Positions 1-64,000 of a DNA stretch of 64,000 nt are shown here, piece after piece. Source of the stretch: Haloechinothrix halophila YIM 93223 (GTDB lineage Bacteria; Actinomycetota; Actinomycetes; Mycobacteriales; Pseudonocardiaceae); the NCBI RefSeq assembly GCF_000504245.1, contig NZ_KI632509.1, positions 557,723 to 621,722 of the forward strand, written 5' to 3'. The position numbers and the translations under genes are program-made. The first letter of the stretch is position 1, and the number at the start of each line of letters is the position of its first letter. The notes under the pieces were generated by a model that saw only the letters and a program-made list of their open reading frames with translations, ran no database searches and was not told the DNA's origin.

Positions 1-105
1 CAATGGGCGACCGCCTCCGAATGGGGTAGCTACGAGACGATCTCCACCGCTGCCGCCGCCAGCGACCACGCCCCGAACACCGGCGCGGCGCCCTTCCCCG
101 GCTGA
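1..105 (+). CDS. 3' end of an unidentified gene cut by the window edge
   Basis: The first reading frame is open from base 1 to a TGA at 103-105 and encodes 34 residues ending in APFPG. The composition (Ala, Ser, Thr, Gly, Pro) is normal for this genome, but there is too little sequence to assign a family. The next gene starts about 200 bp further on, after a tandem repeat, so the two need not share a transcript. It could also be chance open frame in GC-rich DNA. Confidence 0.4.
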   Translation, partial: QWATASEWGSYETISTAAAASDHAPNTGAAPFPG

Positions 106-110
106 GCACT

Positions 111-188
111 CCGTCCGAAAGGTGCAACTCGGAGCGATTACGGTGCGACTCGCGCGGGATACGGTGCGACTCGCGGAGCGTCGGACGG
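111..188. repeat. Three-unit tandem repeat (21-bp period) inside 8-bp inverted repeats
   Basis: A 13-nt core, GGTGCRACTCGSR, begins at 121, 142 and 163, exactly 21 bp apart. The first unit carries GGTGCAACTC and the other two GGTGCGACTC. The array is bracketed by CCGTCCGA (111-118) and its reverse complement TCGGACGG (181-188). The same three-unit order recurs at 6901-6955. It lies in the 200-bp gap before the SDR gene. The function is unknown; a period of two helical turns fits either a protein-binding array or a dispersed genomic repeat. Confidence 0.8.
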
Positions 189-305
189 CGCGTGATGGCA
201 GTCACGACGTCGCGGTGATACACGCCCCTTATCGCAACAATTCGCTAGCCTGCACGTTCACAGACTTGGAGACCAAAACCAGCTGGGGGACGAAGGAGCG
301 GGCAG

Positions 306-1064
306 ATGGAACTCACCTCGACAGCAGCGATCGTCACCGGCGGCGCGTCCGGCCTTGGCGGAGCGACGGCGGCGGCACTGGCAGCCAAGGGCGCCAGCGT
401 GTTCGCGTTCGATCTGCCAGCCGCGATCGAGAAGGCCGAACCCGCGGAGGGCATCACCTATGTCGAGACCGACGTGACTGATCCCGAGCAGGTGCAGGCC
501 GCCGTCGCGACCGCGTCCGGCGCTGGTGTGCCGCTGCGCACCGCGGTGAACTGCGCTGGCATCGGCCCGTCCGCGCGCATCCTGTCCAAGAAGGGCACGC
601 ACGACCTCGCACTGTTCCGCAAGGTCGTCGAAGTGAACCTGATCGGCACCTTCAACGTCACCACGCTCGCGGCCGAGGCCATCGCCAAGACCGAGCCGCT
701 CGACGACAACGCCCGCGGTGTCATCATCAACACCGCGTCGATCGCCGCCTACGACGGGCAGATCGGACAAGTCGCCTACGCGGCATCCAAGGGCGGCGTC
801 GTCGGCCTCAACCTGCCCGCGGCACGCGACCTCTCGTCGTCCGGCATCCGCGTCATGACGATCGCGCCCGGCATCATCGACACGCCGATGCTGGCCACCG
901 TCAGCGACGAGATCCGCGCCGGGCTCGCCGAAGGCGTGCCGTTCCCGAAGCGGCTCGGCAAGCCCGCCGAGTACGCGCAGTTGGCCATCGACATCATCGA
1001 GCACGACTACCTGAACGGCGAAGTCATCCGGCTGGACGGCTCGCTGCGCATGGCGCCGCGCTGA
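306..1064 (+). CDS. Short-chain dehydrogenase, 3-hydroxyacyl-CoA dehydrogenase (type II) like
   Basis: This is a 252-residue classical SDR that should oxidise a hydroxyacyl or similar secondary alcohol with NAD+. The Rossmann glycine motif TGGASGLG is at residues 11-18, NCAG at 82-85, and the catalytic Ser145, Tyr158 and Lys162 stand in S-x12-Y-x3-K order. The PG-x-I-x-T-P-M segment after the active site is typical of HSD17B10-like 3-hydroxyacyl-CoA dehydrogenases. The ATG at 306 follows a good ribosome site (GAAGGAG). It is transcribed alone, after a tandem repeat and converging on a nuclease gene. The SDR class is certain; the fatty acid or branched-chain acyl-CoA substrate is inferred. Confidence 0.88.
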   Translation: MELTSTAAIVTGGASGLGGATAAALAAKGASVFAFDLPAAIEKAEPAEGITYVETDVTDPEQVQAAVATASGAGVPLRTAVNCAGIGPSARILSKKGTHDLALFRKVVEVNLIGTFNVTTLAAEAIAKTEPLDDNARGVIINTASIAAYDGQIGQVAYAASKGGVVGLNLPAARDLSSSGIRVMTIAPGIIDTPMLATVSDEIRAGLAEGVPFPKRLGKPAEYAQLAIDIIEHDYLNGEVIRLDGSLRMAPR

Positions 1065-1071
1065 CATCCAT

Positions 1072-1095
1072 TCCCGATGCGCCGCCCTATCGGGA
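1072..1095. terminator. Hairpin between convergent genes
   Basis: TCCCGAT (1072-1078) pairs with ATCGGGA (1089-1095) across a 10-nt loop, 8 bp after the SDR stop and before the end of the convergent nuclease gene. There is no T tract, so a terminator role rests on position only. Confidence 0.4.
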
Positions 1096-1163
1096 TCCGA
1101 GGTCGCCGGGTACTAGTTCGTCCTCAGGCAGCGCCAGGCGCCAGGCGGCAGGCGCGCCCGCCG

Positions 1164-2798
1164 TTACAAATCCCCGATATACGGGACGTCCGCCATCGCT
1201 GAGCCGGACATCCACGTGCGCAGCGCGTGCGTGGCGCGGACGTCGTCCTCGTTGTAACGCAGCAGCCGTTCCCGCTGCCGCAGCGCGGGCGCGCTGCCAT
1301 CCATGCCGACGGCCTCTCGGTACCAGCGCATCGACGCCTCGCCACTGGCCTCCGGGTCGTCCCAGTCATGGCCAGCCTGTCGCGCGAGGACCTTCAAGCC
1401 TTTGCCCGCCGTTGACAAGAAGGTGTCCGCGACGCTCCGGAACAAGTCGATCCACTCATCGGAGTCAACGAACGCCTGCACCTCTTCGACCTCGGGCACG
1501 CCAGGTTTACCCGCGAACCGGGTCGCCGAGCTGAGCAGCCAGCGGTTCTCGGCCAGCGCGTTGTAGCAGTAGGCGCGGAACGTCAGCCCTCGCTGCGCCG
1601 CACGCGCGCGGACCTCGTTGAACCACGTCCAGAACTCCGCGAACGAGCGCGCTTCGTCGTCGGTCGGCACCGGCTCCCACGTGCCGAAAGAGTGGTACCC
1701 GTGCGGCAACCCGACGTCGGCGCCAGACAGCAGCGCACCCCACAGGTACGCGCCGTGATCGGCGAAGCTCTCCATATCGACGTCGACCTCAACGTCACCG
1801 CGCGGGACCACGACGTCACGAACTTTGCGCACCACGGACACCCCGCCGCGCCACGCCCGTGCGAGCGCCACCGCGTGTTCGAACGGCATCCCGGTCAGTA
1901 GCGCGGGCGGCTCACCTGACGGGTCGAGCGCGGCGAGCTGATCCACCGTCGCGACGCCGCGCTCGCGAAGCATCACCGCGTCGTCACCGCGCGCGACAAG
2001 GCTGACGTCGCGCGCCTCGAGCAGTGCCGGTTCGCATACCGACCACCACGGGCACTGCTTGCACTCCACGATCCTGGACGGCTGCGCCAGCGGTTCCCCG
2101 CCGGTGGCCGCCGCGACCGCGATGGCGTGACGGTCGCCGAATCGGTCCGCGTACTCGGTCATCGCGCTGCGCTCACCGGGGAACGTCGGCGCATCGAGGT
2201 CGAACCACAGCACGACGTCGGCGTCGAGCCCGATGACGCCGCCGCGCGCGGTGTCCGGCTCGGCGTGGCCCGCCGCGCGCAGCAGCTCCCGCAGGTGAGC
2301 GAGTCGAAGCTGGTCGCGCGGGTGGGAGCGCATCTTGCGCTCGGCGTCCTCCCGTGCGTTCGCGGGGTTCAGGTCGGGCAGCGTCGTGGTGATCGCGCCC
2401 GCGCCCGGGTCGCTGATCCGATGCCGCACGACGATCACCGGCACGTAGCCGCGCTCGGTACGGACAAGCACCTCGGCCCCGCCGCGCCGTCCACCATCGG
2501 TGTCGGCGGGCAGCAGCCCACCGGAGATGTACCGGGCGCCGGCCGCGAGCGCCTCCACCGTGGCCGCCACCCGCTCACGATGCGGCACGTCGACCGGCAC
2601 GCTCACCCAGCCGTCCGGGTGCGCGGCACGCAGCCGCTCGGCGACGTCGGCCCTGTGCTCGGCCGCGTCCGCGATGCGCTGCTCGGTCGCCGGGTTGAGC
2701 GGGGCGAGTTCGACGTCGGCATACGCGGGGTCGTTTTCGAGGTGCACACGACGCCTGCACCTCGTGAGTACCCCAGCGTCGAGTAGCACATCGCCCAT
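1164..2798 (-). CDS. TM0106-family RecB-like nuclease with RNase H-like domain
   Basis: A 544-residue protein of the TM0106 type: an N-terminal PD-(D/E)XK (RecB/Cas4-like) nuclease region, a cysteine cluster CKQCPWWSVC that may hold an Fe-S or metal centre, and a C-terminal DEDD-type RNase H-like exonuclease domain. The last is visible as VDVDMESF, YNALAENRWL and YNEDDVRATHALRTW. The open frame runs upstream to 3161, but that extension is low-complexity antisense of the next gene. The start chosen is the ATG at 2798 (MGDVLLDAGVLTRC), just after GGGTGGTG. A role in nucleic acid processing or repair is inferred from the domains; no biochemical function is established for the family that I know of. 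Confidence 0.82.
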   Translation of the reverse strand: MGDVLLDAGVLTRCRRRVHLENDPAYADVELAPLNPATEQRIADAAEHRADVAERLRAAHPDGWVSVPVDVPHRERVAATVEALAAGARYISGGLLPADTDGGRRGGAEVLVRTERGYVPVIVVRHRISDPGAGAITTTLPDLNPANAREDAERKMRSHPRDQLRLAHLRELLRAAGHAEPDTARGGVIGLDADVVLWFDLDAPTFPGERSAMTEYADRFGDRHAIAVAAATGGEPLAQPSRIVECKQCPWWSVCEPALLEARDVSLVARGDDAVMLRERGVATVDQLAALDPSGEPPALLTGMPFEHAVALARAWRGGVSVVRKVRDVVVPRGDVEVDVDMESFADHGAYLWGALLSGADVGLPHGYHSFGTWEPVPTDDEARSFAEFWTWFNEVRARAAQRGLTFRAYCYNALAENRWLLSSATRFAGKPGVPEVEEVQAFVDSDEWIDLFRSVADTFLSTAGKGLKVLARQAGHDWDDPEASGEASMRWYREAVGMDGSAPALRQRERLLRYNEDDVRATHALRTWMSGSAMADVPYIGDL

Positions 2799-2947
2799 AC
2801 TCACCACCCTAAGCGCAGCCACCGACACCGTGCGCGAAGCGTGCCCCGACAGTTGCCTGGCACACCGCGCGTCCGCTGGGCCGCCGGTACACACTGGAAG
2901 TAGGTTTGATCCACCAGCGACCAACGACGAGTACGAGGTGGCCACGG

Positions 2948-3598
2948 ATGGCGCGCACGAAGAAGCAAGCGCCCGAGGCGGAGCACGGCTTCGCGGCGGA
3001 AACCATCGAGTCCCTTGAGAAAGCCACCAAATCCAAGAAACTGACCAAGGCGGCGAAGACCGAGGCGAAAGCGGCCAAGAAGGCAGCGAAGAAGGCCCGC
3101 AAGGCCGCCAAGAAAGCCGCGAAATCGCCGGATACCGACGAGACGGCAGCGCACGCGACAACTGAAGAGGAGCACGCCCTGACCGCGAAGAAGGCGCGTC
3201 AAGCCCTGACTGTGACGAAGGTTATCCTTCCGGCTGTGATTCCCGTTGTCACCCCGATCGCGGTGCGGGCAGCAGGGGCCTGCCGCGAGGCCTATGACAA
3301 GTACCAAGCACGCAAGCTCGGCGTCGCCGTTGATTCGCTCGGCGAATACTCCGGCCATGGTGGCGCCCTGCACGCGCGGATCGCCGGCCTGTCCGACGGC
3401 CTTGCCGAACTCCGAACAGGTGGAACGGCTGCGGGCGTCCAGTTCGCCAACGAAGCGGCCAGCACGGCTCGGCAGCTCAGTTCCGCGGTGCGGGCCGCCG
3501 AGCACATGCCACCCGGACGGCGTAAGGACGCGCACCGCGCGATCGCGGCCGAGCTCGATGAACTCGAGGCGACCTTGTTGCATCACCTCGGAGTCTGA
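2948..3598 (+). CDS. Lys/Ala-rich protein with histone-H1-like N-terminus, unknown function
   Basis: 216 residues. The first ~75 residues are dominated by KAAKKA-type repeats resembling histone H1 or HupB tails, then an acidic stretch (TDETAAHATTEEEH), one hydrophobic segment (VILPAVIPVVTPIAV) and a helical C-terminal half rich in Ala, Arg, Glu and Leu. The ATG at 2948 (MARTKKQ) follows GAGGTGG at the right distance, so the 14 codons upstream are rejected. Similar small Lys-rich proteins are common in actinobacteria (some carry DUF6474, to my recollection). DNA or nucleoid binding is possible but not shown. A second unrelated Lys-rich protein lies at 56234-56947. Confidence 0.75.
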   Translation: MARTKKQAPEAEHGFAAETIESLEKATKSKKLTKAAKTEAKAAKKAAKKARKAAKKAAKSPDTDETAAHATTEEEHALTAKKARQALTVTKVILPAVIPVVTPIAVRAAGACREAYDKYQARKLGVAVDSLGEYSGHGGALHARIAGLSDGLAELRTGGTAAGVQFANEAASTARQLSSAVRAAEHMPPGRRKDAHRAIAAELDELEATLLHHLGV

Positions 3599-3665
3599 GG
3601 AACTGCGGCAGGCATCACGCCGGTAGCTTCACGATGACGCGGCGCGATCGCATACCCTCAAACGC

Positions 3666-4208
3666 GTGATCATCCGGTCGCGGTCAGTCCACGCGGGTCG
3701 TGCCCTTCGCGCGACGCGCGGTTCGGTGCTTGCCGTGAGTTCCGCCGTGCTGACCATCAGCGCGCACACGGCGGCCGGTGGTGGCCTGCCCGACCCCGCG
3801 ACGACGATCGCGCTGACCGGGCTGCTCGGCTGGCTGGCCACCGCGATCTCCGACCGCGTGAGCGGCACCACCGGCATCCTCGCGACACTCTCGGTGGCAC
3901 AGCTCCTGCTGCACAGCGCGTTGACGCTGATCAGCGGGCACCACGGGGCACCGGCGTTCGACCCTGGCTTGATGACGATGAGCCACGCCGTCGCCACCCT
4001 GCTCATCGCGCTGCTGCTCAGCCACACCGAACGCGGGCTACTGCTGGTCGCGGCGAGCCTGCGCCGACTGCTGCCGGTGGTCTTCACCCCCGCACCGCCC
4101 CCGCACGGCACACCAGGCGTGGTGCTGTGCTCGCCAGTTCCTGACGACTACGTCCGGGTGCTGCTCCGTCGCGTCTGCACCCGGCGTGGGCCGCCCGCGT
4201 ACTCCTGA
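3666..4208 (+). CDS. Membrane protein of the copper (ycnI-copC-copD) operon
   Basis: 180 residues with about four hydrophobic segments: residues ~20-35, the TIALTGLLGWLATAI stretch, GILATLSVAQLLLHSALTLI and AVATLLIALLLS. Several His residues sit at membrane edges (HH in SGHHGAP, SHAVA, SHTER), suggestive of metal handling. The start is GTG at 3666. The last 40 residues are Arg/Pro-rich and probably cytoplasmic. It precedes ycnI by 65 bp, with a hairpin between. Similar small polytopic proteins are often found beside YcnI and CopC in actinomycetes, so a role in copper handling is inferred from location only. Confidence 0.72.
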   Translation: MIIRSRSVHAGRALRATRGSVLAVSSAVLTISAHTAAGGGLPDPATTIALTGLLGWLATAISDRVSGTTGILATLSVAQLLLHSALTLISGHHGAPAFDPGLMTMSHAVATLLIALLLSHTERGLLLVAASLRRLLPVVFTPAPPPHGTPGVVLCSPVPDDYVRVLLRRVCTRRGPPAYS

Positions 4209-4227
4209 TCTCCGCTTCCCATCACCC

Positions 4228-4251
4228 ATCGCGGCCAGGCGAGGCCGCGAT
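4228..4251 (+). terminator. Hairpin between the membrane protein gene and ycnI
   Basis: ATCGCGGCC (4228-4236) pairs perfectly with GGCCGCGAT (4243-4251) over a 6-nt loop, 22 bp before the ycnI ATG. There is no T run follows. It may attenuate or separate expression of the two genes, or protect the downstream transcript. Confidence 0.45.
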
Positions 4252-4273
4252 CTCATCCTGATCAGGAGTTGTC

Positions 4274-5035
4274 ATGCCTTCAACCAGAACGTTCACGCGC
4301 GCGGGTGTCCTCGCGCTGACCGCCACGATCGCGGGGTCGCTCTCCGGCGGCATCGCCGCAGCGCACGTCACGGCCAATGTCTACGGTGAGCAGCCGACCA
4401 AGGGCGGCTACACCGCGATCGTCATGCGCGTGCCGAACGAAGACGACAGCAAGGGCACCATCAAGCTGTCGGTCGGCATCGCCGAGGAGTACGCGCTCGC
4501 ATCCGTGCGGACCCAGCCGGTGCCGGGCTGGGACGCCGACGTCACCACCACCAAACTGGACGAACCGGTCACCAACGCGAGGGACGCCGAGCTCGACGAG
4601 GTCGTCACCGAGATCACCTGGACCGCTGAGGACGGCAACGCCATTCAGCCGGACGAGTACCAGGAGTTCACCTTCTCGGCTGGTCCACTGCCCACGGATG
4701 TCGACCAGCTCGTGTTGCCCGCCACGCAGACCTACGAAGGTGGCAAGGTCGTGGCATGGGATGAGCCGCCGGTGGACGGTGAGGATCCGGAACGTCCCGC
4801 GCCCGTGGTGCAGCTCGCGGCCGAATCGAGCGGCCACGGCTCGGGCTCGTCCGACTCGGCGTCGGCCACCGCACAACGAGCCGCCGAGACGGAGGACGTC
4901 GCCGATGCCGGCGCGACAACCGACTCGACCGCGCGTTGGCTCGGTGGGCTCGGGCTCGCGTTCGGCGCGCTCGGGGTCGGCTTCGGCATCGGCGCCATCG
5001 CCCGATCACGGCAGAAGACAGCACGGGAGGACTGA
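4274..5035 (+). CDS. ycnI: YcnI-family (DUF1775) copper-binding secreted/anchored protein
   Basis: 253 residues: a signal peptide (TRAGVLALTATIAGSLSGGIAA), then a mature start AHVTANVYGEQ, a DUF1775 domain to about residue 165, a Ser/Ala/Glu-rich linker, and a C-terminal membrane helix (WLGGLGLAFGALGVGFGIGA) ending in Arg/Lys. In the characterised family the N-terminal His exposed after cleavage helps coordinate Cu(II); the same His is here. The ATG at 4274 follows CAGGAG. The copC start is 3 bp after its stop, so the two are cotranscribed. It probably presents periplasmic/extracytoplasmic copper to the CopC/CopD pair. Confidence 0.9.
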   Translation: MPSTRTFTRAGVLALTATIAGSLSGGIAAAHVTANVYGEQPTKGGYTAIVMRVPNEDDSKGTIKLSVGIAEEYALASVRTQPVPGWDADVTTTKLDEPVTNARDAELDEVVTEITWTAEDGNAIQPDEYQEFTFSAGPLPTDVDQLVLPATQTYEGGKVVAWDEPPVDGEDPERPAPVVQLAAESSGHGSGSSDSASATAQRAAETEDVADAGATTDSTARWLGGLGLAFGALGVGFGIGAIARSRQKTARED

Positions 5036-5037
5036 CC

Positions 5038-5598
5038 ATGCGCACCGCACCGGGCACGGCACTGGCACGGACGACGATCGCCACGCTGGTCACGGTGCTC
5101 GCTTTGCTCGCCGCCGCGCCGCAGGCGCTGGCGCACAACACGCTGACCGGCTCCGACCCCAAGGAGGACGCGGCGGTCGACGTCGCTCCGGAGAAGGTGA
5201 CGCTGACCTTCGACCAGCCGGTGCAGCCCGGCGAGGTCAACCAGGTCGTCGTCAACGGCCCGGACGGCGGCCAGTGGGCACGCGGCCCGGTCGAGGTGGA
5301 CGGCACCGAGGTGTCACGCTCGCTCGGTGAACTCGGCCCTGCTGGGGAATACACGATCGGGTTCCGCATCCTGTCGGCCGACGGCCACCCGGTGACGCGG
5401 GAGGTCCCGTTCACGCTCACCACGGCTGGTACCGGCTCGCCGGTCGAGACGAACCCGGCGCAGCAGGCCGAGCCCGGTGACGTGACGGACGCCCAGGAAC
5501 CGTCGTCGGTCATCCCGGTATGGGTATGGATCGCCGGTGCGGTTCTGCTGCTCGGCGCGGGAATCGTGCTGGCGATGCGGCTCGGCCGCGAGCGATGA
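5038..5598 (+). CDS. copC: CopC-domain copper-binding protein
   Basis: 186 residues: a signal peptide ending at QALA|HNTL, a CopC immunoglobulin-like domain (residues ~36-130) with the family segments DVAPEKVTLTFDQPV and YTIGFRILSADGHPVTR, a polar linker, and a C-terminal membrane helix (VWVWIAGAVLLLGAGIVLAM) followed by RLGRER. Mature His1 and the His in DGHPV are the usual copper ligands. The ATG at 5038 was preferred to the longer frame from 4936, which overlaps ycnI and lacks a signal peptide. Its stop overlaps the next start (ATGA). Confidence 0.92.
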   Translation: MRTAPGTALARTTIATLVTVLALLAAAPQALAHNTLTGSDPKEDAAVDVAPEKVTLTFDQPVQPGEVNQVVVNGPDGGQWARGPVEVDGTEVSRSLGELGPAGEYTIGFRILSADGHPVTREVPFTLTTAGTGSPVETNPAQQAEPGDVTDAQEPSSVIPVWVWIAGAVLLLGAGIVLAMRLGRER

Positions 5599-6713
5599 CG
5601 TCCCCGAGCGCGGCGGCGCGGCTGGCTCCCTTTGGCGCCGCCGTCGCCGCCGCACTCGCGGGCGCGCTTGCCGGTGCCGGGCTCACGGTGGCGACGCCGG
5701 TGACTGGCATCGCCGATCCCGGCACCGGTGTGCTGGTCGCACTGCCGCTCGTCCGGGCGCTGCTCGGTGTAACGGCGGCGGCGACCGTGGGGCTCTGCCT
5801 GCTGCCGCTGCTCCTCGGGACCGGCGGTCCCGGTGACGGCAGCGGCCCTGGCAGCAGCCGAGACACCGCCGACCGCGCGGAGCCCGTGCTGCACCGGGCC
5901 CGCCGGTGGTCGGTGGTGACGTCGATGGTGTGGGCAGCGACGGCCGTCACCGCATTGCTGCTGCACACCGCCGAGTTCACAGTGCAGGCCGACGCCATCG
6001 GCCTCGCCGACGTCGTAGGCTACGTCACCACGGTCGGCACCGGCAAAGCGCTGCTCGGCGTCATCGTGCTGACGCTGCTGCTGTGCGGGCTGAACGTGCT
6101 CGCCGTCCGGCACCGCGAACGGGTGCCCGCCGAGATCCGCACCGGGCTCGGGGTGTTCGCGCTGCTCCCACTGCCTGCGACCGGGCACGCGGCGGGCTGG
6201 CTGGGGCAGGACTACGCCGTCGTCGCGCTGGAACTGCACGTCATCAGCGCCGTGGTGTGGCTCGGTGGTCTCGCGGCGCTCGCGGTGTCGCTCGCCAGCG
6301 ACACCGCGCTGCTCGCCACGGCACTGCCCCGGTTCTCCGTGGTCGCCACCGCCTGCATCGCGACCACCGCGGTGACCGGCACGATCAGCGGCCTCACCCA
6401 GCTCGGCACGCACGGCTCGGTATCGGTCGCGGCGATATCGGCCGCACTGATCGGCACGCCCTATGGCGCGCTGCTGCTCGCCAAGCTGGTGTGTTTCGGC
6501 GCGATCGCGCTCGCGGGCGCGAAGATGCGCTGGCGCATTCTGCCCGCCGTCGTCGCGAGCCATGACGAGAGCGCACGAATCAGGACGCACGACGGTAGCC
6601 AGCGAACCCGTACCCGTCGCCCGGCCTTCGTCGCGTGGGCGAGCGCCGAACTACTCCTCCTCGGACTCGCGTTCGGCATCGCGGCCGTGCTCTCCCGCGC
6701 CGGTTTCGGTTGA
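5595..6713 (+). CDS. copD: CopD-like copper-resistance membrane protein
   Basis: 372 residues with about nine hydrophobic helices, CopD/PcoD type. Conserved His residues occur in ATGHAAGW, ELHVISAVVWLGGLAAL and the TAEF/HT segment. The start is the ATG of the ATGA overlap with copC at 5595-5598; upstream codons in that frame are copC antiframe. It is normally thought to move copper from periplasmic CopC across the membrane. It is the last gene of the ycnI-copC-copD unit. The family is clear; direction of transport is not readable from sequence. Confidence 0.88.
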   Translation: MTSPSAAARLAPFGAAVAAALAGALAGAGLTVATPVTGIADPGTGVLVALPLVRALLGVTAAATVGLCLLPLLLGTGGPGDGSGPGSSRDTADRAEPVLHRARRWSVVTSMVWAATAVTALLLHTAEFTVQADAIGLADVVGYVTTVGTGKALLGVIVLTLLLCGLNVLAVRHRERVPAEIRTGLGVFALLPLPATGHAAGWLGQDYAVVALELHVISAVVWLGGLAALAVSLASDTALLATALPRFSVVATACIATTAVTGTISGLTQLGTHGSVSVAAISAALIGTPYGALLLAKLVCFGAIALAGAKMRWRILPAVVASHDESARIRTHDGSQRTRTRRPAFVAWASAELLLLGLAFGIAAVLSRAGFG

Positions 6714-6885
6714 TCCATTTGGCCCAGTGGGTGACTAGTCGGGCCGAATTTCCGCCCGTTCGGCACCCCCGTGTGATCAAAACGGTGAACGGTATCCCCG
6801 CGTCGATGAACGCCGCCATTCGAGTGGGTAGTTCCGCGCCGAAACGGCGTTTCACCCGCTTCGCCGGACTCCCGCCAGGTCACCA

Positions 6886-6965
6886 CGATTCAGCGCGGAC
6901 GGTGCAACTCGCGCCAAATACGGTGCGACTCGCGCCAAATACGGTGCGACTCGCGCGATTCAGCG
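6886..6965. repeat. Second three-unit 21-bp tandem repeat, flanked by 10-bp direct repeats
   Basis: The core GGTGCRACTCGCG starts at 6901, 6922 and 6943 with the same order (A-variant first, then two G-variants) and the same 21-bp period as the array at 121. The spacers are CCAAATAC-like. The 10-mer CGATTCAGCG occurs on both sides (6886-6895 and 6956-6965), the second copy spanning the stop codon of the phosphotransferase gene. This looks like a target duplication or a local duplication. The array lies between convergent genes. Confidence 0.8.
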
Positions 6966-7856
6966 GTAGCGCGTCCAGCGTGCGTCGCGGTCGCCCGCCC
7001 TGATGTCGGCGAGCCGCCGCTGGAACTCCGGCCGCACGCCGGGATGGCTGCGCAGGATCGGCAGCACGCTCGTTGTCAGCTTCAGCTCCCGCGCCGCCTG
7101 CAGCACCTCGAAGCCCTCCCAGGCCATGACGTCGAAGCCGTAGGCGTCCGCCAGCTCCTCGTACACCGCCATCGGGTCGCCGAACCGCAGCACACCCAGC
7201 GCGACCGGCATCAGGTCCCACTCCGGCGGCCCGACCCCCGACGAGTCGAAATCGCAGAGCACGGGGCCGTCCTCGCCGACGAGGACGTTGCCGAGATGGG
7301 CATCGCCGTGCAATAACGCTGGCCGCAGCGGGAAGGCGAGCGCGTCGAGCTTGGCCTGCACCTCATCGCACCGGTCCAGCAGGAACCGGCGGTCAGCGAG
7401 GTCCAGCTCCTCGGCGTCGGCCACCCGGGAGCGGACGTCGGTCAGCGGCGACCAACCGGGCAGCCCCTCGGGCACTGGCAGCACGTGCACCTGCCGCAAC
7501 AGCCGACCCAGGTCGGCGGGCGCTGCGCGCACCGGTTGCTCGCGCACCCGCCACCACAGCGTCGCGACGTGCTCACCCGCGCTGACCGGCTGCTCGACCC
7601 CCGGGTAGAGCCGCACAGCGGGGACGTCGTGGCGGGCGAAGTGCTCAGCGACGGCGACCACCTTGGCGACCCGGTGCCGCAGCGTCTCCGAGCCCACGAT
7701 GCGCACCACGACCGGCGCGCTGGCCAGCGAGTACACCGCGTTGTTCGTGAACCGCAGCAGCTCGGCACCCGCCGAGTCGAGACCAGCCTGGCCACAGACG
7801 TCGGCCAGCGCGGCCTCGAGCTTGTCCCGTGTGAAGCGCGGATTCTGCTCCTGCAC
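6960..7856 (-). CDS. Phosphotransferase (APH / kinase-like fold) enzyme
   Basis: 298 residues of the aminoglycoside phosphotransferase/choline kinase superfamily. The catalytic loop HGDAHLGN is at 183-190 and the metal-binding CDFD at 201-204; VVVRIVG (49-55) fits the ATP-lobe strand. Such stand-alone genes phosphorylate small hydroxylated molecules (sugars, choline, antibiotics), and the substrate cannot be read here. It lies 28 bp downstream of the XRE-TPR regulator on the same strand, so it may be cotranscribed with it. The stop codon falls inside the duplicated 10-mer that flanks the tandem repeat. Confidence 0.85.
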   Translation of the reverse strand: MQEQNPRFTRDKLEAALADVCGQAGLDSAGAELLRFTNNAVYSLASAPVVVRIVGSETLRHRVAKVVAVAEHFARHDVPAVRLYPGVEQPVSAGEHVATLWWRVREQPVRAAPADLGRLLRQVHVLPVPEGLPGWSPLTDVRSRVADAEELDLADRRFLLDRCDEVQAKLDALAFPLRPALLHGDAHLGNVLVGEDGPVLCDFDSSGVGPPEWDLMPVALGVLRFGDPMAVYEELADAYGFDVMAWEGFEVLQAARELKLTTSVLPILRSHPGVRPEFQRRLADIRAGDRDARWTRYR

Positions 7857-7884
7857 CGTGTCGCAGCCCCCCAGTCCCTGCCAG

Positions 7885-9315
7885 TTAAGCCGCGTAGAAG
7901 GCGTTGATTCGCTCGGTGAGTTCCCTGGCGTCGACGTTGTTCCTGCGCTTTTCGGCCTCGGCCTTCATCGGCGCCATGCGGTCCTTGACCCGCGCCGACT
8001 TGAGCCCGTCCGCGGCGTCCAGCGCCGACCTGCCGATCTTCGCACCGTGGTCGATGTCGCCCTCAAGCAGGTGATTGGTGGCCAGGGCACTGAGGTTGAA
8101 CGCCTTGCTGCGCGCCATATCCTCGCCATAGCTGTCGATCGCCCTGGTCAGCGCGGGGATCGCATACTTCGTGTGGCCCTGCCCTGCCGTCCGCGCGAGC
8201 ACCGTGTGCACGGTGCCGACCATGGCGTGCAGGTCGGTCTGGTTGAAGAACTTCACCCAGGACTCGGCGTTGTCCAGATCAGCGCGCGCGAAGGTGTCGC
8301 GAGTCATGCCGAGCAGCTTGGTCGACTGCTGCTCATTGCCCATCTCAGCGTAGGCCCACGCCTCGTTCGCGCAGAGCACGGCGACCGCGAGATCCGAACC
8401 GGACTCCTGCGCCGCGATCTGGCCGAGCTGGAACATCTTCAGCGCGTCGTCCGGCGACTTGTGGTGCAGGTAGACCCTGCCCATCCGGTACAGCACGTTG
8501 GCCACGAGCGGGTGATTGCCGCCCTCCTTGGCCAGCTCGAGCGCGTTGGCGAAGTGGGTGCGTGCCGAGTCGACGAGCCCGGTGTCGAACGAGGTCCACC
8601 CCGCGACGTTGTGCAAGTCGGCGAGCGCGACGTAGAGCCGCGACCTGACATTGTCGGTTCCGCTCGCCGTGAGCAACTGCCTGCCCCACGACAACTGGGC
8701 GACGACGGCGTCGCGGCAGAAGCCGCCGCCATACTGGTAGTCGAGTGCGCGCAAGGCACGGGTGGCAGCCTCGACCTGGCGGACGTCGGCCATGCCGATC
8801 CGTCCCGGCGCCGGCGTCGTCGCCGGACTCGCCGCAGCCCACGACCCGGAGTCCACGGCGAACACGGTCGCGCCCATCGTGACCTGGGCGGCGTGCGCAA
8901 GGAACCTCCGTCGTTTCACCGCCTCGTCCTCCTCAGCCTGTTCGGCGCCGTCGCTGCCAGCAGCGACGACCTTGACCTGCGTGGCCTCGTCGTAGGCGAG
9001 GCCCATGTAGCCACGCGGGATGCGCAGGCCGTCGGCGATCCGTACGAGCACGTCGTACGCCATGACCTGTCTGCCCTTGAGGATCTCGGAGACCTCTGAC
9101 TGCGACTGACCGGTCATCGCGGCGATCTGCCGCTGCGAGATGCCGTGACGTCGCAGCAGCCGGTACACCGAGCTGACCCGCCGTGCGGCCAGCGCCCCGC
9201 GCATCTCGTCGCCTTCCCAGGTCTCCGGCGGTATCGGGTGAGACTCTGGCAGGCCCTCAGCCTGGGGCTCAGGGCGAGATTGCTGGTGAGACACCATGTT
9301 CTCGGTCGCATCCAT
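7885..9315 (-). CDS. XRE-type transcriptional regulator with TPR-like domain
   Basis: About 476 residues. A helix-turn-helix of the Xre/Cro type (ISQRQIAAMTGQSQSEVSEI, followed by GRQVMAYDVLVRIADGL) lies in the first 90 residues. A KRRRFL segment and a hydrophobic stretch (AHAAQVTMGATVFAV) follow, then a long helical region of TPR-like repeats to the end. This is a common actinomycete regulator plan in which the TPR part senses a peptide or protein partner. ATG 9315 follows GAGGA at a proper distance; 9366 is an alternative without a ribosome site. It is divergent from two small genes (9601, 9939), which are likely targets or partners. Confidence 0.82.
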   Translation of the reverse strand: MDATENMVSHQQSRPEPQAEGLPESHPIPPETWEGDEMRGALAARRVSSVYRLLRRHGISQRQIAAMTGQSQSEVSEILKGRQVMAYDVLVRIADGLRIPRGYMGLAYDEATQVKVVAAGSDGAEQAEEDEAVKRRRFLAHAAQVTMGATVFAVDSGSWAAASPATTPAPGRIGMADVRQVEAATRALRALDYQYGGGFCRDAVVAQLSWGRQLLTASGTDNVRSRLYVALADLHNVAGWTSFDTGLVDSARTHFANALELAKEGGNHPLVANVLYRMGRVYLHHKSPDDALKMFQLGQIAAQESGSDLAVAVLCANEAWAYAEMGNEQQSTKLLGMTRDTFARADLDNAESWVKFFNQTDLHAMVGTVHTVLARTAGQGHTKYAIPALTRAIDSYGEDMARSKAFNLSALATNHLLEGDIDHGAKIGRSALDAADGLKSARVKDRMAPMKAEAEKRRNNVDARELTERINAFYAA

Positions 9316-9600
9316 CGGCAAGCATCCTCGTGGAGTGGCTTTGTGCTGAAGAGTAGGCATACTCATTCAACCGCGCGAAACCGTGGAAATGAACCCTTGA
9401 TCGGCTCGAGTGAACTTCTGTGACCGCTCATCGGCGCGGTGATGCCGGTCGCCGCTGCCCTCTCCCGCACACCGTTGTTGGGACGCACTCTTGAATCAGC
9501 GCTCCATGTGGCGCAGACAGGGACCGACCTACCACGGCCCGGCAGTACGGACGTAAAGGACGTACCGGCGAGCCAGGACGAACAGAGCGGAGTTGATCCG
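9316..9600. other. Divergent intergenic region, XRE-TPR / small gene pair
   Basis: A 285-bp stretch between divergent starts. It contains open frame (a GTG/ATG pair at 9439-9444 is in frame with the following gene), but no ribosome site supports translation there. It should hold the promoters of both transcription units. I see no clear operator palindrome. Confidence 0.4.
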
Positions 9601-9930
9601 GTGGAGCTCCTCGACTCGATCGCGAGACGACGTATCGGGGCAGTAGCGAACCCGGCGCGTCCCGCACCGCGACGGCCCGTCCACCCCAGCACCCACCGTG
9701 ACGCGCCTACCGCCGAGCGGGAGGGCACGCGGCAGGTGGAGAACGGCCAGACGGTCTGGCGGATCCGCTGCGGCGACATGATCCACCGGGATCGCTGCGT
9801 GACGGTATTCGTCGACAACGGCGAGGTCGTCGTCGTCGGACCACCCGGCGAGACGGCGCGGCTCACTGATGGCCAGGTCGGACAGCTACGCGCTGCCCTG
9901 AACGAAGCGGCAAAGCTCGCGGAAAGGTAA
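9601..9930 (+). CDS. Small hypothetical protein opposite the XRE-TPR regulator
   Basis: 109 residues, no family recognised. The C-terminal half reads as a compact beta-rich unit (WRIRCGDMIHRDRCVTVFVD, then a V-rich strand and GPPGETARLTDGQV) with two Cys; the N-terminal half is Arg/Pro-rich and likely disordered. The GTG at 9601 was chosen because GGAG lies 8 nt upstream; a longer frame to 9439 has no ribosome site. The next gene starts 8 bp after its stop, so the two form an operon divergent from the regulator. That arrangement recalls actinomycete regulator plus small-partner modules, but this is inference. Confidence 0.6.
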   Translation: MELLDSIARRRIGAVANPARPAPRRPVHPSTHRDAPTAEREGTRQVENGQTVWRIRCGDMIHRDRCVTVFVDNGEVVVVGPPGETARLTDGQVGQLRAALNEAAKLAER

Positions 9931-9938
9931 GGCACACA

Positions 9939-10298
9939 GTGGACGAGATCCTCGGCCAGGTGCTCCGCAACGCGGTATGGGAGCGGCTGGACACGCTGGC
10001 ATCGCTCCCGGACGAAGCCGATGCGGGATCACTTGCCTCGGTCGCCCGTACCGAACTGCCCCGGCTTGCCCAGGCATGGCGCGCCATGCTCAGCGCGCAC
10101 GAACCGGACAGCCGAGGCGACTGCCCCACGTGCTCGACCCGCTGGCACCGCAGCAAGGCCCCGTGCTCGGTCTGGCAAGCGGCGCACGAGCACCTTGTCG
10201 CCGGTGGCCTGGCCCACACCACCCCGGCGCAACGGACATCGTCGGAAGGCCGTCACGCATTACGCGTGCCCCACGTCGCGGGGCTAGGCGTCGGCTGA
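9939..10298 (+). CDS. Small hypothetical protein with Cys-x2-Cys zinc-finger-like motif
   Basis: 119 residues: an acidic helical N-terminus (DEILGQVLRNAVWERLDTL), then GDCPTCSTRWHRSKAPCSVW with three Cys and one His (and further His downstream) that could hold zinc, then a short tail that is Arg/Ser-rich. The GTG at 9939 follows GAAAGGTAAGG. It is translated with the gene 8 bp upstream and sits divergent from the XRE-TPR gene. It is unrecognised; a small nucleic-acid- or protein-binding adaptor is one possibility. Confidence 0.62.
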   Translation: MDEILGQVLRNAVWERLDTLASLPDEADAGSLASVARTELPRLAQAWRAMLSAHEPDSRGDCPTCSTRWHRSKAPCSVWQAAHEHLVAGGLAHTTPAQRTSSEGRHALRVPHVAGLGVG

Positions 10299-10365
10299 GC
10301 AGCAGATTTGGCGATGATCGCTGACCGAGCCGCCCCCACAGGTCACCGCTGATCATCCGCCTGCC

Positions 10366-10418
10366 GGCCGCGGCCCGGCTCGTCCGTCCCCCCGAGCGTT
10401 ATGAGCCGGGCCGCGGCC
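10366..10418. terminator. Large perfect hairpin 1
   Basis: GGCCGCGGCCCGGCTC (10366-10381) and its exact reverse complement (10403-10418) form a 16-bp stem with a 21-nt, C-rich loop. There is no T run, so it may be a factor-independent GC-hairpin terminator of the kind proposed for actinomycetes, or a structural element paired with the hairpin 55 bp later. Confidence 0.6.
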
Positions 10419-10472
10419 ACCCAACAACTTGCAAATTTCATATCCCACTGGCCGATCGCCCATCCCCCAACC

Positions 10473-10523
10473 CCGCGAGCCGGTGCCGCGCTCCCCCTCC
10501 CCCCGACCGGCACCGGCTCGCGG
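10473..10523. terminator. Large perfect hairpin 2
   Basis: CCGCGAGCCGGTGCC (10473-10487) and its exact reverse complement (10509-10523) form a 15-bp stem, again with a 21-nt C-rich loop. Stem sequences differ from hairpin 1 but the geometry is the same. Confidence 0.6.
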
Positions 10524-10681
10524 TCCCGTTTCCGCACTACGCCGCATGGCGTAACCTGAATATCTGTCCTGCGTTGTAACAGCCGAGACCGTGGGTCACC
10601 CACGCCCCCGAGTCTCCGTTCGTGGCGCACCATGCCGCGGTGGGGGAAGTGCCGCAGGGTGCGACAACAGAGGAGATGTGC

Positions 10682-11350
10682 GTGTCCGACGTCGACACAG
10701 TCCGTACGGTCCCTAAGGTGGAACCCGTGGTCCTACCACCCGAGTTCACCCCTCTTCGCCGGAAGCCGGTGCAGCAGCGCAGCGCGAAGCGGGTTGAGAA
10801 GATGCTCGACGCCTGCGCCGAACTGCTCGATGAGATCGGCTACGACGCGCTGACGACGACACTCATCGCCAAGCGCGCCGAGGTCGCCGTCGGTTCGCTG
10901 TATCAGTTCTTCCCCGACAAGCGCGCCGTCGTGCAGGCGCTGACCCAGCGCAACCTCGAACAGTTCATGCAGTCGGTGCAGGAGCGGATGGGCACGGTCG
11001 ACCCCGAGCACTGGTGGGACGTCGTCGACGGGCTGCTCGACGTCTACCTCAGCATGCACCGCGACCAGCCAGGGTTTTCCAAGGTCCACTTCGGTGACGT
11101 CGTCGACACTCGACTGCTCGACTCACGGCGCGACAACAACACCGTGGTCGCCGACTCGCTGTCCGCGTTGATCGGCGCTCAGCTCGACCTACCAGAAGAA
11201 GAGATCGCGATGCCGGTCTCGATCGCGGTCGAGGCCGCGGACGCGCTGCTCAAGCTGGCGTTCCGGCGCGACCCGAACGGTGAACAGCAGATCGTCGACG
11301 AGACCAAACACCTGATCAAGGTGTACCTGGAGAGTCGCTTCGGCACCTGA
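10682..11350 (+). CDS. TetR-family transcriptional repressor
   Basis: 222 residues. A typical TetR DNA-binding domain follows a ~30-residue leader: VEKMLDACAELLDEIGYDAL, then the helix-turn-helix LIAKRAEVAVGSLYQFFPDK (about residues 61-80). The C-terminal ligand-binding half is all helical. GTG 10682 was chosen because GGAG stands 6 nt upstream; ATG 10676 is two codons earlier. It converges on the PLP aldolase gene 33 bp away. A TetR-like inverted repeat in the promoter between that gene and the oxidase (12635-12657) is a plausible target. Confidence 0.85.
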   Translation: MSDVDTVRTVPKVEPVVLPPEFTPLRRKPVQQRSAKRVEKMLDACAELLDEIGYDALTTTLIAKRAEVAVGSLYQFFPDKRAVVQALTQRNLEQFMQSVQERMGTVDPEHWWDVVDGLLDVYLSMHRDQPGFSKVHFGDVVDTRLLDSRRDNNTVVADSLSALIGAQLDLPEEEIAMPVSIAVEAADALLKLAFRRDPNGEQQIVDETKHLIKVYLESRFGT

Positions 11351-11382
11351 TGCGCCCTGGTGCGCGCTTGTACGCTCCGCGC

Positions 11383-12606
11383 TCAGCCGAAGTTCTTGCC
11401 TTCACCCCGGTAGGTGAACACGGTCGCTTCCCGCTGCCCGTCGCTGACGACGTGATAGGCGTCGACGCGTTCCGCCAGCTCACCGGCTTTGGCATGGCGC
11501 AGCCACACCTTGTCGCCGATGGTGAGGTCATCGGCGACCGCGCCGGTGACCGGGGTCTGCACCTCGCCGGCGCCTTCCAGATCGAGCAACCGCAGCCCAC
11601 CTGGCAAGTACGGCCTTGGCAGCCGCGAGCGGCGTGCCGGGCCCGAAGCGACGTAACCCCCGGAGAACAGCGTCACGACGCCCGGCGCCGGTTTGCGCAC
11701 CACTGGCAGCGCGAACAGCACCGCTGGGCGCGGCCGGAAGCTGCGGTAGCCGTCGAACAGGGTCGGGCCAATCAGCCCGGATCCGGCCGCGACCTCGGTG
11801 ACCGACGCGTCCGCGATGGTGGTCTCGATGCTGCCGGTGCCGCCGCCGTTGACGAACTCAAGCTCGGTGACCTCGCGCACCGCCCGCACCGCGGCGGCCC
11901 GGCGCTCGCTGAGTTCCGCCGAGGAGCGCTGCCGCAGCAGTCGCATCGCCAACGCGGACGCCGGGTTGCCCGCTGCGTCGCCCACCCCGGCGATCTGGCC
12001 CTCGTAGCCCATCAGCCCGACCAGCTTGAAGCCATCACGCGCGGTGACGTGGCGGGCGAACGCCGCCGCCTGCTCCGGGGTGTGGATCGGCGAGCGGCGC
12101 GGCCCGATGTGCACTCCTGGCACCGGTCGCCAGGAGACGTCCAGCTCGAGGCACACTCGCAGCGTTGGGTGGTCCGCGCCGAGCAGCCGGTCGATCAGGT
12201 CGAGGTGGTCGGCGGCGTCGACCATGATCGTGATGACCTCGCGCGCCGCCTTGTCCTCGGCGAGCTTGCGCAGTGCGCCCGCGTCCACGGTCGGGTAGGC
12301 GACGAGGATGTCCTCGCTGACGCCCTGCTCGTGGAGCCACAGCGCCTCGGTGAGCGAGTAGGCGAGCACGCCAGCCGTCCCCGGCGCGGCCAGCGCGCGT
12401 GCCAGCAGGAAGCGGCAGCGCAGCGACTTGCTGGCCAGGCGGATCGGGGTGCCGTTGGCCCGCAGCACCAGGTCGTCGAGGTTGGCGTCGAACGCGTCGA
12501 TGTCGACGATCGCCAGCGGCGCGTCGATGCCCTCGGTCGCGCGATCGTAGGCGTGCCGCGACCGGTCCTCGTCGCGCGGTGCGCGCTGGTGAACGGGGCT
12601 GACCAT
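11383..12606 (-). CDS. Alanine-racemase-fold PLP enzyme (D-threonine aldolase / amino acid deaminase type)
   Basis: 407 residues of the fold-type III PLP family. LAIVDIDAFDANLDDL opens the barrel, Lys60 in RLASKSLRCRF is the expected PLP lysine, ELDVSWRPVPG and GLMGYEGQIAG are barrel strands, and a C-terminal beta domain ends with a D-threonine-aldolase-like lid (VYRGE-type region, EGKNFG). Such enzymes cleave or deaminate beta-hydroxy D-amino acids. The gene is divergent from the lactone oxidase gene at 12700 with a 93-bp AT-rich gap. Genes annotated amino acid deaminase/aldolase and D-arabinono-lactone oxidase are neighbours in other Pseudonocardiaceae as I recall, suggesting a shared task. 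Confidence 0.82.
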   Translation of the reverse strand: MVSPVHQRAPRDEDRSRHAYDRATEGIDAPLAIVDIDAFDANLDDLVLRANGTPIRLASKSLRCRFLLARALAAPGTAGVLAYSLTEALWLHEQGVSEDILVAYPTVDAGALRKLAEDKAAREVITIMVDAADHLDLIDRLLGADHPTLRVCLELDVSWRPVPGVHIGPRRSPIHTPEQAAAFARHVTARDGFKLVGLMGYEGQIAGVGDAAGNPASALAMRLLRQRSSAELSERRAAAVRAVREVTELEFVNGGGTGSIETTIADASVTEVAAGSGLIGPTLFDGYRSFRPRPAVLFALPVVRKPAPGVVTLFSGGYVASGPARRSRLPRPYLPGGLRLLDLEGAGEVQTPVTGAVADDLTIGDKVWLRHAKAGELAERVDAYHVVSDGQREATVFTYRGEGKNFG

Positions 12607-12699
12607 AGGGTGAAATACTACTCTCTATCCGATTTTATATGAAGTATATTCACATAACATGACCGAGTGTACTCCACATCACGGCACGAGGGTGGCGGC
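12607..12699. promoter_or_regulatory. AT-rich divergent promoter with 23-bp operator-like inverted repeat
   Basis: This gap is the most AT-rich spot in the area. TTATATGAA (12635-12643) and TTCACATAA (12649-12657) form 9-bp arms around GTATA with a single mismatch, a geometry typical of TetR operators. It sits midway between the starts at 12606 (minus) and 12700 (plus). The TetR gene at 10682 is the obvious candidate regulator, by proximity only. Confidence 0.55.
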
Positions 12700-14043
12700 A
12701 TGAGGATTGCTCGCAGATCCGAATCATCAGGCATGAGTGCGTCGACTTGGACCAACTGGGCAGGCACGGCGTCCGCGGCGCCCGACGTCGTCCATCGGCC
12801 ACTGACCGCTGAGGAGATCAGCGCGGCAGTCGCGGCAGCGGCGTCCGAGGGCACGCGGATCCGCACCCGGGGCAGCGGGCACTCCTTCACGCCGATCGCG
12901 GTGGCGGATGAGCACGCCATCGATCTGTCCGGCTACACCGGCATCACGCACGTCGACCCCGAGACCAACGAGGTGACGGTGCGCGCGGGCACCACTCTGC
13001 GAGCGCTCAACGCGGCACTGGACGCACATGGGCTCGCCCTGATCAACATGGGCGACATCGACAAGCAAACCGTCGCGGGCGCGCTGTCAACCGGCACCCA
13101 CGGCACCGGTGCCGCACTCGGCGGGCTGGCCACGCAGGTCAGCGCGCTGGAGCTGGTGCTGGCGGACGGCTCGGTGGTGCACTGCTCGGCGTCAGAGTCA
13201 CCCGACCTGTTCGCGGCGGCCAGGGTCGGCCTCGGCGCGCTCGGCGTCATCAGCACCGTGACGCTGCGGTGCGTGCCGTCGTTCGCGCTCGCCGCACGGG
13301 AGGCGCCTGGCACGCTCGCCGACGTCATGGACCGGCTCGACCACGACGTCGATGCGACGGACCACTTCGAGTTCTACTGGTTCCCGCACGGCGAGACCGT
13401 GCTGACCAAACACAACACCCGGCTGCCAGCCGGTACCGAGCCGAAGCCGCTGAGCAGGCTGCGGTCCTGGGTGGAGTACGAGCTGATCGAGAACCGGCTC
13501 TTCGGCGCGGTGTGCCGGGCCGAACGAGCGGTGCCCGCACTGGTGCGTCCCGCGCAACGGCTGATCGCGGCGACGCTATCCGAACGGGACTACAGCGACA
13601 CCTCGCACCGGGTATTCGTGACCAACCGGGCAGTGCGGTTCGTTGAGTCCGAATACGCCATACCGCGCGAGTCACTCCCTGAGGTGCTGGCCGAGCTGCG
13701 GCAGGTCGTCGCACGGCTGGCCGACCCGGTGGCGTTCCCGGTCGAGGTCCGATTCGCCGCCGCCGACGATGTCTGGCTGTCCACCGCGTACGGCCGCGAC
13801 ACCGCGTATGTCGCGGTGCACCAGTATGTCGGGATGCCGTACCGGGAGTACTTCGCGGCGTTCGAGTCGATCGCGGGCGCGGTCGGCGGCAGGCCACACT
13901 GGGGCAAACTGCACACTTTGGACGCGGTGGCCCTGCGCGAGCGGTATCCGAGGTTCGACGACTTCCTGCGCGTGCGGTCCGACGTCGACCCTGAAGACCG
14001 GTTCGGCAACGCCCACACGGATCGGGTGCTCGGGTCGGTCTGA
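12700..14043 (+). CDS. D-arabinono-1,4-lactone oxidase family FAD enzyme
   Basis: 447 residues of the vanillyl-alcohol-oxidase flavoprotein superfamily. The FAD-binding segment RIRTRGSGHSFTP (residues 53-65) includes His61, the position used for covalent FAD in several members. GDIDKQTVAGALSTGTHGTG is the second FAD motif. The C-terminal ALO domain carries the family signatures HWGKLHTL and RFGNAHTDRVLG. It oxidises a sugar lactone or alditol with O2 or another acceptor. ATG 12700 follows GAGGGTGG; GTG 12667 and ATG 12733 lack ribosome sites. It is divergent from the PLP enzyme gene. Confidence 0.9.
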   Translation: MRIARRSESSGMSASTWTNWAGTASAAPDVVHRPLTAEEISAAVAAAASEGTRIRTRGSGHSFTPIAVADEHAIDLSGYTGITHVDPETNEVTVRAGTTLRALNAALDAHGLALINMGDIDKQTVAGALSTGTHGTGAALGGLATQVSALELVLADGSVVHCSASESPDLFAAARVGLGALGVISTVTLRCVPSFALAAREAPGTLADVMDRLDHDVDATDHFEFYWFPHGETVLTKHNTRLPAGTEPKPLSRLRSWVEYELIENRLFGAVCRAERAVPALVRPAQRLIAATLSERDYSDTSHRVFVTNRAVRFVESEYAIPRESLPEVLAELRQVVARLADPVAFPVEVRFAAADDVWLSTAYGRDTAYVAVHQYVGMPYREYFAAFESIAGAVGGRPHWGKLHTLDAVALRERYPRFDDFLRVRSDVDPEDRFGNAHTDRVLGSV

Positions 14044-14060
14044 GCCAGGGGACGCCGCAC

Positions 14061-14717
14061 CTAGCTCCGGACAGCCGCCACGGCATCCTCGATCGGGGTG
14101 TCGCCCGCGATCAGCTCCAACGTCTTACCGGCGGTGGCCGGTTCGTCGAGCAGCGCGAGCAGCACCGCCGCGACATCGTCGCGCGGGATGTCGGCGCGTT
14201 CGGTGTGCTCGGCGAGGTGCACCCGCCCCGCGCCCGGCTCGTCGGTGAGCCTGCCCGGCCGCAGGATCGTCCAGTCGAGATCGCGCGCTCGCAGATCGTC
14301 CTCCGCCGCGGCCTTCGCCCGCAGGTACGCGGCGAACACCTCGCCGACCTCGGGATCGTCCGCACGCTCCAGCGCCATCGCGCTGATCTGCACGTGTCGC
14401 CGGACGCCTGCCGCCTCGGCGGCGTCCGCGAACAGCGCGGCAGCCGCACGGTCAACGGATTCCTTCCGCGCGACGCCGCTGCCGGGCCCCGCGCCGGCGG
14501 CGAACACGGCGGCATCCGCACCGCGCAGGGTGTTCTCGACCTCGGCGACGCCCGCGGTTTCCAGGTCGACCACGGCGGCCTCCGCGCCAGCGGCGGCGAG
14601 GTCGGCGCCGTGGTCGGGATTCCGCACGATGCCGATGACCTCGTCACCGCGCTCGGAGAGCAACGTGGACAGCCGGAGAGCGATCTTGCCGTGACCGCCA
14701 GCGATGACTACGCGCAT
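14061..14717 (-). CDS. NAD(P)-binding atypical SDR (NmrA/YwnB-like)
   Basis: 218 residues of the atypical SDR class. MRVVIAGGHGKIALRL is the NAD(P)-binding start, GIVRNPDHGADL the cofactor-specificity turn, and DWTILRPGRLTDEPG the conserved segment of YwnB/NAD(P)H-binding proteins; there is no S-Y-K catalytic triad. Members act as redox sensors or reductases. A TTG seven codons upstream would extend it but has no well placed ribosome site. It converges on the oxidase gene with a 17-bp gap. Confidence 0.83.
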   Translation of the reverse strand: MRVVIAGGHGKIALRLSTLLSERGDEVIGIVRNPDHGADLAAAGAEAAVVDLETAGVAEVENTLRGADAAVFAAGAGPGSGVARKESVDRAAAALFADAAEAAGVRRHVQISAMALERADDPEVGEVFAAYLRAKAAAEDDLRARDLDWTILRPGRLTDEPGAGRVHLAEHTERADIPRDDVAAVLLALLDEPATAGKTLELIAGDTPIEDAVAAVRS

Positions 14718-14829
14718 GTCCGGCAGGGTAGTGGCCAACGACGTCGGCCGCTCCAGCGGCGCGGGTGAGCCAACCAGTGCCAGGCGCTCTCAGGCGGCGC
14801 CAGTCAGCGTCAGCCGGTGCTAGGCAGTA

Positions 14830-15483
14830 TCAATCCACACCGGCCGGGACCTCGTCCACGGCGAGCAGTTGCTCGTAGACCATCTCGTTCATCCAGCGCG
14901 ACAGCGCGTCGTCGGCCATCATCACCCGCTCAGGGCGGCCCGGCAGGTCACGCCGCACGATGGTGTTGTCATCGACCGAGAGGACGTCCAGCCCATACGC
15001 GCGGGCGCGCGGCAGGCAGTTGCTGACGTAGTCGTGGGTGAGCATGACGGTGTCCGGCAGCACCATCGCGGCGTCGTAGTACCGCGCGAACGGCACCGCC
15101 CACGCCAACCCGGTGCGCCAGTGCCGCGCCACCGCGATCACGCCGAGGATCTCGGCCGCTGGTGCGGGCGCCTCGTGCGCGAGCTCCGGCCAAGTCCAGG
15201 TGGACACGCTGGCGCGGTCGATCACCGGCGGCATGCCGGTGGCGATGCGCTCGGCGTGTGCGTCCGGCCGCAGCCGCGCCACCATGTGCACCTTGCGACC
15301 CAGCAGTGTCATCTGCGGTAGGACGACGCCATTCCTGCCGAGCACCGCAGCCGATTCCTTCGCGATGTCGTGCGTGCTCGCGGGAAGCGGGCCGGGGGGC
15401 ACGACCCGGGTCGGGCTCGTCCGCGCACGGTGCGCCGCCGAGGTCGCAGCATCAGAACCTGTACGTCCCGGTGTTGCCGCCAC
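14830..15483 (-). CDS. Hypothetical protein, unknown function
   Basis: 217 residues. The N-terminal ~35 residues are Thr/Ala/Arg-rich and probably disordered. The rest is a mixed fold: AERIATGMPPVIDRASV, WTWPELAHEAP, GVIAVARHWRTGLAWAVPF, PDTVMLTHDYVSNCLPRARA and VMMADDALSRWMNEMVYEQL. I do not recognise the family. The GTG at 15483 is strongly supported by AGGGAGG 8 nt upstream; the longer frame to 15570 is rejected. A 491-bp gap separates it from the divergent malyl-CoA lyase gene. Confidence 0.65.
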   Translation of the reverse strand: MAATPGRTGSDAATSAAHRARTSPTRVVPPGPLPASTHDIAKESAAVLGRNGVVLPQMTLLGRKVHMVARLRPDAHAERIATGMPPVIDRASVSTWTWPELAHEAPAPAAEILGVIAVARHWRTGLAWAVPFARYYDAAMVLPDTVMLTHDYVSNCLPRARAYGLDVLSVDDNTIVRRDLPGRPERVMMADDALSRWMNEMVYEQLLAVDEVPAGVD

Positions 15484-15974
15484 GTGGTCAGCCTCCCTAG
15501 TTGTTTCAGCCAGCAGGGACCGCTCGAAGTAAGCGGTACCTTTCCTGGATAACAAGCGGGATGTACCCACGTCTGTACCTTGGCGACCCGCCTGCGATCG
15601 GCGGCACGGAGTCGTCGGTGACCGGTCGATGAGTGGTCAACCAACTTCGGCCGGACAGTGCGGCCGTACGGGTGAGTGAATTGGTCCATTGGCAGCCGGT
15701 TAGCCCAGTGCCTGTTACTCAGCGCAACATACAGTCGGCACGACCAGGCGTTATGTCGTTGACACGTGGTCACCGTACGGTGATCGCTGTGTTCAGCGAC
15801 CGGCCAGCGTCGCTGGCGGACGACCGCTCGTCGCCGTTGAGCGGCAAGTCGCTGGTCGCGGCATGCTCGGTCCAGTTGTGGCGAGAGGTATATCTCACGA
15901 CACCGGTTTTCGGCCACCCCTGCCCCCGCGACGCGCCGTAAGGTAAACAACGCCGCTGACACATTGGAGGTTGC
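15484..15974. other. 491-bp divergent gap before the malyl-CoA lyase gene
   Basis: Open frames here (e.g. 15633-15941 plus) lack ribosome sites and look accidental. A TTGACA at 15759-15764 is followed by a perfect 14-bp palindrome, TCACCGTACGGTGA (15770-15783), in what would be the promoter spacer. A good -10 could not be assigned. Confidence 0.45.
15770..15783. promoter_or_regulatory. Perfect 14-bp palindrome, possible operator
   Basis: TCACCGTACGGTGA is its own reverse complement and begins 6 nt after a TTGACA hexamer, about 190 bp upstream of the malyl-CoA lyase start. The position suits a repressor site for the lyase operon; no regulator gene is adjacent. Confidence 0.4.
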
Positions 15975-17051
15975 ATGCGCTCACCGAAGGACTTCTTCGC
16001 GCCGCTGGCTCTTGGCGCGCCGGAGCCGGTCCGTGAGATCCCCTTCCGGCCGTCGCGAATGATCCACTTCTTCGACCCGAGCAACGAGAAGATGCGCACC
16101 AAGGCGCCGTCGATCGCCGCGAAGGTCGACGTCCTGCTCGGCAACCTGGAAGACGCGATCTCGGCGGACAACAAGGAAGCGGCACGTAACGGCCTCGTCG
16201 AGGTCGCCAAGGCGAACGACTTCGGCCAGACGCAGCTGTGGACGCGCATCAACAGCCTCGACTCGCCGTGGGTGCTCGACGACCTGCTCACGCTGGTCAC
16301 CGAGATCGGCGACAAGCTCGACGTCATCATGGTGCCCAAGGTCGAGGGCGCACAGGACATCCACTACGTCGACCGGCTGCTCGCCCAGTTGGAGGCGCGC
16401 GCGGGCCTGACCAAGCCGCTGCTGGTGCACGCGATCCTGGAGACCGCGTCCGGTGTGGCCAATGTGGAGGAGATCGCGGGCGCGAGCCCCCGGATGCAGG
16501 GCATCTCGCTCGGCCCTGCCGATCTGGCGGCGAGCCGTCGCATGAAGACGACGCGTGTCGGCGGCGGCCACCCCGGCTACCTGGTGCGTACCGACCCGAC
16601 CGGGGACGACCTGAGCGAGGGCCGCACCACCTATCAGCAGGACCTGTGGCACTACACCGTCGCGCGGATGGTCGACGCCTGTGCGATGCACGGGATCCTG
16701 CCGTACTACGGGCCGTTCGGCGACATCAAGGACGTCGTGGCGTGCGAGGACCAGTTCCGCAACGCGTTCCTGCTCGGCTGTGTCGGGGCGTGGAGCCTGC
16801 ACCCGGCGCAGATCGACATCGCGAAGAAGGTCTTCTCTCCCGCGGCCGAGGACGTGGCGTGGTCGCGACGGGTCATCACGGCGATGGGCGACGGCACCGG
16901 TGCGGTGATGATCGACGGCAAGATGCAGGACGACGCGACGTACAAGCAGTGCAAGGTCGTGGCGGAGCTGGCTGACGCGCTCGCCGCCCGCGACCCGGAG
17001 CTCGCCGCGGCCTACGACGCGGCAACAAAGGAGGCCATGGCCGGTGAATGA
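15975..17051 (+). CDS. mcl: Malyl-CoA / beta-methylmalyl-CoA lyase, Chloroflexus type
   Basis: 358 residues of the HpcH/HpaI-CitE superfamily, closest by memory to the Chloroflexus aurantiacus trifunctional (S)-malyl/beta-methylmalyl/citramalyl-CoA lyase. Shared features include the start pattern [15 protein letters not shown], GNLEDAI (56-62), [54 protein letters not shown] and [14 protein letters not shown]. It reversibly cleaves malyl-CoA to glyoxylate and acetyl-CoA. The ATG at 15975 follows GGAGG. The next gene overlaps by 8 bp and encodes a second lyase. With no 3-hydroxypropionate cycle genes in view, a role in glyoxylate or C2/C3 acid metabolism is most likely. Confidence 0.85.
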
Positions 17052-17973
17052 GACGCAGCCTGACCAGATGATCGAGCAGCAGCAGGCCACCGCGTCCGCG
17101 AGTGAGCAGACGCTGCGACCCCGGCGGTCGGTGCTCTACATGCCGGGCGCGAACGAGCGCGCGCTGGAGAAGGCCAAGTCGCTCGATGCCGACGCGCTGA
17201 TCCTCGACCTCGAGGACGCCGTCGCGCCCGACGCCAAGGACGACGCACGCGAGCGGGTGTGTGCCGCCGCCGCGTCCGGCGAGTACGGCGCGCGCGAGCT
17301 GACCATCCGCGTCAACGGCCTGGAAACCGAATGGCACGAAGCCGACCTGCGCGAAGCGGCGAAGGCGGGCCCAGACGGCATCGTCGTGCCGAAGGTGAAC
17401 TCCGCGCAGGAGGTACACACCATCGAACGCGCGCTGGAGTTCGCGGGCGCGCCGGAGCGCACCAAGATCTGGGCGATGGTGGAGACGCCGATCGCGATGC
17501 TGCGCGCGGCCGACATCGCCGCGGCAAGCGACCGGCTGACCGTGCTGGTGATGGGCACCAACGACTTGGCCAAGGAGTTGCACGCCGAGTTCGTGCCCGG
17601 CCGTGCGCCGCTGCTCGGCGGGCTGTCGCTTGCGCTACTGGCCGCCCGCGCGACCGGGAAGGTGATCCTTGACGGCGTCTACAACGACGTCAAGGACGCC
17701 GAGGGCTTCGAAGCGGAGTGCGTCCAGGGGCGCCAGATGGGCTTCGACGGCAAGACGTTGATCCACCCCGCGCAGCTTGAGCCGTGCAACCGCGTGTTCG
17801 CACCGTCCGAAGAGGAGGTGGCGCACTCCCGGCGGGTGATCGAGGCGTTCGACGCCGCACAGGCCGAGGGCAAGGGCGTCGTCACGGTCGACGGCCGGAT
17901 GATCGAGAACCTGCACGTGGACAACGCTCGGCGGATTCTGGCGATGGCGGACGCCATCGCCACGCGCGGCTGA
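17044..17973 (+). CDS. CitE-like CoA ester lyase
   Basis: 309 residues of the same HpcH/HpaI-CitE superfamily but of the short CitE-like type: [31 protein letters not shown] (53-63), [22 protein letters not shown] and [15 protein letters not shown] 17044 lies within the end of the upstream lyase gene (8-bp overlap) and follows AAAGGAGG. Likely substrates are malyl-, citramalyl- or beta-methylmalyl-CoA, or their CoA thioesters. Standing directly after the Chloroflexus-type lyase, it may act as the thioesterase or the second lyase of the same pathway, as malyl-CoA thioesterases of this family do elsewhere. Confidence 0.85.
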
Positions 17974-18050
17974 AGCCTGGCGGTGGGAGCCCGCCAGCGC
18001 GGCGCTCCCCCGCACGCCTGCCGCTACTCAGACGCCTGCCCACCCCGATG

Positions 18051-18133
18051 TTGATCAACTTACCGCGCGCTGTGACCACTAGAACCGGTCGAACCGGACA
18101 TCGGATGGTCCTAACGCGCAGGAAGTTGATCGA
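18051..18133. repeat. Imperfect inverted repeat between convergent genes
   Basis: Arms of 28 nt (18051-18078 and 18106-18133) match at 22 of 28 positions; both contain GATCAACTT/AAGTTGATC and a GCGCG-rich part, with a loop containing AACCGGTCGAACCGG. It sits between the ends of the CitE-like gene and the PLP gene. It could be a bidirectional terminator or a decayed mobile palindrome; it is not the 48-nt element found elsewhere in the window. Confidence 0.6.
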
Positions 18134-18201
18134 CTTCGGGAAAAGCGGGCGCGGCAGCCACCAGCGGCCCCTCGCCGCCACGGCGCCACCGACGCAGGCC
18201 G

Positions 18202-19251
18202 CTAACCCACCTGCTCCAGTGCCTGGGTGATGTCCGCCCACAGGTCGTCCGGGTCCTCAAGGCCAACGGAGAACCGCAGCGCACCGGCAGGGACGTGCGC
18301 GTCGCTTGGCCGGGCGGCCCTGCGTTCCAGCGTGCTTTCCGCTCCGCCCAGGCTCGTCGCGTGCCGGATCAGCCGCAGTCCCGCGCAGAACGCGTCCGCC
18401 GATGCCGCGTCAGCGAGTTCGAACGACACCACGCCACCGCCGATCGACGGGTACCGGACGTCCACAACGGACGGATGCTCGCGCAGCCGCTTCACCAGCT
18501 CCGACGCCGTCGCGGAGACCGCCGCATATCGCACCGGCAATGTCCGCATCCCCCGCAGCGCCAGCCACGCCTCCAGGGCCCCAGGGGTCGCACCACCCCG
18601 CCGCCGGGCGGCGCGAATTTGCTCGGCGAGGCGTTGGGACGACACCACCGTGACCCCAAGCAAAAGATCGCTGTGCCCGCCGATCAGCTTGGTCGCGCTG
18701 TGCATCACGACGTCCGCGCCGAGCGACAACGGCTGCTGGCCGAGCGGCGTCGCGAACGTATTGTCCACCGCGACGATCGGCGGGTCGTCGGCAGCGGCAG
18801 CCGCGGCGGTGATCTCCGCGATGGGCATCTCGAACAGGCTCGGGTTCGTGGGTGACTCCAGCCAGAGCAAGTCCGCTTCGCCCGCCGCGGTCAGCCAGGC
18901 GTCGATGTCGCGGGGGTCGAGCCGCCGCGCGCGCAGCCTGCCGCTCGCCTCGGCGTGACCGAGCATGTCGCGCGTCCCGGCGTAGCTGTCAGTCGGCACG
19001 GCAACCTCGGCGCCACTCGGCAGCAGGTCGAACACCGCGGAGATCGCGCCCATGCCGGACGCGAACGACGTCGCGTGCCCGCCTTCCAGATCACCGACGG
19101 CGTCCTCGAACGCGCGCCAGGTGTCGATGCCGTCCTCGCGGGCGTAGGCGAGCCCCAGGTGGCTCGCGGGCGTGATCGGCACGTTCGCCGGATCGCCTTC
19201 GCCGTCCTGTCTTCCTGAGTTGACCGCCCTCGTGCGTGCCGACCAGTTCAT
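18202..19251 (-). CDS. Cys/Met metabolism PLP enzyme (cystathionine gamma-synthase/lyase type)
   Basis: 349 residues, slightly short for the ~380-residue family. ATSFASGMGAISAVFDLL forms the PLP phosphate site, LESPTNP is at 132-138, VDNTFATPL has Asp163, and HSATKLIGGHSD places the PLP lysine at 188. The C-terminal domain includes the family's VRYP and RHATSLGG-type segment (LIRHATSLGGAESTLERR) and ends FSVGLEDPDDLWADI. It catalyses gamma-replacement or elimination on cystathionine or homoserine esters. Family assignment is firm; synthase versus lyase is not resolved. It is monocistronic. Confidence 0.88.
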   Translation of the reverse strand: MNWSARTRAVNSGRQDGEGDPANVPITPASHLGLAYAREDGIDTWRAFEDAVGDLEGGHATSFASGMGAISAVFDLLPSGAEVAVPTDSYAGTRDMLGHAEASGRLRARRLDPRDIDAWLTAAGEADLLWLESPTNPSLFEMPIAEITAAAAAADDPPIVAVDNTFATPLGQQPLSLGADVVMHSATKLIGGHSDLLLGVTVVSSQRLAEQIRAARRRGGATPGALEAWLALRGMRTLPVRYAAVSATASELVKRLREHPSVVDVRYPSIGGGVVSFELADAASADAFCAGLRLIRHATSLGGAESTLERRAARPSDAHVPAGALRFSVGLEDPDDLWADITQALEQVG

Positions 19252-19460
19252 GATCCTCCTTCGCGCCAGTTACCGCCCGGTAGGGCGAGTCTTAATGGTG
19301 GCAGAGCGAGTCGGCTCATTGCCCTCGACCGTTCAGCGCAACGGCCCTGCTCCGCTAGCCCCAAGCCCCTATCCAGGGACAACGCTACCCATTACGGTGA
19401 TCCCACTCATAGCGAAGCGAGCGCGGTTCGCATTTCGACATCGTCGTCAGGAGGGGGACT

Positions 19461-20261
19461 ATGACCACTCGGTTATCGGTTGTCGTCCCGGTCCACAACG
19501 AGGAACACCGCCTGCGGGGGACCCTCGACGGACTCAGCGACGCGCTCGCGCGACTACGGCGACGAACGGAGATCGTCGTCGTGGACAACGACAGCACGGA
19601 CGGCAGCGCGAAGATCGCGCTGTCCTATCGCGACAGTGCCGTACCCGTCCGCCTGCTCTCCTGCGTGACGCACGGCAAGGGCGCAGCCGTCAGGACCGGT
19701 GTGCTCGCGACGAGCAGCGAGTACACCGGATTCTGCGATGCCGATCTCGCCACCGACGTCCGCGCGTTCCCGCCCATGCTCGCGCAACTCGATGCTGGCG
19801 TGAACGTGGTCATCGGCTCCCGGGCGCATCGCGACTCGAAGATCACCGCAGACCACGGCATCGGGCGTCGTACCGGCGCGTCGGTGTTCCGGTTCGCCGT
19901 GCGACGTCTCGTCCCCGGCATCGGTGACACCCAGTGCGGGTTCAAGTTCTTCGACAGAGCGACAGCGGAAGTCGTGTTCCGGCCACTGTGCACGCATGGC
20001 TTCGCCTTTGACGCCGAGGTGCTCGCCCGCGCGCAACGGGCAGGCGCCCTGATCGCCGAGATTCCGGTGACCTGGACCGACGCCCCCGGATCCACCTTCA
20101 ATCCAGTGCGCGACGGCTACAACAGCTTCGCGTCACTGGCTCGAATCCGTGCCGTGCTGGCCAACGAGGCGACGGCACACGCACAGCGAACGCCGAGCAC
20201 CCCCGGCGTGCTGGACAGTACAGCTCCCGAACTGGCTCGAGGTGCATTGCGGAGTGCCTAG
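19461..20261 (+). CDS. GT2 glycosyltransferase, polyprenyl-phosphate sugar synthase type
   Basis: 266 residues of the ALG5-like branch of GT2: SVVVPVHNEEHRL, EIVVVDNDSTDGS, a GKGAAVRTG acceptor motif, CDADLATD with the DxD at 93-95, VIGSRAHRDS and DTQCGFKFFDR. These enzymes make polyprenyl-phosphate-sugar donors for extracytoplasmic GT-C transferases, which is fitting because GT-C-like genes follow at 24880-34018. The ATG at 19461 follows GGAGGGGG. Its end overlaps the next gene by 8 bp, so it heads an operon with the GT4 and DUF3068 genes. Confidence 0.87.
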   Translation: MTTRLSVVVPVHNEEHRLRGTLDGLSDALARLRRRTEIVVVDNDSTDGSAKIALSYRDSAVPVRLLSCVTHGKGAAVRTGVLATSSEYTGFCDADLATDVRAFPPMLAQLDAGVNVVIGSRAHRDSKITADHGIGRRTGASVFRFAVRRLVPGIGDTQCGFKFFDRATAEVVFRPLCTHGFAFDAEVLARAQRAGALIAEIPVTWTDAPGSTFNPVRDGYNSFASLARIRAVLANEATAHAQRTPSTPGVLDSTAPELARGALRSA

Positions 20262-21711
20262 AACGACAACCGAACACCGCGACAACCGAATCCAGCCGCT
20301 GCGGGATGTCCGCGTGGCGATGCTCAACTGGCGCGACCGGGAGCACAGCCAAGGCGGTGGCGCGGAGGAATACGCGATGCGGGTCGCGCACGCGCTGGTC
20401 GAGGCCGGCGCCCAGGTCACATTCGTGACCGCACGAGATCGCGACCAAGCCCGGCGCGGTGAGGATGGCAAGGTCCGGATCGTGCGCCTCGGCGGACGCC
20501 TGACGGTGTATCCGCTCACGCTCGCCTGGCTGGCGCGGCACCGGCGCGCCATCGACGTCGTCGTCGACTGCCACAACGGCATCCCGTTCTTCAGCCCACT
20601 GGTCACCAGCGGGCACACGAAGACGGTGCTGCTCATCCACCACGTGCACGCCGCCCAATTCGCGGTGCACTACTCGCCGCTGCTCGCGCGGTTCGGCGCA
20701 TGGCTGGAAGGCCCGGTCGCGCGGTGGCTGTACCGCAAGGCCATCACCGTCACGGTGTCGCCGTCGACCGTGCGGGCGATGCGCTCCCGGCTCGGCTGGC
20801 GCGGCCCGATCTTCGTCGTCGCGAACGGGATGGAGTCGCCGCCACAGGTGCCGGCAACGCGCACCGAGGAACCGACGTTGGTCTGCCTCGGCAGGCTGGT
20901 CACCCACAAGCGCGTCGAGCAGCTCATCGATCCGGTGCTGCGGCTGCGGCAACGCTGGCCAGGCCTGCGGCTGCACCTCATCGGGCGCGGTCCGCTCGAA
21001 CACGCGCTGCGCGCGGCGACCGCCGACCTCGATGGCGCGATCATGGTGCATGGCTACCTCGATGACGTGGCGAAGTCACGACTGCTCAACCAGTCGTGGC
21101 TACACGTCACGCTGTCGGACGGCGAAGGCTGGGGCCTCGCCGTGCTGGAAGCGGCGGCGCACGGCGTGCCGACGGTGTGCCGCGACGTCGACGGGCTGTG
21201 CGACTCCGTCCGGCACGGCGAGACCGGCTGGCGCATGCAGCCAGAGGACGATGTCGTCGCCACGCTGGACCAGTACCTCGGCAAGATCGCCGACCCGGCG
21301 TCGGCCAACGACGTCGCGGAGGCGTGCCAGAACTGGGCGGCACGGTTCAACTGGACGTCGACCGGCGAGCGATTCGTCGGAGTTGTCGCCAACCTGCTGC
21401 ACGGCGACGCCGCTGCCGGCTGGTATTCCGGCCAGCACGAGGCGATCGTCGCCGAGTTCCGGCTGCCCTGCGATCACCAGTGGCTGAAGTGGGCAGTCGC
21501 CCAGATCGGCGTCGGCACCAGGTTCGGCACCGATGGCGAGCACGGCTGGGTGATCGCCGAGCAATACCCGGCCGGCGACCTGGTCACCGCGCTGCACGAA
21601 GCGGGCGCGACCGAGGTCACCGTCAGGGCGGCGGATGACGTGGAACGACTGCTCGGCGAAGCAGTCCCGCAACGAGAGCACATCAGGCCGCGACCGCGGC
21701 TGAGCCGCTAG
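20254..21711 (+). CDS. GT4 family glycosyltransferase
   Basis: 485 residues, GT-B fold. The N-terminal domain holds GGGAEEYAMRVAHAL (acceptor side), and the C-terminal domain LVCLGRLVTHKRVEQLI, LIGRGP, LSDGEGWGLAVLEAAAHGVP with the E-x7-E motif. A ~90-residue C-terminal extension after residue ~390 contains DHQWLKWAVAQIG and is unusual. GTG 20254, overlapping the previous stop, is preferred to the longer frame. It resembles the Rv0225-type transferase beside the mycobacterial aftD region (from memory). It probably uses a nucleotide sugar at the cytoplasmic face for an envelope glycan. Confidence 0.86.
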   Translation: MPRTTTEHRDNRIQPLRDVRVAMLNWRDREHSQGGGAEEYAMRVAHALVEAGAQVTFVTARDRDQARRGEDGKVRIVRLGGRLTVYPLTLAWLARHRRAIDVVVDCHNGIPFFSPLVTSGHTKTVLLIHHVHAAQFAVHYSPLLARFGAWLEGPVARWLYRKAITVTVSPSTVRAMRSRLGWRGPIFVVANGMESPPQVPATRTEEPTLVCLGRLVTHKRVEQLIDPVLRLRQRWPGLRLHLIGRGPLEHALRAATADLDGAIMVHGYLDDVAKSRLLNQSWLHVTLSDGEGWGLAVLEAAAHGVPTVCRDVDGLCDSVRHGETGWRMQPEDDVVATLDQYLGKIADPASANDVAEACQNWAARFNWTSTGERFVGVVANLLHGDAAAGWYSGQHEAIVAEFRLPCDHQWLKWAVAQIGVGTRFGTDGEHGWVIAEQYPAGDLVTALHEAGATEVTVRAADDVERLLGEAVPQREHIRPRPRLSR

Positions 21712-21720
21712 GAGGACCGG

Positions 21721-22764
21721 TTGCGAAGTGCACTGACTTACATCCTGCTTGGGCTGGGCGTTTTCGCGCTCGGCTTTGGGTTGGTGCTGCGGTTGTACAC
21801 CTACCCGCAGTTGGCCAAGATGCCGCTCGACCTCGACTCGTTCTCGGTCGCCACCGGCACCGCCGATCGAGCGCTGGTCTTCGTCGAGAACGGTCCCGAC
21901 CAGCACGTGCCGGAGTTCCGCGAAGACCTGCCCATCACGTCGACGACCAAGGTCACCGCCGATCCCACCGCGCCAGAGATGGAGAAGGGCAGCGATGTCG
22001 CGGCGTACATCGAAGCGACACGGATCACCGCGAACGACAACCCCGACATCGGAGCGCTGTCCGCCAGCGTGCGGCAGCTCTGCGTCGACCGGCACACCGG
22101 CGAGGCGGTCGCGCCGTGCACCACGCAGTTCATTCAGGAGTCCAGCTCCGAACAACCGGAAACCCCAGAAGAGGGGCGTGTCTACGGCGAGAACGGGACC
22201 GTGCAGCAGCCCGGCTTCGGCTTCAAGCTGCCGTTCGACACCGAGAAGACCACCTATCCCTGGTACGACTTGCGGATCAAGGATACGGTTGATCTCACGT
22301 TCGAGCGTGAGGACACCGTCAAGGGGCTCGACGTCTACCAGTTCTCGTATCGCATCGAACCGCAGAAGGTCGGCAGCCGCGAAGTGCCCGGCTCGCTGCT
22401 CGGTGAGCCGGACACGCCAAGCATCGAAGCCGACCTCCACTACGAAGCCGACCGGACGATGTGGATCGACCCGGTGACGGGCGCGGTGATCGCGCTCGAG
22501 CAGTCCGTGACGCAGAAGCTGGTGCAGGACGACGAGACCTACGAAGACGGCGAGGTGGTTTTCGACGGCACCCTCGCGCTCGACGACGAGACCGTCACCA
22601 AGAACATCGCGGACGCCGAGGACGGCGGCGGCAAGCTGTGGCTGCTGACCACGCTGCCGATAATCCTGTGGATCGTCGGCGGATTGCTGATCGTCGGCGC
22701 GGTCCTGCTCCTCGTCCGCTTCCGCGAGCCGAAGGTGGATGCGGGCAACCACCGGCTCGAGTAG
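21721..22764 (+). CDS. DUF3068 membrane-anchored extracytoplasmic protein
   Basis: 347 residues: an N-terminal helix (ALTYILLGLGVFALGFGLVL), a ~280-residue acidic extracytoplasmic domain with paired Cys (QLCVDRHTGEAVAPCTT), and a C-terminal helix (LWLLTTLPIILWIVGGLLIVGAVLLLV). This is the DUF3068 plan (Rv0227c-like; some relatives are called PorA family). The start is a TTG at 21721 after TAGGAGG, a clear ribosome site. It sits 9 bp after the GT4 gene. Co-location with glycosyltransferases and aftD in several mycolata suggests envelope assembly, function unknown. Confidence 0.85.
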   Translation: MRSALTYILLGLGVFALGFGLVLRLYTYPQLAKMPLDLDSFSVATGTADRALVFVENGPDQHVPEFREDLPITSTTKVTADPTAPEMEKGSDVAAYIEATRITANDNPDIGALSASVRQLCVDRHTGEAVAPCTTQFIQESSSEQPETPEEGRVYGENGTVQQPGFGFKLPFDTEKTTYPWYDLRIKDTVDLTFEREDTVKGLDVYQFSYRIEPQKVGSREVPGSLLGEPDTPSIEADLHYEADRTMWIDPVTGAVIALEQSVTQKLVQDDETYEDGEVVFDGTLALDDETVTKNIADAEDGGGKLWLLTTLPIILWIVGGLLIVGAVLLLVRFREPKVDAGNHRLE

Positions 22765-22784
22765 CGGCGGCCGCGATCCCGGTG

Positions 22785-22832
22785 GATCTTGAGCCCGTTT
22801 GGCGATATGTATCACCAGATACTCTCAAGATC
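22785..22832. repeat. 48-nt palindromic element, copy 1
   Basis: It begins GATCTTGAG and ends CTCAAGATC, total 48 nt. With flanks CCCGGTG/CACCGGG the outer arms reach 16 bp (22778-22793 and 22824-22839). The centre, GGCGATATGTATCACC, is a near-palindrome. It lies between the convergent ends of the DUF3068 and methyltransferase genes. Confidence 0.88.
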
Positions 22833-22884
22833 CACCGGGTCCAGTGCGTCGCTACTTCAGGGCATCGCCGTTCGGGATGTCGCG

Positions 22885-23634
22885 CTACCGCTTACGCAGG
22901 ATCATCGCGAGATTCCAGGACGCGATTTCCCGCAGTCCTGGAATCCGCACGATCCAATGCGACCACCATGGGTGATAACGCGGCAGCGCGTCCACCAGAA
23001 TCACATCGGGCCGCTGTCGCGCCCAGCGCAATACCGAGCCGATACTGACCGCGAAAAGCGTTTCCCCGAAACGGTTTTTCGGCTCGTGGCCGTGCCGCCG
23101 CACATAACGTTCGCGCGCGTAATGGCCGCCGAGGAAATGCCACGGCGACGTCTCGTGCCCGCCCCACGGCGAGAGCCACGTCGTGTATGAGGCGAACACG
23201 ATGCCGCCCGGCTTGGTCACCCGCACCATCTCGGCGAGCATCGTCTCCGGCCGCGCGACGTGTTCGAGCACGTTTGACGAGTAACAGACGTCCATAGTGG
23301 ACGTACGTATCGGCAGCTCAGTGCCGCTTCCCAGCAGCATTCCCGGACGCATGTCACCCCGCGCCGACAACTCGCCGACGTCGGGGTCGAGCCCGACGTA
23401 GCGGGCGCCAGCCGCCTCGAACGCGTCCGCGAAGTAGCCGGGCCCACCACCGACGTCGAGCAGCGTCGCGCCCCGCAGCGGGGCGTACGACGCCACCTGC
23501 CGCGCCGAATCGTCCGCGAGTGCGCCATAGAACCAGTCTGGGTCGGACTGCTCGCTGCGAAACGCGCGAAACAATGCGACCGACCGCCGGAGATTCGCCT
23601 TATGTGGCGCCACTGTCACCATAGGTTGAGTCAC
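22885..23634 (-). CDS. Class I SAM-dependent methyltransferase
   Basis: 249 residues. The SAM site is LLDVGGGPGYFAD (58-70), with LDPDVGEL as the acidic loop, MDVCYSSNVLEHV as motif III and VRVTKPGGIVFASY as post-motif region. It resembles the Rv0224c-type enzyme of the mycobacterial aftD region (from memory). GTG 23634 follows GGGAG. The acceptor could be a sugar hydroxyl or a lipid of the envelope. It is the last gene of the minus-strand run 26646 to 22885. Confidence 0.86.
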   Translation of the reverse strand: MTQPMVTVAPHKANLRRSVALFRAFRSEQSDPDWFYGALADDSARQVASYAPLRGATLLDVGGGPGYFADAFEAAGARYVGLDPDVGELSARGDMRPGMLLGSGTELPIRTSTMDVCYSSNVLEHVARPETMLAEMVRVTKPGGIVFASYTTWLSPWGGHETSPWHFLGGHYARERYVRRHGHEPKNRFGETLFAVSIGSVLRWARQRPDVILVDALPRYHPWWSHWIVRIPGLREIASWNLAMILRKR

Positions 23635-23672
23635 TTTCTCCCGGGTTCAGCGATTATCCCGCATCGAACCTT

Positions 23673-24722
23673 TCAGTGGCCAGGAAAATGCCGCATCACA
23701 TCGGTCAGGAATCCGGCCGCGGTGACGGTGTCGACATGCGCGCGGCGGGTGCGCATGGTCACCGTCGTCGTCCCCGCAGCGGTCACCGCGCCGAAAGCCA
23801 CCCCCGAGTTCCCGCTCGCGACAGGAAAGAAGGCAAGCTCGGTCACCTGCCCAGCGGCAGTCACACCGCCCACATTGGACACGAGGAAGGTGGCGGCGAG
23901 CCGGTTGGCGATCGGTCGCGTCACCCGGTGCGCGATGCGGGCCAGCGGCGTCGCGGGCGGGTTCGGCTCGACCCGAGCGCGGACGAGCTCGGCACCGATC
24001 CGCTCGGCGTCGGCGTCCTGCCCGACAGGCAGCAACAGATACGCGCTGGCGTCCACCGGCTCAGGCGCGCTGCCGGCGCGGCGCGACGCGCCGATTCCGG
24101 CCACGATCCTGCCGTTCTCCGCACGGTGAGCCCGGTTCCAACTCACCACGGTGCGCGCGACGGCCGCGGTGAGTGTCGACGTACGCAGACCCACATCACC
24201 GCTGCGCAGCGCGACGAGGGTGTCACCATCGGCCGATCCGTCCACAGTGGAGCTAGGAGCGATGCGCGTTGATGGCCGCAGCAGGGCGTCCGCGAGCCTG
24301 CGGGCGGCCGCACGCGCGAACGGCGTCTCGACGACGTCCCCGCCGAGCCCGGCCACGCTGCTGGCTACGGGGACGTCGAGCGCGCGGCCGAGCAGCCCGA
24401 GTAAACCAAGCCCGTCCACGGCACTGTGGTGCGCCGCGAGCAGCAGCAACGGCTCCACTTCCCCGACGGCGACGCGCACCAGCGGATCGCCGTGGTGATA
24501 GGGCGTGTCGGCGAGCAGGGTGCGCACCGCGCCCAGCGTCGCCTCGGTCACCGGGGTGACGTCGGGCGGGAGGCCGAGGTGGGGATGCTCCACGGTCGTC
24601 GCTGCCAGCCGCTGCGCCACCTTGTCCGGATCAGCCGGGTGCGTCAGCCGCGCTTGCAGCACGATGCTCCAGGACACCGAGGTGTCGCCAGCATGCGCGA
24701 GCAGCGATTCGGCCCCTGTCAC
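23673..24722 (-). CDS. Condensation-domain-like acyltransferase (WS/DGAT-related)
   Basis: 349 residues. HHSAVDG at 98-104 is the HHxxxDG active-site motif of condensation domains, wax ester synthases and Pap-type acyltransferases. The second half keeps the FLVSNVGGVT segment typical of the family's C-terminal lobe. It is shorter than canonical WS/DGAT (~460). The GTG start overlaps the stop of the DUF2613 gene (GTGA). A wax-ester-synthase gene (Rv0221) lies in the comparable mycobacterial region. It probably transfers an acyl chain to a lipid or glycan of the envelope. Confidence 0.78.
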   Translation of the reverse strand: MTGAESLLAHAGDTSVSWSIVLQARLTHPADPDKVAQRLAATTVEHPHLGLPPDVTPVTEATLGAVRTLLADTPYHHGDPLVRVAVGEVEPLLLLAAHHSAVDGLGLLGLLGRALDVPVASSVAGLGGDVVETPFARAAARRLADALLRPSTRIAPSSTVDGSADGDTLVALRSGDVGLRTSTLTAAVARTVVSWNRAHRAENGRIVAGIGASRRAGSAPEPVDASAYLLLPVGQDADAERIGAELVRARVEPNPPATPLARIAHRVTRPIANRLAATFLVSNVGGVTAAGQVTELAFFPVASGNSGVAFGAVTAAGTTTVTMRTRRAHVDTVTAAGFLTDVMRHFPGH

Positions 24723-24895
24723 TCGCTCAGGCGAGAGCCGTAGTCGATGTTGTTGTAGACGTTGTTCGCGCCGAGACCGCTCTCAAGGTCGGCATTGGAA
24801 TCCGGATTTCCAGCAGCCGTCAGGCCAACACCGGCGGCGAAAGCGAGCGCGAGTCCAGCGAGCACCGACGTCATGACACCTACGAGCTTGGCCAC
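24719..24895 (-). CDS. DUF2613-type small secreted/membrane protein (Rv0236A-like)
   Basis: 58 residues, GTG start at 24895 after GAGGGGG. VAKLVGVMTSVLAGLALAFA leads into a hydrophobic helix ending AAGVGLTAAG, and a short polar tail (NPDSNADLE..., NNVYNNIDYG). That is the DUF2613 pattern of the small secreted protein found next to aftD in mycobacteria. It overlaps the upstream polytopic gene by 16 bp and the downstream acyltransferase by 4 bp, so it is translationally coupled to both. Function unknown; conservation at this locus suggests an accessory of the envelope glycan machinery. Confidence 0.82.
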   Translation of the reverse strand: MAKLVGVMTSVLAGLALAFAAGVGLTAAGNPDSNADLESGLGANNVYNNIDYGSRLSE

Positions 24896-26646
24896 CTGAC
24901 CCCCTCGACTTCGGATGTGGCGGACAATCTATCGCGACCGCGTGGCCAGGGACAATATCCAGCCAGCAGAGAACTACCGATGAGTAGAATGGCTAGGCCA
25001 TCCGCGAGCAACACTGGTACCAGCGGCGGCGCGAACTGCTGCGCTCGGCCGATGTCGCCGGCCACCCGGTAGAGCGACAACCACTCGCCCCGGTACTCGC
25101 GATCCAGCCGATCGAGCAGCGCGGGGTCGACGTCACCGGGCGTGCCGTGCTCGACGAGCACCCACCCGATGCCGATCGCACCGAGATCGCCGTCCGCCGC
25201 CAGGGTGCGGCGAACCTGCTCGGCCCTGGGGTCCTCGCCGGTGATCGGGTCACCGTCGACGTAGAGGGTGTCGCCGATGACCGTGTCGCGCGGCAGGAAC
25301 CGGGGTGCGGGGTCGTGCATCGGCCGGTTGCCGTTCCACGCGAAGACACGGAACGACGACAGCGGCAGCGCGACGACATCGCCCTCGCGCGGATCGTCCG
25401 CAAGGCGTTCGGCGACGGCCCGCCAGTCGTCCGGGTAATGCACCGGCGTCAACCGGCCGAACCCCGCGAAGGCGAGGTCGGGCAACAAGATGAGCGGCGC
25501 GACGGCTGCCGCCGTGAACAACGCCACCCGCTGCCATCGCTCGCGCAGGTACCGAGCGGCCTGCTCGACAGCGAGCGCGAGCCCGAGCGCGAACGGCACC
25601 GCCCACAGCGCGACCCACTTCTGGCCGTCCCGCAGCAGTCCCGCGCCTGGCACCGTCACGACCAGCCAGCGCAGCAGGTCCGCCCCGTAGGGCACCGTGG
25701 CCAACGACGCGAGCACGACCCCACCCGCGCCGAGCGCCAGCAACGACCGCGCGGGCGCGGCACCGATCCGGCTGGCCAACACCCGCTGCCCCAGCAGCGC
25801 CAGGACGACGAACACGAGCGTGAAGACCGGCACCAGCGGCACCGCCCGGCTGGCGGGTACGGCATCGGCGTTCCACACCCCGCCGAGCCCGAGGACGCTC
25901 ACCACAGGACCGGCCCAGTTCTCCGCCCGCGCGGCGAACGCGGCGACCGCATCGGGGCTGGACAACGCGCTCCCGCCGTGCAGCAGCGCGGGAACGAGCC
26001 ACGGCGCGTTGAGCACGACGGCGGCGCCACCGACGCTGGCGGCACGGCGGACACCGGCAGACGCGAGCGCGGCGAGGCAGACGATGATGCCCCCGGACGG
26101 CGTCAGCACGGCTGGCGCGATCGCCAGCACCAGCTTCGGCAACGCGCGGGGCTCACCCCGGCGTAGCGCCAGCCCGAACGCCACGACCCACGGCAGGCAG
26201 GCGTAGGCGATCAGGTACGGCCAATGGCCGAGGAACAGCCGTTCCGCGACGAACGGCGTCCAGCCGTAGGCGACGGCGGCGACCAGCCGCGTACCAGTGG
26301 AGACCGTCGGCACCAACCTGCCCGCACCGAGCGGAGCCGCGACGAACGCGCCGAACAGGATCAGCTTCTGCAGGACGTCGCCAGGGACGATCGTGGTGGC
26401 GAGCGCGAGAACGGCGTCGGCTGGCACTGACCGCGGCAACGTGGAGCTGACACCGATCACATCGGGTAGCAGCGGTTGCCGGGGCGTGAACACCATGTCG
26501 TAATGGAGCAAGAAACCACCGGACAACACCGGGGCGAGTCCGATCAGAGCAATACCGATGGCACAGATCGGCAAGGCCATTCGATGCAGTAACCCTGCAC
26601 CGTTTGGACCCGATTTCCACACGCGATTTGCCTCCGGTGATCTCAC
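24880..26646 (-). CDS. Polytopic membrane protein of the envelope glycan locus (GT-C like)
   Basis: 588 residues with about 11-12 hydrophobic helices and a soluble region near residues 430-550 (VHYPDDWRAVAERLADDP ... GIGWVLVEHGTPGDVDP), then a last helix. The first extracytoplasmic loop reads LLHYDMVFTPRQPLLP, with an Asp in the place where GT-C transferases keep their catalytic acid. It is similar in position and plan to Rv0226c. It overlaps the DUF2613 gene and is divergent from the flippase gene by 44 bp. A polyprenyl-phosphate-sugar-dependent transferase is plausible, not proved. Confidence 0.75.
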   Translation of the reverse strand: MRSPEANRVWKSGPNGAGLLHRMALPICAIGIALIGLAPVLSGGFLLHYDMVFTPRQPLLPDVIGVSSTLPRSVPADAVLALATTIVPGDVLQKLILFGAFVAAPLGAGRLVPTVSTGTRLVAAVAYGWTPFVAERLFLGHWPYLIAYACLPWVVAFGLALRRGEPRALPKLVLAIAPAVLTPSGGIIVCLAALASAGVRRAASVGGAAVVLNAPWLVPALLHGGSALSSPDAVAAFAARAENWAGPVVSVLGLGGVWNADAVPASRAVPLVPVFTLVFVVLALLGQRVLASRIGAAPARSLLALGAGGVVLASLATVPYGADLLRWLVVTVPGAGLLRDGQKWVALWAVPFALGLALAVEQAARYLRERWQRVALFTAAAVAPLILLPDLAFAGFGRLTPVHYPDDWRAVAERLADDPREGDVVALPLSSFRVFAWNGNRPMHDPAPRFLPRDTVIGDTLYVDGDPITGEDPRAEQVRRTLAADGDLGAIGIGWVLVEHGTPGDVDPALLDRLDREYRGEWLSLYRVAGDIGRAQQFAPPLVPVLLADGLAILLIGSSLLAGYCPWPRGRDRLSATSEVEGVRWPSS

Positions 26647-26690
26647 GGTTAGAGTTTCGTGGAACTACCTTTTGGTAACTGAGGTCCGTT

Positions 26691-27983
26691 ATGACGCGAG
26701 TTGCTGCGGCGCCCCGCAGTACTGCCAGGCGAGCGCAGGTCGACACGCTGATCGTCGCCATCGCGTTCGGCATGAGCAACATCGGCGCGTACCTGCTGAA
26801 CGTCATCGCGCCCCGGTTGCTCAGCCAGGCGCAGTGGGGCGAGTTCGGGTCGCTGCTCGCGATCGTCGTCGTGGGCGCGGTCCCGGCACTGGGATTGCAG
26901 ACCTTCGCCGCGCTGCGGGTAGCCAAGCTCCGCACCGGCACAGCGCCGAGCACGGACCCGCGCAAACTGCCCAGGCGTGACCTCGGCCAACTCCTCTCCC
27001 TCGCGCTGACCGCGAGCGCGGCCGTCACCGGGCTGCTGATCGGCGCGACGCCATTGCTGATGTCGTTGCTGCACTTCTCGACACCGTGGCCGACGCTGTG
27101 CGTCGCGGTCGCACTGGCCGGAGTGACCTGCAACGGCGTGTTCCTCGGCATCCTGCAGGGCTCGCAGCGATTCGGCGCGCTGGCACGACTGATCATCATC
27201 GACGGCCTCGGCCGCACCGGTTCCGCGCTGCTCGGGCTGCTGGTGTTCGGCACGCCGGTCGGCGCCCTCGGCTCGATGGTCGTCGGCACCCTGCTTGTCG
27301 CGACGACCGGCTGGCTCATGTGTGGCAGGCCCCCGCTCGCCAAGCGGCAACCGGGCCACATCACCGGCGCATTCCACACCTCGCAGGCGCTGCTCGGGCT
27401 CGTGCTGCTGGTCAACCTCGACCTGATTCTCGCGAGGCATCACCTGTCCCCCGATGCGGGCGGCGAGTACGCGGTCGGCTGGGTGATGACCCGCATGGCG
27501 TACTGGTTGCCGTACGCGATGGCCGTCGTCGCGCTGCCCCGGCTCGCCGACGCCGAGCAGCGGCGCCGCATCGTGCCGATCACCCTCGGCTTCTGCGCCG
27601 GGCTGAACATCATCGTGGTTGCGGTCGCCGCGGTGTTCGGCAGCAACATCGTGACGCTGATCGGTGGCGGCGGCTACGCGGCGAGCACCCTGCCGCTGTG
27701 GGCGTTCGCGCTGGTCGGTTCGCTGCTGTCGCTCGTGCAGATCTTGCTGTACTCGCGGATCGCGAGCGCGGACCGCCGCTCCACGGTGCTGGTGTGGGTC
27801 GCGGTCGGCGTCGAGATCGGCATCGTCACCGCATGGCTGCACGACTCGATGATCGAGATCGTCACCGCGGCGGTCGCGACGACGGCGGCGCTTGTGGTGG
27901 CGAGCGCGTTGATCGAACTGCGCCACAGCATCATCGCGCGCCACGGCAGGATCGCCCTGCCGCAGACGCCGCAGCTGCCCTGA
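26691..27983 (+). CDS. Wzx/MATE-like polysaccharide flippase
   Basis: 430 residues, about 12 helices, of the polysaccharide-biosynthesis flippase (MOP) superfamily. It opens FGMSNIGAYLLNVIAPRLLSQAQWGEFGSL, the typical first-helix pair, with GEYAVGWVMTRMAYWLPYA mid-protein. It is likely to flip a lipid-linked sugar or lipid across the membrane for the glycosyltransferases around it. It is monocistronic and its end converges on aftD, with a 48-nt palindrome between. Confidence 0.82.
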   Translation: MTRVAAAPRSTARRAQVDTLIVAIAFGMSNIGAYLLNVIAPRLLSQAQWGEFGSLLAIVVVGAVPALGLQTFAALRVAKLRTGTAPSTDPRKLPRRDLGQLLSLALTASAAVTGLLIGATPLLMSLLHFSTPWPTLCVAVALAGVTCNGVFLGILQGSQRFGALARLIIIDGLGRTGSALLGLLVFGTPVGALGSMVVGTLLVATTGWLMCGRPPLAKRQPGHITGAFHTSQALLGLVLLVNLDLILARHHLSPDAGGEYAVGWVMTRMAYWLPYAMAVVALPRLADAEQRRRIVPITLGFCAGLNIIVVAVAAVFGSNIVTLIGGGGYAASTLPLWAFALVGSLLSLVQILLYSRIASADRRSTVLVWVAVGVEIGIVTAWLHDSMIEIVTAAVATTAALVVASALIELRHSIIARHGRIALPQTPQLP

Positions 27984-28018
27984 CACCAACGGCCACGCGA
28001 TCCGACCTTGGCCGAGTG

Positions 28019-28066
28019 GATCTTGAGGCGTTCTGGCGATACGGATCACCGCAACGCCTCAAGATC
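28019..28066. repeat. 48-nt palindromic element, copy 2
   Basis: GATCTTGAGGCGTT at the left and AACGCCTCAAGATC at the right; with flanks CCGAGTG/CACTCGG the perfect arms are 21 bp (28012-28032, 28053-28073). The centre is CTGGCGATACGGATCACCGC. It lies between convergent flippase and aftD genes, and the right arm contains the aftD stop codon. Confidence 0.9.
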
Positions 28067-31000
28067 CACTCGGTGCGGGTGGCTCGGCGTCGCCTGGCTC
28101 GACGTCGTGGGACCTGTCAGCACTGCCGAGCGGCGGCGGCAGATACCGCTCGACGCACGCCGCGGCGACGGCGGCGAGCGCGACCAGCATCGCGCCCTGC
28201 GCGAGCCAGCCATACGCCCATTCCTGACCGTTGCCGAGCAGCCGCCCGGTGACCGCCGTCAGCGCTGCCGTCACCACCCCCGCGACGGCGAGCACCCGTG
28301 GCGCCGGTTCCCACAACGTCGCCGCGAGCAAGCAAGCGAGCAGCGCGATCACGGCAGGCACGCCACCGACGACCACAAGCAGTACGCCCAGCGCCACGGT
28401 GATCACCCGCGCCCCACCGGGGACCGTGCTGATCAACGACCGCCGCCGCGCGGGGACGAGCAGCACGATCAGCAGACCGAGCGCGGCGAGCCCGCCGATC
28501 AGCAGCGCCTGCCGGTAGCGGGTGTCCGGCTCGAACGTCAGCGTCACCGTCGTCGCGTCCCCAGCTGGCAGCAGCCATGCCTGTTGCCAGCCATCGACCC
28601 GGGTGCGCCGCAACGGTTCGCCGTCCACGGTGGCGACCCAGCCGTCGTTGGCGTTCTCCGGCACGGTGAGCACGGCGGACTCCCCCGCCGCGACGTCGAG
28701 TTTCCGGTGCCCGATGTCCCACTGCCGCACGGTGACCGCGCGGGTGACCACCGGCCCGTCCGGTGACGCCGACGCCGCGGCAGCGCCGCCAGCCCCCGAC
28801 TCCCCAGGTCCGCTCGATCGCACCGGACGCAGCCACAGGTCCTGCACCACGAACGACGCCGACTCCCCGCCGTGCACCTCGTGCGAGCCTGGCCCGAGCT
28901 CGATGCCGCCCTCGCTGTCCTCGCAGGTGCCGAGCCGCAGCTCGCGGTGGTCGTTGACGTCGCCGACAGTGCCGGACACCGACGTCGCGTACTGGAAGCC
29001 GTCCACGGTGACCGGTGGCCCCGACCCGCACGGCACGGTGAACGGCGTGTCTGGCCCGACCTCGCCGAGCAGGTCGCCTGCGCCGTCCAGCGACAGCTCT
29101 GTGATGCCAGTCGTCCCGGCTGGCCAGGTGATGCCAGCGTCATTCGGCTGCGGGGCTGGCGCGACCAGGTGCACGTCCAGCTGGTCGGTGACCAGGTCGA
29201 TCGGCGCGTGGCCCTGCTCGTCCAACTCGACGGTCCGGTTGGTGAACGGCGTGCTCAGCACGACCTCCGCAGGCCGTGCCGCGCCGGACGTCTCGTCGGT
29301 GCGCAGCCGCAGCCCAGTCAGCTTCCGCTGGCCCTGCCAACGCAGCCGCAACGTCGGTCTGGTGTCGGTGACGTCGGCGATCCAGGTGGTCGCCGGGTTG
29401 CCGTCGACGGCAGCGAGCGGTCCGGCCGCTGGGTCACCCGCCAGCGTCGTCGACGACGACAGCTCGACGCCGGGCAGCGACACGGGATGGTCACCGCCGA
29501 ACGCCGGCAGCACTGTGCCGCCGAACTCATACCGCGTCGTCACCGGGGTGCGCAGCAGCCGGTGCAGGCCGTGCGGCTCCTCACCGAACCGGGTCAGCCC
29601 CGAGTCGCAGCGCTGGCCGGCGTGGCCCGTCACGCAGGCGTAGCGCGGCAACGACCCCCTGCTGAACGAGAACGCGAGCGGCTGACCCTCGGCAGGGTCG
29701 ACGTCGCCCGGCACCCGCAACGCCCGCTGCGCCGTCACGCCGGGGATGTCCAGCTCCGCGATGCCGACGTTGCCGGTCTGCCGATTGGCCGCGACGTCGA
29801 GGATGGTCACTCGGACGCTGCCGGTGAGCCCGCTGGCGACCGGCAGCCGCGCTTCGGTACCGCCGTTGGACAACTCGTGCTCGACGGACCCGGCATCGGT
29901 GGTGATCCGCACCCTCGTCACCGGCCAGCCGACCCTGCGGTCGTTGACCAGTCGCAGCGTTACCTCCTCCACCTGCCGGGGCGTGTCCAACTCGACGTTG
30001 AGCCACTGCCCCTGCGGCCCGTAGAAGCTGGACGACTGCCATGTGGTGTAGGCATTACCGTCGATGGCTGCGAACGGCTGCCCTGACGGATCGCTCACCC
30101 GCACCGCGTCGGCGTAGCTCACCGCTGATGACGCCGTCACCGAGCGGATGCCCTGGTAGTCGGCCAGCGTCTTGTGGCTCAGGCCGGACACCGGCAGCAG
30201 GTCGAGCGCTGGCCGGTCCTGCCGCGGCTGCTCATCGACGGTCATGGTCTGGCTGAGGTTGGCGCGAACCCTGCCGACGTTGCGCTCCCGATGCCGCAGC
30301 CCGTCCGTGGCGAGCCACCTGCCGGTGCGCAGGCCGTCGGCGTCTCCGGCGAGGATCGTGGGCTCGCGCTGCCGCAGTAGCCCGGTGTCGAGCAGTCGCA
30401 GCACCGACTCCGGTCCGCCGCTGACGGTGGCGACGTCGTCCAATCGCACGGCGGTCGCGGTCGGCACGGGCCGCTTGACCCGGTAGATCTCGATCGCGCG
30501 GGCAGGCGCGGCGTCCAGGTCGATGCCGCTGACGATCGGCAGCTCGGACGGCCGCAGCTCCGGCCCGAAACCGGTGACCCGCTCGATACCGTCCGATCGG
30601 GTCAGCGCGGCACGCAACACCGTCAACGGCGGCGCGGACGTCGTCTCCCTGTCGATGTCGTTACGCAGCAGCAGGAAGCCGTGACCTCCCCTTGCGAGGA
30701 ACGCAGCGAGGCCGTCGCTGCCCCTGCCGTTGGCGAGCGCGTTCTCCACCGCCTCCATCAGCCGCGTGTTGCCCTCGGAGCCGAGCGGGATCTGGCTGCG
30801 CATCGCCCAGGACGACGCGGCGAGCGGCTGCACCGGCTCGTCGACGGTCTTGCCCCACTCGTACTCACCGAAGCCGGTGCCAGGCACCAGCAGCGTGCGG
30901 GTGCCTTCGCTGTGCTCGCCGAGCCAGCCCATCGCGGCGCCCCAGTAGTCCGGGATCTCCTGCCAGCCGGGGCCAGGCCGCAGCGTCCCCGTCCACGCCG

Positions 31001-32249
31001 GGGTCGCGACGATCGCGACGAGCAGGAAGCCGACGCCGAGCCGGGCGCGCCGCGCCCACACCACCGTCCACGCCGCCGTGCCGCGCGACAGTCCCCGTGC
31101 CATGCCAGGCAGCACTCCGCTGATGGCGTGCGCGAACGCCAGCATCAGCGGTAGTCGTAGCCCTGGCTCGAACTTGTGCACGTTGCGCAGCGGGGCGAGC
31201 GGGCCGTCGAGCAGGTCGCGGACGGTCTCGGCGAACGGGCTGTCCAGCGTGCCGACATAGCCAATGGTCAGCAGCGTGACGCCGGCGAACACGCCGAGGA
31301 TGAGGAATGGCCGTTCCGGCAGCCCAGGCCGCAGCAGCCCGAACAGCGCGACCATCGCCAGCAACGCCGTCGCCAGCATCAACACCGGGTTGTCGACAAG
31401 GAAATATCCCGATGGCCACCAGGCCGTGCCCTCGTAGACATAGGCCACCCACTGGTTGGTGCCGCGCAGCACCTGCAGCAGCGACGTCGGCGACGTGGTG
31501 TTCGCCGACGATTCGACGTAGTCGATGAACGGCAGGCTGTACTGGCCGAGCAGCAGCAACGGCAGCAGCCACCACAGCGAGGCGAGGGTGACCGAGCCAG
31601 CCCACCACGCGACAAGCCGCACGTGTTCGCGGGTCCAGCGCCGGGTCAGCAGCCACAGGCCGGGCAGCACCAGTGCCATGACGACGGCGGCGCCGTTGAC
31701 GCCGCCCATGCCGAGCACCGCGAGCGCGGAGAGCGCGGCCGCCTTACGTGGCGAACCGATGCGGTCGGCCGTGACCAGCGGCAGCATCGCCCAGGGCAAC
31801 ATGACCGCTGGCAGCATCTCGGCGGAGATCGGGCCGATCTCGGTGAGCATCCTCGGCGCGAGCGCGTAGCCGAGGGCACCCGCGTAGCGGGCCGGCTCCG
31901 ACCCGATCCGCAACGCCCGCGCCAGCGCGAGCGCGCCAAGGAACGCGAGGCACAGCAGCAGCGCGCACCACAGCCGCTGCGTGATCCAGGGCGGGATACC
32001 GAGGATGTCGCCCGTCGCGAAGAATGGCCCCATCGGGAACAGGTAGCCGTACGCCTGGTTCTGCAGCTCGCCGCCGGATGCTTCCGGGTTCCACAGGTGC
32101 AGTGAGCGGCCGAGGAAGTCGATGGGGTTGACGACGAGGTCGAGCTTGGTGTCGAACGTCGTCCTGCCCGGCAGCTGCAGGAACGACAGGACGGTCAGCG
32201 CGACCATTACCCACGCCGTCGGTGTGCGCCACACTCTCGTCACCGACAT
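28059..32249 (-). CDS. aftD: Alpha-(1->3)-arabinofuranosyltransferase AftD
   Basis: 1396 residues, the expected size for AftD. The N-terminal ~450 residues are a GT-C core with many helices; the first loop FDTKLDLVVNPIDFLGRSLHLW carries the candidate catalytic Asp. The long extracytoplasmic part has discoidin/CBM-like beta domains (WQSSSFYGPQGQWLNVELD and WIADVTDTRPTLRLRWQG are typical), and C-terminal helices anchor it. It adds arabinofuranose from decaprenyl-phosphate arabinose to arabinogalactan or lipoarabinomannan. The ATG 32249 shares one base with the upstream stop (TGATG). Last gene of a minus operon starting at 35707. Confidence 0.9.
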   Translation of the reverse strand: MSVTRVWRTPTAWVMVALTVLSFLQLPGRTTFDTKLDLVVNPIDFLGRSLHLWNPEASGGELQNQAYGYLFPMGPFFATGDILGIPPWITQRLWCALLLCLAFLGALALARALRIGSEPARYAGALGYALAPRMLTEIGPISAEMLPAVMLPWAMLPLVTADRIGSPRKAAALSALAVLGMGGVNGAAVVMALVLPGLWLLTRRWTREHVRLVAWWAGSVTLASLWWLLPLLLLGQYSLPFIDYVESSANTTSPTSLLQVLRGTNQWVAYVYEGTAWWPSGYFLVDNPVLMLATALLAMVALFGLLRPGLPERPFLILGVFAGVTLLTIGYVGTLDSPFAETVRDLLDGPLAPLRNVHKFEPGLRLPLMLAFAHAISGVLPGMARGLSRGTAAWTVVWARRARLGVGFLLVAIVATPAWTGTLRPGPGWQEIPDYWGAAMGWLGEHSEGTRTLLVPGTGFGEYEWGKTVDEPVQPLAASSWAMRSQIPLGSEGNTRLMEAVENALANGRGSDGLAAFLARGGHGFLLLRNDIDRETTSAPPLTVLRAALTRSDGIERVTGFGPELRPSELPIVSGIDLDAAPARAIEIYRVKRPVPTATAVRLDDVATVSGGPESVLRLLDTGLLRQREPTILAGDADGLRTGRWLATDGLRHRERNVGRVRANLSQTMTVDEQPRQDRPALDLLPVSGLSHKTLADYQGIRSVTASSAVSYADAVRVSDPSGQPFAAIDGNAYTTWQSSSFYGPQGQWLNVELDTPRQVEEVTLRLVNDRRVGWPVTRVRITTDAGSVEHELSNGGTEARLPVASGLTGSVRVTILDVAANRQTGNVGIAELDIPGVTAQRALRVPGDVDPAEGQPLAFSFSRGSLPRYACVTGHAGQRCDSGLTRFGEEPHGLHRLLRTPVTTRYEFGGTVLPAFGGDHPVSLPGVELSSSTTLAGDPAAGPLAAVDGNPATTWIADVTDTRPTLRLRWQGQRKLTGLRLRTDETSGAARPAEVVLSTPFTNRTVELDEQGHAPIDLVTDQLDVHLVAPAPQPNDAGITWPAGTTGITELSLDGAGDLLGEVGPDTPFTVPCGSGPPVTVDGFQYATSVSGTVGDVNDHRELRLGTCEDSEGGIELGPGSHEVHGGESASFVVQDLWLRPVRSSGPGESGAGGAAAASASPDGPVVTRAVTVRQWDIGHRKLDVAAGESAVLTVPENANDGWVATVDGEPLRRTRVDGWQQAWLLPAGDATTVTLTFEPDTRYRQALLIGGLAALGLLIVLLVPARRRSLISTVPGGARVITVALGVLLVVVGGVPAVIALLACLLAATLWEPAPRVLAVAGVVTAALTAVTGRLLGNGQEWAYGWLAQGAMLVALAAVAAACVERYLPPPLGSADRSHDVEPGDAEPPAPSGS

Positions 32250-34018
32250 CAGGTCACCGGCCGCCCGACGACGACACCGGTGACACACGCGGCTTCGACC
32301 GGCGTGTTCCGCTTGATCTCGACCCGGCTCACCACGCCGTCGATCGGGACGTAGAGCCGATTGGCCCCTTCGTCGAGGTGGACGCGAGTCCGCGTGCTGC
32401 CCGCGATCACGGTGGCGGGGCCGCTCCGCGCCGTGAAGTACCTCAATCGCGCCAGCCGCCTGCCGTCAACCGTGGACGTCAGCGGAATCACGCTCCAGCG
32501 ATCGGTCACCGCGTAGCCGCACTCGTCGACCGGACCCGCCACCCCAGCGACGGCATCGACGATCCCGGCTACCTCCGTCGGCCTGCCAGTGCGGTCGAGC
32601 ACGTAGAGCTGGCTGCCGGGGGCATCGAATCGGGGAGCGTCGTGGAGCTGTCCAAGCACTCGTGACGTGACCCGGTCGGGACCGAACCACGGCGTCATCA
32701 CCTCGCGGGGCACCCGCGCGTCGTACAGCACGATGTCGCCGCGCTCTGCCAGCGCGGCGCGCGCGGTGGTGACGTAGTCACGGGACGCCGAGAACCGCAT
32801 CTCGGGCGCCAGTCGCATCGTGCTGGCCATCGTGCCGATCGCCACCGCCAGCACCACGACAGCCAGCACCGGTGCGCCGAGCCGCGCCCTCCGCTGTGGC
32901 GCCGGGGTCAGCACCATGCGTTGACCACGCGGCGTGAGGAAGGCGAACGGCGCACACAGCACCATCACCAGTACGGCGTCGGCGATGTAGCGCATGTCCG
33001 TGCCGATGGCCGGTCCGACCAGCGCCAGCCTGGTGACGGCGACCAGCGCGACGTCGATGACCAGGTATGTGCCAAGCAACGCCCAGGCATAGCTCGCGCG
33101 TCGGCGGCCCACTAGCCATCCTGCCACCAGCACGACGACCCCGACCGCGACGGCGACCACCTCGAACGCCACCGGCGGCGCGGCCACCTGCGCGGCACCG
33201 TCACCGTCGGGTGCGTCAACCGGCAGGCCTAGTGACGGCACGAGCAGGCTGTCGACGATCATCCGCCACGCCAGCTCCGGCACCGCCCGCGTGGCCACCG
33301 GTTCCCGCGGCGAACCGTCGGTCAGCGCCAGGTAAACCACGACATAGGCCGCAAGCAACGCGCCGTACGCCAGCCACACGCGCACGTGGGAGCGCGCCGC
33401 CCAGATGATCGGGGGGCGCTGCCCGGCAGGCGCCAACAGCACGGTGACCCCGAACAGCAGCAGCGGAACAAGGCCAGCCTTCTCGTAGAACAGCAGACCG
33501 GCAGCCGTCCACAGTAGCCCCGCGACGGCCTGGCTGGTGCGACCGTCCCGCAGATATCCGGTGTGCGCGAACAGCGCGCCGACCATCGCCAGCATCGTCG
33601 GCAGCAGCTGCACGCCGTAGGCCCACCACAGCGTCGGCGTCAGGACGACGGGTGAACAGGTGAAGACCACGAACGGCAGCAACAGTGGCCACCGGACTCC
33701 GAACCACCGCACGAGCAACAGCCACAGCACGACCGATGTCGCCGCCTGCATGGCCAGCAGCGGCAGCATCGCGGCCGCGAAGTTCAGCGGCGCGATCTCG
33801 GTCACCGCCCAGGCCAGCGCGAAGACACCCGGAGACAGGTGGTCGTTGTAGTCCTGGAACAGATACGCCAGGCCTGGCCCTTCGGTGGCGGCGCGGTACG
33901 TGATCAGGAAGTCGTCATGCGCGAAGAACCCCTGCAGCGCGTACCAGGCGTGCACCCCGAACGGCACCATCGCGGCGATGAGCGCGGCAAGATGCACCGC
34001 ACCGTGTTTACGCCGCAC
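32249..34018 (-). CDS. Polytopic membrane protein upstream of aftD (GT-C like)
   Basis: 589 residues, about ten helices in the first 400, then a ~170-residue extracytoplasmic C-terminal domain. The first loop FFAHDDFLITYRAAT holds an Asp-Asp pair, the hallmark position for the metal and donor of GT-C enzymes. GTG start 34018 lies just 3 bp after the upstream gene's stop region; its own stop overlaps aftD. It is most likely another polyprenyl-phosphate-dependent sugar transferase, but no specific family could be named. Confidence 0.75.
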   Translation of the reverse strand: MRRKHGAVHLAALIAAMVPFGVHAWYALQGFFAHDDFLITYRAATEGPGLAYLFQDYNDHLSPGVFALAWAVTEIAPLNFAAAMLPLLAMQAATSVVLWLLLVRWFGVRWPLLLPFVVFTCSPVVLTPTLWWAYGVQLLPTMLAMVGALFAHTGYLRDGRTSQAVAGLLWTAAGLLFYEKAGLVPLLLFGVTVLLAPAGQRPPIIWAARSHVRVWLAYGALLAAYVVVYLALTDGSPREPVATRAVPELAWRMIVDSLLVPSLGLPVDAPDGDGAAQVAAPPVAFEVVAVAVGVVVLVAGWLVGRRRASYAWALLGTYLVIDVALVAVTRLALVGPAIGTDMRYIADAVLVMVLCAPFAFLTPRGQRMVLTPAPQRRARLGAPVLAVVVLAVAIGTMASTMRLAPEMRFSASRDYVTTARAALAERGDIVLYDARVPREVMTPWFGPDRVTSRVLGQLHDAPRFDAPGSQLYVLDRTGRPTEVAGIVDAVAGVAGPVDECGYAVTDRWSVIPLTSTVDGRRLARLRYFTARSGPATVIAGSTRTRVHLDEGANRLYVPIDGVVSRVEIKRNTPVEAACVTGVVVGRPVT

Positions 34019-34021
34019 GCG

Positions 34022-35707
34022 TCAGCGTCCCGAGTCCGGTTTGCACGCCGGTGGCTGGCAGAGCAGCTTCGACAACGCCGCGTAGAAGACGTCCTTGATC
34101 TTGCTGGGATCCGGCGTCGTGAACGCCTCGCCGCCGGTCGCCGCCGCGATCTGCTCGAGTTCCTTCTTGTCGACGTCCGGCCCGATGCCGATGCCGATGA
34201 CCTGCAGCGGGCGGCGCGGGTCGTGGAGCTTGTCCAGCTTGGCGAGCAGCTGCTCGCGGGTGATGCCTTCCGGGTAGGCGTTCTTGCCGTCGGTGAGGAC
34301 GACGACGATGTTGATCCGGCCAGCCTCCCAGTTCTCGGTCGCATCCCGGTAGGCGGCGAGCGTGCTGTCGTACAGGCCGGTGTTGCCGCCGATCTGGTTC
34401 GCCGCCGATCGCAGTCGCTCGATGCCATTGCCGTTGAGGTGCTCGCGCACCTGCCGCACCGGCAGCAGCTCGCGATACGGCTTCGACCCGTCGAGGTAGG
34501 TGGAGAACGCCCAGAGCCCGATCTTGGTCGTCGGCTTGAACAGCCGCAGACCAAGTTCGGCCGCCTCGATCGTCGCGGCCATCCTGGTCTGGCCGGTGCC
34601 TGGCACGGCAGCGCTCATCGAGCCGGAGACGTCGAGCAGCACCTGGATGCGAGCGCTGAGATTCACGCCCGCCCACTCGTTGAGCAACTGCCGCACCTCG
34701 CCCGCGTCCGGCAGCGCCACCGGCGGCACCGCCTGCGCCGAGGTCCGCTTGCCGCGGTTCCGCAGCGCGGTGCCCTCAGGAGAACGGAACCCGGCGTCGG
34801 CGAACGCCTCCGCGAACCGGTCGCTGACCAGCAGGTCGAGGAAGTCCTTGGCAGCGTCGCGCCGCTCGCCGGTCGTGTCCGGCAGCACGATGTAGGGGAA
34901 GTCCAGCGCGGGGATCGGCCGCTCGGGGTAGCTGGCGACCAGATCGGCGGTGCGCGCCTCGAGGTTGTGGGTGAGCAGGTCGAACTCCGTTGTCGGGAAG
35001 GCGTCCAGCGGCTCGGTGTCGCCCGAGCTGCCCGGCAGCCTGCGGTAGAGGGTGGACGGCTCCTCGGCCACGTTGGCCGAGACGTGTCGCAGCGAGGACG
35101 TGTACGCCTTGCCGGAGCGCGGCGCGTCGCTCGCGAGGTGCTTGAGCGCGATGAGCGCGGACAGGCTGGCCGGATCCCACGCCGGATCGGCGATGCCGAC
35201 GTCGAAGTCGCCCGCGTCCGGCCCGACGAGCGCCGACCAGCGCGGCGGGACGGCTGGCCAGCCGAGCTGCGTCGCGGCGTCCTCGGTCAGCGCGAGCACG
35301 ACCGGAGTGCTCGCGATGGAGGTGCCGTTGACGGGGACGTCCCACGCGCCCTTGTCGTTGGCGTGCTGCAGCCACATCGTCGACTCCGGGATCCAGACGT
35401 CCGGCGGCTTCCTGCCCTGCGACAACACGAGGGACTCCGCGGTGACCTCGGAATCCCGCGCGGTGACGTGCACGCGATAGCAGTCGTCCCCCTCCTGTTG
35501 CGACACCGTGCGCGCCGCCCGCTGGACGACCGGCGCGATATCGGTGGCGGCGGTGACCGTGATGGCGGTGTCCGAACCGCAGCCAGCCGCGCGGAGTTCG
35601 TCGACAAGGAAATCGAACGCGAACCAGCCGACGAGAGTGAGCACCAGCAGCGTGCTCAGCACGATGACGCGCGCTCGTGGGGGACCCGCCGACGCGTGTC
35701 GACCCAT
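34022..35707 (-). CDS. Membrane-anchored solute-binding + von Willebrand A domain protein
   Basis: 561 residues: an N-terminal helix (VIVLSTLLVLTLVGWFAFDF), a periplasmic-binding-protein-like domain (about 50-330, with KPPDVWIPESTMW and LPDTTGERRDAAKDFLDLLVS), then a VWA domain with MIDAS DVSGSMS near residue 358 and VVLTDGKN near 474. The ATG 35707 follows AGGAGGG. It is the first gene of the operon leading into a GT-C-like gene and aftD. VWA domains bind metal-dependent protein partners and the other domain binds a ligand, so it might recruit or sense wall material. The role is unknown. Confidence 0.82.
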   Translation of the reverse strand: MGRHASAGPPRARVIVLSTLLVLTLVGWFAFDFLVDELRAAGCGSDTAITVTAATDIAPVVQRAARTVSQQEGDDCYRVHVTARDSEVTAESLVLSQGRKPPDVWIPESTMWLQHANDKGAWDVPVNGTSIASTPVVLALTEDAATQLGWPAVPPRWSALVGPDAGDFDVGIADPAWDPASLSALIALKHLASDAPRSGKAYTSSLRHVSANVAEEPSTLYRRLPGSSGDTEPLDAFPTTEFDLLTHNLEARTADLVASYPERPIPALDFPYIVLPDTTGERRDAAKDFLDLLVSDRFAEAFADAGFRSPEGTALRNRGKRTSAQAVPPVALPDAGEVRQLLNEWAGVNLSARIQVLLDVSGSMSAAVPGTGQTRMAATIEAAELGLRLFKPTTKIGLWAFSTYLDGSKPYRELLPVRQVREHLNGNGIERLRSAANQIGGNTGLYDSTLAAYRDATENWEAGRINIVVVLTDGKNAYPEGITREQLLAKLDKLHDPRRPLQVIGIGIGPDVDKKELEQIAAATGGEAFTTPDPSKIKDVFYAALSKLLCQPPACKPDSGR

Positions 35708-36067
35708 CGGCTTCGCCCTCCTCGCTCGTAGCCCCCGTCCATTCTCGTCAATTCCGCACGTCACGGAACGTCCGAACATCGGTATTTGCCTGCGCCATTC
35801 GCACCAAATCGGGCCGGATGATCACACCGCGTGGCGGATTGTTACCGCTCGGTAGCGCAAATCGCCGTCCCAGCCTCCAGGGCGTCGTGTTGATCTTGAG
35901 GCGTTCCGGTTGCCATAGCGACCACAACGCCGACAGGTTCCGGACGCAGGAACGCGGTCCGAGAATCCGCGAAAATTCCACCGCGAGGATGTCGAGGACC
36001 GCGGAACAGCTCCGACCTACCCGGGAAGACGCCACGATGGCGTAAGCGCGACACCGAGGAGAGCATC
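35708..36067. other. Divergent 360-bp gap, aftD operon / DGPF gene
   Basis: It holds promoters of both transcription units and a degraded 48-nt palindrome (35892-35939). No credible gene was found; frames here are short and lack ribosome sites. Confidence 0.45.
35892..35939. repeat. 48-nt palindromic element, copy 3 (degraded)
   Basis: The left arm GATCTTGAGGCGTT is identical to copy 2, but the right side keeps only AACGCC and ends CGACAGGTT in place of CTCAAGATC. The centre CGGTTGCCATAGCGACCAC resembles copy 5. This is the only copy in a divergent gap and the only one that cannot fold fully. Confidence 0.7.
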
Positions 36068-36448
36068 ATGGCGAAGTACATGCTGTTGCAGCACTACGGC
36101 GGAGCCGACTGCGGGCCGATGAGCGAGTGGGCACCGGACGAGATCACCGCACACATCGACTTCCAGCGCGATCTGACCAAGGAACTGACCGAGAGCGGCG
36201 AGCTGGTCGGGGGTGAGGGGCTTGCCGGCCCTGAGCTGGCCAAGATCGTCACGTCGGACGGCGGCGCGCCGGTCGTCTCCGATGGGCCGTTCCCCGAGTC
36301 GAAGGAGTTCCTTGCCGGGTACCGGATCGTCGACGTCGACAGCGAGCAGCGTGCACTGGAGATCGCGGCGCGGATCTCGGCGGCGCCCGGCCCGAACGGC
36401 GACCCGATCAAGCAGCAGATCGAGGTTCGCGAAGTGATGTCGGCCTGA
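36068..36448 (+). CDS. YCII-related DGPF-domain protein
   Basis: 126 residues. MAKYMLLQHYGG, the DGPFPESKEFLAGYRIVDV block and a C-terminal EVREVM strand are typical of DGPF/YCII-like proteins. GAGGAG precedes the ATG. It stands 36 bp before an ECF sigma gene of group 42, which is characteristically paired with a DGPF protein. It probably takes part in the signalling or output of that sigma factor. Confidence 0.9.
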   Translation: MAKYMLLQHYGGADCGPMSEWAPDEITAHIDFQRDLTKELTESGELVGGEGLAGPELAKIVTSDGGAPVVSDGPFPESKEFLAGYRIVDVDSEQRALEIAARISAAPGPNGDPIKQQIEVREVMSA

Positions 36449-36484
36449 CCGACGTTGTCGGTAGTCGCCGATAGCGTGTGATGC

Positions 36485-37693
36485 GTGAGCGCCGTGCCCG
36501 AGGACCTGCTGCGAGAACTCGCCCCGCAGGTGCTCGGCACGGTGGCGCGCCGCTATGGCGACTTCGACGCGGCGGAGGACGCCGTGCAGGAAGCGCTGCT
36601 CGCCGCGGCGACGCAGTGGCCCTCGTCCGGGCTGCCGGATAATCCGCGCGGCTGGCTGCTCCAGGTCGCCTCGCGCCGCATGGCCGACCAGGCGCGCGGC
36701 GAGCAGGCGCGTCGGCGCAGGGAAGACATCGCCGCGCAACAGGAGATCACCGGCACCGAGGTGCGGCACGCCGACGACACGCTCACGGTGCTGTTCTTGT
36801 CCTGCCACCCCAAGCTGACCACGGCGTCCGCGATCGCGCTGACGCTCCGGGCGGTCGGCGGCCTGACAACGGCGGAGATCGCAGCGGCGTTCCGGGTGCC
36901 CGAGGCGACGATGGCGCAGCGGATCAGCCGCGCCAAGCAGCGCATCGCACGTTCCGGCGCGACGTTCCGAATGCCGCCCGACGACGAGTGGCGCGACCGG
37001 CTCGCGTCGGTACTGCATGTGCTGTATCTCATTTTCAACGAGGGCTACACCAGTACGGCTGGCCCCGACCTGCAGCGCATCGAGCTGGCGACCGAGTCGA
37101 TCCGGCTCGCGCGGATGGTGCGTGCGTTGTTGCCCGACGACCCCGAGGTGGCCGGCCTGCTCGCGTTGATGCTGCTCACCGACGCGCGCCGGCACGCGCG
37201 GACCGGACCGCACGGCGAGCTGATTCCGCTCGAAGACCAGGACCGCGCGCGCTGGGACACCGCACTGATCCGCGAGGGCGTCGCGCTGCTCGAATCCGCG
37301 ATGGCACGCGAGGCGGTCGGCTATTACCAACTGCATGCCGCGATCGCGGCGGTGCACGACGACGCGGCGACGTCCGACGAAACCGATTGGCCACAGATCC
37401 TGCGGTTGTACGGCCTGTTGGAGAACCTGACGCCGAACCCCATGATCGCGCTGAACCGCGCCATCGCGGCGGCGATGGTGCACGGCCCCGCCGAGGGACT
37501 GCGCCAACTCGACGAACTAGACAACGACCTGTCCGGACATCACCGCCTCGCGGCGGCGCGGGCGCACCTGCTCGAGCGTGCCGGCGACGTCGACGGCGCG
37601 ATCGTCCAGTACCGCCGCGCCGCCGACCGCACCACCAGCCTCCCGGAACAGCGCTACCTCACCGAGCGCGCCGCGCGTCTTCGCGCGGCGTGA
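36485..37693 (+). CDS. ECF42-type RNA polymerase sigma factor with C-terminal TPR-like domain
   Basis: 402 residues. Sigma-2 is at about 5-75 (FDAAEDAVQEALLAAATQWP, NPRGWLLQVASRRMAD), sigma-4 at about 110-160 (LTTAEIAAAFRVPEATMAQRISRAKQRI), then a ~230-residue helical C-terminal domain (LHVLYLIFNEGYTST, TPNPMIALNRAIA) characteristic of ECF42. There is no anti-sigma gene; in this group the C-terminal domain and DGPF partners are thought to control activity. It is cotranscribed with the DGPF gene. Confidence 0.92.
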   Translation: MSAVPEDLLRELAPQVLGTVARRYGDFDAAEDAVQEALLAAATQWPSSGLPDNPRGWLLQVASRRMADQARGEQARRRREDIAAQQEITGTEVRHADDTLTVLFLSCHPKLTTASAIALTLRAVGGLTTAEIAAAFRVPEATMAQRISRAKQRIARSGATFRMPPDDEWRDRLASVLHVLYLIFNEGYTSTAGPDLQRIELATESIRLARMVRALLPDDPEVAGLLALMLLTDARRHARTGPHGELIPLEDQDRARWDTALIREGVALLESAMAREAVGYYQLHAAIAAVHDDAATSDETDWPQILRLYGLLENLTPNPMIALNRAIAAAMVHGPAEGLRQLDELDNDLSGHHRLAAARAHLLERAGDVDGAIVQYRRAADRTTSLPEQRYLTERAARLRAA

Positions 37694-37705
37694 GCGCGGC
37701 GACGG

Positions 37706-37718
37706 CGCGAGTCGCACC
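37706..37718 (-). repeat. Single unit of the GGTGCGACTCGCG repeat
   Basis: CGCGAGTCGCACC on the plus strand is the exact reverse complement of the core seen in the tandem arrays at 121 and 6901. Located 13 bp after the ECF42 stop. Confidence 0.55.
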
Positions 37719-37755
37719 CGGACCACCCCGACGTCCTAATCCCTCGGCCACCGTA

Positions 37756-37803
37756 GATCTTGATGCAAAGTGGCGATACGTATCGCCACTTTGCATCAAG
37801 ATC
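37756..37803. repeat. 48-nt palindromic element, copy 4 (perfect palindrome)
   Basis: The two 24-nt halves are exact reverse complements with no loop: GATCTTGATGCAAAGTGGCG and ATAC at the left, then the mirror image. The arm sequence differs from copies 1, 2 and 5 at several places, each compensated on the other arm. It lies between the convergent ECF42 gene and tRNA-Leu. Confidence 0.92.
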
Positions 37804-37876
37804 GCCCCGGTCAGCGACCACACTGTCGACAGACTTCGTGTCGTGGCGGCCCGCGCCAGACATCCCGGACAAACGA

Positions 37877-37902
37877 AAAGGCCCCGCCGGAGCGGGGCCT
37901 TT
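37877..37902 (-). terminator. Intrinsic terminator after tRNA-Leu
   Basis: AAAGGCCCCGC (37877-37887) and GCGGGGCCTTT (37892-37902) pair over a CGGA loop. Read on the minus strand it lies just after the tRNA 3' end and is followed by TTTTC, a standard factor-independent terminator. Confidence 0.85.
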
Positions 37903-37907
37903 CGATG

Positions 37908-37990
37908 TGGGCGAGGAGGGAGTTGAACCCTCACGTCCTTTCGGACACACGGACCTGAACCGTGCGCGTCTGCCATTCCGCCACTCGCCC
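37908..37990 (-). tRNA. tRNA-Leu (anticodon CAG)
   Basis: An 83-nt cloverleaf on the minus strand. The acceptor arms GGGCGAG (37990-37984) and CTCGCCC (37915-37909) pair fully, discriminator A at 37908. The anticodon arm is CACGG-TTCAGGT-CCGTG with anticodon CAG; the long variable arm (GTCCGAAAGGAC) marks a class II tRNA, and the T arm is GAGGGTTCAACTCCCTC. No CCA is encoded. In Mycobacterium a tRNA-Leu gene also stands beside fhaA. Confidence 0.95.
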
Positions 37991-38230
37991 GAGTGCTGAA
38001 CGCTGAACTAGCCTAACGTAGCCGGATTTAGGAGCGCCCGCGGGGGTCGGCATCCGAGCCAGCGGGCAACACCAGCCTCAACGCTGGTTGACAGCGGACT
38101 CACCCAGCACTGGCACAGTGGGAGCAACGAGAGCGTCACCACAAGGTGTTTCCAGGATGGCGAGTGCCGAACCGGCCGCGCACAGATACGATCGGACCGT
38201 GAAGGAGCGTGCGAAGGAGGACGAGTCCCG

Positions 38231-39457
38231 GTGGGCCGTATACAGCGCTTTGACCGGCGTCTTGAGGGCATCGTGGGCAACACCTTCGCGCGCATGTTCG
38301 GTGGCAATGTCGTCACCCAGGAGGTGGCACAAGCCCTTGAGCGTGAGAGCGAGGACAATGTCCGCGAGCTCGCTGGTGGGCGGTTACTCGCACCTAACCA
38401 CTACATCGTGTCCCTCGGTCCTACCGACCACGATCGAATGTCCGGTGACGAGCGCCGCGTTACCAGGGTGCTCGCGAATGCTGTCGCGGAACATCTCGCA
38501 GAGCACGGTTGGGACACCTATGGTGACGTCGTAGTCTCGCTAGAGCGCAATGACGCGCTGCATACTGGGCAGTTCAGGACTCGATCGACCGTGGACCCCG
38601 ACATCGCAGCTACCAACGTGGGACGCTCAGGACAGGAAGCACCACCCCGCAACGCAGGAGACCGAGCAATGAGTCAGCCACCCGGCTACGGCCACTACGA
38701 CCAGGGCGACCCGTACGGCCAGTACGGCTACGGCCAACCCGGCTACGACCAGCAGGGCGGGCAGCCAGGTTACGACCCTGGCTATGGCCAGCCCGGCTAC
38801 GACCAAGGCGGTTACGGCGCACCAGGCGGGCAGCCAGGTTACGACCCTGGCTATGGCCAGCCGGGCTATGACCCCGGCTACGGACATCCCGGCGGGCAGC
38901 CCGGCTATGACCCCGGGTACGGCCAGCCGCCCGGCGGCTACGACCCTGGCTACGGTGCTCCCGGTGGCCAGCCGGGTTATGACCCCGGCTACGGACAACC
39001 GGGCGGGCAGCCCGGCTACGACCCCTACGGCGCTCCGCCACCGCCTCCCGGTGGCCAGCCCGGCTACGACCCTGGCGGCTACGGCCCGCCTCCCGGCACG
39101 CCGCCCGGCGGGCAGCCCGCGTACGACCCCGGCTACGCGCCGCCACCGGTGCAAACCGGCGCCCGGCCGATGGCCGCGGCCCTGATGCTCGACGACGGCT
39201 CCAACCGCAGCTACTCCCTCAAGCAGGGCAGCAACGTCGTCGGCAGAGGCCAGGACGCGGACTTCCGGCTGCCGGACACCGGTGTGTCGCGCAGGCACCT
39301 CGAAATCACCTGGGACGGCCAGAGTGCGACGCTGGCTGACATCGGCTCGACCAACGGCACTACCGTGAACGGCACGCCGGTGCAGACCTGGCAGCTCGCT
39401 GATGGCGACGTGATCCGCGTCGGGCACTCCTCCCTGACGTTCCGAACACAGGGCTGA
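38231..39457 (+). CDS. fhaA: FhaA: DUF3662 and FHA domain protein
   Basis: 408 residues. The N-terminal DUF3662 domain (1-~125: RFDRRLEGIVGNTFARMFGG, VVTQEVAQALERESEDN), a ~160-residue linker of Gly/Tyr/Pro/Gln repeats built on PGYDPGYGQ, and a C-terminal FHA domain (~320-405) with VGRGQDADFRLPDTGVSRRH and STNGTTVNG. FHA domains bind phosphothreonine; FhaA binds the pseudokinase MviN in mycobacteria and affects peptidoglycan synthesis. The GTG 38231 follows AGGAGG. First gene of the kinase/shape cluster. Confidence 0.95.
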   Translation: MGRIQRFDRRLEGIVGNTFARMFGGNVVTQEVAQALERESEDNVRELAGGRLLAPNHYIVSLGPTDHDRMSGDERRVTRVLANAVAEHLAEHGWDTYGDVVVSLERNDALHTGQFRTRSTVDPDIAATNVGRSGQEAPPRNAGDRAMSQPPGYGHYDQGDPYGQYGYGQPGYDQQGGQPGYDPGYGQPGYDQGGYGAPGGQPGYDPGYGQPGYDPGYGHPGGQPGYDPGYGQPPGGYDPGYGAPGGQPGYDPGYGQPGGQPGYDPYGAPPPPPGGQPGYDPGGYGPPPGTPPGGQPAYDPGYAPPPVQTGARPMAAALMLDDGSNRSYSLKQGSNVVGRGQDADFRLPDTGVSRRHLEITWDGQSATLADIGSTNGTTVNGTPVQTWQLADGDVIRVGHSSLTFRTQG

Positions 39458-39512
39458 TGCGAGGGTCCCGGGCTGTCCGGGCGATGATGGAAGCGGGAGT
39501 GGACTTACTCAG

Positions 39513-39977
39513 GTGCCAGAGCTTGTCGTGCAATTGACCAGAGCAGGGTTTCTAGCCCTGCTCTGGTTATTCGTGCTGGCCGCTCTGCGGGTGGTGCGCT
39601 CCGATCTCTACGCGGCGTCCGGCCTCAAGGTCGACGTGCCGCATTTCCGCAAGAAACCACAACCCCAGAAGGCAGGCGGCGGCAAGTCACCGGGCAAGCT
39701 GGTCGTCACCCACGGCGCGCTGGCGGGAACCCGCATCGCGCTCGACGGCAGACCGATCCTGATCGGCAGGGCGGACGACTCGACGCTCGTGCTCGACGAC
39801 GACTACGCGTCGACGCGACATGCTCGCCTTTCGTTGCGCGGCAACGACTGGTACGTCGAAGATCTGGGATCGACGAACGGAACGTACTTGGATCGGGCTA
39901 AGGTCACAGCACCACTCCGAGTACCCCTCGGTGTCCCCATCCGGATCGGCAAGACGGTGATCGAGCTTCGCCCATGA
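39513..39977 (+). CDS. fhaB: FhaB (FipA): membrane FHA protein
   Basis: 154 residues: one N-terminal helix (LTRAGFLALLWLFVLAALRVV), a Lys/Gln linker (FRKKPQPQKAGGGKSPG), and an FHA domain with LIGRADDSTLVLDDDYASTRHARL and LGSTNGTYLD. It is a phosphothreonine reader implicated in cell division and polar growth in mycobacteria. GTG start 39513. Its stop overlaps the pstP start (ATGA). Confidence 0.95.
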   Translation: MPELVVQLTRAGFLALLWLFVLAALRVVRSDLYAASGLKVDVPHFRKKPQPQKAGGGKSPGKLVVTHGALAGTRIALDGRPILIGRADDSTLVLDDDYASTRHARLSLRGNDWYVEDLGSTNGTYLDRAKVTAPLRVPLGVPIRIGKTVIELRP

Positions 39978-41329
39978 CGCTTGTGCTTCGCTACGCAGCC
40001 CGCAGCGACCGGGGTCTGGTTCGCTCCAACAACCAGGACGCCGTGTACGCAGGTCCCCGCCTGCTCGCGCTCGCCGACGGCATGGGCGGCCATGCGGCTG
40101 GGGAGGTCGCGAGCAAGGTCGTCATCGCCGCGCTGGCGCCCCTCGACGACGATGAGCCGGGCGACGACCTGCTCAGCCAGCTTCGCGAGTCGGTGGTCGG
40201 CGGCAACAACGCCATCGCCGAACTGGTGGAGAACGAGCCCGAGCTTGAAGGCATGGGCACCACGCTGACCGCGATCCTGTTCTCCGGCAGCACCCTCGGC
40301 CTTGTCCACATCGGTGACTCGCGCGCCTACCTGCTCCGGGGCGGCCAGCTCACCCAAATCACCCACGACGACACCTTCGTCCAGAAGCTGCAGGACGAAG
40401 GGCGCATCACCGAGGAAGAGGCGGACTCGCATCCGCAGCGTTCGCTGCTCCTCAAGGCGTTAACCGGCCATGACGTCGAACCGAGCCTGACGATCAGGGA
40501 AGCGCGCGCGGGCGATCGCTACCTGCTGTGTTCCGACGGGCTCTCCGGCATGGTCAGCAGGCAGACGCTGGAAGAGGCCATCACGATCGCCGACGCGCAG
40601 GAGTGCGCCGACCGGATGATCGAACTGGCGCTCAAGGGCGGCGGCACCGACAACGTCACCGTGATCGTCGCGGACGTCGTCGACGTCGACTACGGCGACG
40701 ACGCCCCGATCATCGGCGGCGCGGCGGGCGACGGCACCGACGAGATCCATCAAGGCGACTCACCCGCCGCGAGAGCCAGGGCACTGAACCCACCCCCGCC
40801 ACCACAGGCGGTCGAGCAACCGGAGCCTCCCGACCCAAAAGCGAAACGCAGCAAGCGCATCAAGCTGATCGTCGGGCTGGCGCTGGTGCTGCTCGTCCTC
40901 GCCGCCGCGACGATAACGACCCGGTTCTTCGTGATGCAGCAGTACTACGTCGGCATCGACGAGACCGGTGAGGTCTCCGTCTTCCGCGGCATCAAGGGCA
41001 GCATTCTCGGCATCGACCTGAGCTCGGTCGAGGCGGACTCGTGCGCCGGGCTGAGCTCGGTCTGCGAGCCGCTGATGGCTGACGACCTCGTCGAGAACGT
41101 CCAGGACGTGCTACGCAGCGGCGTCGAGAAGGACAGCCTCGACGCCGCACAGACCTACATCCACACGCTGCGCTCGCGGTCGAGCTTCCACCGCGATCCG
41201 GACGAGGACACCGTGGTGTCGCCGTCGCCGACACCAGGGCCGTTCCCCGCGCCGACGACAACCGACGCCGACTCGGACGACCGGACCGGTGATACGACGA
41301 CCGGCGCTGACCAGGGTGGCGGTGGCTGA
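39974..41329 (+). CDS. pstP: PstP: PP2C-type Ser/Thr protein phosphatase
   Basis: 451 residues. A PP2C catalytic domain (1-~235) with SDRGLVRSNNQD, ADGMGGHAAGE, HIGDSRAYL, LCSDGLSGMV and GTDNVTVIVADV supplies all metal-binding Asp residues. A membrane helix follows a basic stretch (LIVGLALVLLVLAAATITT, about 297-318) and then a ~130-residue extracytoplasmic domain. It dephosphorylates PknA, PknB and their substrates. It overlaps fhaB by 4 bp and rodA by 1 bp. Confidence 0.96.
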   Translation: MTLVLRYAARSDRGLVRSNNQDAVYAGPRLLALADGMGGHAAGEVASKVVIAALAPLDDDEPGDDLLSQLRESVVGGNNAIAELVENEPELEGMGTTLTAILFSGSTLGLVHIGDSRAYLLRGGQLTQITHDDTFVQKLQDEGRITEEEADSHPQRSLLLKALTGHDVEPSLTIREARAGDRYLLCSDGLSGMVSRQTLEEAITIADAQECADRMIELALKGGGTDNVTVIVADVVDVDYGDDAPIIGGAAGDGTDEIHQGDSPAARARALNPPPPPQAVEQPEPPDPKAKRSKRIKLIVGLALVLLVLAAATITTRFFVMQQYYVGIDETGEVSVFRGIKGSILGIDLSSVEADSCAGLSSVCEPLMADDLVENVQDVLRSGVEKDSLDAAQTYIHTLRSRSSFHRDPDEDTVVSPSPTPGPFPAPTTTDADSDDRTGDTTTGADQGGGG

Positions 41330-42990
41330 TGAACCGGCCGTTGGGGGTCGGTGGACGGGAACCTGAGGCGGCGACGACCAATCCTGGCGGTGCCGCCCCC
41401 GCCACCCGACGCGGCACGGAACTGCTCATGCTGGCGTTCGCCACCGTCATCATGACGAGCGCGCTCGTGCTGGTCGACGCCAACCAGGAGCAGGAACTCA
41501 CCCTGGCCATCGTCTGGTACGGGCTCGCTTACCTCGGCATCTTCGCCGCCGCGCACCTCGCGGTGCGGCGGTGGGCGCCCTACGCCGACCCGCTGATCCT
41601 GCCGTGCGTCGCGCTGCTCAACGGCATCGGCCTCGTCATGATCTACCGCATCGACCTGGCGCTCGCCGAACGGGCGACCCAGGTCGGCAGGGACTTCTCC
41701 GGGGTGGCGCCCCGGCAGGTGCTGTGGACAGTGCTCGCGCTCGCGCTGTTCCTCGGTGTGCTGACCGTGATCAAGGATCACCGCACGCTGACCCGCTACT
41801 CCTACACCTTCGGTCTGATCGGCCTCGTGCTGCTCGCGCTGCCAGCCGCGCTGCCGAGCGCGATTTCCGAGGTCAACGGCGCCAAGGTGTGGATCAAGTT
41901 CGGCTTCTTCAGCCTCCAGCCAGGTGAGTTCGCCAAGATCCTGCTGCTGATCTTCTTCGCGTCCTTCCTTGTCGCCAAACGCGATCTGTTCACGGTGGCA
42001 GGCAAACGGGTACTCGGCGTCGAGCTGCCCCGCGCGCGCGACCTCGGGCCCATCATCATCGCCGCCGGCGTGTGCCTCAGCATCTTCGTGCTGCAGAAGG
42101 ACCTCGGCCCCGCCCTGCTGTTCTTCGGCGTCGTGCTGATGTTGCTCTACGTCGCGACGGAGCGGTTCATCTGGGTCGCGGTCGGCCTCAGCATGTTCGG
42201 CGCTGGCTGCGTGCTCGCTTACAGCCTGTTCACCCACGTCGAGCAGCGCGTCGCGAACTGGATCGACCCGCTGGAGACCTACGACGAGCCGGGTGGCGGC
42301 TACCAAGTCGCGCAAGCGCTGTTCGGGCTCGGCACCGGCGGTGTCATGGGAACCGGCCTCGGCGCTGGCCGCCCCGAAACGGTGCCGGAGGCGAACACCG
42401 ACTTCATTCTCGCGGGCATCGGCGAGGAACTGGGCTTCATCGGTCTCGGCGCGGTGCTGATGGTGTACCTGCTGCTCGGTATGCGCGGTATGCGCGGCGC
42501 ACTCGCCGTCCGCGACACGTTCGGCAAGCTACTCGGCGGCGGCCTGGCCTTCGCGCTCGTCATGCAGGTCTTCGTCGTCGCGGGCGGCGTCACCAAGCTG
42601 ATCCCGATGACCGGCATCACCTCGCCGTTCCTGTCCTACGGCGGGTCGTCGCTGCTGGCCAACTACATCCTGGTCGCGCTGCTGTTGCGCATCTCGGACG
42701 CCGCCCGCAGACCCCAGCCGCAGGCCCGGCAGCGCCCGCAGCAACAGCAGCCGCCGATCGCCGAGGCGCACACCGTGATGGTGCAGGCGCCGAGCGGTGG
42801 TGGCACCGGGGTGCCTGCCCCGGATCCTGCCGCGCCATCAAGACCGTCGAACGGGGCAGGCGCGGCGCCCGGTCCTGGTCCCGCCACCAATCCCGGCCCA
42901 CCGGCGCCGCTGAACGGCGCGGAGCAGGCTAACGCGAACAGCAAGGCCAGCAGCAATGAACCCGGCACGGAAGGGGAGTCGAAAGCATGA
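41329..42990 (+). CDS. rodA: RodA/FtsW-type SEDS glycosyltransferase
   Basis: 553 residues with about 12 helices of the SEDS family. NGAKVWIKFGFFSLQPGEFAK and the segments GGGYQVAQALFGLGTGG, EANTDFILAGIGEELG, TGITSPFLSYGGSSLLANY are diagnostic. A ~90-residue Pro/Ala/Gln-rich C-terminal cytoplasmic tail follows. It polymerises lipid II with the class B PBP encoded next (4-bp overlap). An extra N-terminal ~30 residues are polar. Confidence 0.95.
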   Translation: MNRPLGVGGREPEAATTNPGGAAPATRRGTELLMLAFATVIMTSALVLVDANQEQELTLAIVWYGLAYLGIFAAAHLAVRRWAPYADPLILPCVALLNGIGLVMIYRIDLALAERATQVGRDFSGVAPRQVLWTVLALALFLGVLTVIKDHRTLTRYSYTFGLIGLVLLALPAALPSAISEVNGAKVWIKFGFFSLQPGEFAKILLLIFFASFLVAKRDLFTVAGKRVLGVELPRARDLGPIIIAAGVCLSIFVLQKDLGPALLFFGVVLMLLYVATERFIWVAVGLSMFGAGCVLAYSLFTHVEQRVANWIDPLETYDEPGGGYQVAQALFGLGTGGVMGTGLGAGRPETVPEANTDFILAGIGEELGFIGLGAVLMVYLLLGMRGMRGALAVRDTFGKLLGGGLAFALVMQVFVVAGGVTKLIPMTGITSPFLSYGGSSLLANYILVALLLRISDAARRPQPQARQRPQQQQPPIAEAHTVMVQAPSGGGTGVPAPDPAAPSRPSNGAGAAPGPGPATNPGPPAPLNGAEQANANSKASSNEPGTEGESKA

Positions 42991-44480
42991 ACACCCCCCT
43001 GCGCCGGGTCGGGCTCGCGATGCTCGCGATGGTGGTGCTGCTGCTCGCGAACGCCACCTACATCCAGGTCGTCAAGGCGGAGGACTACCGCGACGACTCC
43101 CGCAACCAGCGGCAGTTGCTCTACGAGTACAGCCGCGAACGCGGGCAGATCGTGTCGCAGTTCGGCGGCACGATCCTCGCGCAGAGCAGCAAGACCAACG
43201 ACCGGCTGCAGTTCTTGCGCGAGTACCGCAACGGTCCGATGTACGCACCGGTTACCGGCTACTACTCCTGGCGCTACGGCTCGGCGGGCATCGAGCGTGC
43301 CACCAACGACATCCTCACCGGCGAAGACGCGCGGCTGTTCGTACGCAAGCTGTCCGACATCATCACCGGGCGCGATCCGCGCGGCGGACACGTTCAGGTC
43401 ACCATCGACCCAACCGTGCAGCGGGCCGCGTACGACGCGATGACGTCGCGGGGCTTCACCGGCTCGGTCGTGGCGCTCAAACCGGACACCGGCGAGATCC
43501 TCGGCATGGTGTCGACGCCGTCGTACGACCCGAACAAGCTGGCGTCGCACGACGGCAAGAAGCAGGAGGAGGCCTGGGCGTCGTGGAACTGCGACCCGTC
43601 AGCGCCGAACTGCGGCCACAACAACCCGATGCGCAACCGCGCCATCCAGGAGACCTACCCGCCCGGATCCACGTTCAAGCTTGTCGTGACGGCGGCGGCT
43701 CTCGAGGATGGCGCGACGGCGGATACCCCGGTCGAGAGCGCGAGCAACGTCGTGCTCCCAGGCACAAGCAACGTCACGCTGGAGAACTTCGCGGGCCAGA
43801 CCTGTCCCGGTTCGACGCTGGCGGACGCGCTCGCGTACTCATGCAACACCGCGTTCGCCAAGCTCGCCGACGAACTCGGCGCGCAGAAGCTGCGCTCGAC
43901 GGCTAAGCAGTTCGGCATCGGGATGGACGACCTGTCGATCCCGCTCGACGTCGAGCAGTCGCATCTTGGCCCGCTCGACTCGTCCGCCGTGCTGTACCAG
44001 AGCGGTATCGGCCAGCGCGACGTCCGGCTCACGCCGCTGCAGGACGCCATGCTCTCCGCGACGATCGCCAACGACGGCATCGCGATGAAGCCGCAGTTGG
44101 TCAAGGAACTGCTCGCGCCAGACCTCTCGACGCTTGAGGAGTACGACCCGGACGAGCTGACCGGCGACCGCGCCCTCAGCAGCGAGAACGCCGCCGTGCT
44201 CCGCGACATGATGATCGCGTCCGAGGCGAACACCAGCGGCGAGGGCAAGCGTTCCGACCTCACCATCGCGTCCAAGACCGGCACGGCCGAGCACGGCAAC
44301 GACCCGAAGAACACCCCGCCGCACGCCTGGTACACCGCGTTCGCGCCCGCGGAGGACCCGCAGGTCGCGGTCGCCGTGATCGTGGAGAGCGGTGGTGACA
44401 GGGGGCTGGCTGCCACCGGCGGCACCGTCGCCGCCGCGATCGGACGCCTGACTATCGACGCGGCGCTGGGGGAAGGCTAG
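42987..44480 (+). CDS. pbpA: PbpA: class B penicillin-binding protein
   Basis: 497 residues: one N-terminal membrane helix (VGLAMLAMVVLLLANATYIQ), a dimerisation region, and a transpeptidase domain with STFK at 228-231, SCN at 285-287 and KTGTA at 430-434. All three penicilloyl-serine transferase motifs are intact. Partner of RodA in septal or polar peptidoglycan cross-linking. Its TAG is followed at once by the pknA ATG. Confidence 0.96.
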   Translation: MNTPLRRVGLAMLAMVVLLLANATYIQVVKAEDYRDDSRNQRQLLYEYSRERGQIVSQFGGTILAQSSKTNDRLQFLREYRNGPMYAPVTGYYSWRYGSAGIERATNDILTGEDARLFVRKLSDIITGRDPRGGHVQVTIDPTVQRAAYDAMTSRGFTGSVVALKPDTGEILGMVSTPSYDPNKLASHDGKKQEEAWASWNCDPSAPNCGHNNPMRNRAIQETYPPGSTFKLVVTAAALEDGATADTPVESASNVVLPGTSNVTLENFAGQTCPGSTLADALAYSCNTAFAKLADELGAQKLRSTAKQFGIGMDDLSIPLDVEQSHLGPLDSSAVLYQSGIGQRDVRLTPLQDAMLSATIANDGIAMKPQLVKELLAPDLSTLEEYDPDELTGDRALSSENAAVLRDMMIASEANTSGEGKRSDLTIASKTGTAEHGNDPKNTPPHAWYTAFAPAEDPQVAVAVIVESGGDRGLAATGGTVAAAIGRLTIDAALGEG

Positions 44481-45929
44481 ATGGCGATCACCTCGGGGCG
44501 GCTGCTCGCCGAGCGATACCGGCTGGACAGCCGTATCGCCGTTGGTGGCATGGGTGAAGTGTGGCGGGCAAGCGACACCAGGCTGGACCGCACCGTCGCG
44601 GTCAAAATCCTCAAGGCCGAGCTGTCCGGGGACGCCGAGTTCCTGCACCGGTTCCGCACCGAGGCGCGGACGACGGCGTCGTTGAACCACCCCGGCATCG
44701 CGGCGGTACACGACTACGGCGAGACAGCGTCCGGGGTGCCGGGCACCGACGGCGAGGACAACCTCGCGTACCTGGTGATGGAGCTGGTCAACGGCGAACC
44801 GCTCGCCACGCTGCTCGCCAGGGCTGGCCGGATGACCGCTGACCGGCTGCTGCCGATCCTGGAACAGGCTGGCAGGGCGCTCAACGCCGCCCACGAGCGC
44901 GGCCTGGTGCACCGCGACATCAAGCCGGGCAACATCCTCGTCGTCAGGGGTGCCGACGGTGCGGACATGGTCAAGCTGACCGACTTCGGTATCGCCAAGG
45001 CCGCCGACGCCGCACCGGTCACCCGCAACGGCATGGTGATGGGCACCGCGCACTACATCGCGCCAGAGCAAGCGACGGGCAACGACGCGTCGCCAGCCAG
45101 CGACGTCTACTCGCTCGCGGTGTGCGGCTACGAGTGCCTGGCGGGCAGGCGGCCGTTCCTGTCGGAGAACGCGGTCACCGTGGCCATGATGCACATCCGC
45201 GACCTGCCACCGCCGCTACCGCCGGACGTCCCGCCAACGGTGCGAGCGCTGATCGAGTCCACGCTGGTCAAAGACCCCGCGCTGCGCTACGCCGACGGCG
45301 GCGAGTTCGCCAACGCCGTCGCCGCTGTCCGCCACGGTCACCCGCCGCCGCTACCGGTCGGCGCGACGACAACACCCCCACGCGGCATCCCTGCCCAGCC
45401 CGGCCCCGGCTCGCACCCGACGATACGCCCGGCCGCACCCGTTCCGAGCGGCGCGTTTCCCTCGCAGCAGCCGCCATCACACGGCGCATCCCGCAGCGCG
45501 TGGCTGTGGGTGTTGCTCGCGCTCGTCGGCGTTGGCTTCGTCGTGATGGCCGCCGTCATCGTGCCGATGCTGATCGACAACCTCGGTTCGAGCGGAGACC
45601 GGAACACGCCAGCGACGGCACCCACTACCCTGCCCGCTGAACAACAGCCGGACACCCCCCAGACCGCCCAACAGGACGCGACTCCCGACCAGGATCAGGG
45701 TCCAGCGACAGAAACGACAACATCACAGGCCGACACCGAAGACGCCACGGCCACGACAACCGAGCCATACCCGACAGAGACTGAGCAGGGTGGCGCCGCC
45801 ATCGACGAGCAGCAGCCGGCCGGTGCCGGTGCCGGTGACCACTCCACCGGAACCGGACCCTTCGGCCTCGACGCCACCCCAGCGGACGACAATGAGCGTC
45901 ACCCCGACGAGGTGCGGTATGGCGCATGA
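44481..45929 (+). CDS. pknA: PknA: membrane Ser/Thr protein kinase
   Basis: 482 residues. Kinase domain about 12-275: GGMGEVWRA glycine loop, Lys42 in [14 protein letters not shown] (144-151), DFG (168-170) and APEQ. A Pro-rich juxtamembrane segment, one helix ([20 protein letters not shown]) and a ~120-residue Thr/Gln/Asp-rich external tail without PASTA domains follow. It phosphorylates division and shape factors, and cross-activates PknB. Begins directly after pbpA's stop. Confidence 0.96.
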
Positions 45930-46046
45930 TGAACAGGACGACAGTGCGATGAACCACGACGCGCACGGCATCGCGGCCGACCGGACAGCGACCGATCGGC
46001 CACCCGGCCCTGCCACATCGGCGCTAATTGCGAAGCGAGGACGGCG

Positions 46047-48086
46047 ATGAGCACAGCGAACCTGCTCTCGAACCGCTACGAGCTGGGGGACACCCTCGGC
46101 TACGGCGGGATGTCCGAGGTCCACCACGGCCACGACGTGCGGCTCGGCAGGGAGGTCGCCGTCAAGATCCTGCGTGCCGACCTCGCCCGCGACAGTGTGT
46201 TCCAGGAGCGGTTCCGCCGCGAAGCGCAGAACTCAGCCGCGCTCAACCACCCCGCGATCGTCGCCGTCTACGACACCGGCGAGACGGACTCCGAATTCGG
46301 CCCGTTGCCCTACATCGTCATGGAGTACGTCGAGGGCCGCACGCTGCGCGACATCGTCAAGACCCAGGGTCCGCTCGACCCGAAACGCGCCATGGAAGTC
46401 ATGGCCGACGTCTGCGCCGCGCTCGACTTCTCACACCGGCACGGCATCGTGCACCGTGACGTCAAACCGGCCAACGTGATGATCAGCAAGACCGGCGCCG
46501 TGAAGGTGATGGATTTCGGCATCGCCCGCGCGATCCACGATGGCCAGGCCGCGATGACACAGACCGCCGCCGTCATCGGCACCGCGCAGTACCTCTCGCC
46601 GGAGCAGGCGCGCGGCGAGTCGGTCGACGCCCGCAGCGACGTCTACGCGGCCGGCTGCGTGCTCTACGAACTTCTCACTGGCGAGCCGCCGTTCACCGGC
46701 GACTCCCCCGTCGCCGTCGCGTACCAGCACGTGCGGGAGGACGCGACCGCGCCGTCGCTGATCAACCCCAACATCAGCCCTGAGCTGGACGCCGTCGTGC
46801 TCAAGGCGCTCACCAAGGGACCTGCCAACCGGTACCAGTCCGCCGCGGAGATGCGCACCGACCTGGTACGGGTGCTTTCGCAGCAGCGACCAGCGGCGCC
46901 GATGGTGATGACCGCGGACGACCGCACCCAGGTGATGGGCGCTGGCGGCTCGCACCAAGACGACTACGACGAGTACGCCCAGGGCTACGACTACGACGAC
47001 TACGCGGCCATCGAGGCGGAGGAACGGCAGCGGCGGCGCAGGCGGATGATCGCCGTGCTCGCCCTGCTTGGTGTCGCCGTGCTCGCGGCGATCCTGTGGC
47101 TGGCCGACCCGTTCGGCAGCGACAACAATGTCGCCGCGGTGCCCAACATCGTCGGGCAGAAGGTCGACCCAGCCGAACTGGCACTGCGCGATGCAGGCTT
47201 CTCCGACATCGAGAAGGAAGGCGTCAAGTGCATGCCGACCGCCTTCGGTGAGGCGGCGCCCTGCGATCCGCAAACCGACGTGCAGCGCGTGATCGAGGTC
47301 AACCCGGCCGAGAACACCCAGGTGGATGTCACCCAGACCATCACCATGAAGTACGGGCTGCTGCCGGAGGAAATCCAGATGCCCAAACTGGTCGGCAAGA
47401 AGCAGGCCGAGGCCGAGCGCATCGTCGAGGAGAACAACCTGCTGCTCGACCCGAACGTCAAGAAGGTCGAGAACACCGATCCGAAAAAGACCGGCAAGGT
47501 CGCCAAGCAGACCCCGGCGGCGAACGAGTTCATCGACGAGGGTTCGGTGGTCACGCTGTCGGTGTTCGCCAAGCCGGAGATGGTCGAAGTCACCGACTAC
47601 ACCGGCAAGTCGTTCGAGACGGCCGACGCTGGGCTGCGGGCGGTCGGTTTCGACGTCGAGCGGGTCGACGTCGATTCGGACAAGCCGGAAGGCACGGTGG
47701 TCGGCCAGAACCCGAGCAGCGGCAAGGCCGTGAAGGGGTCGACGGTCACCGTCGAGGTGTCCAACGGTTCGCAACAGGTCATGCAGATGCCGGACGTCAT
47801 CGACAAGACGGAGGACGAGGCGAAGCAGATGCTCGCGGACGCCGGCCATGTCGGAGACGTCGAGGTCGTCAAGAACGAGGTGGACGATCCGAGTAGGAAC
47901 GGGCTGGTCAGCTCGTCGGACCCGGACGTCGGCAACGACATGCGCCGCTCAGACTCCGTCACGCTCTACGTCGACGAGTACGTCGACGACGGCGATGACG
48001 GCGGCAACGGTAATGGCGGCGGCAACGGCGACGGCAACAGCATCTTCGATCCGGGCTCGGCCGGCACCCGCGACGACGACGGGTAG
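46047..48086 (+). CDS. pknB: PknB: PASTA-domain Ser/Thr protein kinase
   Basis: 679 residues. Kinase domain 11-~270: GYGGMSEV, Lys40, HRDVKPANV (136-144), DFG (156-158), and activation-loop Thr171 and Thr173 in MTQT, at the same numbers as the M. tuberculosis enzyme. Juxtamembrane acidic/Tyr-rich stretch, helix ~333-353 (MIAVLALLGVAVLAAILWLA), then four PASTA repeats (~360-660) and a Gly/Asn/Asp tail. PASTA domains bind muropeptides or lipid II. The 117-bp gap before it suggests an internal promoter. Confidence 0.97.
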   Translation: MSTANLLSNRYELGDTLGYGGMSEVHHGHDVRLGREVAVKILRADLARDSVFQERFRREAQNSAALNHPAIVAVYDTGETDSEFGPLPYIVMEYVEGRTLRDIVKTQGPLDPKRAMEVMADVCAALDFSHRHGIVHRDVKPANVMISKTGAVKVMDFGIARAIHDGQAAMTQTAAVIGTAQYLSPEQARGESVDARSDVYAAGCVLYELLTGEPPFTGDSPVAVAYQHVREDATAPSLINPNISPELDAVVLKALTKGPANRYQSAAEMRTDLVRVLSQQRPAAPMVMTADDRTQVMGAGGSHQDDYDEYAQGYDYDDYAAIEAEERQRRRRRMIAVLALLGVAVLAAILWLADPFGSDNNVAAVPNIVGQKVDPAELALRDAGFSDIEKEGVKCMPTAFGEAAPCDPQTDVQRVIEVNPAENTQVDVTQTITMKYGLLPEEIQMPKLVGKKQAEAERIVEENNLLLDPNVKKVENTDPKKTGKVAKQTPAANEFIDEGSVVTLSVFAKPEMVEVTDYTGKSFETADAGLRAVGFDVERVDVDSDKPEGTVVGQNPSSGKAVKGSTVTVEVSNGSQQVMQMPDVIDKTEDEAKQMLADAGHVGDVEVVKNEVDDPSRNGLVSSSDPDVGNDMRRSDSVTLYVDEYVDDGDDGGNGNGGGNGDGNSIFDPGSAGTRDDDG

Positions 48087-48103
48087 CAACGCCCGGCGCC
48101 GGC

Positions 48104-48176
48104 GCGAGTCCCGCGCTCTGGTGCCGCGAGTCCCGCGTTCCGGACGCCCGAGTTCCGAGATCGGGTGCGCTGAGTT
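48104..48176. repeat. Degenerate four-unit 22-bp tandem repeat between convergent genes
   Basis: GCGAGTC or variants (GCGAGTC, GCGAGTC, CCGAGTT, CTGAGTT) start at 48104, 48126, 48148 and 48170, each 22 bp apart, between the ends of pknB and pabA. The core is the complement of GACTCGC in the 21-bp arrays at 121 and 6901, so this may be a diverged member of the same family. Confidence 0.65.
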
Positions 48177-48181
48177 CGTAC

Positions 48182-48826
48182 TTACCCCGCGACGGCGGCC
48201 TGCTGCAGCGTCCGGGTGGCGTGCTCCAGCTCCGTCACCCGGTTCTCCGGCACAGGGTGCCCCGCGAGCGCCATCCAGTTCGCCAGCATCCGATGTCCGC
48301 CTTCTGTGAGCACCGACTCCGGGTGGAACTGCACGCCCTCGATCGGCAGCTCGCGGTGCCGCATGCCCATCACGATGCCGGACTCGGTACGCGCGGTGAC
48401 CTCGAAGACCGCTGGCACGGTATCCGGCAGCACGGTCAGCGAGTGGTATCTAGTCGCGGTGAACGGGCTCGACAGCCCGGCGAGCACCCCGACGCCGGAG
48501 TGCAGCACTTGGCTTGTCTTGCCGTGCAGCAGTTCGGGCGCACGGTCCACGGTGCCGCCCCACGCCACAGCCATCGCCTGGTGGCCGAGGCAGACACCGA
48601 GGGCAGGCAGCTCCCGCTGCGCGCACTCGCGGACGACGTCCATACTCTGACCAGCGCGTTCCGGCGTTCCGGGGCCTGGCGAGACCAACACCCCGTCAAC
48701 GTCGTCGAGAGCGTGGATGTCCACGGCGTCGTTGCGCGACACCGTGCATTCGGCGCCGAGCTGGGCGAGGTACTGAACAAGGTTGTAAACGAAGCTGTCG
48801 TAGTTGTCGACAACGAGCACGCGCAT
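48182..48826 (-). CDS. pabA: Glutamine amidotransferase, anthranilate/aminodeoxychorismate synthase component II
   Basis: 214 residues, class I glutamine amidotransferase. Catalytic Cys79 in GVCLGHQAM, and His168/Glu170 in VQFHPES. VLVSPGPGTPERAG is the oxyanion strand. It supplies ammonia for anthranilate (tryptophan) or 4-amino-4-deoxychorismate (folate) synthesis. In mycobacteria the equivalent next to pknB is called trpG and probably serves both. It converges on pknB. Confidence 0.93.
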   Translation of the reverse strand: MRVLVVDNYDSFVYNLVQYLAQLGAECTVSRNDAVDIHALDDVDGVLVSPGPGTPERAGQSMDVVRECAQRELPALGVCLGHQAMAVAWGGTVDRAPELLHGKTSQVLHSGVGVLAGLSSPFTATRYHSLTVLPDTVPAVFEVTARTESGIVMGMRHRELPIEGVQFHPESVLTEGGHRMLANWMALAGHPVPENRVTELEHATRTLQQAAVAG

Positions 48827-48920
48827 AGGACCAGCGTATACGCCATGTCACCGGATATTCGGCGCACCGGTCGACAGACCCAGCGGACACCATGCCCGTC
48901 ATGCCGATATCGTCCGGTTC

Positions 48921-49685
48921 GTGTCGCAACCACACGACAATGGCCCCTTCGCGCCACCCAACCAGGGAGCATCGGCTCACCAACCGGTGACCGGTCAGTC
49001 GCCATGGGCAACATCCCAGCAGTCATGGCAGTGGGGACCTCCGGCCTACCCGCCACAACCGGTGCCTCCGGATCGCGGCACGAACGGCCTCGCCGTCGCC
49101 GCGCTGGTGCTCGGCATCGTCGGCTTCCTGCCGCCGAGTCCACTCGTCGGCCTCGTGCTCGGGATCATCGCGCTCACCCAGGTCAAACGCAGGCACGAAC
49201 GCGGCAAGGGCATGGCGGTGGCAGGCGTGGTGCTCAGCTCGCTCTGGATCGTGCTGTTCGTGATCGTCATCATCGCCGGGATCCTCGACGACGTGGAGCG
49301 CACTCCGACGGGCGAGGTCACTGCCGAGGACACGGTCCCCCTCGAGAACCTGCGAATCGGCGACTGCGTCGAGAAGGTCACCGAAGACAGGAACTACTTC
49401 AGCGTCACCGTCATGCCGTGCGACGAGCCGCACCACAGCGAGGTGTTCGCGAAGTTCGACCTCCGAGGTGAGGCGTGGCCCGGTGAGGAGACCGTGTTCG
49501 CCGACGCGAACGCCGGCTGCTCGGACGCGTTGCGCGAGTACTCGTCGACCGCGTACGACGACATCGACGTCGCGATCTTCACCTTCCACCCAACGGCGTT
49601 CACCTGGGCGGACGGTGATCGCGAGATCATCTGTCTCACCGACTACGAGGACGGCCCGCGCACCGGCTCCATCGAGGGGACGTGA
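48921..49685 (+). CDS. DUF4190 / septum-formation-type membrane protein
   Basis: 254 residues: a Pro/Gln/Ser-rich N-terminus, a DUF4190-like helical hairpin (TNGLAVAALVLGIVGFLPPS, LVGLVLGIIALTQVKRR, then KGMAVAGVVLSSLWIVLFVI), and a ~130-residue extracytoplasmic domain with three Cys (IGDCVEKV, MPCDEPHHSEVFA, AGCSDALREY) as in septum-formation family proteins. No ribosome site lies before GTG 48921; a TATCGT at -13 to -8 suggests a leaderless transcript. It is divergent from pabA. The role in division is inferred from family and neighbourhood. Confidence 0.8.
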   Translation: MSQPHDNGPFAPPNQGASAHQPVTGQSPWATSQQSWQWGPPAYPPQPVPPDRGTNGLAVAALVLGIVGFLPPSPLVGLVLGIIALTQVKRRHERGKGMAVAGVVLSSLWIVLFVIVIIAGILDDVERTPTGEVTAEDTVPLENLRIGDCVEKVTEDRNYFSVTVMPCDEPHHSEVFAKFDLRGEAWPGEETVFADANAGCSDALREYSSTAYDDIDVAIFTFHPTAFTWADGDREIICLTDYEDGPRTGSIEGT

Positions 49686-49796
49686 CCGACTTCTCACGCG
49701 ACGCCGCGGGCACGACATGCCGCAGGGCGCGATACTGGAGGCGAACCGGGACAATGGGTCCGATGATGGTCTCTGGTCGTCGAGCGAGGAGCGAGC

Positions 49797-51023
49797 ATGG
49801 CAGCTGAAAGTGGCCGCAACGCCGCCCACGACATCGTGCTGTTCGGCGCGACCGGCTTCACCGGTGGCCTGACAGCTGAATATCTCGCCGCGCACGCCCC
49901 GGCCGACTGCCGCTGGGCGCTCGCGGGACGCAACCGCACCAAGCTCGAAGCGGTGCGGTCCCGGCTCGCCGAGATCAACCCGGATTGCGAGAAGCTGCCA
50001 CTGCTGCACGCCGACGCGAACGATTCCGCGTCGCTGCGGGAGGTGGCTGGCAACGCCAGCGTGGTGATCACCACGGTTGGCCCGTACATGACGTACGGCG
50101 AGCAGCTTGTCGCCGCATGTGCCGAGGTTGGCACGGACTACGTCGATCTGACCGGCGAGCCCGAGTTCGCCGACCTGATGTATGTCCGCTACCAGGCGAA
50201 GGCCGTCGCGTCCGGGGCGCGGATCGTGCACGCCTGCGGCTTCGACTCCATCCCGCACGACCTCGGCGCGTACTTCACGGTGCAACAGCTGCCGCAGGAC
50301 CGGCCGATCCACGTCGACGGCTTCCTGCGCGGCGGCGGTCAGCCGTCCGGCGGCACGCTCGCCTCCGCGCTGGACATCCTCTCCCGCACCACGCAGACCC
50401 GCGATGCCGCCAAGCAGCGCAAGAAAATCGAGCCGACGCCGCCCGGCAGGTCCGCGAAGGCGGTCGCTGGCAAGCCGAGGCGGGACGAGATCGCGCAATC
50501 GTGGGTGGTGCCGCTGCCGACGATCGACCCGCAGATCGTGGCACGCTCCGCTCGGACCCTCGACGTCTACGGACCCGACTTCACCTACAGCCACTACGCG
50601 GCTATCAAGCGGCTTCCGATGCTCGCTGGCGGAGCCGTCGGTGTCGGCGCGCTGGCGGGGCTGGCCCAGATCGGGCCGGTCCGCGAACGGCTCGGGTCGC
50701 TGCGCAAGCCGGGCGAGGGCCCGAGCGAGACGCAGCGGGAGAAGTCGTGGTTCACGGTGCGTTTCCACGGCACGGCTGGCGACGCGGAGGTCGTCACCGA
50801 GGTGTCCGGCGGTGATCCCGGTTACGGCGAGACGTCGAAGATGCTGGCCGAGTCGGCGCTGAGCCTCGCGTTCGACGACCTGCCAGCGCGGGCCGGTCAG
50901 CTCACCCCGGCCGCGGCGATGGGCAACGCGCTGATCGAACGGCTGCGCAGGGCAGGTATCCGATTCGAGGTACTCGCGGGCAAGCCGACACGGCCGCCGT
51001 CACGGCACCTGACGGGGAGCTGA
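49797..51023 (+). CDS. Saccharopine-dehydrogenase-like NAD(P)-binding protein
   Basis: 408 residues. HDIVLFGATGFTGGLTAEYL is the Rossmann start, LAGRNRTKLEAV the cofactor turn, TTVGPYMTYGEQLVAACAEVGTDYVDLTGE the conserved block, and HACGFDSIPHDLGAY the family hallmark. Relatives include the trans-acting enoyl reductase of phthiocerol synthesis in mycobacteria; here no polyketide genes are near. ATG 49797 follows GAGGAG. Substrate unknown, perhaps a lipid. Confidence 0.86.
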   Translation: MAAESGRNAAHDIVLFGATGFTGGLTAEYLAAHAPADCRWALAGRNRTKLEAVRSRLAEINPDCEKLPLLHADANDSASLREVAGNASVVITTVGPYMTYGEQLVAACAEVGTDYVDLTGEPEFADLMYVRYQAKAVASGARIVHACGFDSIPHDLGAYFTVQQLPQDRPIHVDGFLRGGGQPSGGTLASALDILSRTTQTRDAAKQRKKIEPTPPGRSAKAVAGKPRRDEIAQSWVVPLPTIDPQIVARSARTLDVYGPDFTYSHYAAIKRLPMLAGGAVGVGALAGLAQIGPVRERLGSLRKPGEGPSETQREKSWFTVRFHGTAGDAEVVTEVSGGDPGYGETSKMLAESALSLAFDDLPARAGQLTPAAAMGNALIERLRRAGIRFEVLAGKPTRPPSRHLTGS

Positions 51024-51045
51024 CGGGGGGCGTCAACCCGTCAGC
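51019..51045 (+). terminator. Hairpin at the end of the saccharopine-dehydrogenase-like gene
   Basis: GCTGACGGG (51019-51027) and CCCGTCAGC (51037-51045) form a perfect 9-bp stem overlapping the stop codon. No T run follows. Confidence 0.5.
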
Positions 51046-51091
51046 CGCGATGTTCCACCTGGTGGACCTGTCACGTGCATCACGTTTTCAC

Positions 51092-51113
51092 TTAGGGCAG
51101 CCTTACTTACTCT
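51092..51113 (+). promoter_or_regulatory. Iron-box-like (IdeR/DmdR) site overlapping a leaderless fprA promoter
   Basis: TTAGGGCAGCCTTACTTAC (51092-51110) matches the IdeR/DmdR 19-mer consensus at 13 of 19 positions by my alignment. TACTCT (51108-51113) is a good -10 hexamer placed 7 nt before ATG 51121, which has no ribosome site. A repressor bound here would block the promoter, giving iron-repressed fprA. Confidence 0.55.
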
Positions 51114-51120
51114 GGTGTAT

Positions 51121-52464
51121 ATGACCAGAGCCCTGCGTGTTGCGATCGTCGGTGCCGGCCCCGCCGGGGTCTACGCCGCCGACATCCTGGACAAGTCCGA
51201 CACGGACGTGAGCATCGACCTGTACGAGCGCATGCCAGCGCCGTTCGGCCTGATTCGCTACGGCGTCGCGCCGGACCACCCGCGCATCAAGGGCATCGTC
51301 ACGGCGCTACACAAGGTGCTGGACAAGCCGAGCATCCGGCTGCTCGGCAACGTCGACTTCGGCACCGACCTGAAGCTGGACGACCTGCGCGAGTTCTACG
51401 ACGCGGTCATCTTCTCCACCGGAGCCGCCGCCGACAGGGACTTGAACATCCCTGGCATCGAGAAGGACGGCAGCTACGGTGCGGCTGACTTCGTGTCCTG
51501 GTACGACGGGCACCCCGACGTCTCCCGTGAGTGGCCGCTGACCGCGCGAAGCGTCGCGGTGATCGGCGCGGGCAACGTGGCGATCGACGTCGCGCGGATT
51601 CTCGCCAAGACCGCCGACGAGCTGGCATCCACCGAGATCCCGGACAACGTCTACGCCGGGCTCAAGGCCAGCCCGGTCACCGACGTCCACGTGTTCGGCC
51701 GTCGCGGCCCGGCGCAGGCGAAGTTCACGCCGCAGGAGCTGCGCGAGCTGGACCACTCACCGAACGTCGAGGTCATCGTGTATCCGGAGGACATCGAGTT
51801 CGACGAGGGCTCGATCGCCGAGATGCGCGCGCACAAGCAGGTCGACATGGTCGTCAAGACGTTGCAGGAATGGGCGATCCGCGACGAGGGCGACCGCCCG
51901 AAGCGGCTTCACCTGCACTTCTTCCACTCGCCCGTCGAGGTGCTCGGCGACGGCTCGGTGACCGGACTGCGGACCGAACGCACCGAGCTGACCGGCGACG
52001 GCAACGTGCGCGGCACCGGCGAGTACCACGACTGGGACGTGCAGGCGGTGTACCGCGCGGTTGGGTACCTGTCGTCGGCGCTGCCCGAGGTGCCGTTCGA
52101 CCACTCCAGCGGAACCGTGCCGCACGAGGCGGGCCGGGTGCTCGACATCGACGGCGACCAGGTGCCTGGCGTGTACGTCACCGGCTGGATCAAGCGCGGC
52201 CCTGTCGGGCTGATCGGCCACACCAAGGGCGACGCGCAGGAGACCATCCGCAGCCTGCTCGCCGACGCCGAATCGCTCACCCCTGCCACCCAGCCGGACG
52301 AGGACGCGGTGCTGGAGTTCCTCGAGCAGCGCGGCGTGGAATACACCACCTGGGACGGCTGGTACCAGCTCGACGCGCACGAGCGCGCGCTGGGCGAGGC
52401 CGAGGGCCGTGAGCGCAAGAAGGTCGTCGAGCGCGAGGAAATGGTCCGCGTCTCCCGGGCCTGA
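51121..52464 (+). CDS. fprA: Ferredoxin/adrenodoxin-type NADP+ reductase FprA
   Basis: 447 residues, adrenodoxin-reductase family. VAIVGAGPAGVYAADIL is the FAD site, RMPAPFGLIRYGVAPDHPRIKG the family signature, SVAVIGAGNVAIDVARIL the NADP site, and VYVTGWIKRGPVGLIGHTKGDA the C-terminal FAD contact. It passes electrons from NADPH to ferredoxins, serving P450s or sterol-like reactions. ATG 51121 was chosen over GTG 51115. It appears leaderless and has an iron-box-like site on its promoter. Confidence 0.93.
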   Translation: MTRALRVAIVGAGPAGVYAADILDKSDTDVSIDLYERMPAPFGLIRYGVAPDHPRIKGIVTALHKVLDKPSIRLLGNVDFGTDLKLDDLREFYDAVIFSTGAAADRDLNIPGIEKDGSYGAADFVSWYDGHPDVSREWPLTARSVAVIGAGNVAIDVARILAKTADELASTEIPDNVYAGLKASPVTDVHVFGRRGPAQAKFTPQELRELDHSPNVEVIVYPEDIEFDEGSIAEMRAHKQVDMVVKTLQEWAIRDEGDRPKRLHLHFFHSPVEVLGDGSVTGLRTERTELTGDGNVRGTGEYHDWDVQAVYRAVGYLSSALPEVPFDHSSGTVPHEAGRVLDIDGDQVPGVYVTGWIKRGPVGLIGHTKGDAQETIRSLLADAESLTPATQPDEDAVLEFLEQRGVEYTTWDGWYQLDAHERALGEAEGRERKKVVEREEMVRVSRA

Positions 52465-52531
52465 GTGGGGCGCGTCGTGCTGGCACCGGCGGTGACGTCG
52501 GCTGCCCGCTACGGCCTGCCCGTTAACTGTG

Positions 52532-52579
52532 GATCTTGAGGCGTTCTGGTCGCTATGACGACCACAAAGCCTCAAGATC
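52532..52579. repeat. 48-nt palindromic element, copy 5
   Basis: GATCTTGAGGCGTT at the left, AAAGCCTCAAGATC at the right, with the centre CTGGTCGCTATGACGACCAC folding on itself (GGTCG/CGACC). It lies between the convergent ends of fprA and the small membrane protein gene. Confidence 0.88.
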
Positions 52580-52609
52580 GTCGCGTGCGGCCAGCCCAGG
52601 CGCCGGTTG

Positions 52610-52762
52610 TTACACCGAGACGTCGTTGAACGGCAGCTTCGGCTCTAGCCACGGGAAGACGACGAACAGCAGCACCGCGACGATCACGATGAGCAGCGCG
52701 ATGGCGGTGAACAACCGGACCACCAGCGGTCCGGGCAGATGACGCCACATCCAGCCGTACAT
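52610..52762 (-). CDS. Small membrane protein downstream position of sortase gene
   Basis: 50 residues: MYGWMWRHLPGPLVVRLFTA, one helix (IALLIVIVAVLLFVVFPWL) and a short tail EPKLPFNDVSV. ATG 52762 follows AAGGAG. Single-helix proteins of this type with a conserved WxHLPG-like start and FPW end are common near crgA and class E sortase in actinobacteria, to my recollection. It lies 97 bp after the sortase gene on the same strand. Function unknown; possibly part of the division or sortase complex. Confidence 0.8.
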   Translation of the reverse strand: MYGWMWRHLPGPLVVRLFTAIALLIVIVAVLLFVVFPWLEPKLPFNDVSV

Positions 52763-52859
52763 CAGGCTCCTTCCGACAGATCGCTGCGGGCCGCACCCCT
52801 CGCGACACGGGCAACACCGGCACCGTGCACAACAGCGGCACCCCGGCCATGCCCGGCGG

Positions 52860-53723
52860 TCACACCGGCTCCCCGATCAAGCCAAGCAGCGCCTCGTAAC
52901 TCCCAGCCTGCTGCTTGGGCACCTGGTTCACCAGCGCGCCGTGGACGATCATGCGCTCGCTGTTGCCGTACTCGGGGTGGCATGTCGTCAGTGTGACCAG
53001 CGATGCCTGCTGCGCCTTCGGCAGCGGATTCTCCGGCCGGTACGGCACCGGCGCGACGGCGTCACCTCGATCGGGCGTCACGATCCTGCGGCCGACGGTG
53101 CGACCGTACGGCCCGCCCTCCGGCTGCCCAGCCTTGCGCAGCGACGGCACCCTGGCGCACCGAGGATCGCGCTGCTTGACCGACTCCCAGTTGGCGACCT
53201 CGTCCGGCATCGGCATAACGCGGTAGACGAAGAAGTCGGTCTCGGTCTCCAGGACGATGGCATCGCACGAATTGAGCTTGTCGAGGTCGTTGAATGGCGC
53301 GCCCTTGCCGATCCGGTGACCGGCGATGCCGACGTTGCCTGGCTGGCCGGGCAGAGCGGTGTCGGGATAGTGGCCAGGCCCGATCTCGAGCTCAGCCGAG
53401 CCGACCCCCTCGACGATGACGAACTGAAAGTCCTTGCCGAAGTGCGGGATGTAGATCCGCGCGAACCCGGCGCCCTGCTCGGGCTTCGCCGGTCGCTTGG
53501 GCTTCTTGTCCTGCTGGGCCGGCTGCTGTGCGACCGGAGCCGCCCACGACCGCTCCAGCTCGTCGTTGACACCGTCCTGCTTCTTCGCCGCCACGATGTC
53601 GGTGACATACAGGGTGTAGACGACGAACAGCAGGACGACGACACCGAAGGTGATCATGAGCTCGCCAAATGTCCGCACGATGACGACGAGGGCGCTCGTT
53701 CGCTGCCGCTGCCTGCTTCCCAC
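52860..53723 (-). CDS. srtE: Class E sortase
   Basis: 287 residues: an N-terminal membrane helix (LMITFGVVVLLFVVYTLYV), a Lys/Pro/Gln linker, and a sortase barrel from ~86 with the catalytic His136 in GIAGHRIGK, Cys248 in TLTTCHPEY and Arg257 in NSERMIVHG. The His-Cys-Arg triad is complete. Class E enzymes anchor LAXTG proteins in actinomycetes. It is divergent from crgA. A possible substrate in this window is the LPTTG protein at 57761. Confidence 0.93.
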   Translation of the reverse strand: MGSRQRQRTSALVVIVRTFGELMITFGVVVLLFVVYTLYVTDIVAAKKQDGVNDELERSWAAPVAQQPAQQDKKPKRPAKPEQGAGFARIYIPHFGKDFQFVIVEGVGSAELEIGPGHYPDTALPGQPGNVGIAGHRIGKGAPFNDLDKLNSCDAIVLETETDFFVYRVMPMPDEVANWESVKQRDPRCARVPSLRKAGQPEGGPYGRTVGRRIVTPDRGDAVAPVPYRPENPLPKAQQASLVTLTTCHPEYGNSERMIVHGALVNQVPKQQAGSYEALLGLIGEPV

Positions 53724-53870
53724 GGCTCTCCTCCTCGGCTCCCCCGTTCTCGGAACGTCGCGGCTACGTTAACGTGGTGGTAGACGACGGTTGCGGGCGC
53801 ACCTGCGAAGAGTCCCCACCCGGCGAGGGTGCGCTCATCGCGCCGTCCAGCGTGAAGGAGACAGACGAGC

Positions 53871-54137
53871 ATGCCCAAGTCCAAGGTACGCAAGAAGACG
53901 GCGTACACACCGCCCGCCAACAAGAACACGGCGGTCAAGGTTCGCGCGCAGGGTCCGTCGCACCCGGTCTACCTAGCCGTGATGTTTGGCCTGATGCTGC
54001 TCGGGCTCGCCTGGATCGTGGTGAACTACCTGGCTGGCCACCGGATCGACTTCCTGGCCGAACTCGGCAACTGGAACTTCGCGATTGGCTTCGCGCTCAT
54101 GATCACGGGGTTGCTGATGACCATGCGATGGCGCTGA
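53871..54137 (+). CDS. crgA: CrgA: small divisome membrane protein
   Basis: 88 residues: a basic N-terminus (PKSKVRKKTAY), two helices (YLAVMFGLMLLGLAWIVVNYL and the C-terminal WNFAIGFALMITGLLMTMRW). Size and layout match CrgA, which coordinates FtsZ, FtsQ, FtsI and CwsA at the septum in mycobacteria and times division in Streptomyces. ATG follows GAAGGAG. Divergent from the sortase gene. Confidence 0.96.
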   Translation: MPKSKVRKKTAYTPPANKNTAVKVRAQGPSHPVYLAVMFGLMLLGLAWIVVNYLAGHRIDFLAELGNWNFAIGFALMITGLLMTMRWR

Positions 54138-54172
54138 AAAGTGTGAATTACACCACTGTGTCGAATCCCCAC

Positions 54173-54224
54173 TGTGGATAAGCCCTGTGGATAAGCACCC
54201 TGATCAGGGGCCTCATGTGGATAA
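54173..54224 (-). promoter_or_regulatory. Three perfect DnaA boxes
   Basis: TGTGGATAA, the complement of the consensus box TTATCCACA, occurs at 54173-54181, 54186-54194 and 54216-54224, all in the same direction. The first two centres are 13 bp apart and the third 30 bp further. They span the crgA/PH-gene junction and the PH start. Confidence 0.75.
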
Positions 54225-54648
54225 CCCGGGGTCAATCTGGGGACCGAAACCGTCACTCCTAGGCATCGGCGCAGCTCTGACGCTGTGCGCGGCGGCTGCC
54301 ACCGCCTGGTTCGCGACCGCCGATGACGCGCAGGGTGCACTGCTGCTCGGCGTGTTCACCGCCGCGGCGGCGATGGCAACCGGCTACGGCCTGCTAATCC
54401 GGCCCCGGCTGCGTGCGGATGCCGACGGCGTGCACGTCCGCACCCTCGCTGGGACGGACTACGCACCGTGGCGCGCGGTGCATGCACGGCTGGTGAGCGC
54501 CCGCAGGCTCGGCAGGGACAGCACCACGCTGGAGATCGAGTTCGACGACGTCAGCGAGGAACCGAGGCTCGCGGTGCTTGGCTGGCTCGATCTCGGCGCC
54601 GAGCCGAGCGACGTCCTTGACGACCTCAACCGGATCAGGCCGACGTAG
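54217..54648 (+). CDS. PH-domain-like small membrane protein (Rv0010c type)
   Basis: 143 residues from GTG 54217: two helices (LLGIGAALTLCAAAATAWFA and LLLGVFTAAAAMATGYGLLI) and a PH-like beta domain (RLRADADGVHVRTLAGTDYAPWRAV) found in actinobacterial proteins beside crgA. GTG 54217 was chosen because AGGGG lies 6 nt upstream; GTG 54187, ten codons earlier and itself in a DnaA box, lacks a ribosome site. The last 14 bp overlap the convergent rhomboid gene. Function unknown. Confidence 0.8.
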   Translation: MDNPGSIWGPKPSLLGIGAALTLCAAAATAWFATADDAQGALLLGVFTAAAAMATGYGLLIRPRLRADADGVHVRTLAGTDYAPWRAVHARLVSARRLGRDSTTLEIEFDDVSEEPRLAVLGWLDLGAEPSDVLDDLNRIRPT

Positions 54649-55582
54649 CGCCGACCGCGAAGCAGATCTGCGGCGCGTTGCGGCAGATGTACTCCGTCGT
54701 GAGCTGAGCATCGCGGGTCAGCACGATGCCGATCAGCGCGACGAGCAGCAGCACCAGGACCGTCGTCTGCATCGTCACCCTGCGTTTCTCAGGCGCGTAG
54801 ACCATCGCCGCGGTCGCCAGCGCGCCGATCACCAGGCCGCCAAGGTGGCCGAGCAACGAGATCGCCTCGATCTGCACGCTGATGAACAAGTTGATGGCGA
54901 TGATGCCGATGACCGGCGTCGCGTTCAGCTTGAGCCGCAGCACGGCGATCAGCACGCCACCCAGCACGCCGTACACCGCGCCGGACGCGCCCGCCGTCGA
55001 CTTCAACAGGCTCTCGAAGGCGAACACCGCGACGCTGCCGCCGAGCAGCGAGAGCACATACACGGCGACGTAGCGGACCCTGCCGAGTAGCAGTTCGAGA
55101 TCCCTGCCGAGCAGCCACAGCGCCAGCATGTTGACCGCGAGGTGGAACGGCCCGAAGTGCAGGAAACCCGACGTGACCAGCCGCCACCACTCATCGTCGA
55201 CGGCGATGGCTGGTGTGAACAGCGTGCCGTCGGTGAACAGCGGTGACACCTGATTGGTCATCAGGCTCTGCGCCTGCGCCGCCGTCACGATGAACACCGC
55301 GACGTTGATCGCGATCACCACCGGCGTGACGATGGCTCGCGACGACGCCCGCGCGCCCGCGACGGTGCGGTAGCCGAAGCCGGACTTGCGATACTCCGAT
55401 GCCCTCGCCTTGGCCTCTTTCCGTGCCGCGTTGACGCAGTCGACGCACTGGTAGCCGACCGATGCCTCCCGCAGGCAGTCCGGGCAGGCGGGACGGTCGC
55501 ACCGCACACAGCGCAGCCCGGTCTGCCGGTTCGGATGCCACCAGCAGGTGTTCATCGTGCCCTGCTCCGCCTGCTCGGACAC
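54635..55582 (-). CDS. Rhomboid intramembrane serine protease with N-terminal zinc-binding region
   Basis: 315 residues. The N-terminal ~50 hold a B-box/zinc-like CxxC set (CVRCDRPACPDCLREASVGYQCVDC with a WHPN pattern). The rhomboid core has six or more helices, with catalytic Ser200 in GASGAVYG and His246 in LLGHLGG; HLAVNMLALWLLG is the conserved helix-2 stretch. GTG 55582 is close to the ppiA stop; ATG 55555 has a better ribosome site (GGAGCAGGG), so it may be the real start. Cleaves membrane proteins; target unknown. Confidence 0.9.
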   Translation of the reverse strand: MSEQAEQGTMNTCWWHPNRQTGLRCVRCDRPACPDCLREASVGYQCVDCVNAARKEAKARASEYRKSGFGYRTVAGARASSRAIVTPVVIAINVAVFIVTAAQAQSLMTNQVSPLFTDGTLFTPAIAVDDEWWRLVTSGFLHFGPFHLAVNMLALWLLGRDLELLLGRVRYVAVYVLSLLGGSVAVFAFESLLKSTAGASGAVYGVLGGVLIAVLRLKLNATPVIGIIAINLFISVQIEAISLLGHLGGLVIGALATAAMVYAPEKRRVTMQTTVLVLLLVALIGIVLTRDAQLTTEYICRNAPQICFAVGATSA

Positions 55583-55589
55583 CGCGGTG

Positions 55590-56138
55590 TCAGTCCTCGT
55601 ACTCGACGGAGACGCGCTCGATCACGATGTCTTCGAGCGGCCGGTCAGCCGTGCCCGTGGCCGTCGTGGCGATGGCGTCGACCACGTCGCGGGATTCCTG
55701 GTCGGCGACCTCGCCGAAGATCGTGTGCTTGAAGTTCAGGTGCGGCGTGCGCGCGACCGTGATGAAGAACTGCGAGCCATTGGTGCCCGGCCCCGCGTTC
55801 GCCATCGCCATCAGGTAGGGGCGGTCGAACTGCAGCTCGGGGTGGAACTCGTCGCCAAAGCGGTAGCCAGGGCCACCGCGACCGGTACCGGTCGGGTCGC
55901 CAGCCTGGATCATGAAGCCGTCGATGACCCGGTGAAAGATCGAACCGTCAAAGAACGGGCCTTCGGTCTCATTCTTGGCATTCGGCTGCGAATAGTACTT
56001 CGTGCCTTCCGCGAGGCCGACGAAGTTCGCGACCGTCTTCGGCGCATGGTCTGGAAAGAGCACCAGCCTGATGTCGCCGAGAGTGGTGTGCAGCGTTGCC
56101 GTGGACGCCCGGCCGGGCGATTGATTGCTTTCAGTCAC
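55590..56138 (-). CDS. ppiA: PpiA: cyclophilin peptidyl-prolyl isomerase
   Basis: 182 residues, cyclophilin fold. FHRVIDGFMIQAGDPTGTGRGGPGY and LAMANAGPGTNGSQFFIT-type segments (here MAMANAGPGTNGSQFFIT) contain the Arg, Phe, Gln and other active-site residues. There is no signal peptide, so it is cytoplasmic. It precedes the rhomboid gene in the same direction and may be cotranscribed with it. Confidence 0.95.
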   Translation of the reverse strand: MTESNQSPGRASTATLHTTLGDIRLVLFPDHAPKTVANFVGLAEGTKYYSQPNAKNETEGPFFDGSIFHRVIDGFMIQAGDPTGTGRGGPGYRFGDEFHPELQFDRPYLMAMANAGPGTNGSQFFITVARTPHLNFKHTIFGEVADQESRDVVDAIATTATGTADRPLEDIVIERVSVEYED

Positions 56139-56233
56139 CCAATCATCGTGCCATCACGAGCGAAGGAGCGCGTCAACGGGCAGGATGGGTAGTGGCAGAC
56201 ACGTCGTGACAACCGATTGTTGAGGTGAAAGCC

Positions 56234-56947
56234 ATGACGGCGGCCACGGAGAAACTGGCCGGCACTATCTCGTCTGGCGCCGAATCGGTGCGTGACGAGG
56301 CCGGGAAGACGACTCGCCGCGCACGTAAGCAGTTCAAGAAGGCGGCGAAACAGGCTAAGAAGGACCTCGCCACCAGCGCCAAGAAGGCCCGTAAGGCCGC
56401 GAAGGAGGACACGGAGAAGATTAGGTCCGACGTGATGGATGCGGCACACCAGGCACGCGAGCAACTCCAGGATGAGTGGGAGAGCCATAAGGCACGGCAC
56501 CAGGAGGACGCGCGGCCGAAGTCCCGCAAGGACCGCAAGAAGGCCTTCAAGGACCTGAAGAAGCAGGCCAAGGAGCAAAAGAAGCGCCGCAAGGAATACG
56601 AAATGAGCCGGGCCGACGCCAAGGCGGCGGCCAAGGACCTCAAGGCGGCCGCGAAGGCGGCCAAGAAGGGCCAGGACGCCGCGTCCGGTAAGGGCACGAA
56701 GAAGCGCCGTTGGCCACTGGTCGTCGGGCTCGGCGCGGTCGCCGCCGGTGCCGCCTACGCGATGCGGCCGAAGTCGGAGCCACCGCTCTCGCTGGTGCCG
56801 CCGAGGTCGGACGATGGGTCGGCGGACGCTTCGTCGAGCGGCGCGTCGTCCAGTGCTGAGTCGTCCGGTGGGGCGCACGCCAAGCAGGCGCCGCAGCAGC
56901 GCAACGGCCAGCAGGACACGCAGGCATCAACAGGCAAGCAGTCCTGA
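56234..56947 (+). CDS. Lys-rich coiled-coil protein with C-terminal hydrophobic segment
   Basis: 237 residues. About 150 residues are Lys/Ala/Glu-rich helix (RARKQFKKAAKQAKKDL, AKKARKAAKEDTEKI, KAFKDLKKQAKEQKKRRKEY), then WPLVVGLGAVAAGAAYAM as a single helix, and a Ser/Gln-rich tail. ATG 56234 follows GAGGTGAAAG. It is probably peripheral or anchored at the membrane with a DNA- or wall-facing basic part; function unknown. Compare the Lys-rich protein at 2948. Not the same family by eye. Confidence 0.72.
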   Translation: MTAATEKLAGTISSGAESVRDEAGKTTRRARKQFKKAAKQAKKDLATSAKKARKAAKEDTEKIRSDVMDAAHQAREQLQDEWESHKARHQEDARPKSRKDRKKAFKDLKKQAKEQKKRRKEYEMSRADAKAAAKDLKAAAKAAKKGQDAASGKGTKKRRWPLVVGLGAVAAGAAYAMRPKSEPPLSLVPPRSDDGSADASSSGASSSAESSGGAHAKQAPQQRNGQQDTQASTGKQS

Positions 56948-56951
56948 CGGC

Positions 56952-57031
56952 ATACCAAGAAGACCGGAAGTATGCCCGCTGGCACACTCGCTTGACCTGC
57001 CAGTGTGGCTTACTTCCGGTCGGATTGGTAT
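56952..57031. repeat. 80-nt imperfect inverted repeat after the Lys-rich gene
   Basis: ATACCAA, GACCGGAAGTA and GCC on the left pair with GGC, TACTTCCGGTC and TTGGTAT on the right, with small symmetric mismatches (GAA vs GGA). It starts 4 bp after the stop codon at 56945-56947 and is followed by a strong terminator. Confidence 0.7.
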
Positions 57032-57047
57032 CTACCGGCACAGCACG

Positions 57048-57083
57048 AAAGGGGCGGGAAGCAACGCTGGTTCCCGCCCCTTT
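57048..57083. terminator. Bidirectional intrinsic terminator
   Basis: AAAGGGGCGGGAA (57048-57060) and TTCCCGCCCCTTT (57071-57083) form a 13-bp perfect stem over a 10-nt loop, with T or A runs at both ends. It separates the convergent genes ending at 56947 and 57113. Confidence 0.9.
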
Positions 57084-57112
57084 CTGTGCGCTACCCGATA
57101 CGGCGGAGCCGA

Positions 57113-57547
57113 TCAGGCAGTGTGCTTCTCGATGACCGCGCCGAGCCGGGGAAGCGCCTCCTCGACGTTCTTCTTCCCGCTCGGACGCAGCTTCTCGTAG
57201 ACCTTCTTGATCGACTCACGGCTGGACCGCTCGGCACGCGCGTCGGTGACGGAGAGCAGCGCGTCGGCCACCTCGTCCGAACGCGAGCTGAGGTGGTCAC
57301 CGAACGAGCCGCTGCCCGACGCGGCGTAGTCGGCGTAGAACGGCTCCAGCTTCTCGGTGAATTCGTCGAGCAGCGAGTCAACGGCATCCGAGATGATGCC
57401 CGGCTTGACCTTCTTCACGACGCCGTAGCCGCTCTTGATGGCGATGCCCTTGTCATCGACCTCGTCGTCAATCATCTGACCGAGGTCCTCGACGACCTGC
57501 GGCCGCTTCGATGAGTCGAGCAGTGCTGCCTTGAGCGTTTGAGTCAC
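57113..57547 (-). CDS. Conserved hypothetical helical protein
   Basis: 144 residues, all helical, without Cys or Trp: ALLDSSKRPQVVEDLGQMID, VKKVKPGIISDAVDSLLDEF, YEKLRPSGKKNVEEALPRLG. GTG 57547 follows GGAAGGCGGG; the longer frame to 57670 is rejected. Similar ~140-residue proteins occur in actinobacteria (perhaps DUF6918, which I cannot verify). The family's function is unknown. It is monocistronic and ends at the strong terminator. Confidence 0.75.
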   Translation of the reverse strand: MTQTLKAALLDSSKRPQVVEDLGQMIDDEVDDKGIAIKSGYGVVKKVKPGIISDAVDSLLDEFTEKLEPFYADYAASGSGSFGDHLSSRSDEVADALLSVTDARAERSSRESIKKVYEKLRPSGKKNVEEALPRLGAVIEKHTA

Positions 57548-57760
57548 GGATTCCCGCCTTCCGATGCTGACAAGCGATACGAGGGGTAACTCACACGAGA
57601 GTGCGAGTGCGCGGCACAACCTAGTACAGCGACATAACTCGTTCGAAGTGGGTATCCCAGCCGTGATCACGATGGGTTTGTAGTACGTTACGGGGTTCGC
57701 GACATGCCAGTCGGCGCCGCGACGGCAGCCGCGACGCCGTAGCTGGATCGGGTGGTTCCG

Positions 57761-58615
57761 TTAGTGCTCTCGAGCGCTCGCCCAGCGCCTGCCGAGTAGC
57801 AACAGGACGCCGCCGATGAGTACCGCGGCGAGACCGCTCAGTACCGGCAGGGCCGCGCTCACACCCGTCGTTGGGAGCGCCTCAGGCGCCGCCTCAGGGG
57901 CCTCGCCGCCTGCCGGGGGTTGCGTCCCTGGTGCGGTCGGCGCGGGCTGAGTCGACGTCTCAGGCGGCGTTGTGTCCGTCGTGGTGGGTGGTGTCGTCGT
58001 CGACGTCTCCGGCGGTGTGGTCTCGGGAGGCGTGGTCTCCGGCGGGGTCGTCCCGGGCGGAGTCGTCCCCGGCGGTTGCTCTTGGCATGAGGTGTGCGCC
58101 GGGTTGCTCTTGCCGACACCGTTGTTGGTGTCGCACTCGTAACCCGCGTTCGGGTCGGAGCCGCCTGGCATCTGCCCCGGCGGGTTCTTGTTGTCTGCCT
58201 TGCCGACGCAGCCAGCGCACGGCTTGCCCTTGGCCTTGCCGTCGCCGTTACCGTTCTGCGACGGCGAGCCATCCCGGGTGGAGTCGTACGGGCCGTGCGT
58301 GTTGGCGCCGTTGCCGGAGTAATCAGCATTGGACGGCGGCTGCGGGCTGTTCGTGTCCTCGCTGGACGACGTGCCCTGCGATGACGTGCCCTGCGATGAC
58401 TGCCCGTTACCGCGATCGGACCGTGGCTCGCCCTTCTCGTCGGGTTTGCCAGTGTCCGAGGGCTGGCCCTGCGCTGAAGCCGAGGCGTTCGCGCCGTTGC
58501 CGTTGTCACCTGGCTCAGCGCCCGCACCGGCGGCCACGAAACCAAGGGTGAGGACGATGGCCGTGGCGGACACCGCGGTGACTCGCGCGAGGCCCTTGAT
58601 GACCGAGATCCTCAT
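57761..58615 (-). CDS. Secreted surface protein with LPTTG sortase signal
   Basis: 284 residues: a signal peptide ending VAAGAGA, a Gly/Asn/Ser/Gln-rich region, a Cys-containing module (CAGCVGK, YECDTNNGVGK, HTSC), a repeat of PPETT/PPGTT, then ALPTTG, a hydrophobic segment and RRWASAREH. This is a classical cell-wall sorting signal. GGGAGG precedes the ATG. The sortase E gene lies 4 kb away, though class E usually prefers LAXTG. Composition suggests a highly extended, glycosylatable stalk. Confidence 0.85.
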   Translation of the reverse strand: MRISVIKGLARVTAVSATAIVLTLGFVAAGAGAEPGDNGNGANASASAQGQPSDTGKPDEKGEPRSDRGNGQSSQGTSSQGTSSSEDTNSPQPPSNADYSGNGANTHGPYDSTRDGSPSQNGNGDGKAKGKPCAGCVGKADNKNPPGQMPGGSDPNAGYECDTNNGVGKSNPAHTSCQEQPPGTTPPGTTPPETTPPETTPPETSTTTPPTTTDTTPPETSTQPAPTAPGTQPPAGGEAPEAAPEALPTTGVSAALPVLSGLAAVLIGGVLLLLGRRWASAREH

Positions 58616-58860
58616 GATTCCTCCCGAGCGTTCGGGCTGATCGGATTGATCGCTTCACTCGGTATGTCGTTCTCACCCTAAGATCGTTACTCCGATCGTT
58701 TGAACGACGACACCGTCTGCGGGTCAGTCGCTGCTACAGACGGGGCTATGTCGTAACCCGAACGCGAAAAGTCCCGGCCGATGAGGGCCTTTTCCTCTCG
58801 CTGCGACCAGGCGGACGCGCTGAAGTGTGGGCACGACGGCGAGTCGACCTGCGAGGAACG

Positions 58861-59421
58861 ATGCGAATTCTTGTCACCTATGCGAGCAAGTACGGCGCGA
58901 CCGAGGGCATCGCGGAACACATCGCGCGCACCCTGGACGCCGCGGGCCACACCACGATCGTGCGACCGACGCGGGCGAACGACGACCTTGGCGGCTACCA
59001 CGCTTACGTGATCGGCAGCGCCGTCTACCTCGGCAAATGGCTATCGGAAGCACGGAAGGTGGTTCGCCGCAATACGACGGCGCTGGCGGGCAAGCCGGTG
59101 TGGCTGTTCAGCTCGGGACCACTGGACGTCGCGATCACCGAGGCGGCGAAGCGGAAACAGCTCGCGGAAGCGACACCGAAGCACATCGCCGAGCTGACGA
59201 AGGAGATCAGACCGCGCGGTCACCGGATGTTCAGCGGCTCGCTGGACGCCGCGCGGCTCACGCGTCTGGACCGGCTGGTGCGCATGTCCCCCGGCGGTAA
59301 GGCGCTATTGCCGGACGGCGACTTCCGCGACTGGTCGGACATCAAGGACTGGGCGACGGAGATCGCGCTGGAGCTCGACGAGCTTCCGGCGGGAACGTTG
59401 CCGGACGACCGGAGGACGTGA
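58861..59421 (+). CDS. Flavodoxin-domain protein (protoporphyrinogen oxidase HemG-like)
   Basis: 186 residues. RILVTYASKYGATEGIAEHI is the FMN phosphate loop, YVIGSAVYLGKWL a second flavin contact, and LFSSGPLD the third. The order fits flavodoxin-domain proteins related to HemG. ATG 58861 follows GAGGAA and was preferred to a GTG at 58825. It could reduce a quinone or oxidise a tetrapyrrole, not determined. Confidence 0.87.
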   Translation: MRILVTYASKYGATEGIAEHIARTLDAAGHTTIVRPTRANDDLGGYHAYVIGSAVYLGKWLSEARKVVRRNTTALAGKPVWLFSSGPLDVAITEAAKRKQLAEATPKHIAELTKEIRPRGHRMFSGSLDAARLTRLDRLVRMSPGGKALLPDGDFRDWSDIKDWATEIALELDELPAGTLPDDRRT

Positions 59422-59454
59422 GGTCACCGGGAGCGCGATGAGCTCCGACGACGT

Positions 59455-60570
59455 TCACAGTCGCTTCGCGGAACGGAACGAGCGAGCGTACAAACCGCCA
59501 CCGTCAAGCAACGACGCTCCGCCGACGTCGCTCATCGTTGGTCCATCGATCTTGGCGCGACTGGACAGGAAGCGGTGGCGCCCCTCGGTGTCGACGCCGA
59601 GATAGATACCCGTGTGATCCAGCCTCGGGCCCGTGGTCGGATCGTTGTCGAAGAAAAGCAGGTCCCCCGGCTGGAGCCTGCCGTAGGCCGTGGCTTTGAC
59701 CTGCCGGTCAGGGATGATCTGAATCCCGGGGCCGACAGTGCCGATCTCGTGTGCCCGCCGCGGCAACGCGGACGTGGCCGTCGCGGTGGACGACAACGGG
59801 AAGCCACCCCGGTAGCCATAAACCAGCCGAACGTAACCAGAGCAGTCCACCGCGCCGTAACGACGCTTGTCCGGGTACCGCACCCCTTCAGGGCCGAAGT
59901 CCCAGCTGATGCCGAGGTAGTCGTAGAAGTCGTTCTGCTGGTCACGACCGACCCTGCTCTCCGGGTTCAGTGGCCCGAACGAGGCGTCACCCCGCACCCG
60001 TACGCCGTCAGCATTGCGCCGTTCGGCAGCGCCGTGAACGTACTGCATGCCGATAGCCAGGATGTCCGGCTGACTACCAGACATCTTCTTCCGCAGCCAC
60101 TCGCCGAACCATGGCTCGGACTGCATGCCCTGCCGCCACGGCCGCGGCAGCAGGTGCACGTACGCCCTCGTGCTGACCGCGGCACCAGGGAACTGATCCT
60201 CGGCCAGCCTGCGCCGCTTGCCATACGTCACCGCGGTGCGCGCTCCGTCGGTCAACGTCGCCAGCACCCTGCCATCGGCGTCACGCACGACCGTCCTGGC
60301 GGGGTCGGAGATCCGCTCATAGGTGAAGTCACTCGCGCTCACGCTCGCCGCGAATTCGGCCTTCGGCTGCCGGTTCACGGTCAGCCCTTCTGGGGCCATC
60401 ACCGCTGCCATCGGCTGGGGATCCTCCTGGTTGCCACCCACGATGGTCACCAGCACCCCTGACACGGCGATGACAACCGCAAGCACCGCGATCTCGGCGG
60501 CCTTGACCCTGCCTCGTCGCCCCTGACGCATGTAACGCTCTCCTCTTTGTCTCATCACGGCCGGCATCAC
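59455..60570 (-). CDS. NlpC/P60 hydrolase of the poly-gamma-glutamate operon
   Basis: 371 residues: an N-terminal membrane anchor (IAVLAVVIAVSGVLVTIVG), a ~170-residue unknown region, and a C-terminal NlpC/P60 domain from about 210 with Cys243 in VDCSGYVRLVYG, His319 in RLDHTGIYLG and QPGDLLFFDN. NlpC/P60 enzymes cut gamma-D-Glu linkages; PgdS of Bacillus, in the same family, hydrolyses poly-gamma-glutamate. It overlaps pgsC by 4 bp. It most likely trims or releases the polymer, though peptidoglycan remains possible. Confidence 0.85.
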   Translation of the reverse strand: MMPAVMRQRGERYMRQGRRGRVKAAEIAVLAVVIAVSGVLVTIVGGNQEDPQPMAAVMAPEGLTVNRQPKAEFAASVSASDFTYERISDPARTVVRDADGRVLATLTDGARTAVTYGKRRRLAEDQFPGAAVSTRAYVHLLPRPWRQGMQSEPWFGEWLRKKMSGSQPDILAIGMQYVHGAAERRNADGVRVRGDASFGPLNPESRVGRDQQNDFYDYLGISWDFGPEGVRYPDKRRYGAVDCSGYVRLVYGYRGGFPLSSTATATSALPRRAHEIGTVGPGIQIIPDRQVKATAYGRLQPGDLLFFDNDPTTGPRLDHTGIYLGVDTEGRHRFLSSRAKIDGPTMSDVGGASLLDGGGLYARSFRSAKRL

Positions 60571-61049
60571 AACGACGGCACCAGGCCTACAAGCACTCCA
60601 CTGACCAGCACGCCGTACCCGGCGACGCTGACCGTCGCCGTAGCGCCCAGCGTCGCGATCGGCGGCTGGCGCACCAGTTGGTAGGCGATCAGTCCCGGAA
60701 TAACGAAAATCAACGTCTGGTGCGCAAAGATCAGCGGATAGTCATGCTGGACGATCATGAAAAACGTCGTCTGCAACACCACGCCAAGCAACACGACGGC
60801 GGCGAAGAGCCGCTTGCCGTAGAGGATCACCAACCGCTGCATGACGCGGGTTCCGGCGAAAGTCAGCGCGGTGACCAGGACGATGATCGCGATCTTGCGC
60901 AGATCCTCGAGCATGGTCAGTGCCAGCCAGCCTGGCGTGATCATCCCGCCAGGCGACAGGTTGGTTGTCAGATAGCACACCAGCGAGAACACCAGCCCGA
61001 TTGCCAGCCCCAGGGTCGCCACTTCAGGGCTCAGCGTTTCCGAGATCAC
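60567..61049 (-). CDS. pgsC: PgsC/CapC, poly-gamma-glutamate synthesis membrane protein
   Basis: 160 residues, about four to five helices. LSPGGMITPGWLAL and MQRLVILYGKRLFAAVVLLGVVLQ match the CapC/PgsC pattern (SPGG-x3-PGYLAL and LYGRRRF). It partners PgsB in polymer synthesis and export. Overlaps pgsB and the NlpC/P60 gene by 4 bp each. Confidence 0.9.
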   Translation of the reverse strand: MISETLSPEVATLGLAIGLVFSLVCYLTTNLSPGGMITPGWLALTMLEDLRKIAIIVLVTALTFAGTRVMQRLVILYGKRLFAAVVLLGVVLQTTFFMIVQHDYPLIFAHQTLIFVIPGLIAYQLVRQPPIATLGATATVSVAGYGVLVSGVLVGLVPSL

Positions 61050-62251
61050 CGCGACGCCCCCATCCGCGCTGGCTCGCTCGCCGTCTTCGACGCCGCCAGC
61101 CGGTCGATCAGTACTTCGCCCTGCCCGTGGATGTTGCCGATGGCCACGACGGAGACCGAAGACTCCTCACTGTCGGCGATCTCGGCCAGCATCTTGTCGA
61201 TGTCTGGGTTATCGCCGCGGTCGAGCACGCGGTCCTGCCACTGGCTCGGAATGGTGCTCCGTGCGCTGCGAACCGGCTCCCCGATCAGGGCCACACCGTC
61301 CGGGTCGATATCGGCGATGAGGGCGCCCATCTGCTGGTTTCGTTCCATGCGGTCGGTCCTGCAATTGATCACGACGTGCAACGGCCGTGCGATGGCCCGC
61401 TGCGCAAGCAACCGTTTGATGTTCATCAGGGTCGATTCCGGGTCGTTCGCGGCGAACACGTTGGCGAAATGCACCGGCGTGCCGTGCACGGTGTACTCCT
61501 CGACGCTCAGCGCGCCAGGGTCCGGCGGCGCCGCGATCATGCCGATAAGCGCATCGCGCCTGCTGACGCCGAGCAGTTCTGCGACCTTCAGCGCGATGGC
61601 GACGTTCTCCTTGAACATGATGGAGCGAAAGCCCCGCATCTCAGCGTCTGACACTGACTCCGGATCCACCGCGATCAGCCGGCAGTCGCGGGCATCCGCC
61701 TCTTCGCGCAAGATCGACAGCCGTTCGCGCTCCGCGGTGACGCAGACTCCCCCGATCGGCATCGAACGGCACAGGGAACGGGCGACGTCATCGAGCGTCG
61801 GGCCCATCTCGGCGAGGTGGTCCTCCCGCACGTTGCACAACACACCGATCGTGGAGCGGATCAGCTTCTCCTGGTTGATCTCCTGCAACGCCGGGTCGAC
61901 GGCCATGCACTCGATGACGAGGGCTTCCGGCCGGTACGCCGCGGCATTACGGACGATCCCGATCTGCTCAACGACGTTGGCGACACCGAACTTGCGATAC
62001 ACCGGCACCTCGCTGGCGTCCGGGTAGATGATGCGAGCCGCGGTGCCGGTTGTCTTGGCGAAGGTCGTCATGCCGCCTCCGCGCAGCGCACCAGCACACA
62101 GCCGGGTAATAGAACTCTTGCCGCGAATTCCGTTGACCAGCACCCGGTGTGGGATCGACTCAAGGTAGAAGTAGTGCCTGCGCTGTTCGATGATGCCCGC
62201 GACGAACAGCAAGAAGCACAGGCACAGCAGGAGGACGTAGAGAAACAACAC
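61046..62251 (-). CDS. pgsB: PgsB/CapB, poly-gamma-glutamate synthase ATPase
   Basis: 401 residues: an N-terminal helix (YVLLLCLCFLLFVAGII), then a Mur-ligase-type ATPase domain with VNGIRGKSSITRL at 40-52 (P-loop GIRGKSS), YRKFGVANVVEQ, ALVIECMAVDPALQ, LCNVREDHLAEMG and VINCRTDRMERN. These are the hallmarks of CapB. It amide-links glutamates through the gamma carboxyl. GTG 62251 follows GAGGG, 5 bp after the upstream gene. Confidence 0.92.
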   Translation of the reverse strand: MLFLYVLLLCLCFLLFVAGIIEQRRHYFYLESIPHRVLVNGIRGKSSITRLCAGALRGGGMTTFAKTTGTAARIIYPDASEVPVYRKFGVANVVEQIGIVRNAAAYRPEALVIECMAVDPALQEINQEKLIRSTIGVLCNVREDHLAEMGPTLDDVARSLCRSMPIGGVCVTAERERLSILREEADARDCRLIAVDPESVSDAEMRGFRSIMFKENVAIALKVAELLGVSRRDALIGMIAAPPDPGALSVEEYTVHGTPVHFANVFAANDPESTLMNIKRLLAQRAIARPLHVVINCRTDRMERNQQMGALIADIDPDGVALIGEPVRSARSTIPSQWQDRVLDRGDNPDIDKMLAEIADSEESSVSVVAIGNIHGQGEVLIDRLAASKTASEPARMGASR

Positions 62252-62256
62252 CGCGG

Positions 62257-64000
62257 CTACCCTCGCCCCCGGCTTCCCGCGCTACGAGGCGGCACACGCC
62301 GGTCCTGGCGGCGCGGCGCTGTCCGTGACATGCCGGAGCGTGGTGCGAAGGCCCTGGGCTGTTGGCCTGCGGGCTGCGGGTGGCCGGGGTGGGCCGCCCG
62401 CTGGCGCTGTGCGGCGGTAGGGCGCGGTCGCACCGGCTGTACCGGTCGCAGCTGTCGTGTGCGCAGATCTGCTGGTCCGAGCTGGCGCAGCGTGCCGAGC
62501 CGGTCGGGCCCGTCGACCAGCGCGCGGCGACACACCTCGAGACAGATCGCGATCGCGCCAATCTCATCGTGTCGCTGCGGGTACAGCACCGTGTTCTGCG
62601 GCGAGCGCAGCATCGTCTCGGCCGACGCGCCGAGCTCCCGCAACGGCCTGACGAACACGAAAAAGTGCCAGCCACCGATGATGATGGCGACGAGCGCGAC
62701 GACCAGTGCGACCATCAACGCCGCACGGCGTTGCTCGACGGCGGGCAACGCCAGCTCCGCGACGGGCTTCTGCGCTACGGCTGCCCACCCCAGCTCAGCA
62801 GCGGCACCGCCGCCGACGACCGGGGCGCCAGCGACAATCTTGGCATCGATGCCGGTGCCGTAGACGTCCGCCGCTGACTGCTTGCCGTCCACTTTGGCCA
62901 GCACCGATTCGACGTCGTTGTCGGTGACCTTTTCGAACGCGATGAAGCCCCCGGAGTCGGCGATGACGCGCTGCCCGGCGTCGACCAGCCGGACGTGTCC
63001 GTGCCGCTGACGTACCAGGTGGAGCAGATACGGCACGTCGAACTCGGCTACCAGCACGTGTCCGGAGCTCTCCAGGGCTGTGTGTGCGTAGACGATCGGC
63101 ACCCGGCCGCTGGTGTTGGCTTGCCGGACACCGTCGCCCTCGGGTACGTCGTCCGCATCGAAGCGCGGCCGCTTGCCCGACACCGCCACGACCTCGCCAT
63201 CGTCGCCGAGCGCCGAAACCGAGCGGTACCGAGACTGACTCGACAGCCTGTCCAGCTGCCCGGCGACCTCGTCGGCGTCACTGGATTCCGCGATCTCACG
63301 CAGGTCTGTGATCCCGCGGTCGAGCACGTCGGCGACGGACACGCTCAGCCGCTGCACCTCGTTCTCGGTGTCGGTCACCAACCGCTCGGGAATGCCAGGG
63401 TCGCGGTCGAATGCTGCCGGCACGTAGGAAGCCCATGCAAGCGCGACCACGACGAAGCCGATCAGGGCCGTAGTCGCGGATACCTGGAGCCGGGGAGCGG
63501 TCATCCCGCGGACTCGCTCGCCCCCGCCAAGTCCTAACTGCACACGGTGCAGCACACCGCTGAGCTTGGCGACCTCGCGTATGCGCGAATGGCGAACCGG
63601 ATTGCCCAGTCCGCCAACCGCGACAACTAGTGAGTCGGCCCGCAGTCGGCGCACCGGACGCACAATGCACAGCCGCAGGACCACGAAACCCACGACCGCG
63701 ACACCGGCGAGGACCGCGAACACAGCGGTAGCGTTGCTGTCCTGCTGTGCCTGCTGGGCGTCGACTTCATCGATGAGCACGACGTGAATTGCCGCTGTCT
63801 TGGTGTCGCCAAGCGCGGCGTAGGTCGTCACCCGTGCCTGCTCGTTCGCAGGATTCGCCGCAGCTGCGGCGTCCTTCGAGTGAGCGCCTTCGTCTAACCG
63901 GGTGACTAAGCTGTCAGCGGGCCGACGCATCGCCGCTGTTTTGACTCGGCTAGCCGCTTGGTCCGCCACGCTGGGGCTAGGCGGAACCCCGGATGTGGCA
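62257..64000 (-). CDS. 5'-truncated receptor-like membrane protein, two Cache-type/TM/HAMP-like units, no output domain
   Basis: The frame is open to the window edge; a GTG at 63969 exists but the frame extends upstream. TM1 is about 63735-63655 (AVLAGVAVVGFVVLRLCIV), followed by a HAMP-like stretch RPVRRLRADS. TM2 is about 63480-63410; a ~220-residue extracytoplasmic sensor region like a dCache domain follows (VVAVSGKRPRF, HVRLVDAGQRVIA); TM3 is about 62715-62630 and a HAMP-like HDEIGAIA. It ends in an Arg/Pro/Gln-rich tail without kinase or cyclase domain. The stop is 5 bp before pgsB, so it is the upstream operon gene. Confidence 0.78.
   Translation of the reverse strand, partial: ATSGVPPSPSVADQAASRVKTAAMRRPADSLVTRLDEGAHSKDAAAAANPANEQARVTTYAALGDTKTAAIHVVLIDEVDAQQAQQDSNATAVFAVLAGVAVVGFVVLRLCIVRPVRRLRADSLVVAVGGLGNPVRHSRIREVAKLSGVLHRVQLGLGGGERVRGMTAPRLQVSATTALIGFVVVALAWASYVPAAFDRDPGIPERLVTDTENEVQRLSVSVADVLDRGITDLREIAESSDADEVAGQLDRLSSQSRYRSVSALGDDGEVVAVSGKRPRFDADDVPEGDGVRQANTSGRVPIVYAHTALESSGHVLVAEFDVPYLLHLVRQRHGHVRLVDAGQRVIADSGGFIAFEKVTDNDVESVLAKVDGKQSAADVYGTGIDAKIVAGAPVVGGGAAAELGWAAVAQKPVAELALPAVEQRRAALMVALVVALVAIIIGGWHFFVFVRPLRELGASAETMLRSPQNTVLYPQRHDEIGAIAICLEVCRRALVDGPDRLGTLRQLGPADLRTRQLRPVQPVRPRPTAAQRQRAAHPGHPQPAGQQPRAFAPRSGMSRTAPRRQDRRVPPRSAGSRGRG

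Follow-up and report, generated by a model that had tools for sequence, protein, structure and literature searches.

In the γ-PGA synthase of Bacillus, PgsA/CapA is regarded as essential and its role is poorly understood. The functions of the two other core subunits are established for the family: CapB is the enzyme that activates glutamate and lengthens the chain via the γ-carboxyl, and CapC is the membrane partner of CapB. Deletion of pgsA blocks synthesis in Bacillus (review PMC5751247). Our search of open-licence papers found none dealing with genes for PGA synthesis in either Streptomyces or Amycolatopsis, nor any on HAMP proteins associated with PGA. We describe here a locus from the actinomycete Haloechinothrix halophila YIM 93223 which, together with its relatives, indicates that many soil actinomycetes appear to run a previously undescribed version of polyglutamate synthesis.

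The locus and its synthase genes

The window, a stretch of 64,000 nt, was taken from a genome consisting of one 5.55-Mb contig. The whole operon is encoded on the minus strand and occupies the right end of the window. A first, sequence-only reading had proposed that PgsB, PgsC and an NlpC/P60 gene are joined by 4-bp overlaps, and the ORF coordinates bear this out. The capB/pgsB gene (61046-62251, minus strand) encodes a Mur-ligase-like gamma-glutamyl ligase of 401 aa with the P-loop NGIRGKSSITRL; capC/pgsC (60567-61049, minus strand) an integral membrane subunit of 160 aa; and the third gene (59455-60570, minus strand) an NlpC/P60 cysteine hydrolase of 371 aa, secreted or anchored. CapC shares 4 bp with its neighbor on each side. 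Upstream of capB lies the gene of a receptor-like membrane protein, the stop of which is separated from the CapB start by only 5 bp. Its in-window part covers 62257-64000 on the minus strand (ORF, L003 7980-10376); the gene runs 653 bp beyond base 64000 to a start at window-equivalent 64653 and its product has 798 aa.

The sequence-only reading had also pointed out that pgsA/capA is missing from the window. This holds past position 64,000: on the complete chromosome no capA is found upstream of the receptor-like gene, either immediately upstream of the window or otherwise adjacent to the operon. The proposal of a PGA-type synthase that lacks an adjacent pgsA and has a new membrane subunit is supported. 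The ~1.2 kb upstream of the receptor-like gene carry no clear intact gene, with an LppA-like stretch in one frame, and are followed by a small divergent gene and then by a NACHT-family NTPase. Only two PGA_cap (CapA family) genes are present in this genome, at 1,110,530 (capA1) and 907,391, both unlinked, at distances from the operon of ~490 kb and ~286 kb, respectively. Congeners of the strain do not carry the operon. A tRNA-borne island was considered and rejected, since no tRNA was found in L003.

Judged by sequence, CapB is clearly a PgsB, with 390.6 bits (E 5.8e-117) against the NCBIfam PgsB model TIGR04012, for which the cut-off is 222.7. CapC is by the same measure clearly a member of the CapC Pfam family (PF14102, 116.8 bits, E 9.4e-34, cut-off 27), though it remains under the cut-off of the narrower PgsC equivalog TIGR04011 (79.4 bits for 96.45 required). 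A sequence search of solved structures with CapB gave no match. In a CapB tree, the receptor-type sequences form one supported clade (95/92) and the loci of classical gene order fall in separate clades. Since the window CapB is on a long branch (0.74), as are several classical rows, fine placement in this tree is unsure.

Distribution and anatomy of the receptor-like protein

The relatives examined were the best 80 CapB matches in public genomes, including Streptomyces, Streptacidiphilus, Amycolatopsis, Actinokineospora, Micromonospora, Phytohabitans and others. The order receptor-pgsB-pgsC-NlpC/P60, which the sequence-only reading had suggested looking for, recurs among them: the receptor-like gene is found immediately upstream of capB, with CapC downstream, in all 80, and the NlpC/P60 gene is present in 77 of these loci. 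The gene order is conserved far beyond chance.

Two further surveys were carried out without CapB-based selection. Among 390 genomes of the family to which the window belongs, CapC was detected above cut-off in 80 and the receptor-like protein in 79, all of them within the 80; the sole CapC-positive genome without it, G524, has a duplicated, divergent and classical-like CapC. The survey of 396 genomes across the phylum relied on a single-protein search with the receptor-like protein, a strong match being defined as E <1e-20. Such matches occurred in five genomes, all carrying an actinomycete-type CapC, and in no others, and the CapC-bearing genomes of other lineages mostly showed the classical capB-capC-capA order and no receptor-like protein. 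By gene content, this protein counts as a dedicated component of the actinomycete synthase and, we infer, effectively its obligatory third subunit.

Four transmembrane (TM) helices are predicted from hydropathy, at residues 41-59, 313-331, 397-415 and 644-662. The architecture is a tandem of two TM-dCache-TM-HAMP units followed by a disordered basic and proline-rich tail, where residues after about 720 mostly have a pLDDT <60. An hhalign comparison shows homology between the two halves (probability 99.6, E 7e-25). In the AlphaFold model (mean pLDDT 84.4, 51-row alignment), two modules, each composed of a long helix and then mixed strands and helices, are set between TM helices. The second extracellular module (residues about 416-640; 62734-63408, minus strand) resembles the dCache sensors PctA, CtaA, Mlp24 and TlpC, with VIA-align Z scores of 15-16.6 and rmsd mostly of 3-4 Å over residues about 415-640. 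The fold search gives less direct coverage of the first module, whose dCache assignment was made via its hhalign homology to the second.

A HAMP segment follows the second TM helix of each module, as judged by Pfam in relatives (up to 52 bits, best E 6.7e-14) and by profile matches to HAMP structures. Taken by itself, the window protein reaches 15.2 with the Pfam HAMP model, under the cut-off. The first TM/HAMP segment (residues about 333-376; 63526-63657, minus strand) matched a chemoreceptor HAMP-region profile with E 5e-5, and the model has helices at 299-345 and 359-376. The second segment (residues about 662-714; 62512-62670, minus strand) gave a profile match to AF1503 and other HAMP structures with E 7e-4, the model helix being at 697-714. 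No output domain of the kinase, MCP/chemotaxis or GGDEF/cyclase type was detected in the protein by Pfam or NCBIfam. The protein, a single chain with two dCache-HAMP modules and without a recognisable output, is thus not a receptor in the usual sense. The external sensor domain announced by the sequence-only reading is real insofar as dCache was found; the picture of a receptor has to be replaced by two dCache-HAMP modules devoid of an output domain. A frameshift in the C-terminal tail was also considered and is unsupported, since the frame can be aligned with relatives as far as the conserved part extends.

Three forms of the protein were distinguished among members of the window's family. 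The first is the fused tandem, which includes the window locus. In the second (for example L113 and L144-L149), two one-module genes stand before capB and abut or overlap by 4 bp or slightly more; gene ends were here taken mechanically from the ORFs, which measure about 330-360 aa unless the start is over-extended. In the third (L150-L153), the first dCache is gone while its flanking TM helices and HAMP stretch and the full second module are kept, so that four TM helices and two HAMPs are retained. The occurrence of both fused and split forms suggests a joint action of the two modules as a pseudo-dimer. From the loss of the first sensor in the third form, it would seem to be the four-TM, two-HAMP core that cannot be dispensed with.

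CapA, by comparison, is an optional addition in the receptor-type lineage. A CapA gene precedes the receptor-like gene in 35 of the loci of the 80 best CapB relatives (that of L082 being of a divergent type). The sequence-only reading had put a sensor-like membrane protein in the place of PgsA: a large membrane gene does lie upstream of capB, but the coexistence with CapA in these 35 loci does not fit a simple exchange. We further checked 43 receptor-type genomes with the Pfam PGA_cap model, nearly all of them picked for a CapA-less locus (L082 and L083 are the exceptions). Some PGA_cap protein was found in 36 and none in seven (L014, L032, L043, L047, L077, L081 and L085). The seven occupy no fewer than three positions in the CapB tree, three of them being Streptacidiphilus of one clade, and most are draft genomes, which makes single absences uncertain.

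Proposed operation of the synthase, its probable product and the role of CapA

We consider it reasonably probable that these loci encode an actinomycete PgsBC synthase with a dedicated receptor-like third subunit, which couples the state of the outside to polymerisation or export, CapA being optional. CapB and CapC would act here as elsewhere in their family, CapB as the ligase and CapC as its membrane partner, and the product would be poly-gamma-glutamate or a closely related gamma-glutamyl polyamide. The four TM helices and two HAMP segments in one chain would form a built-in pseudo-dimer. As no output domain is present, the HAMP segments would most likely act straight on CapB/CapC, and the outside state (ligand, growing polymer or wall) would set polymerisation and export. 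From their family and fold, release or trimming of the polymer may fall to the NlpC/P60 enzyme, joined in many relatives by a hydrolase of PghP fold. A stricter version, which we advance tentatively, is that a sensor without signalling output directly gates the synthase through a HAMP pair contained in one polypeptide, with an outside cue switching polyglutamate production and CapA dispensable.

The main competing explanation, somewhat unlikely in our judgement, assigns no sensing to the receptor-like protein. It would be a structural or export subunit replacing CapA, which holds CapB-CapC and guides the chain out, with dCache domains as polymer-binding elements or spacers. Such a role would agree with the obligate partnership with CapBC, with the dispensability of CapA in seven of the 43 genomes and with the conservation of the four-TM core where the first sensor domain can go. 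Nevertheless, CapA and the receptor-like protein coexist in 35 of the 80 operons, and the retention of two HAMP segments, a signalling element, is unexpected in a pure scaffold.

The hydrolases bear on the nature of the product. The NlpC/P60 hydrolase of the window, a distant family member, scores 32.4 bits against PF00877 (E 9.9e-8, cut-off 23) and contains the motifs DCSGYVRL and LDHTGIYLG, with both Cys and His present; Cys243 and His319 are conserved in the alignment, and the catalytic Cys is changed to Ser in one Streptomyces clade. This enzyme likely trims polymer or wall. A second putative hydrolase, f4 (~300 aa, secreted or anchored), is absent from the window locus and found in the loci of 60 of the 80 best CapB relatives. 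Its gene is usually divergent; several lineages have it co-directional instead, with short overlaps (of 4 bp in several loci). It matched no named family in Pfam or NCBIfam, and searching solved structures by sequence gave only a chance match. The f4 model (mean pLDDT 90.1) has the phage poly-γ-glutamate hydrolase PghP (3a9l) as best Foldseek match (E 9.3e-6), and a second structural comparison returned Z scores of 13.3 for PghP and 13.2 for YndL with γ-PGA (5onj), the top row being 2odf with 14.1. As modelled, f4 is of the PghP/M14-like zinc hydrolase fold, and His142, Glu150, His205 and Glu277 are invariant. Other zinc hydrolases score only slightly lower, so a γ-glutamyl substrate is likely rather than proven; the resemblance to γ-PGA hydrolases supports a γ-glutamyl product. 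Elsewhere in the window genome (L160), a distant f4-like stretch lies within a 948-aa frame and was not counted as evidence.

One could ask whether, instead of free PGA or a capsule, the cells make a different gamma-linked polyamide or an oligo-glutamate bound to the wall. We regard this as unlikely. It would account for a CapC under the PgsC equivalog cut-off and for the inclusion in the operon of an NlpC/P60 enzyme, usually a wall hydrolase. It is countered by the score of CapB, well above the PgsB equivalog cut-off, and by the fold of the f4 partner hydrolase, which is that of gamma-PGA-cutting enzymes.

Still less likely, in our view, is a classical PgsBCA complex with an extra regulator, in which the PgsA function is given in trans by the unlinked capA1, 490 kb away. 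This protein is ~50% identical to CapA from receptor-type operons, and most receptor-type genomes retain some PGA_cap protein. However, two congeners devoid of capBC have copies of capA1 with 87-88% identity, and the gene is present in many family members that have no capBC. It must consequently have another job; moreover, the seven receptor-type genomes above have no PGA_cap protein at all. A dedicated partnership of capA1 with this synthase in trans is accordingly disfavored. Finally, dCache-HAMP proteins are common regulators, but the notion of an unrelated regulator merely adjoining capB is hardly credible given its adjacency in all 80 best CapB relatives and its strict co-occurrence with CapC, no strong receptor-like match having been found without CapC in the surveyed genomes.

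A natural class of this synthase is widespread in Streptomyces, Amycolatopsis, Micromonospora and relatives. Its optional CapA makes the separate roles of CapA and of the receptor-like protein testable. The coupling that we favor, between the outside state and CapB-CapC, would be a case of HAMP signalling without a downstream signalling protein. The class as a whole predicts that a glutamate polymer has been overlooked in many actinomycetes that produce antibiotics.

Comparison with known systems

The operon shares an NlpC/P60 domain within a PGA operon with PgdS and the NlpC/P60 endopeptidases. In contrast to these, the operon hydrolases reach only about 29-32 bits with the Pfam family, match solved structures weakly and have a long N-terminal part without family match.

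For the receptor-like protein, alpha2-delta and CACHD1 were among the top Foldseek rows, with long alignments of poor rmsd. These auxiliary membrane proteins contain more than a single Cache domain and likewise lack a signalling output; they are eukaryotic and without HAMP, so that the analogy is one of composition only. The dCache-HAMP sensors, such as the chemoreceptors PctA, CtaA and Tlp3 and the sporulation kinase KinD, have in common with it the dCache fold, the TM helices and HAMP. Here, however, two modules are fused, kinase, chemotaxis and GGDEF outputs are missing, and the protein is always found beside a polymer synthase.

Classical actinobacterial capB-capC-capA loci have homologous CapB and CapC and, in some cases, a divergent NlpC/P60 homologue. 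They differ by CapA directly downstream, by the absence of the receptor-like protein and by their separate CapB clades. As in Bacillus PgsBCA(E)/CapBCA(E), CapB (TIGR04012) and CapC (PF14102) share an operon and a hydrolase gene is close by, whereas here a tandem dCache-HAMP protein comes first and CapA is either missing or optional. What is new in the actinomycete version is this combination: B and C are kept, A is optional and a near-invariant extra subunit has been added.

Flanks of the operon

Inside the window, genes for a sortase, CrgA, a rhomboid-like protease and a cyclophilin (52860-56138) flank the operon; they form an ordinary actinomycete core cluster. On the other side, past base 64000, coordinates are those of the extended locus L003. 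The interval that separates the receptor gene from its next neighbour (10541-11497) has an LppA-like lipoprotein match, restricted to part of one frame; this stretch looks like a decayed gene, and it may mark an insertion boundary. Further on are found a NACHT NTPase (NNH1-NACHT, 12964-16281) and a pair composed of a 418-aa unassigned protein (16896-18152) and a DUF5131 protein (18106-18978). This part beside the operon appears to be a variable region, and it may include defence genes.

Other CapB-CapC loci

A third actinobacterial CapB-CapC class was observed at L107-L109 and L155 (genome G524). Its CapC is low-scoring, duplicated in several cases, and adjoins a divergent CapB. Separately, CapB of L016 (JOAA01000013.1), a record titled Rhodococcus rhodnii and derived from a 12.4-Mb genome, nests among Kibdelosporangium and Actinosynnema; the organism label is probably wrong.

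The NlpC/P60 hydrolase

In a distantly related family of actinobacteria (L095, L099 and L102), relatives of the window NlpC/P60 protein are encoded in divergent orientation beside capB-capC-capA loci of the classical type, and the hydrolase is therefore a long-standing partner of the synthase. In one Streptomyces clade (L035, L037, L042, L051, L060 and L079) serine replaces the catalytic cysteine (VDSSG instead of VDCSG), which suggests that the enzyme is altered or has lost its activity.

A partner protein at receptor-type loci

A conserved, unnamed protein, f4 (L031, 3797-4702, minus strand), adjoins receptor-capB-capC loci, with homologues in 60 of the 80 loci of best CapB relatives; it is also listed at L146 (2681-3595), L151 (1423-2325) and L152 (around 6157-7725). 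No family match was obtained in Pfam or NCBIfam. Its predicted fold is shared with the gamma-PGA hydrolases PghP, of phage, and YndL, of Bacillus.
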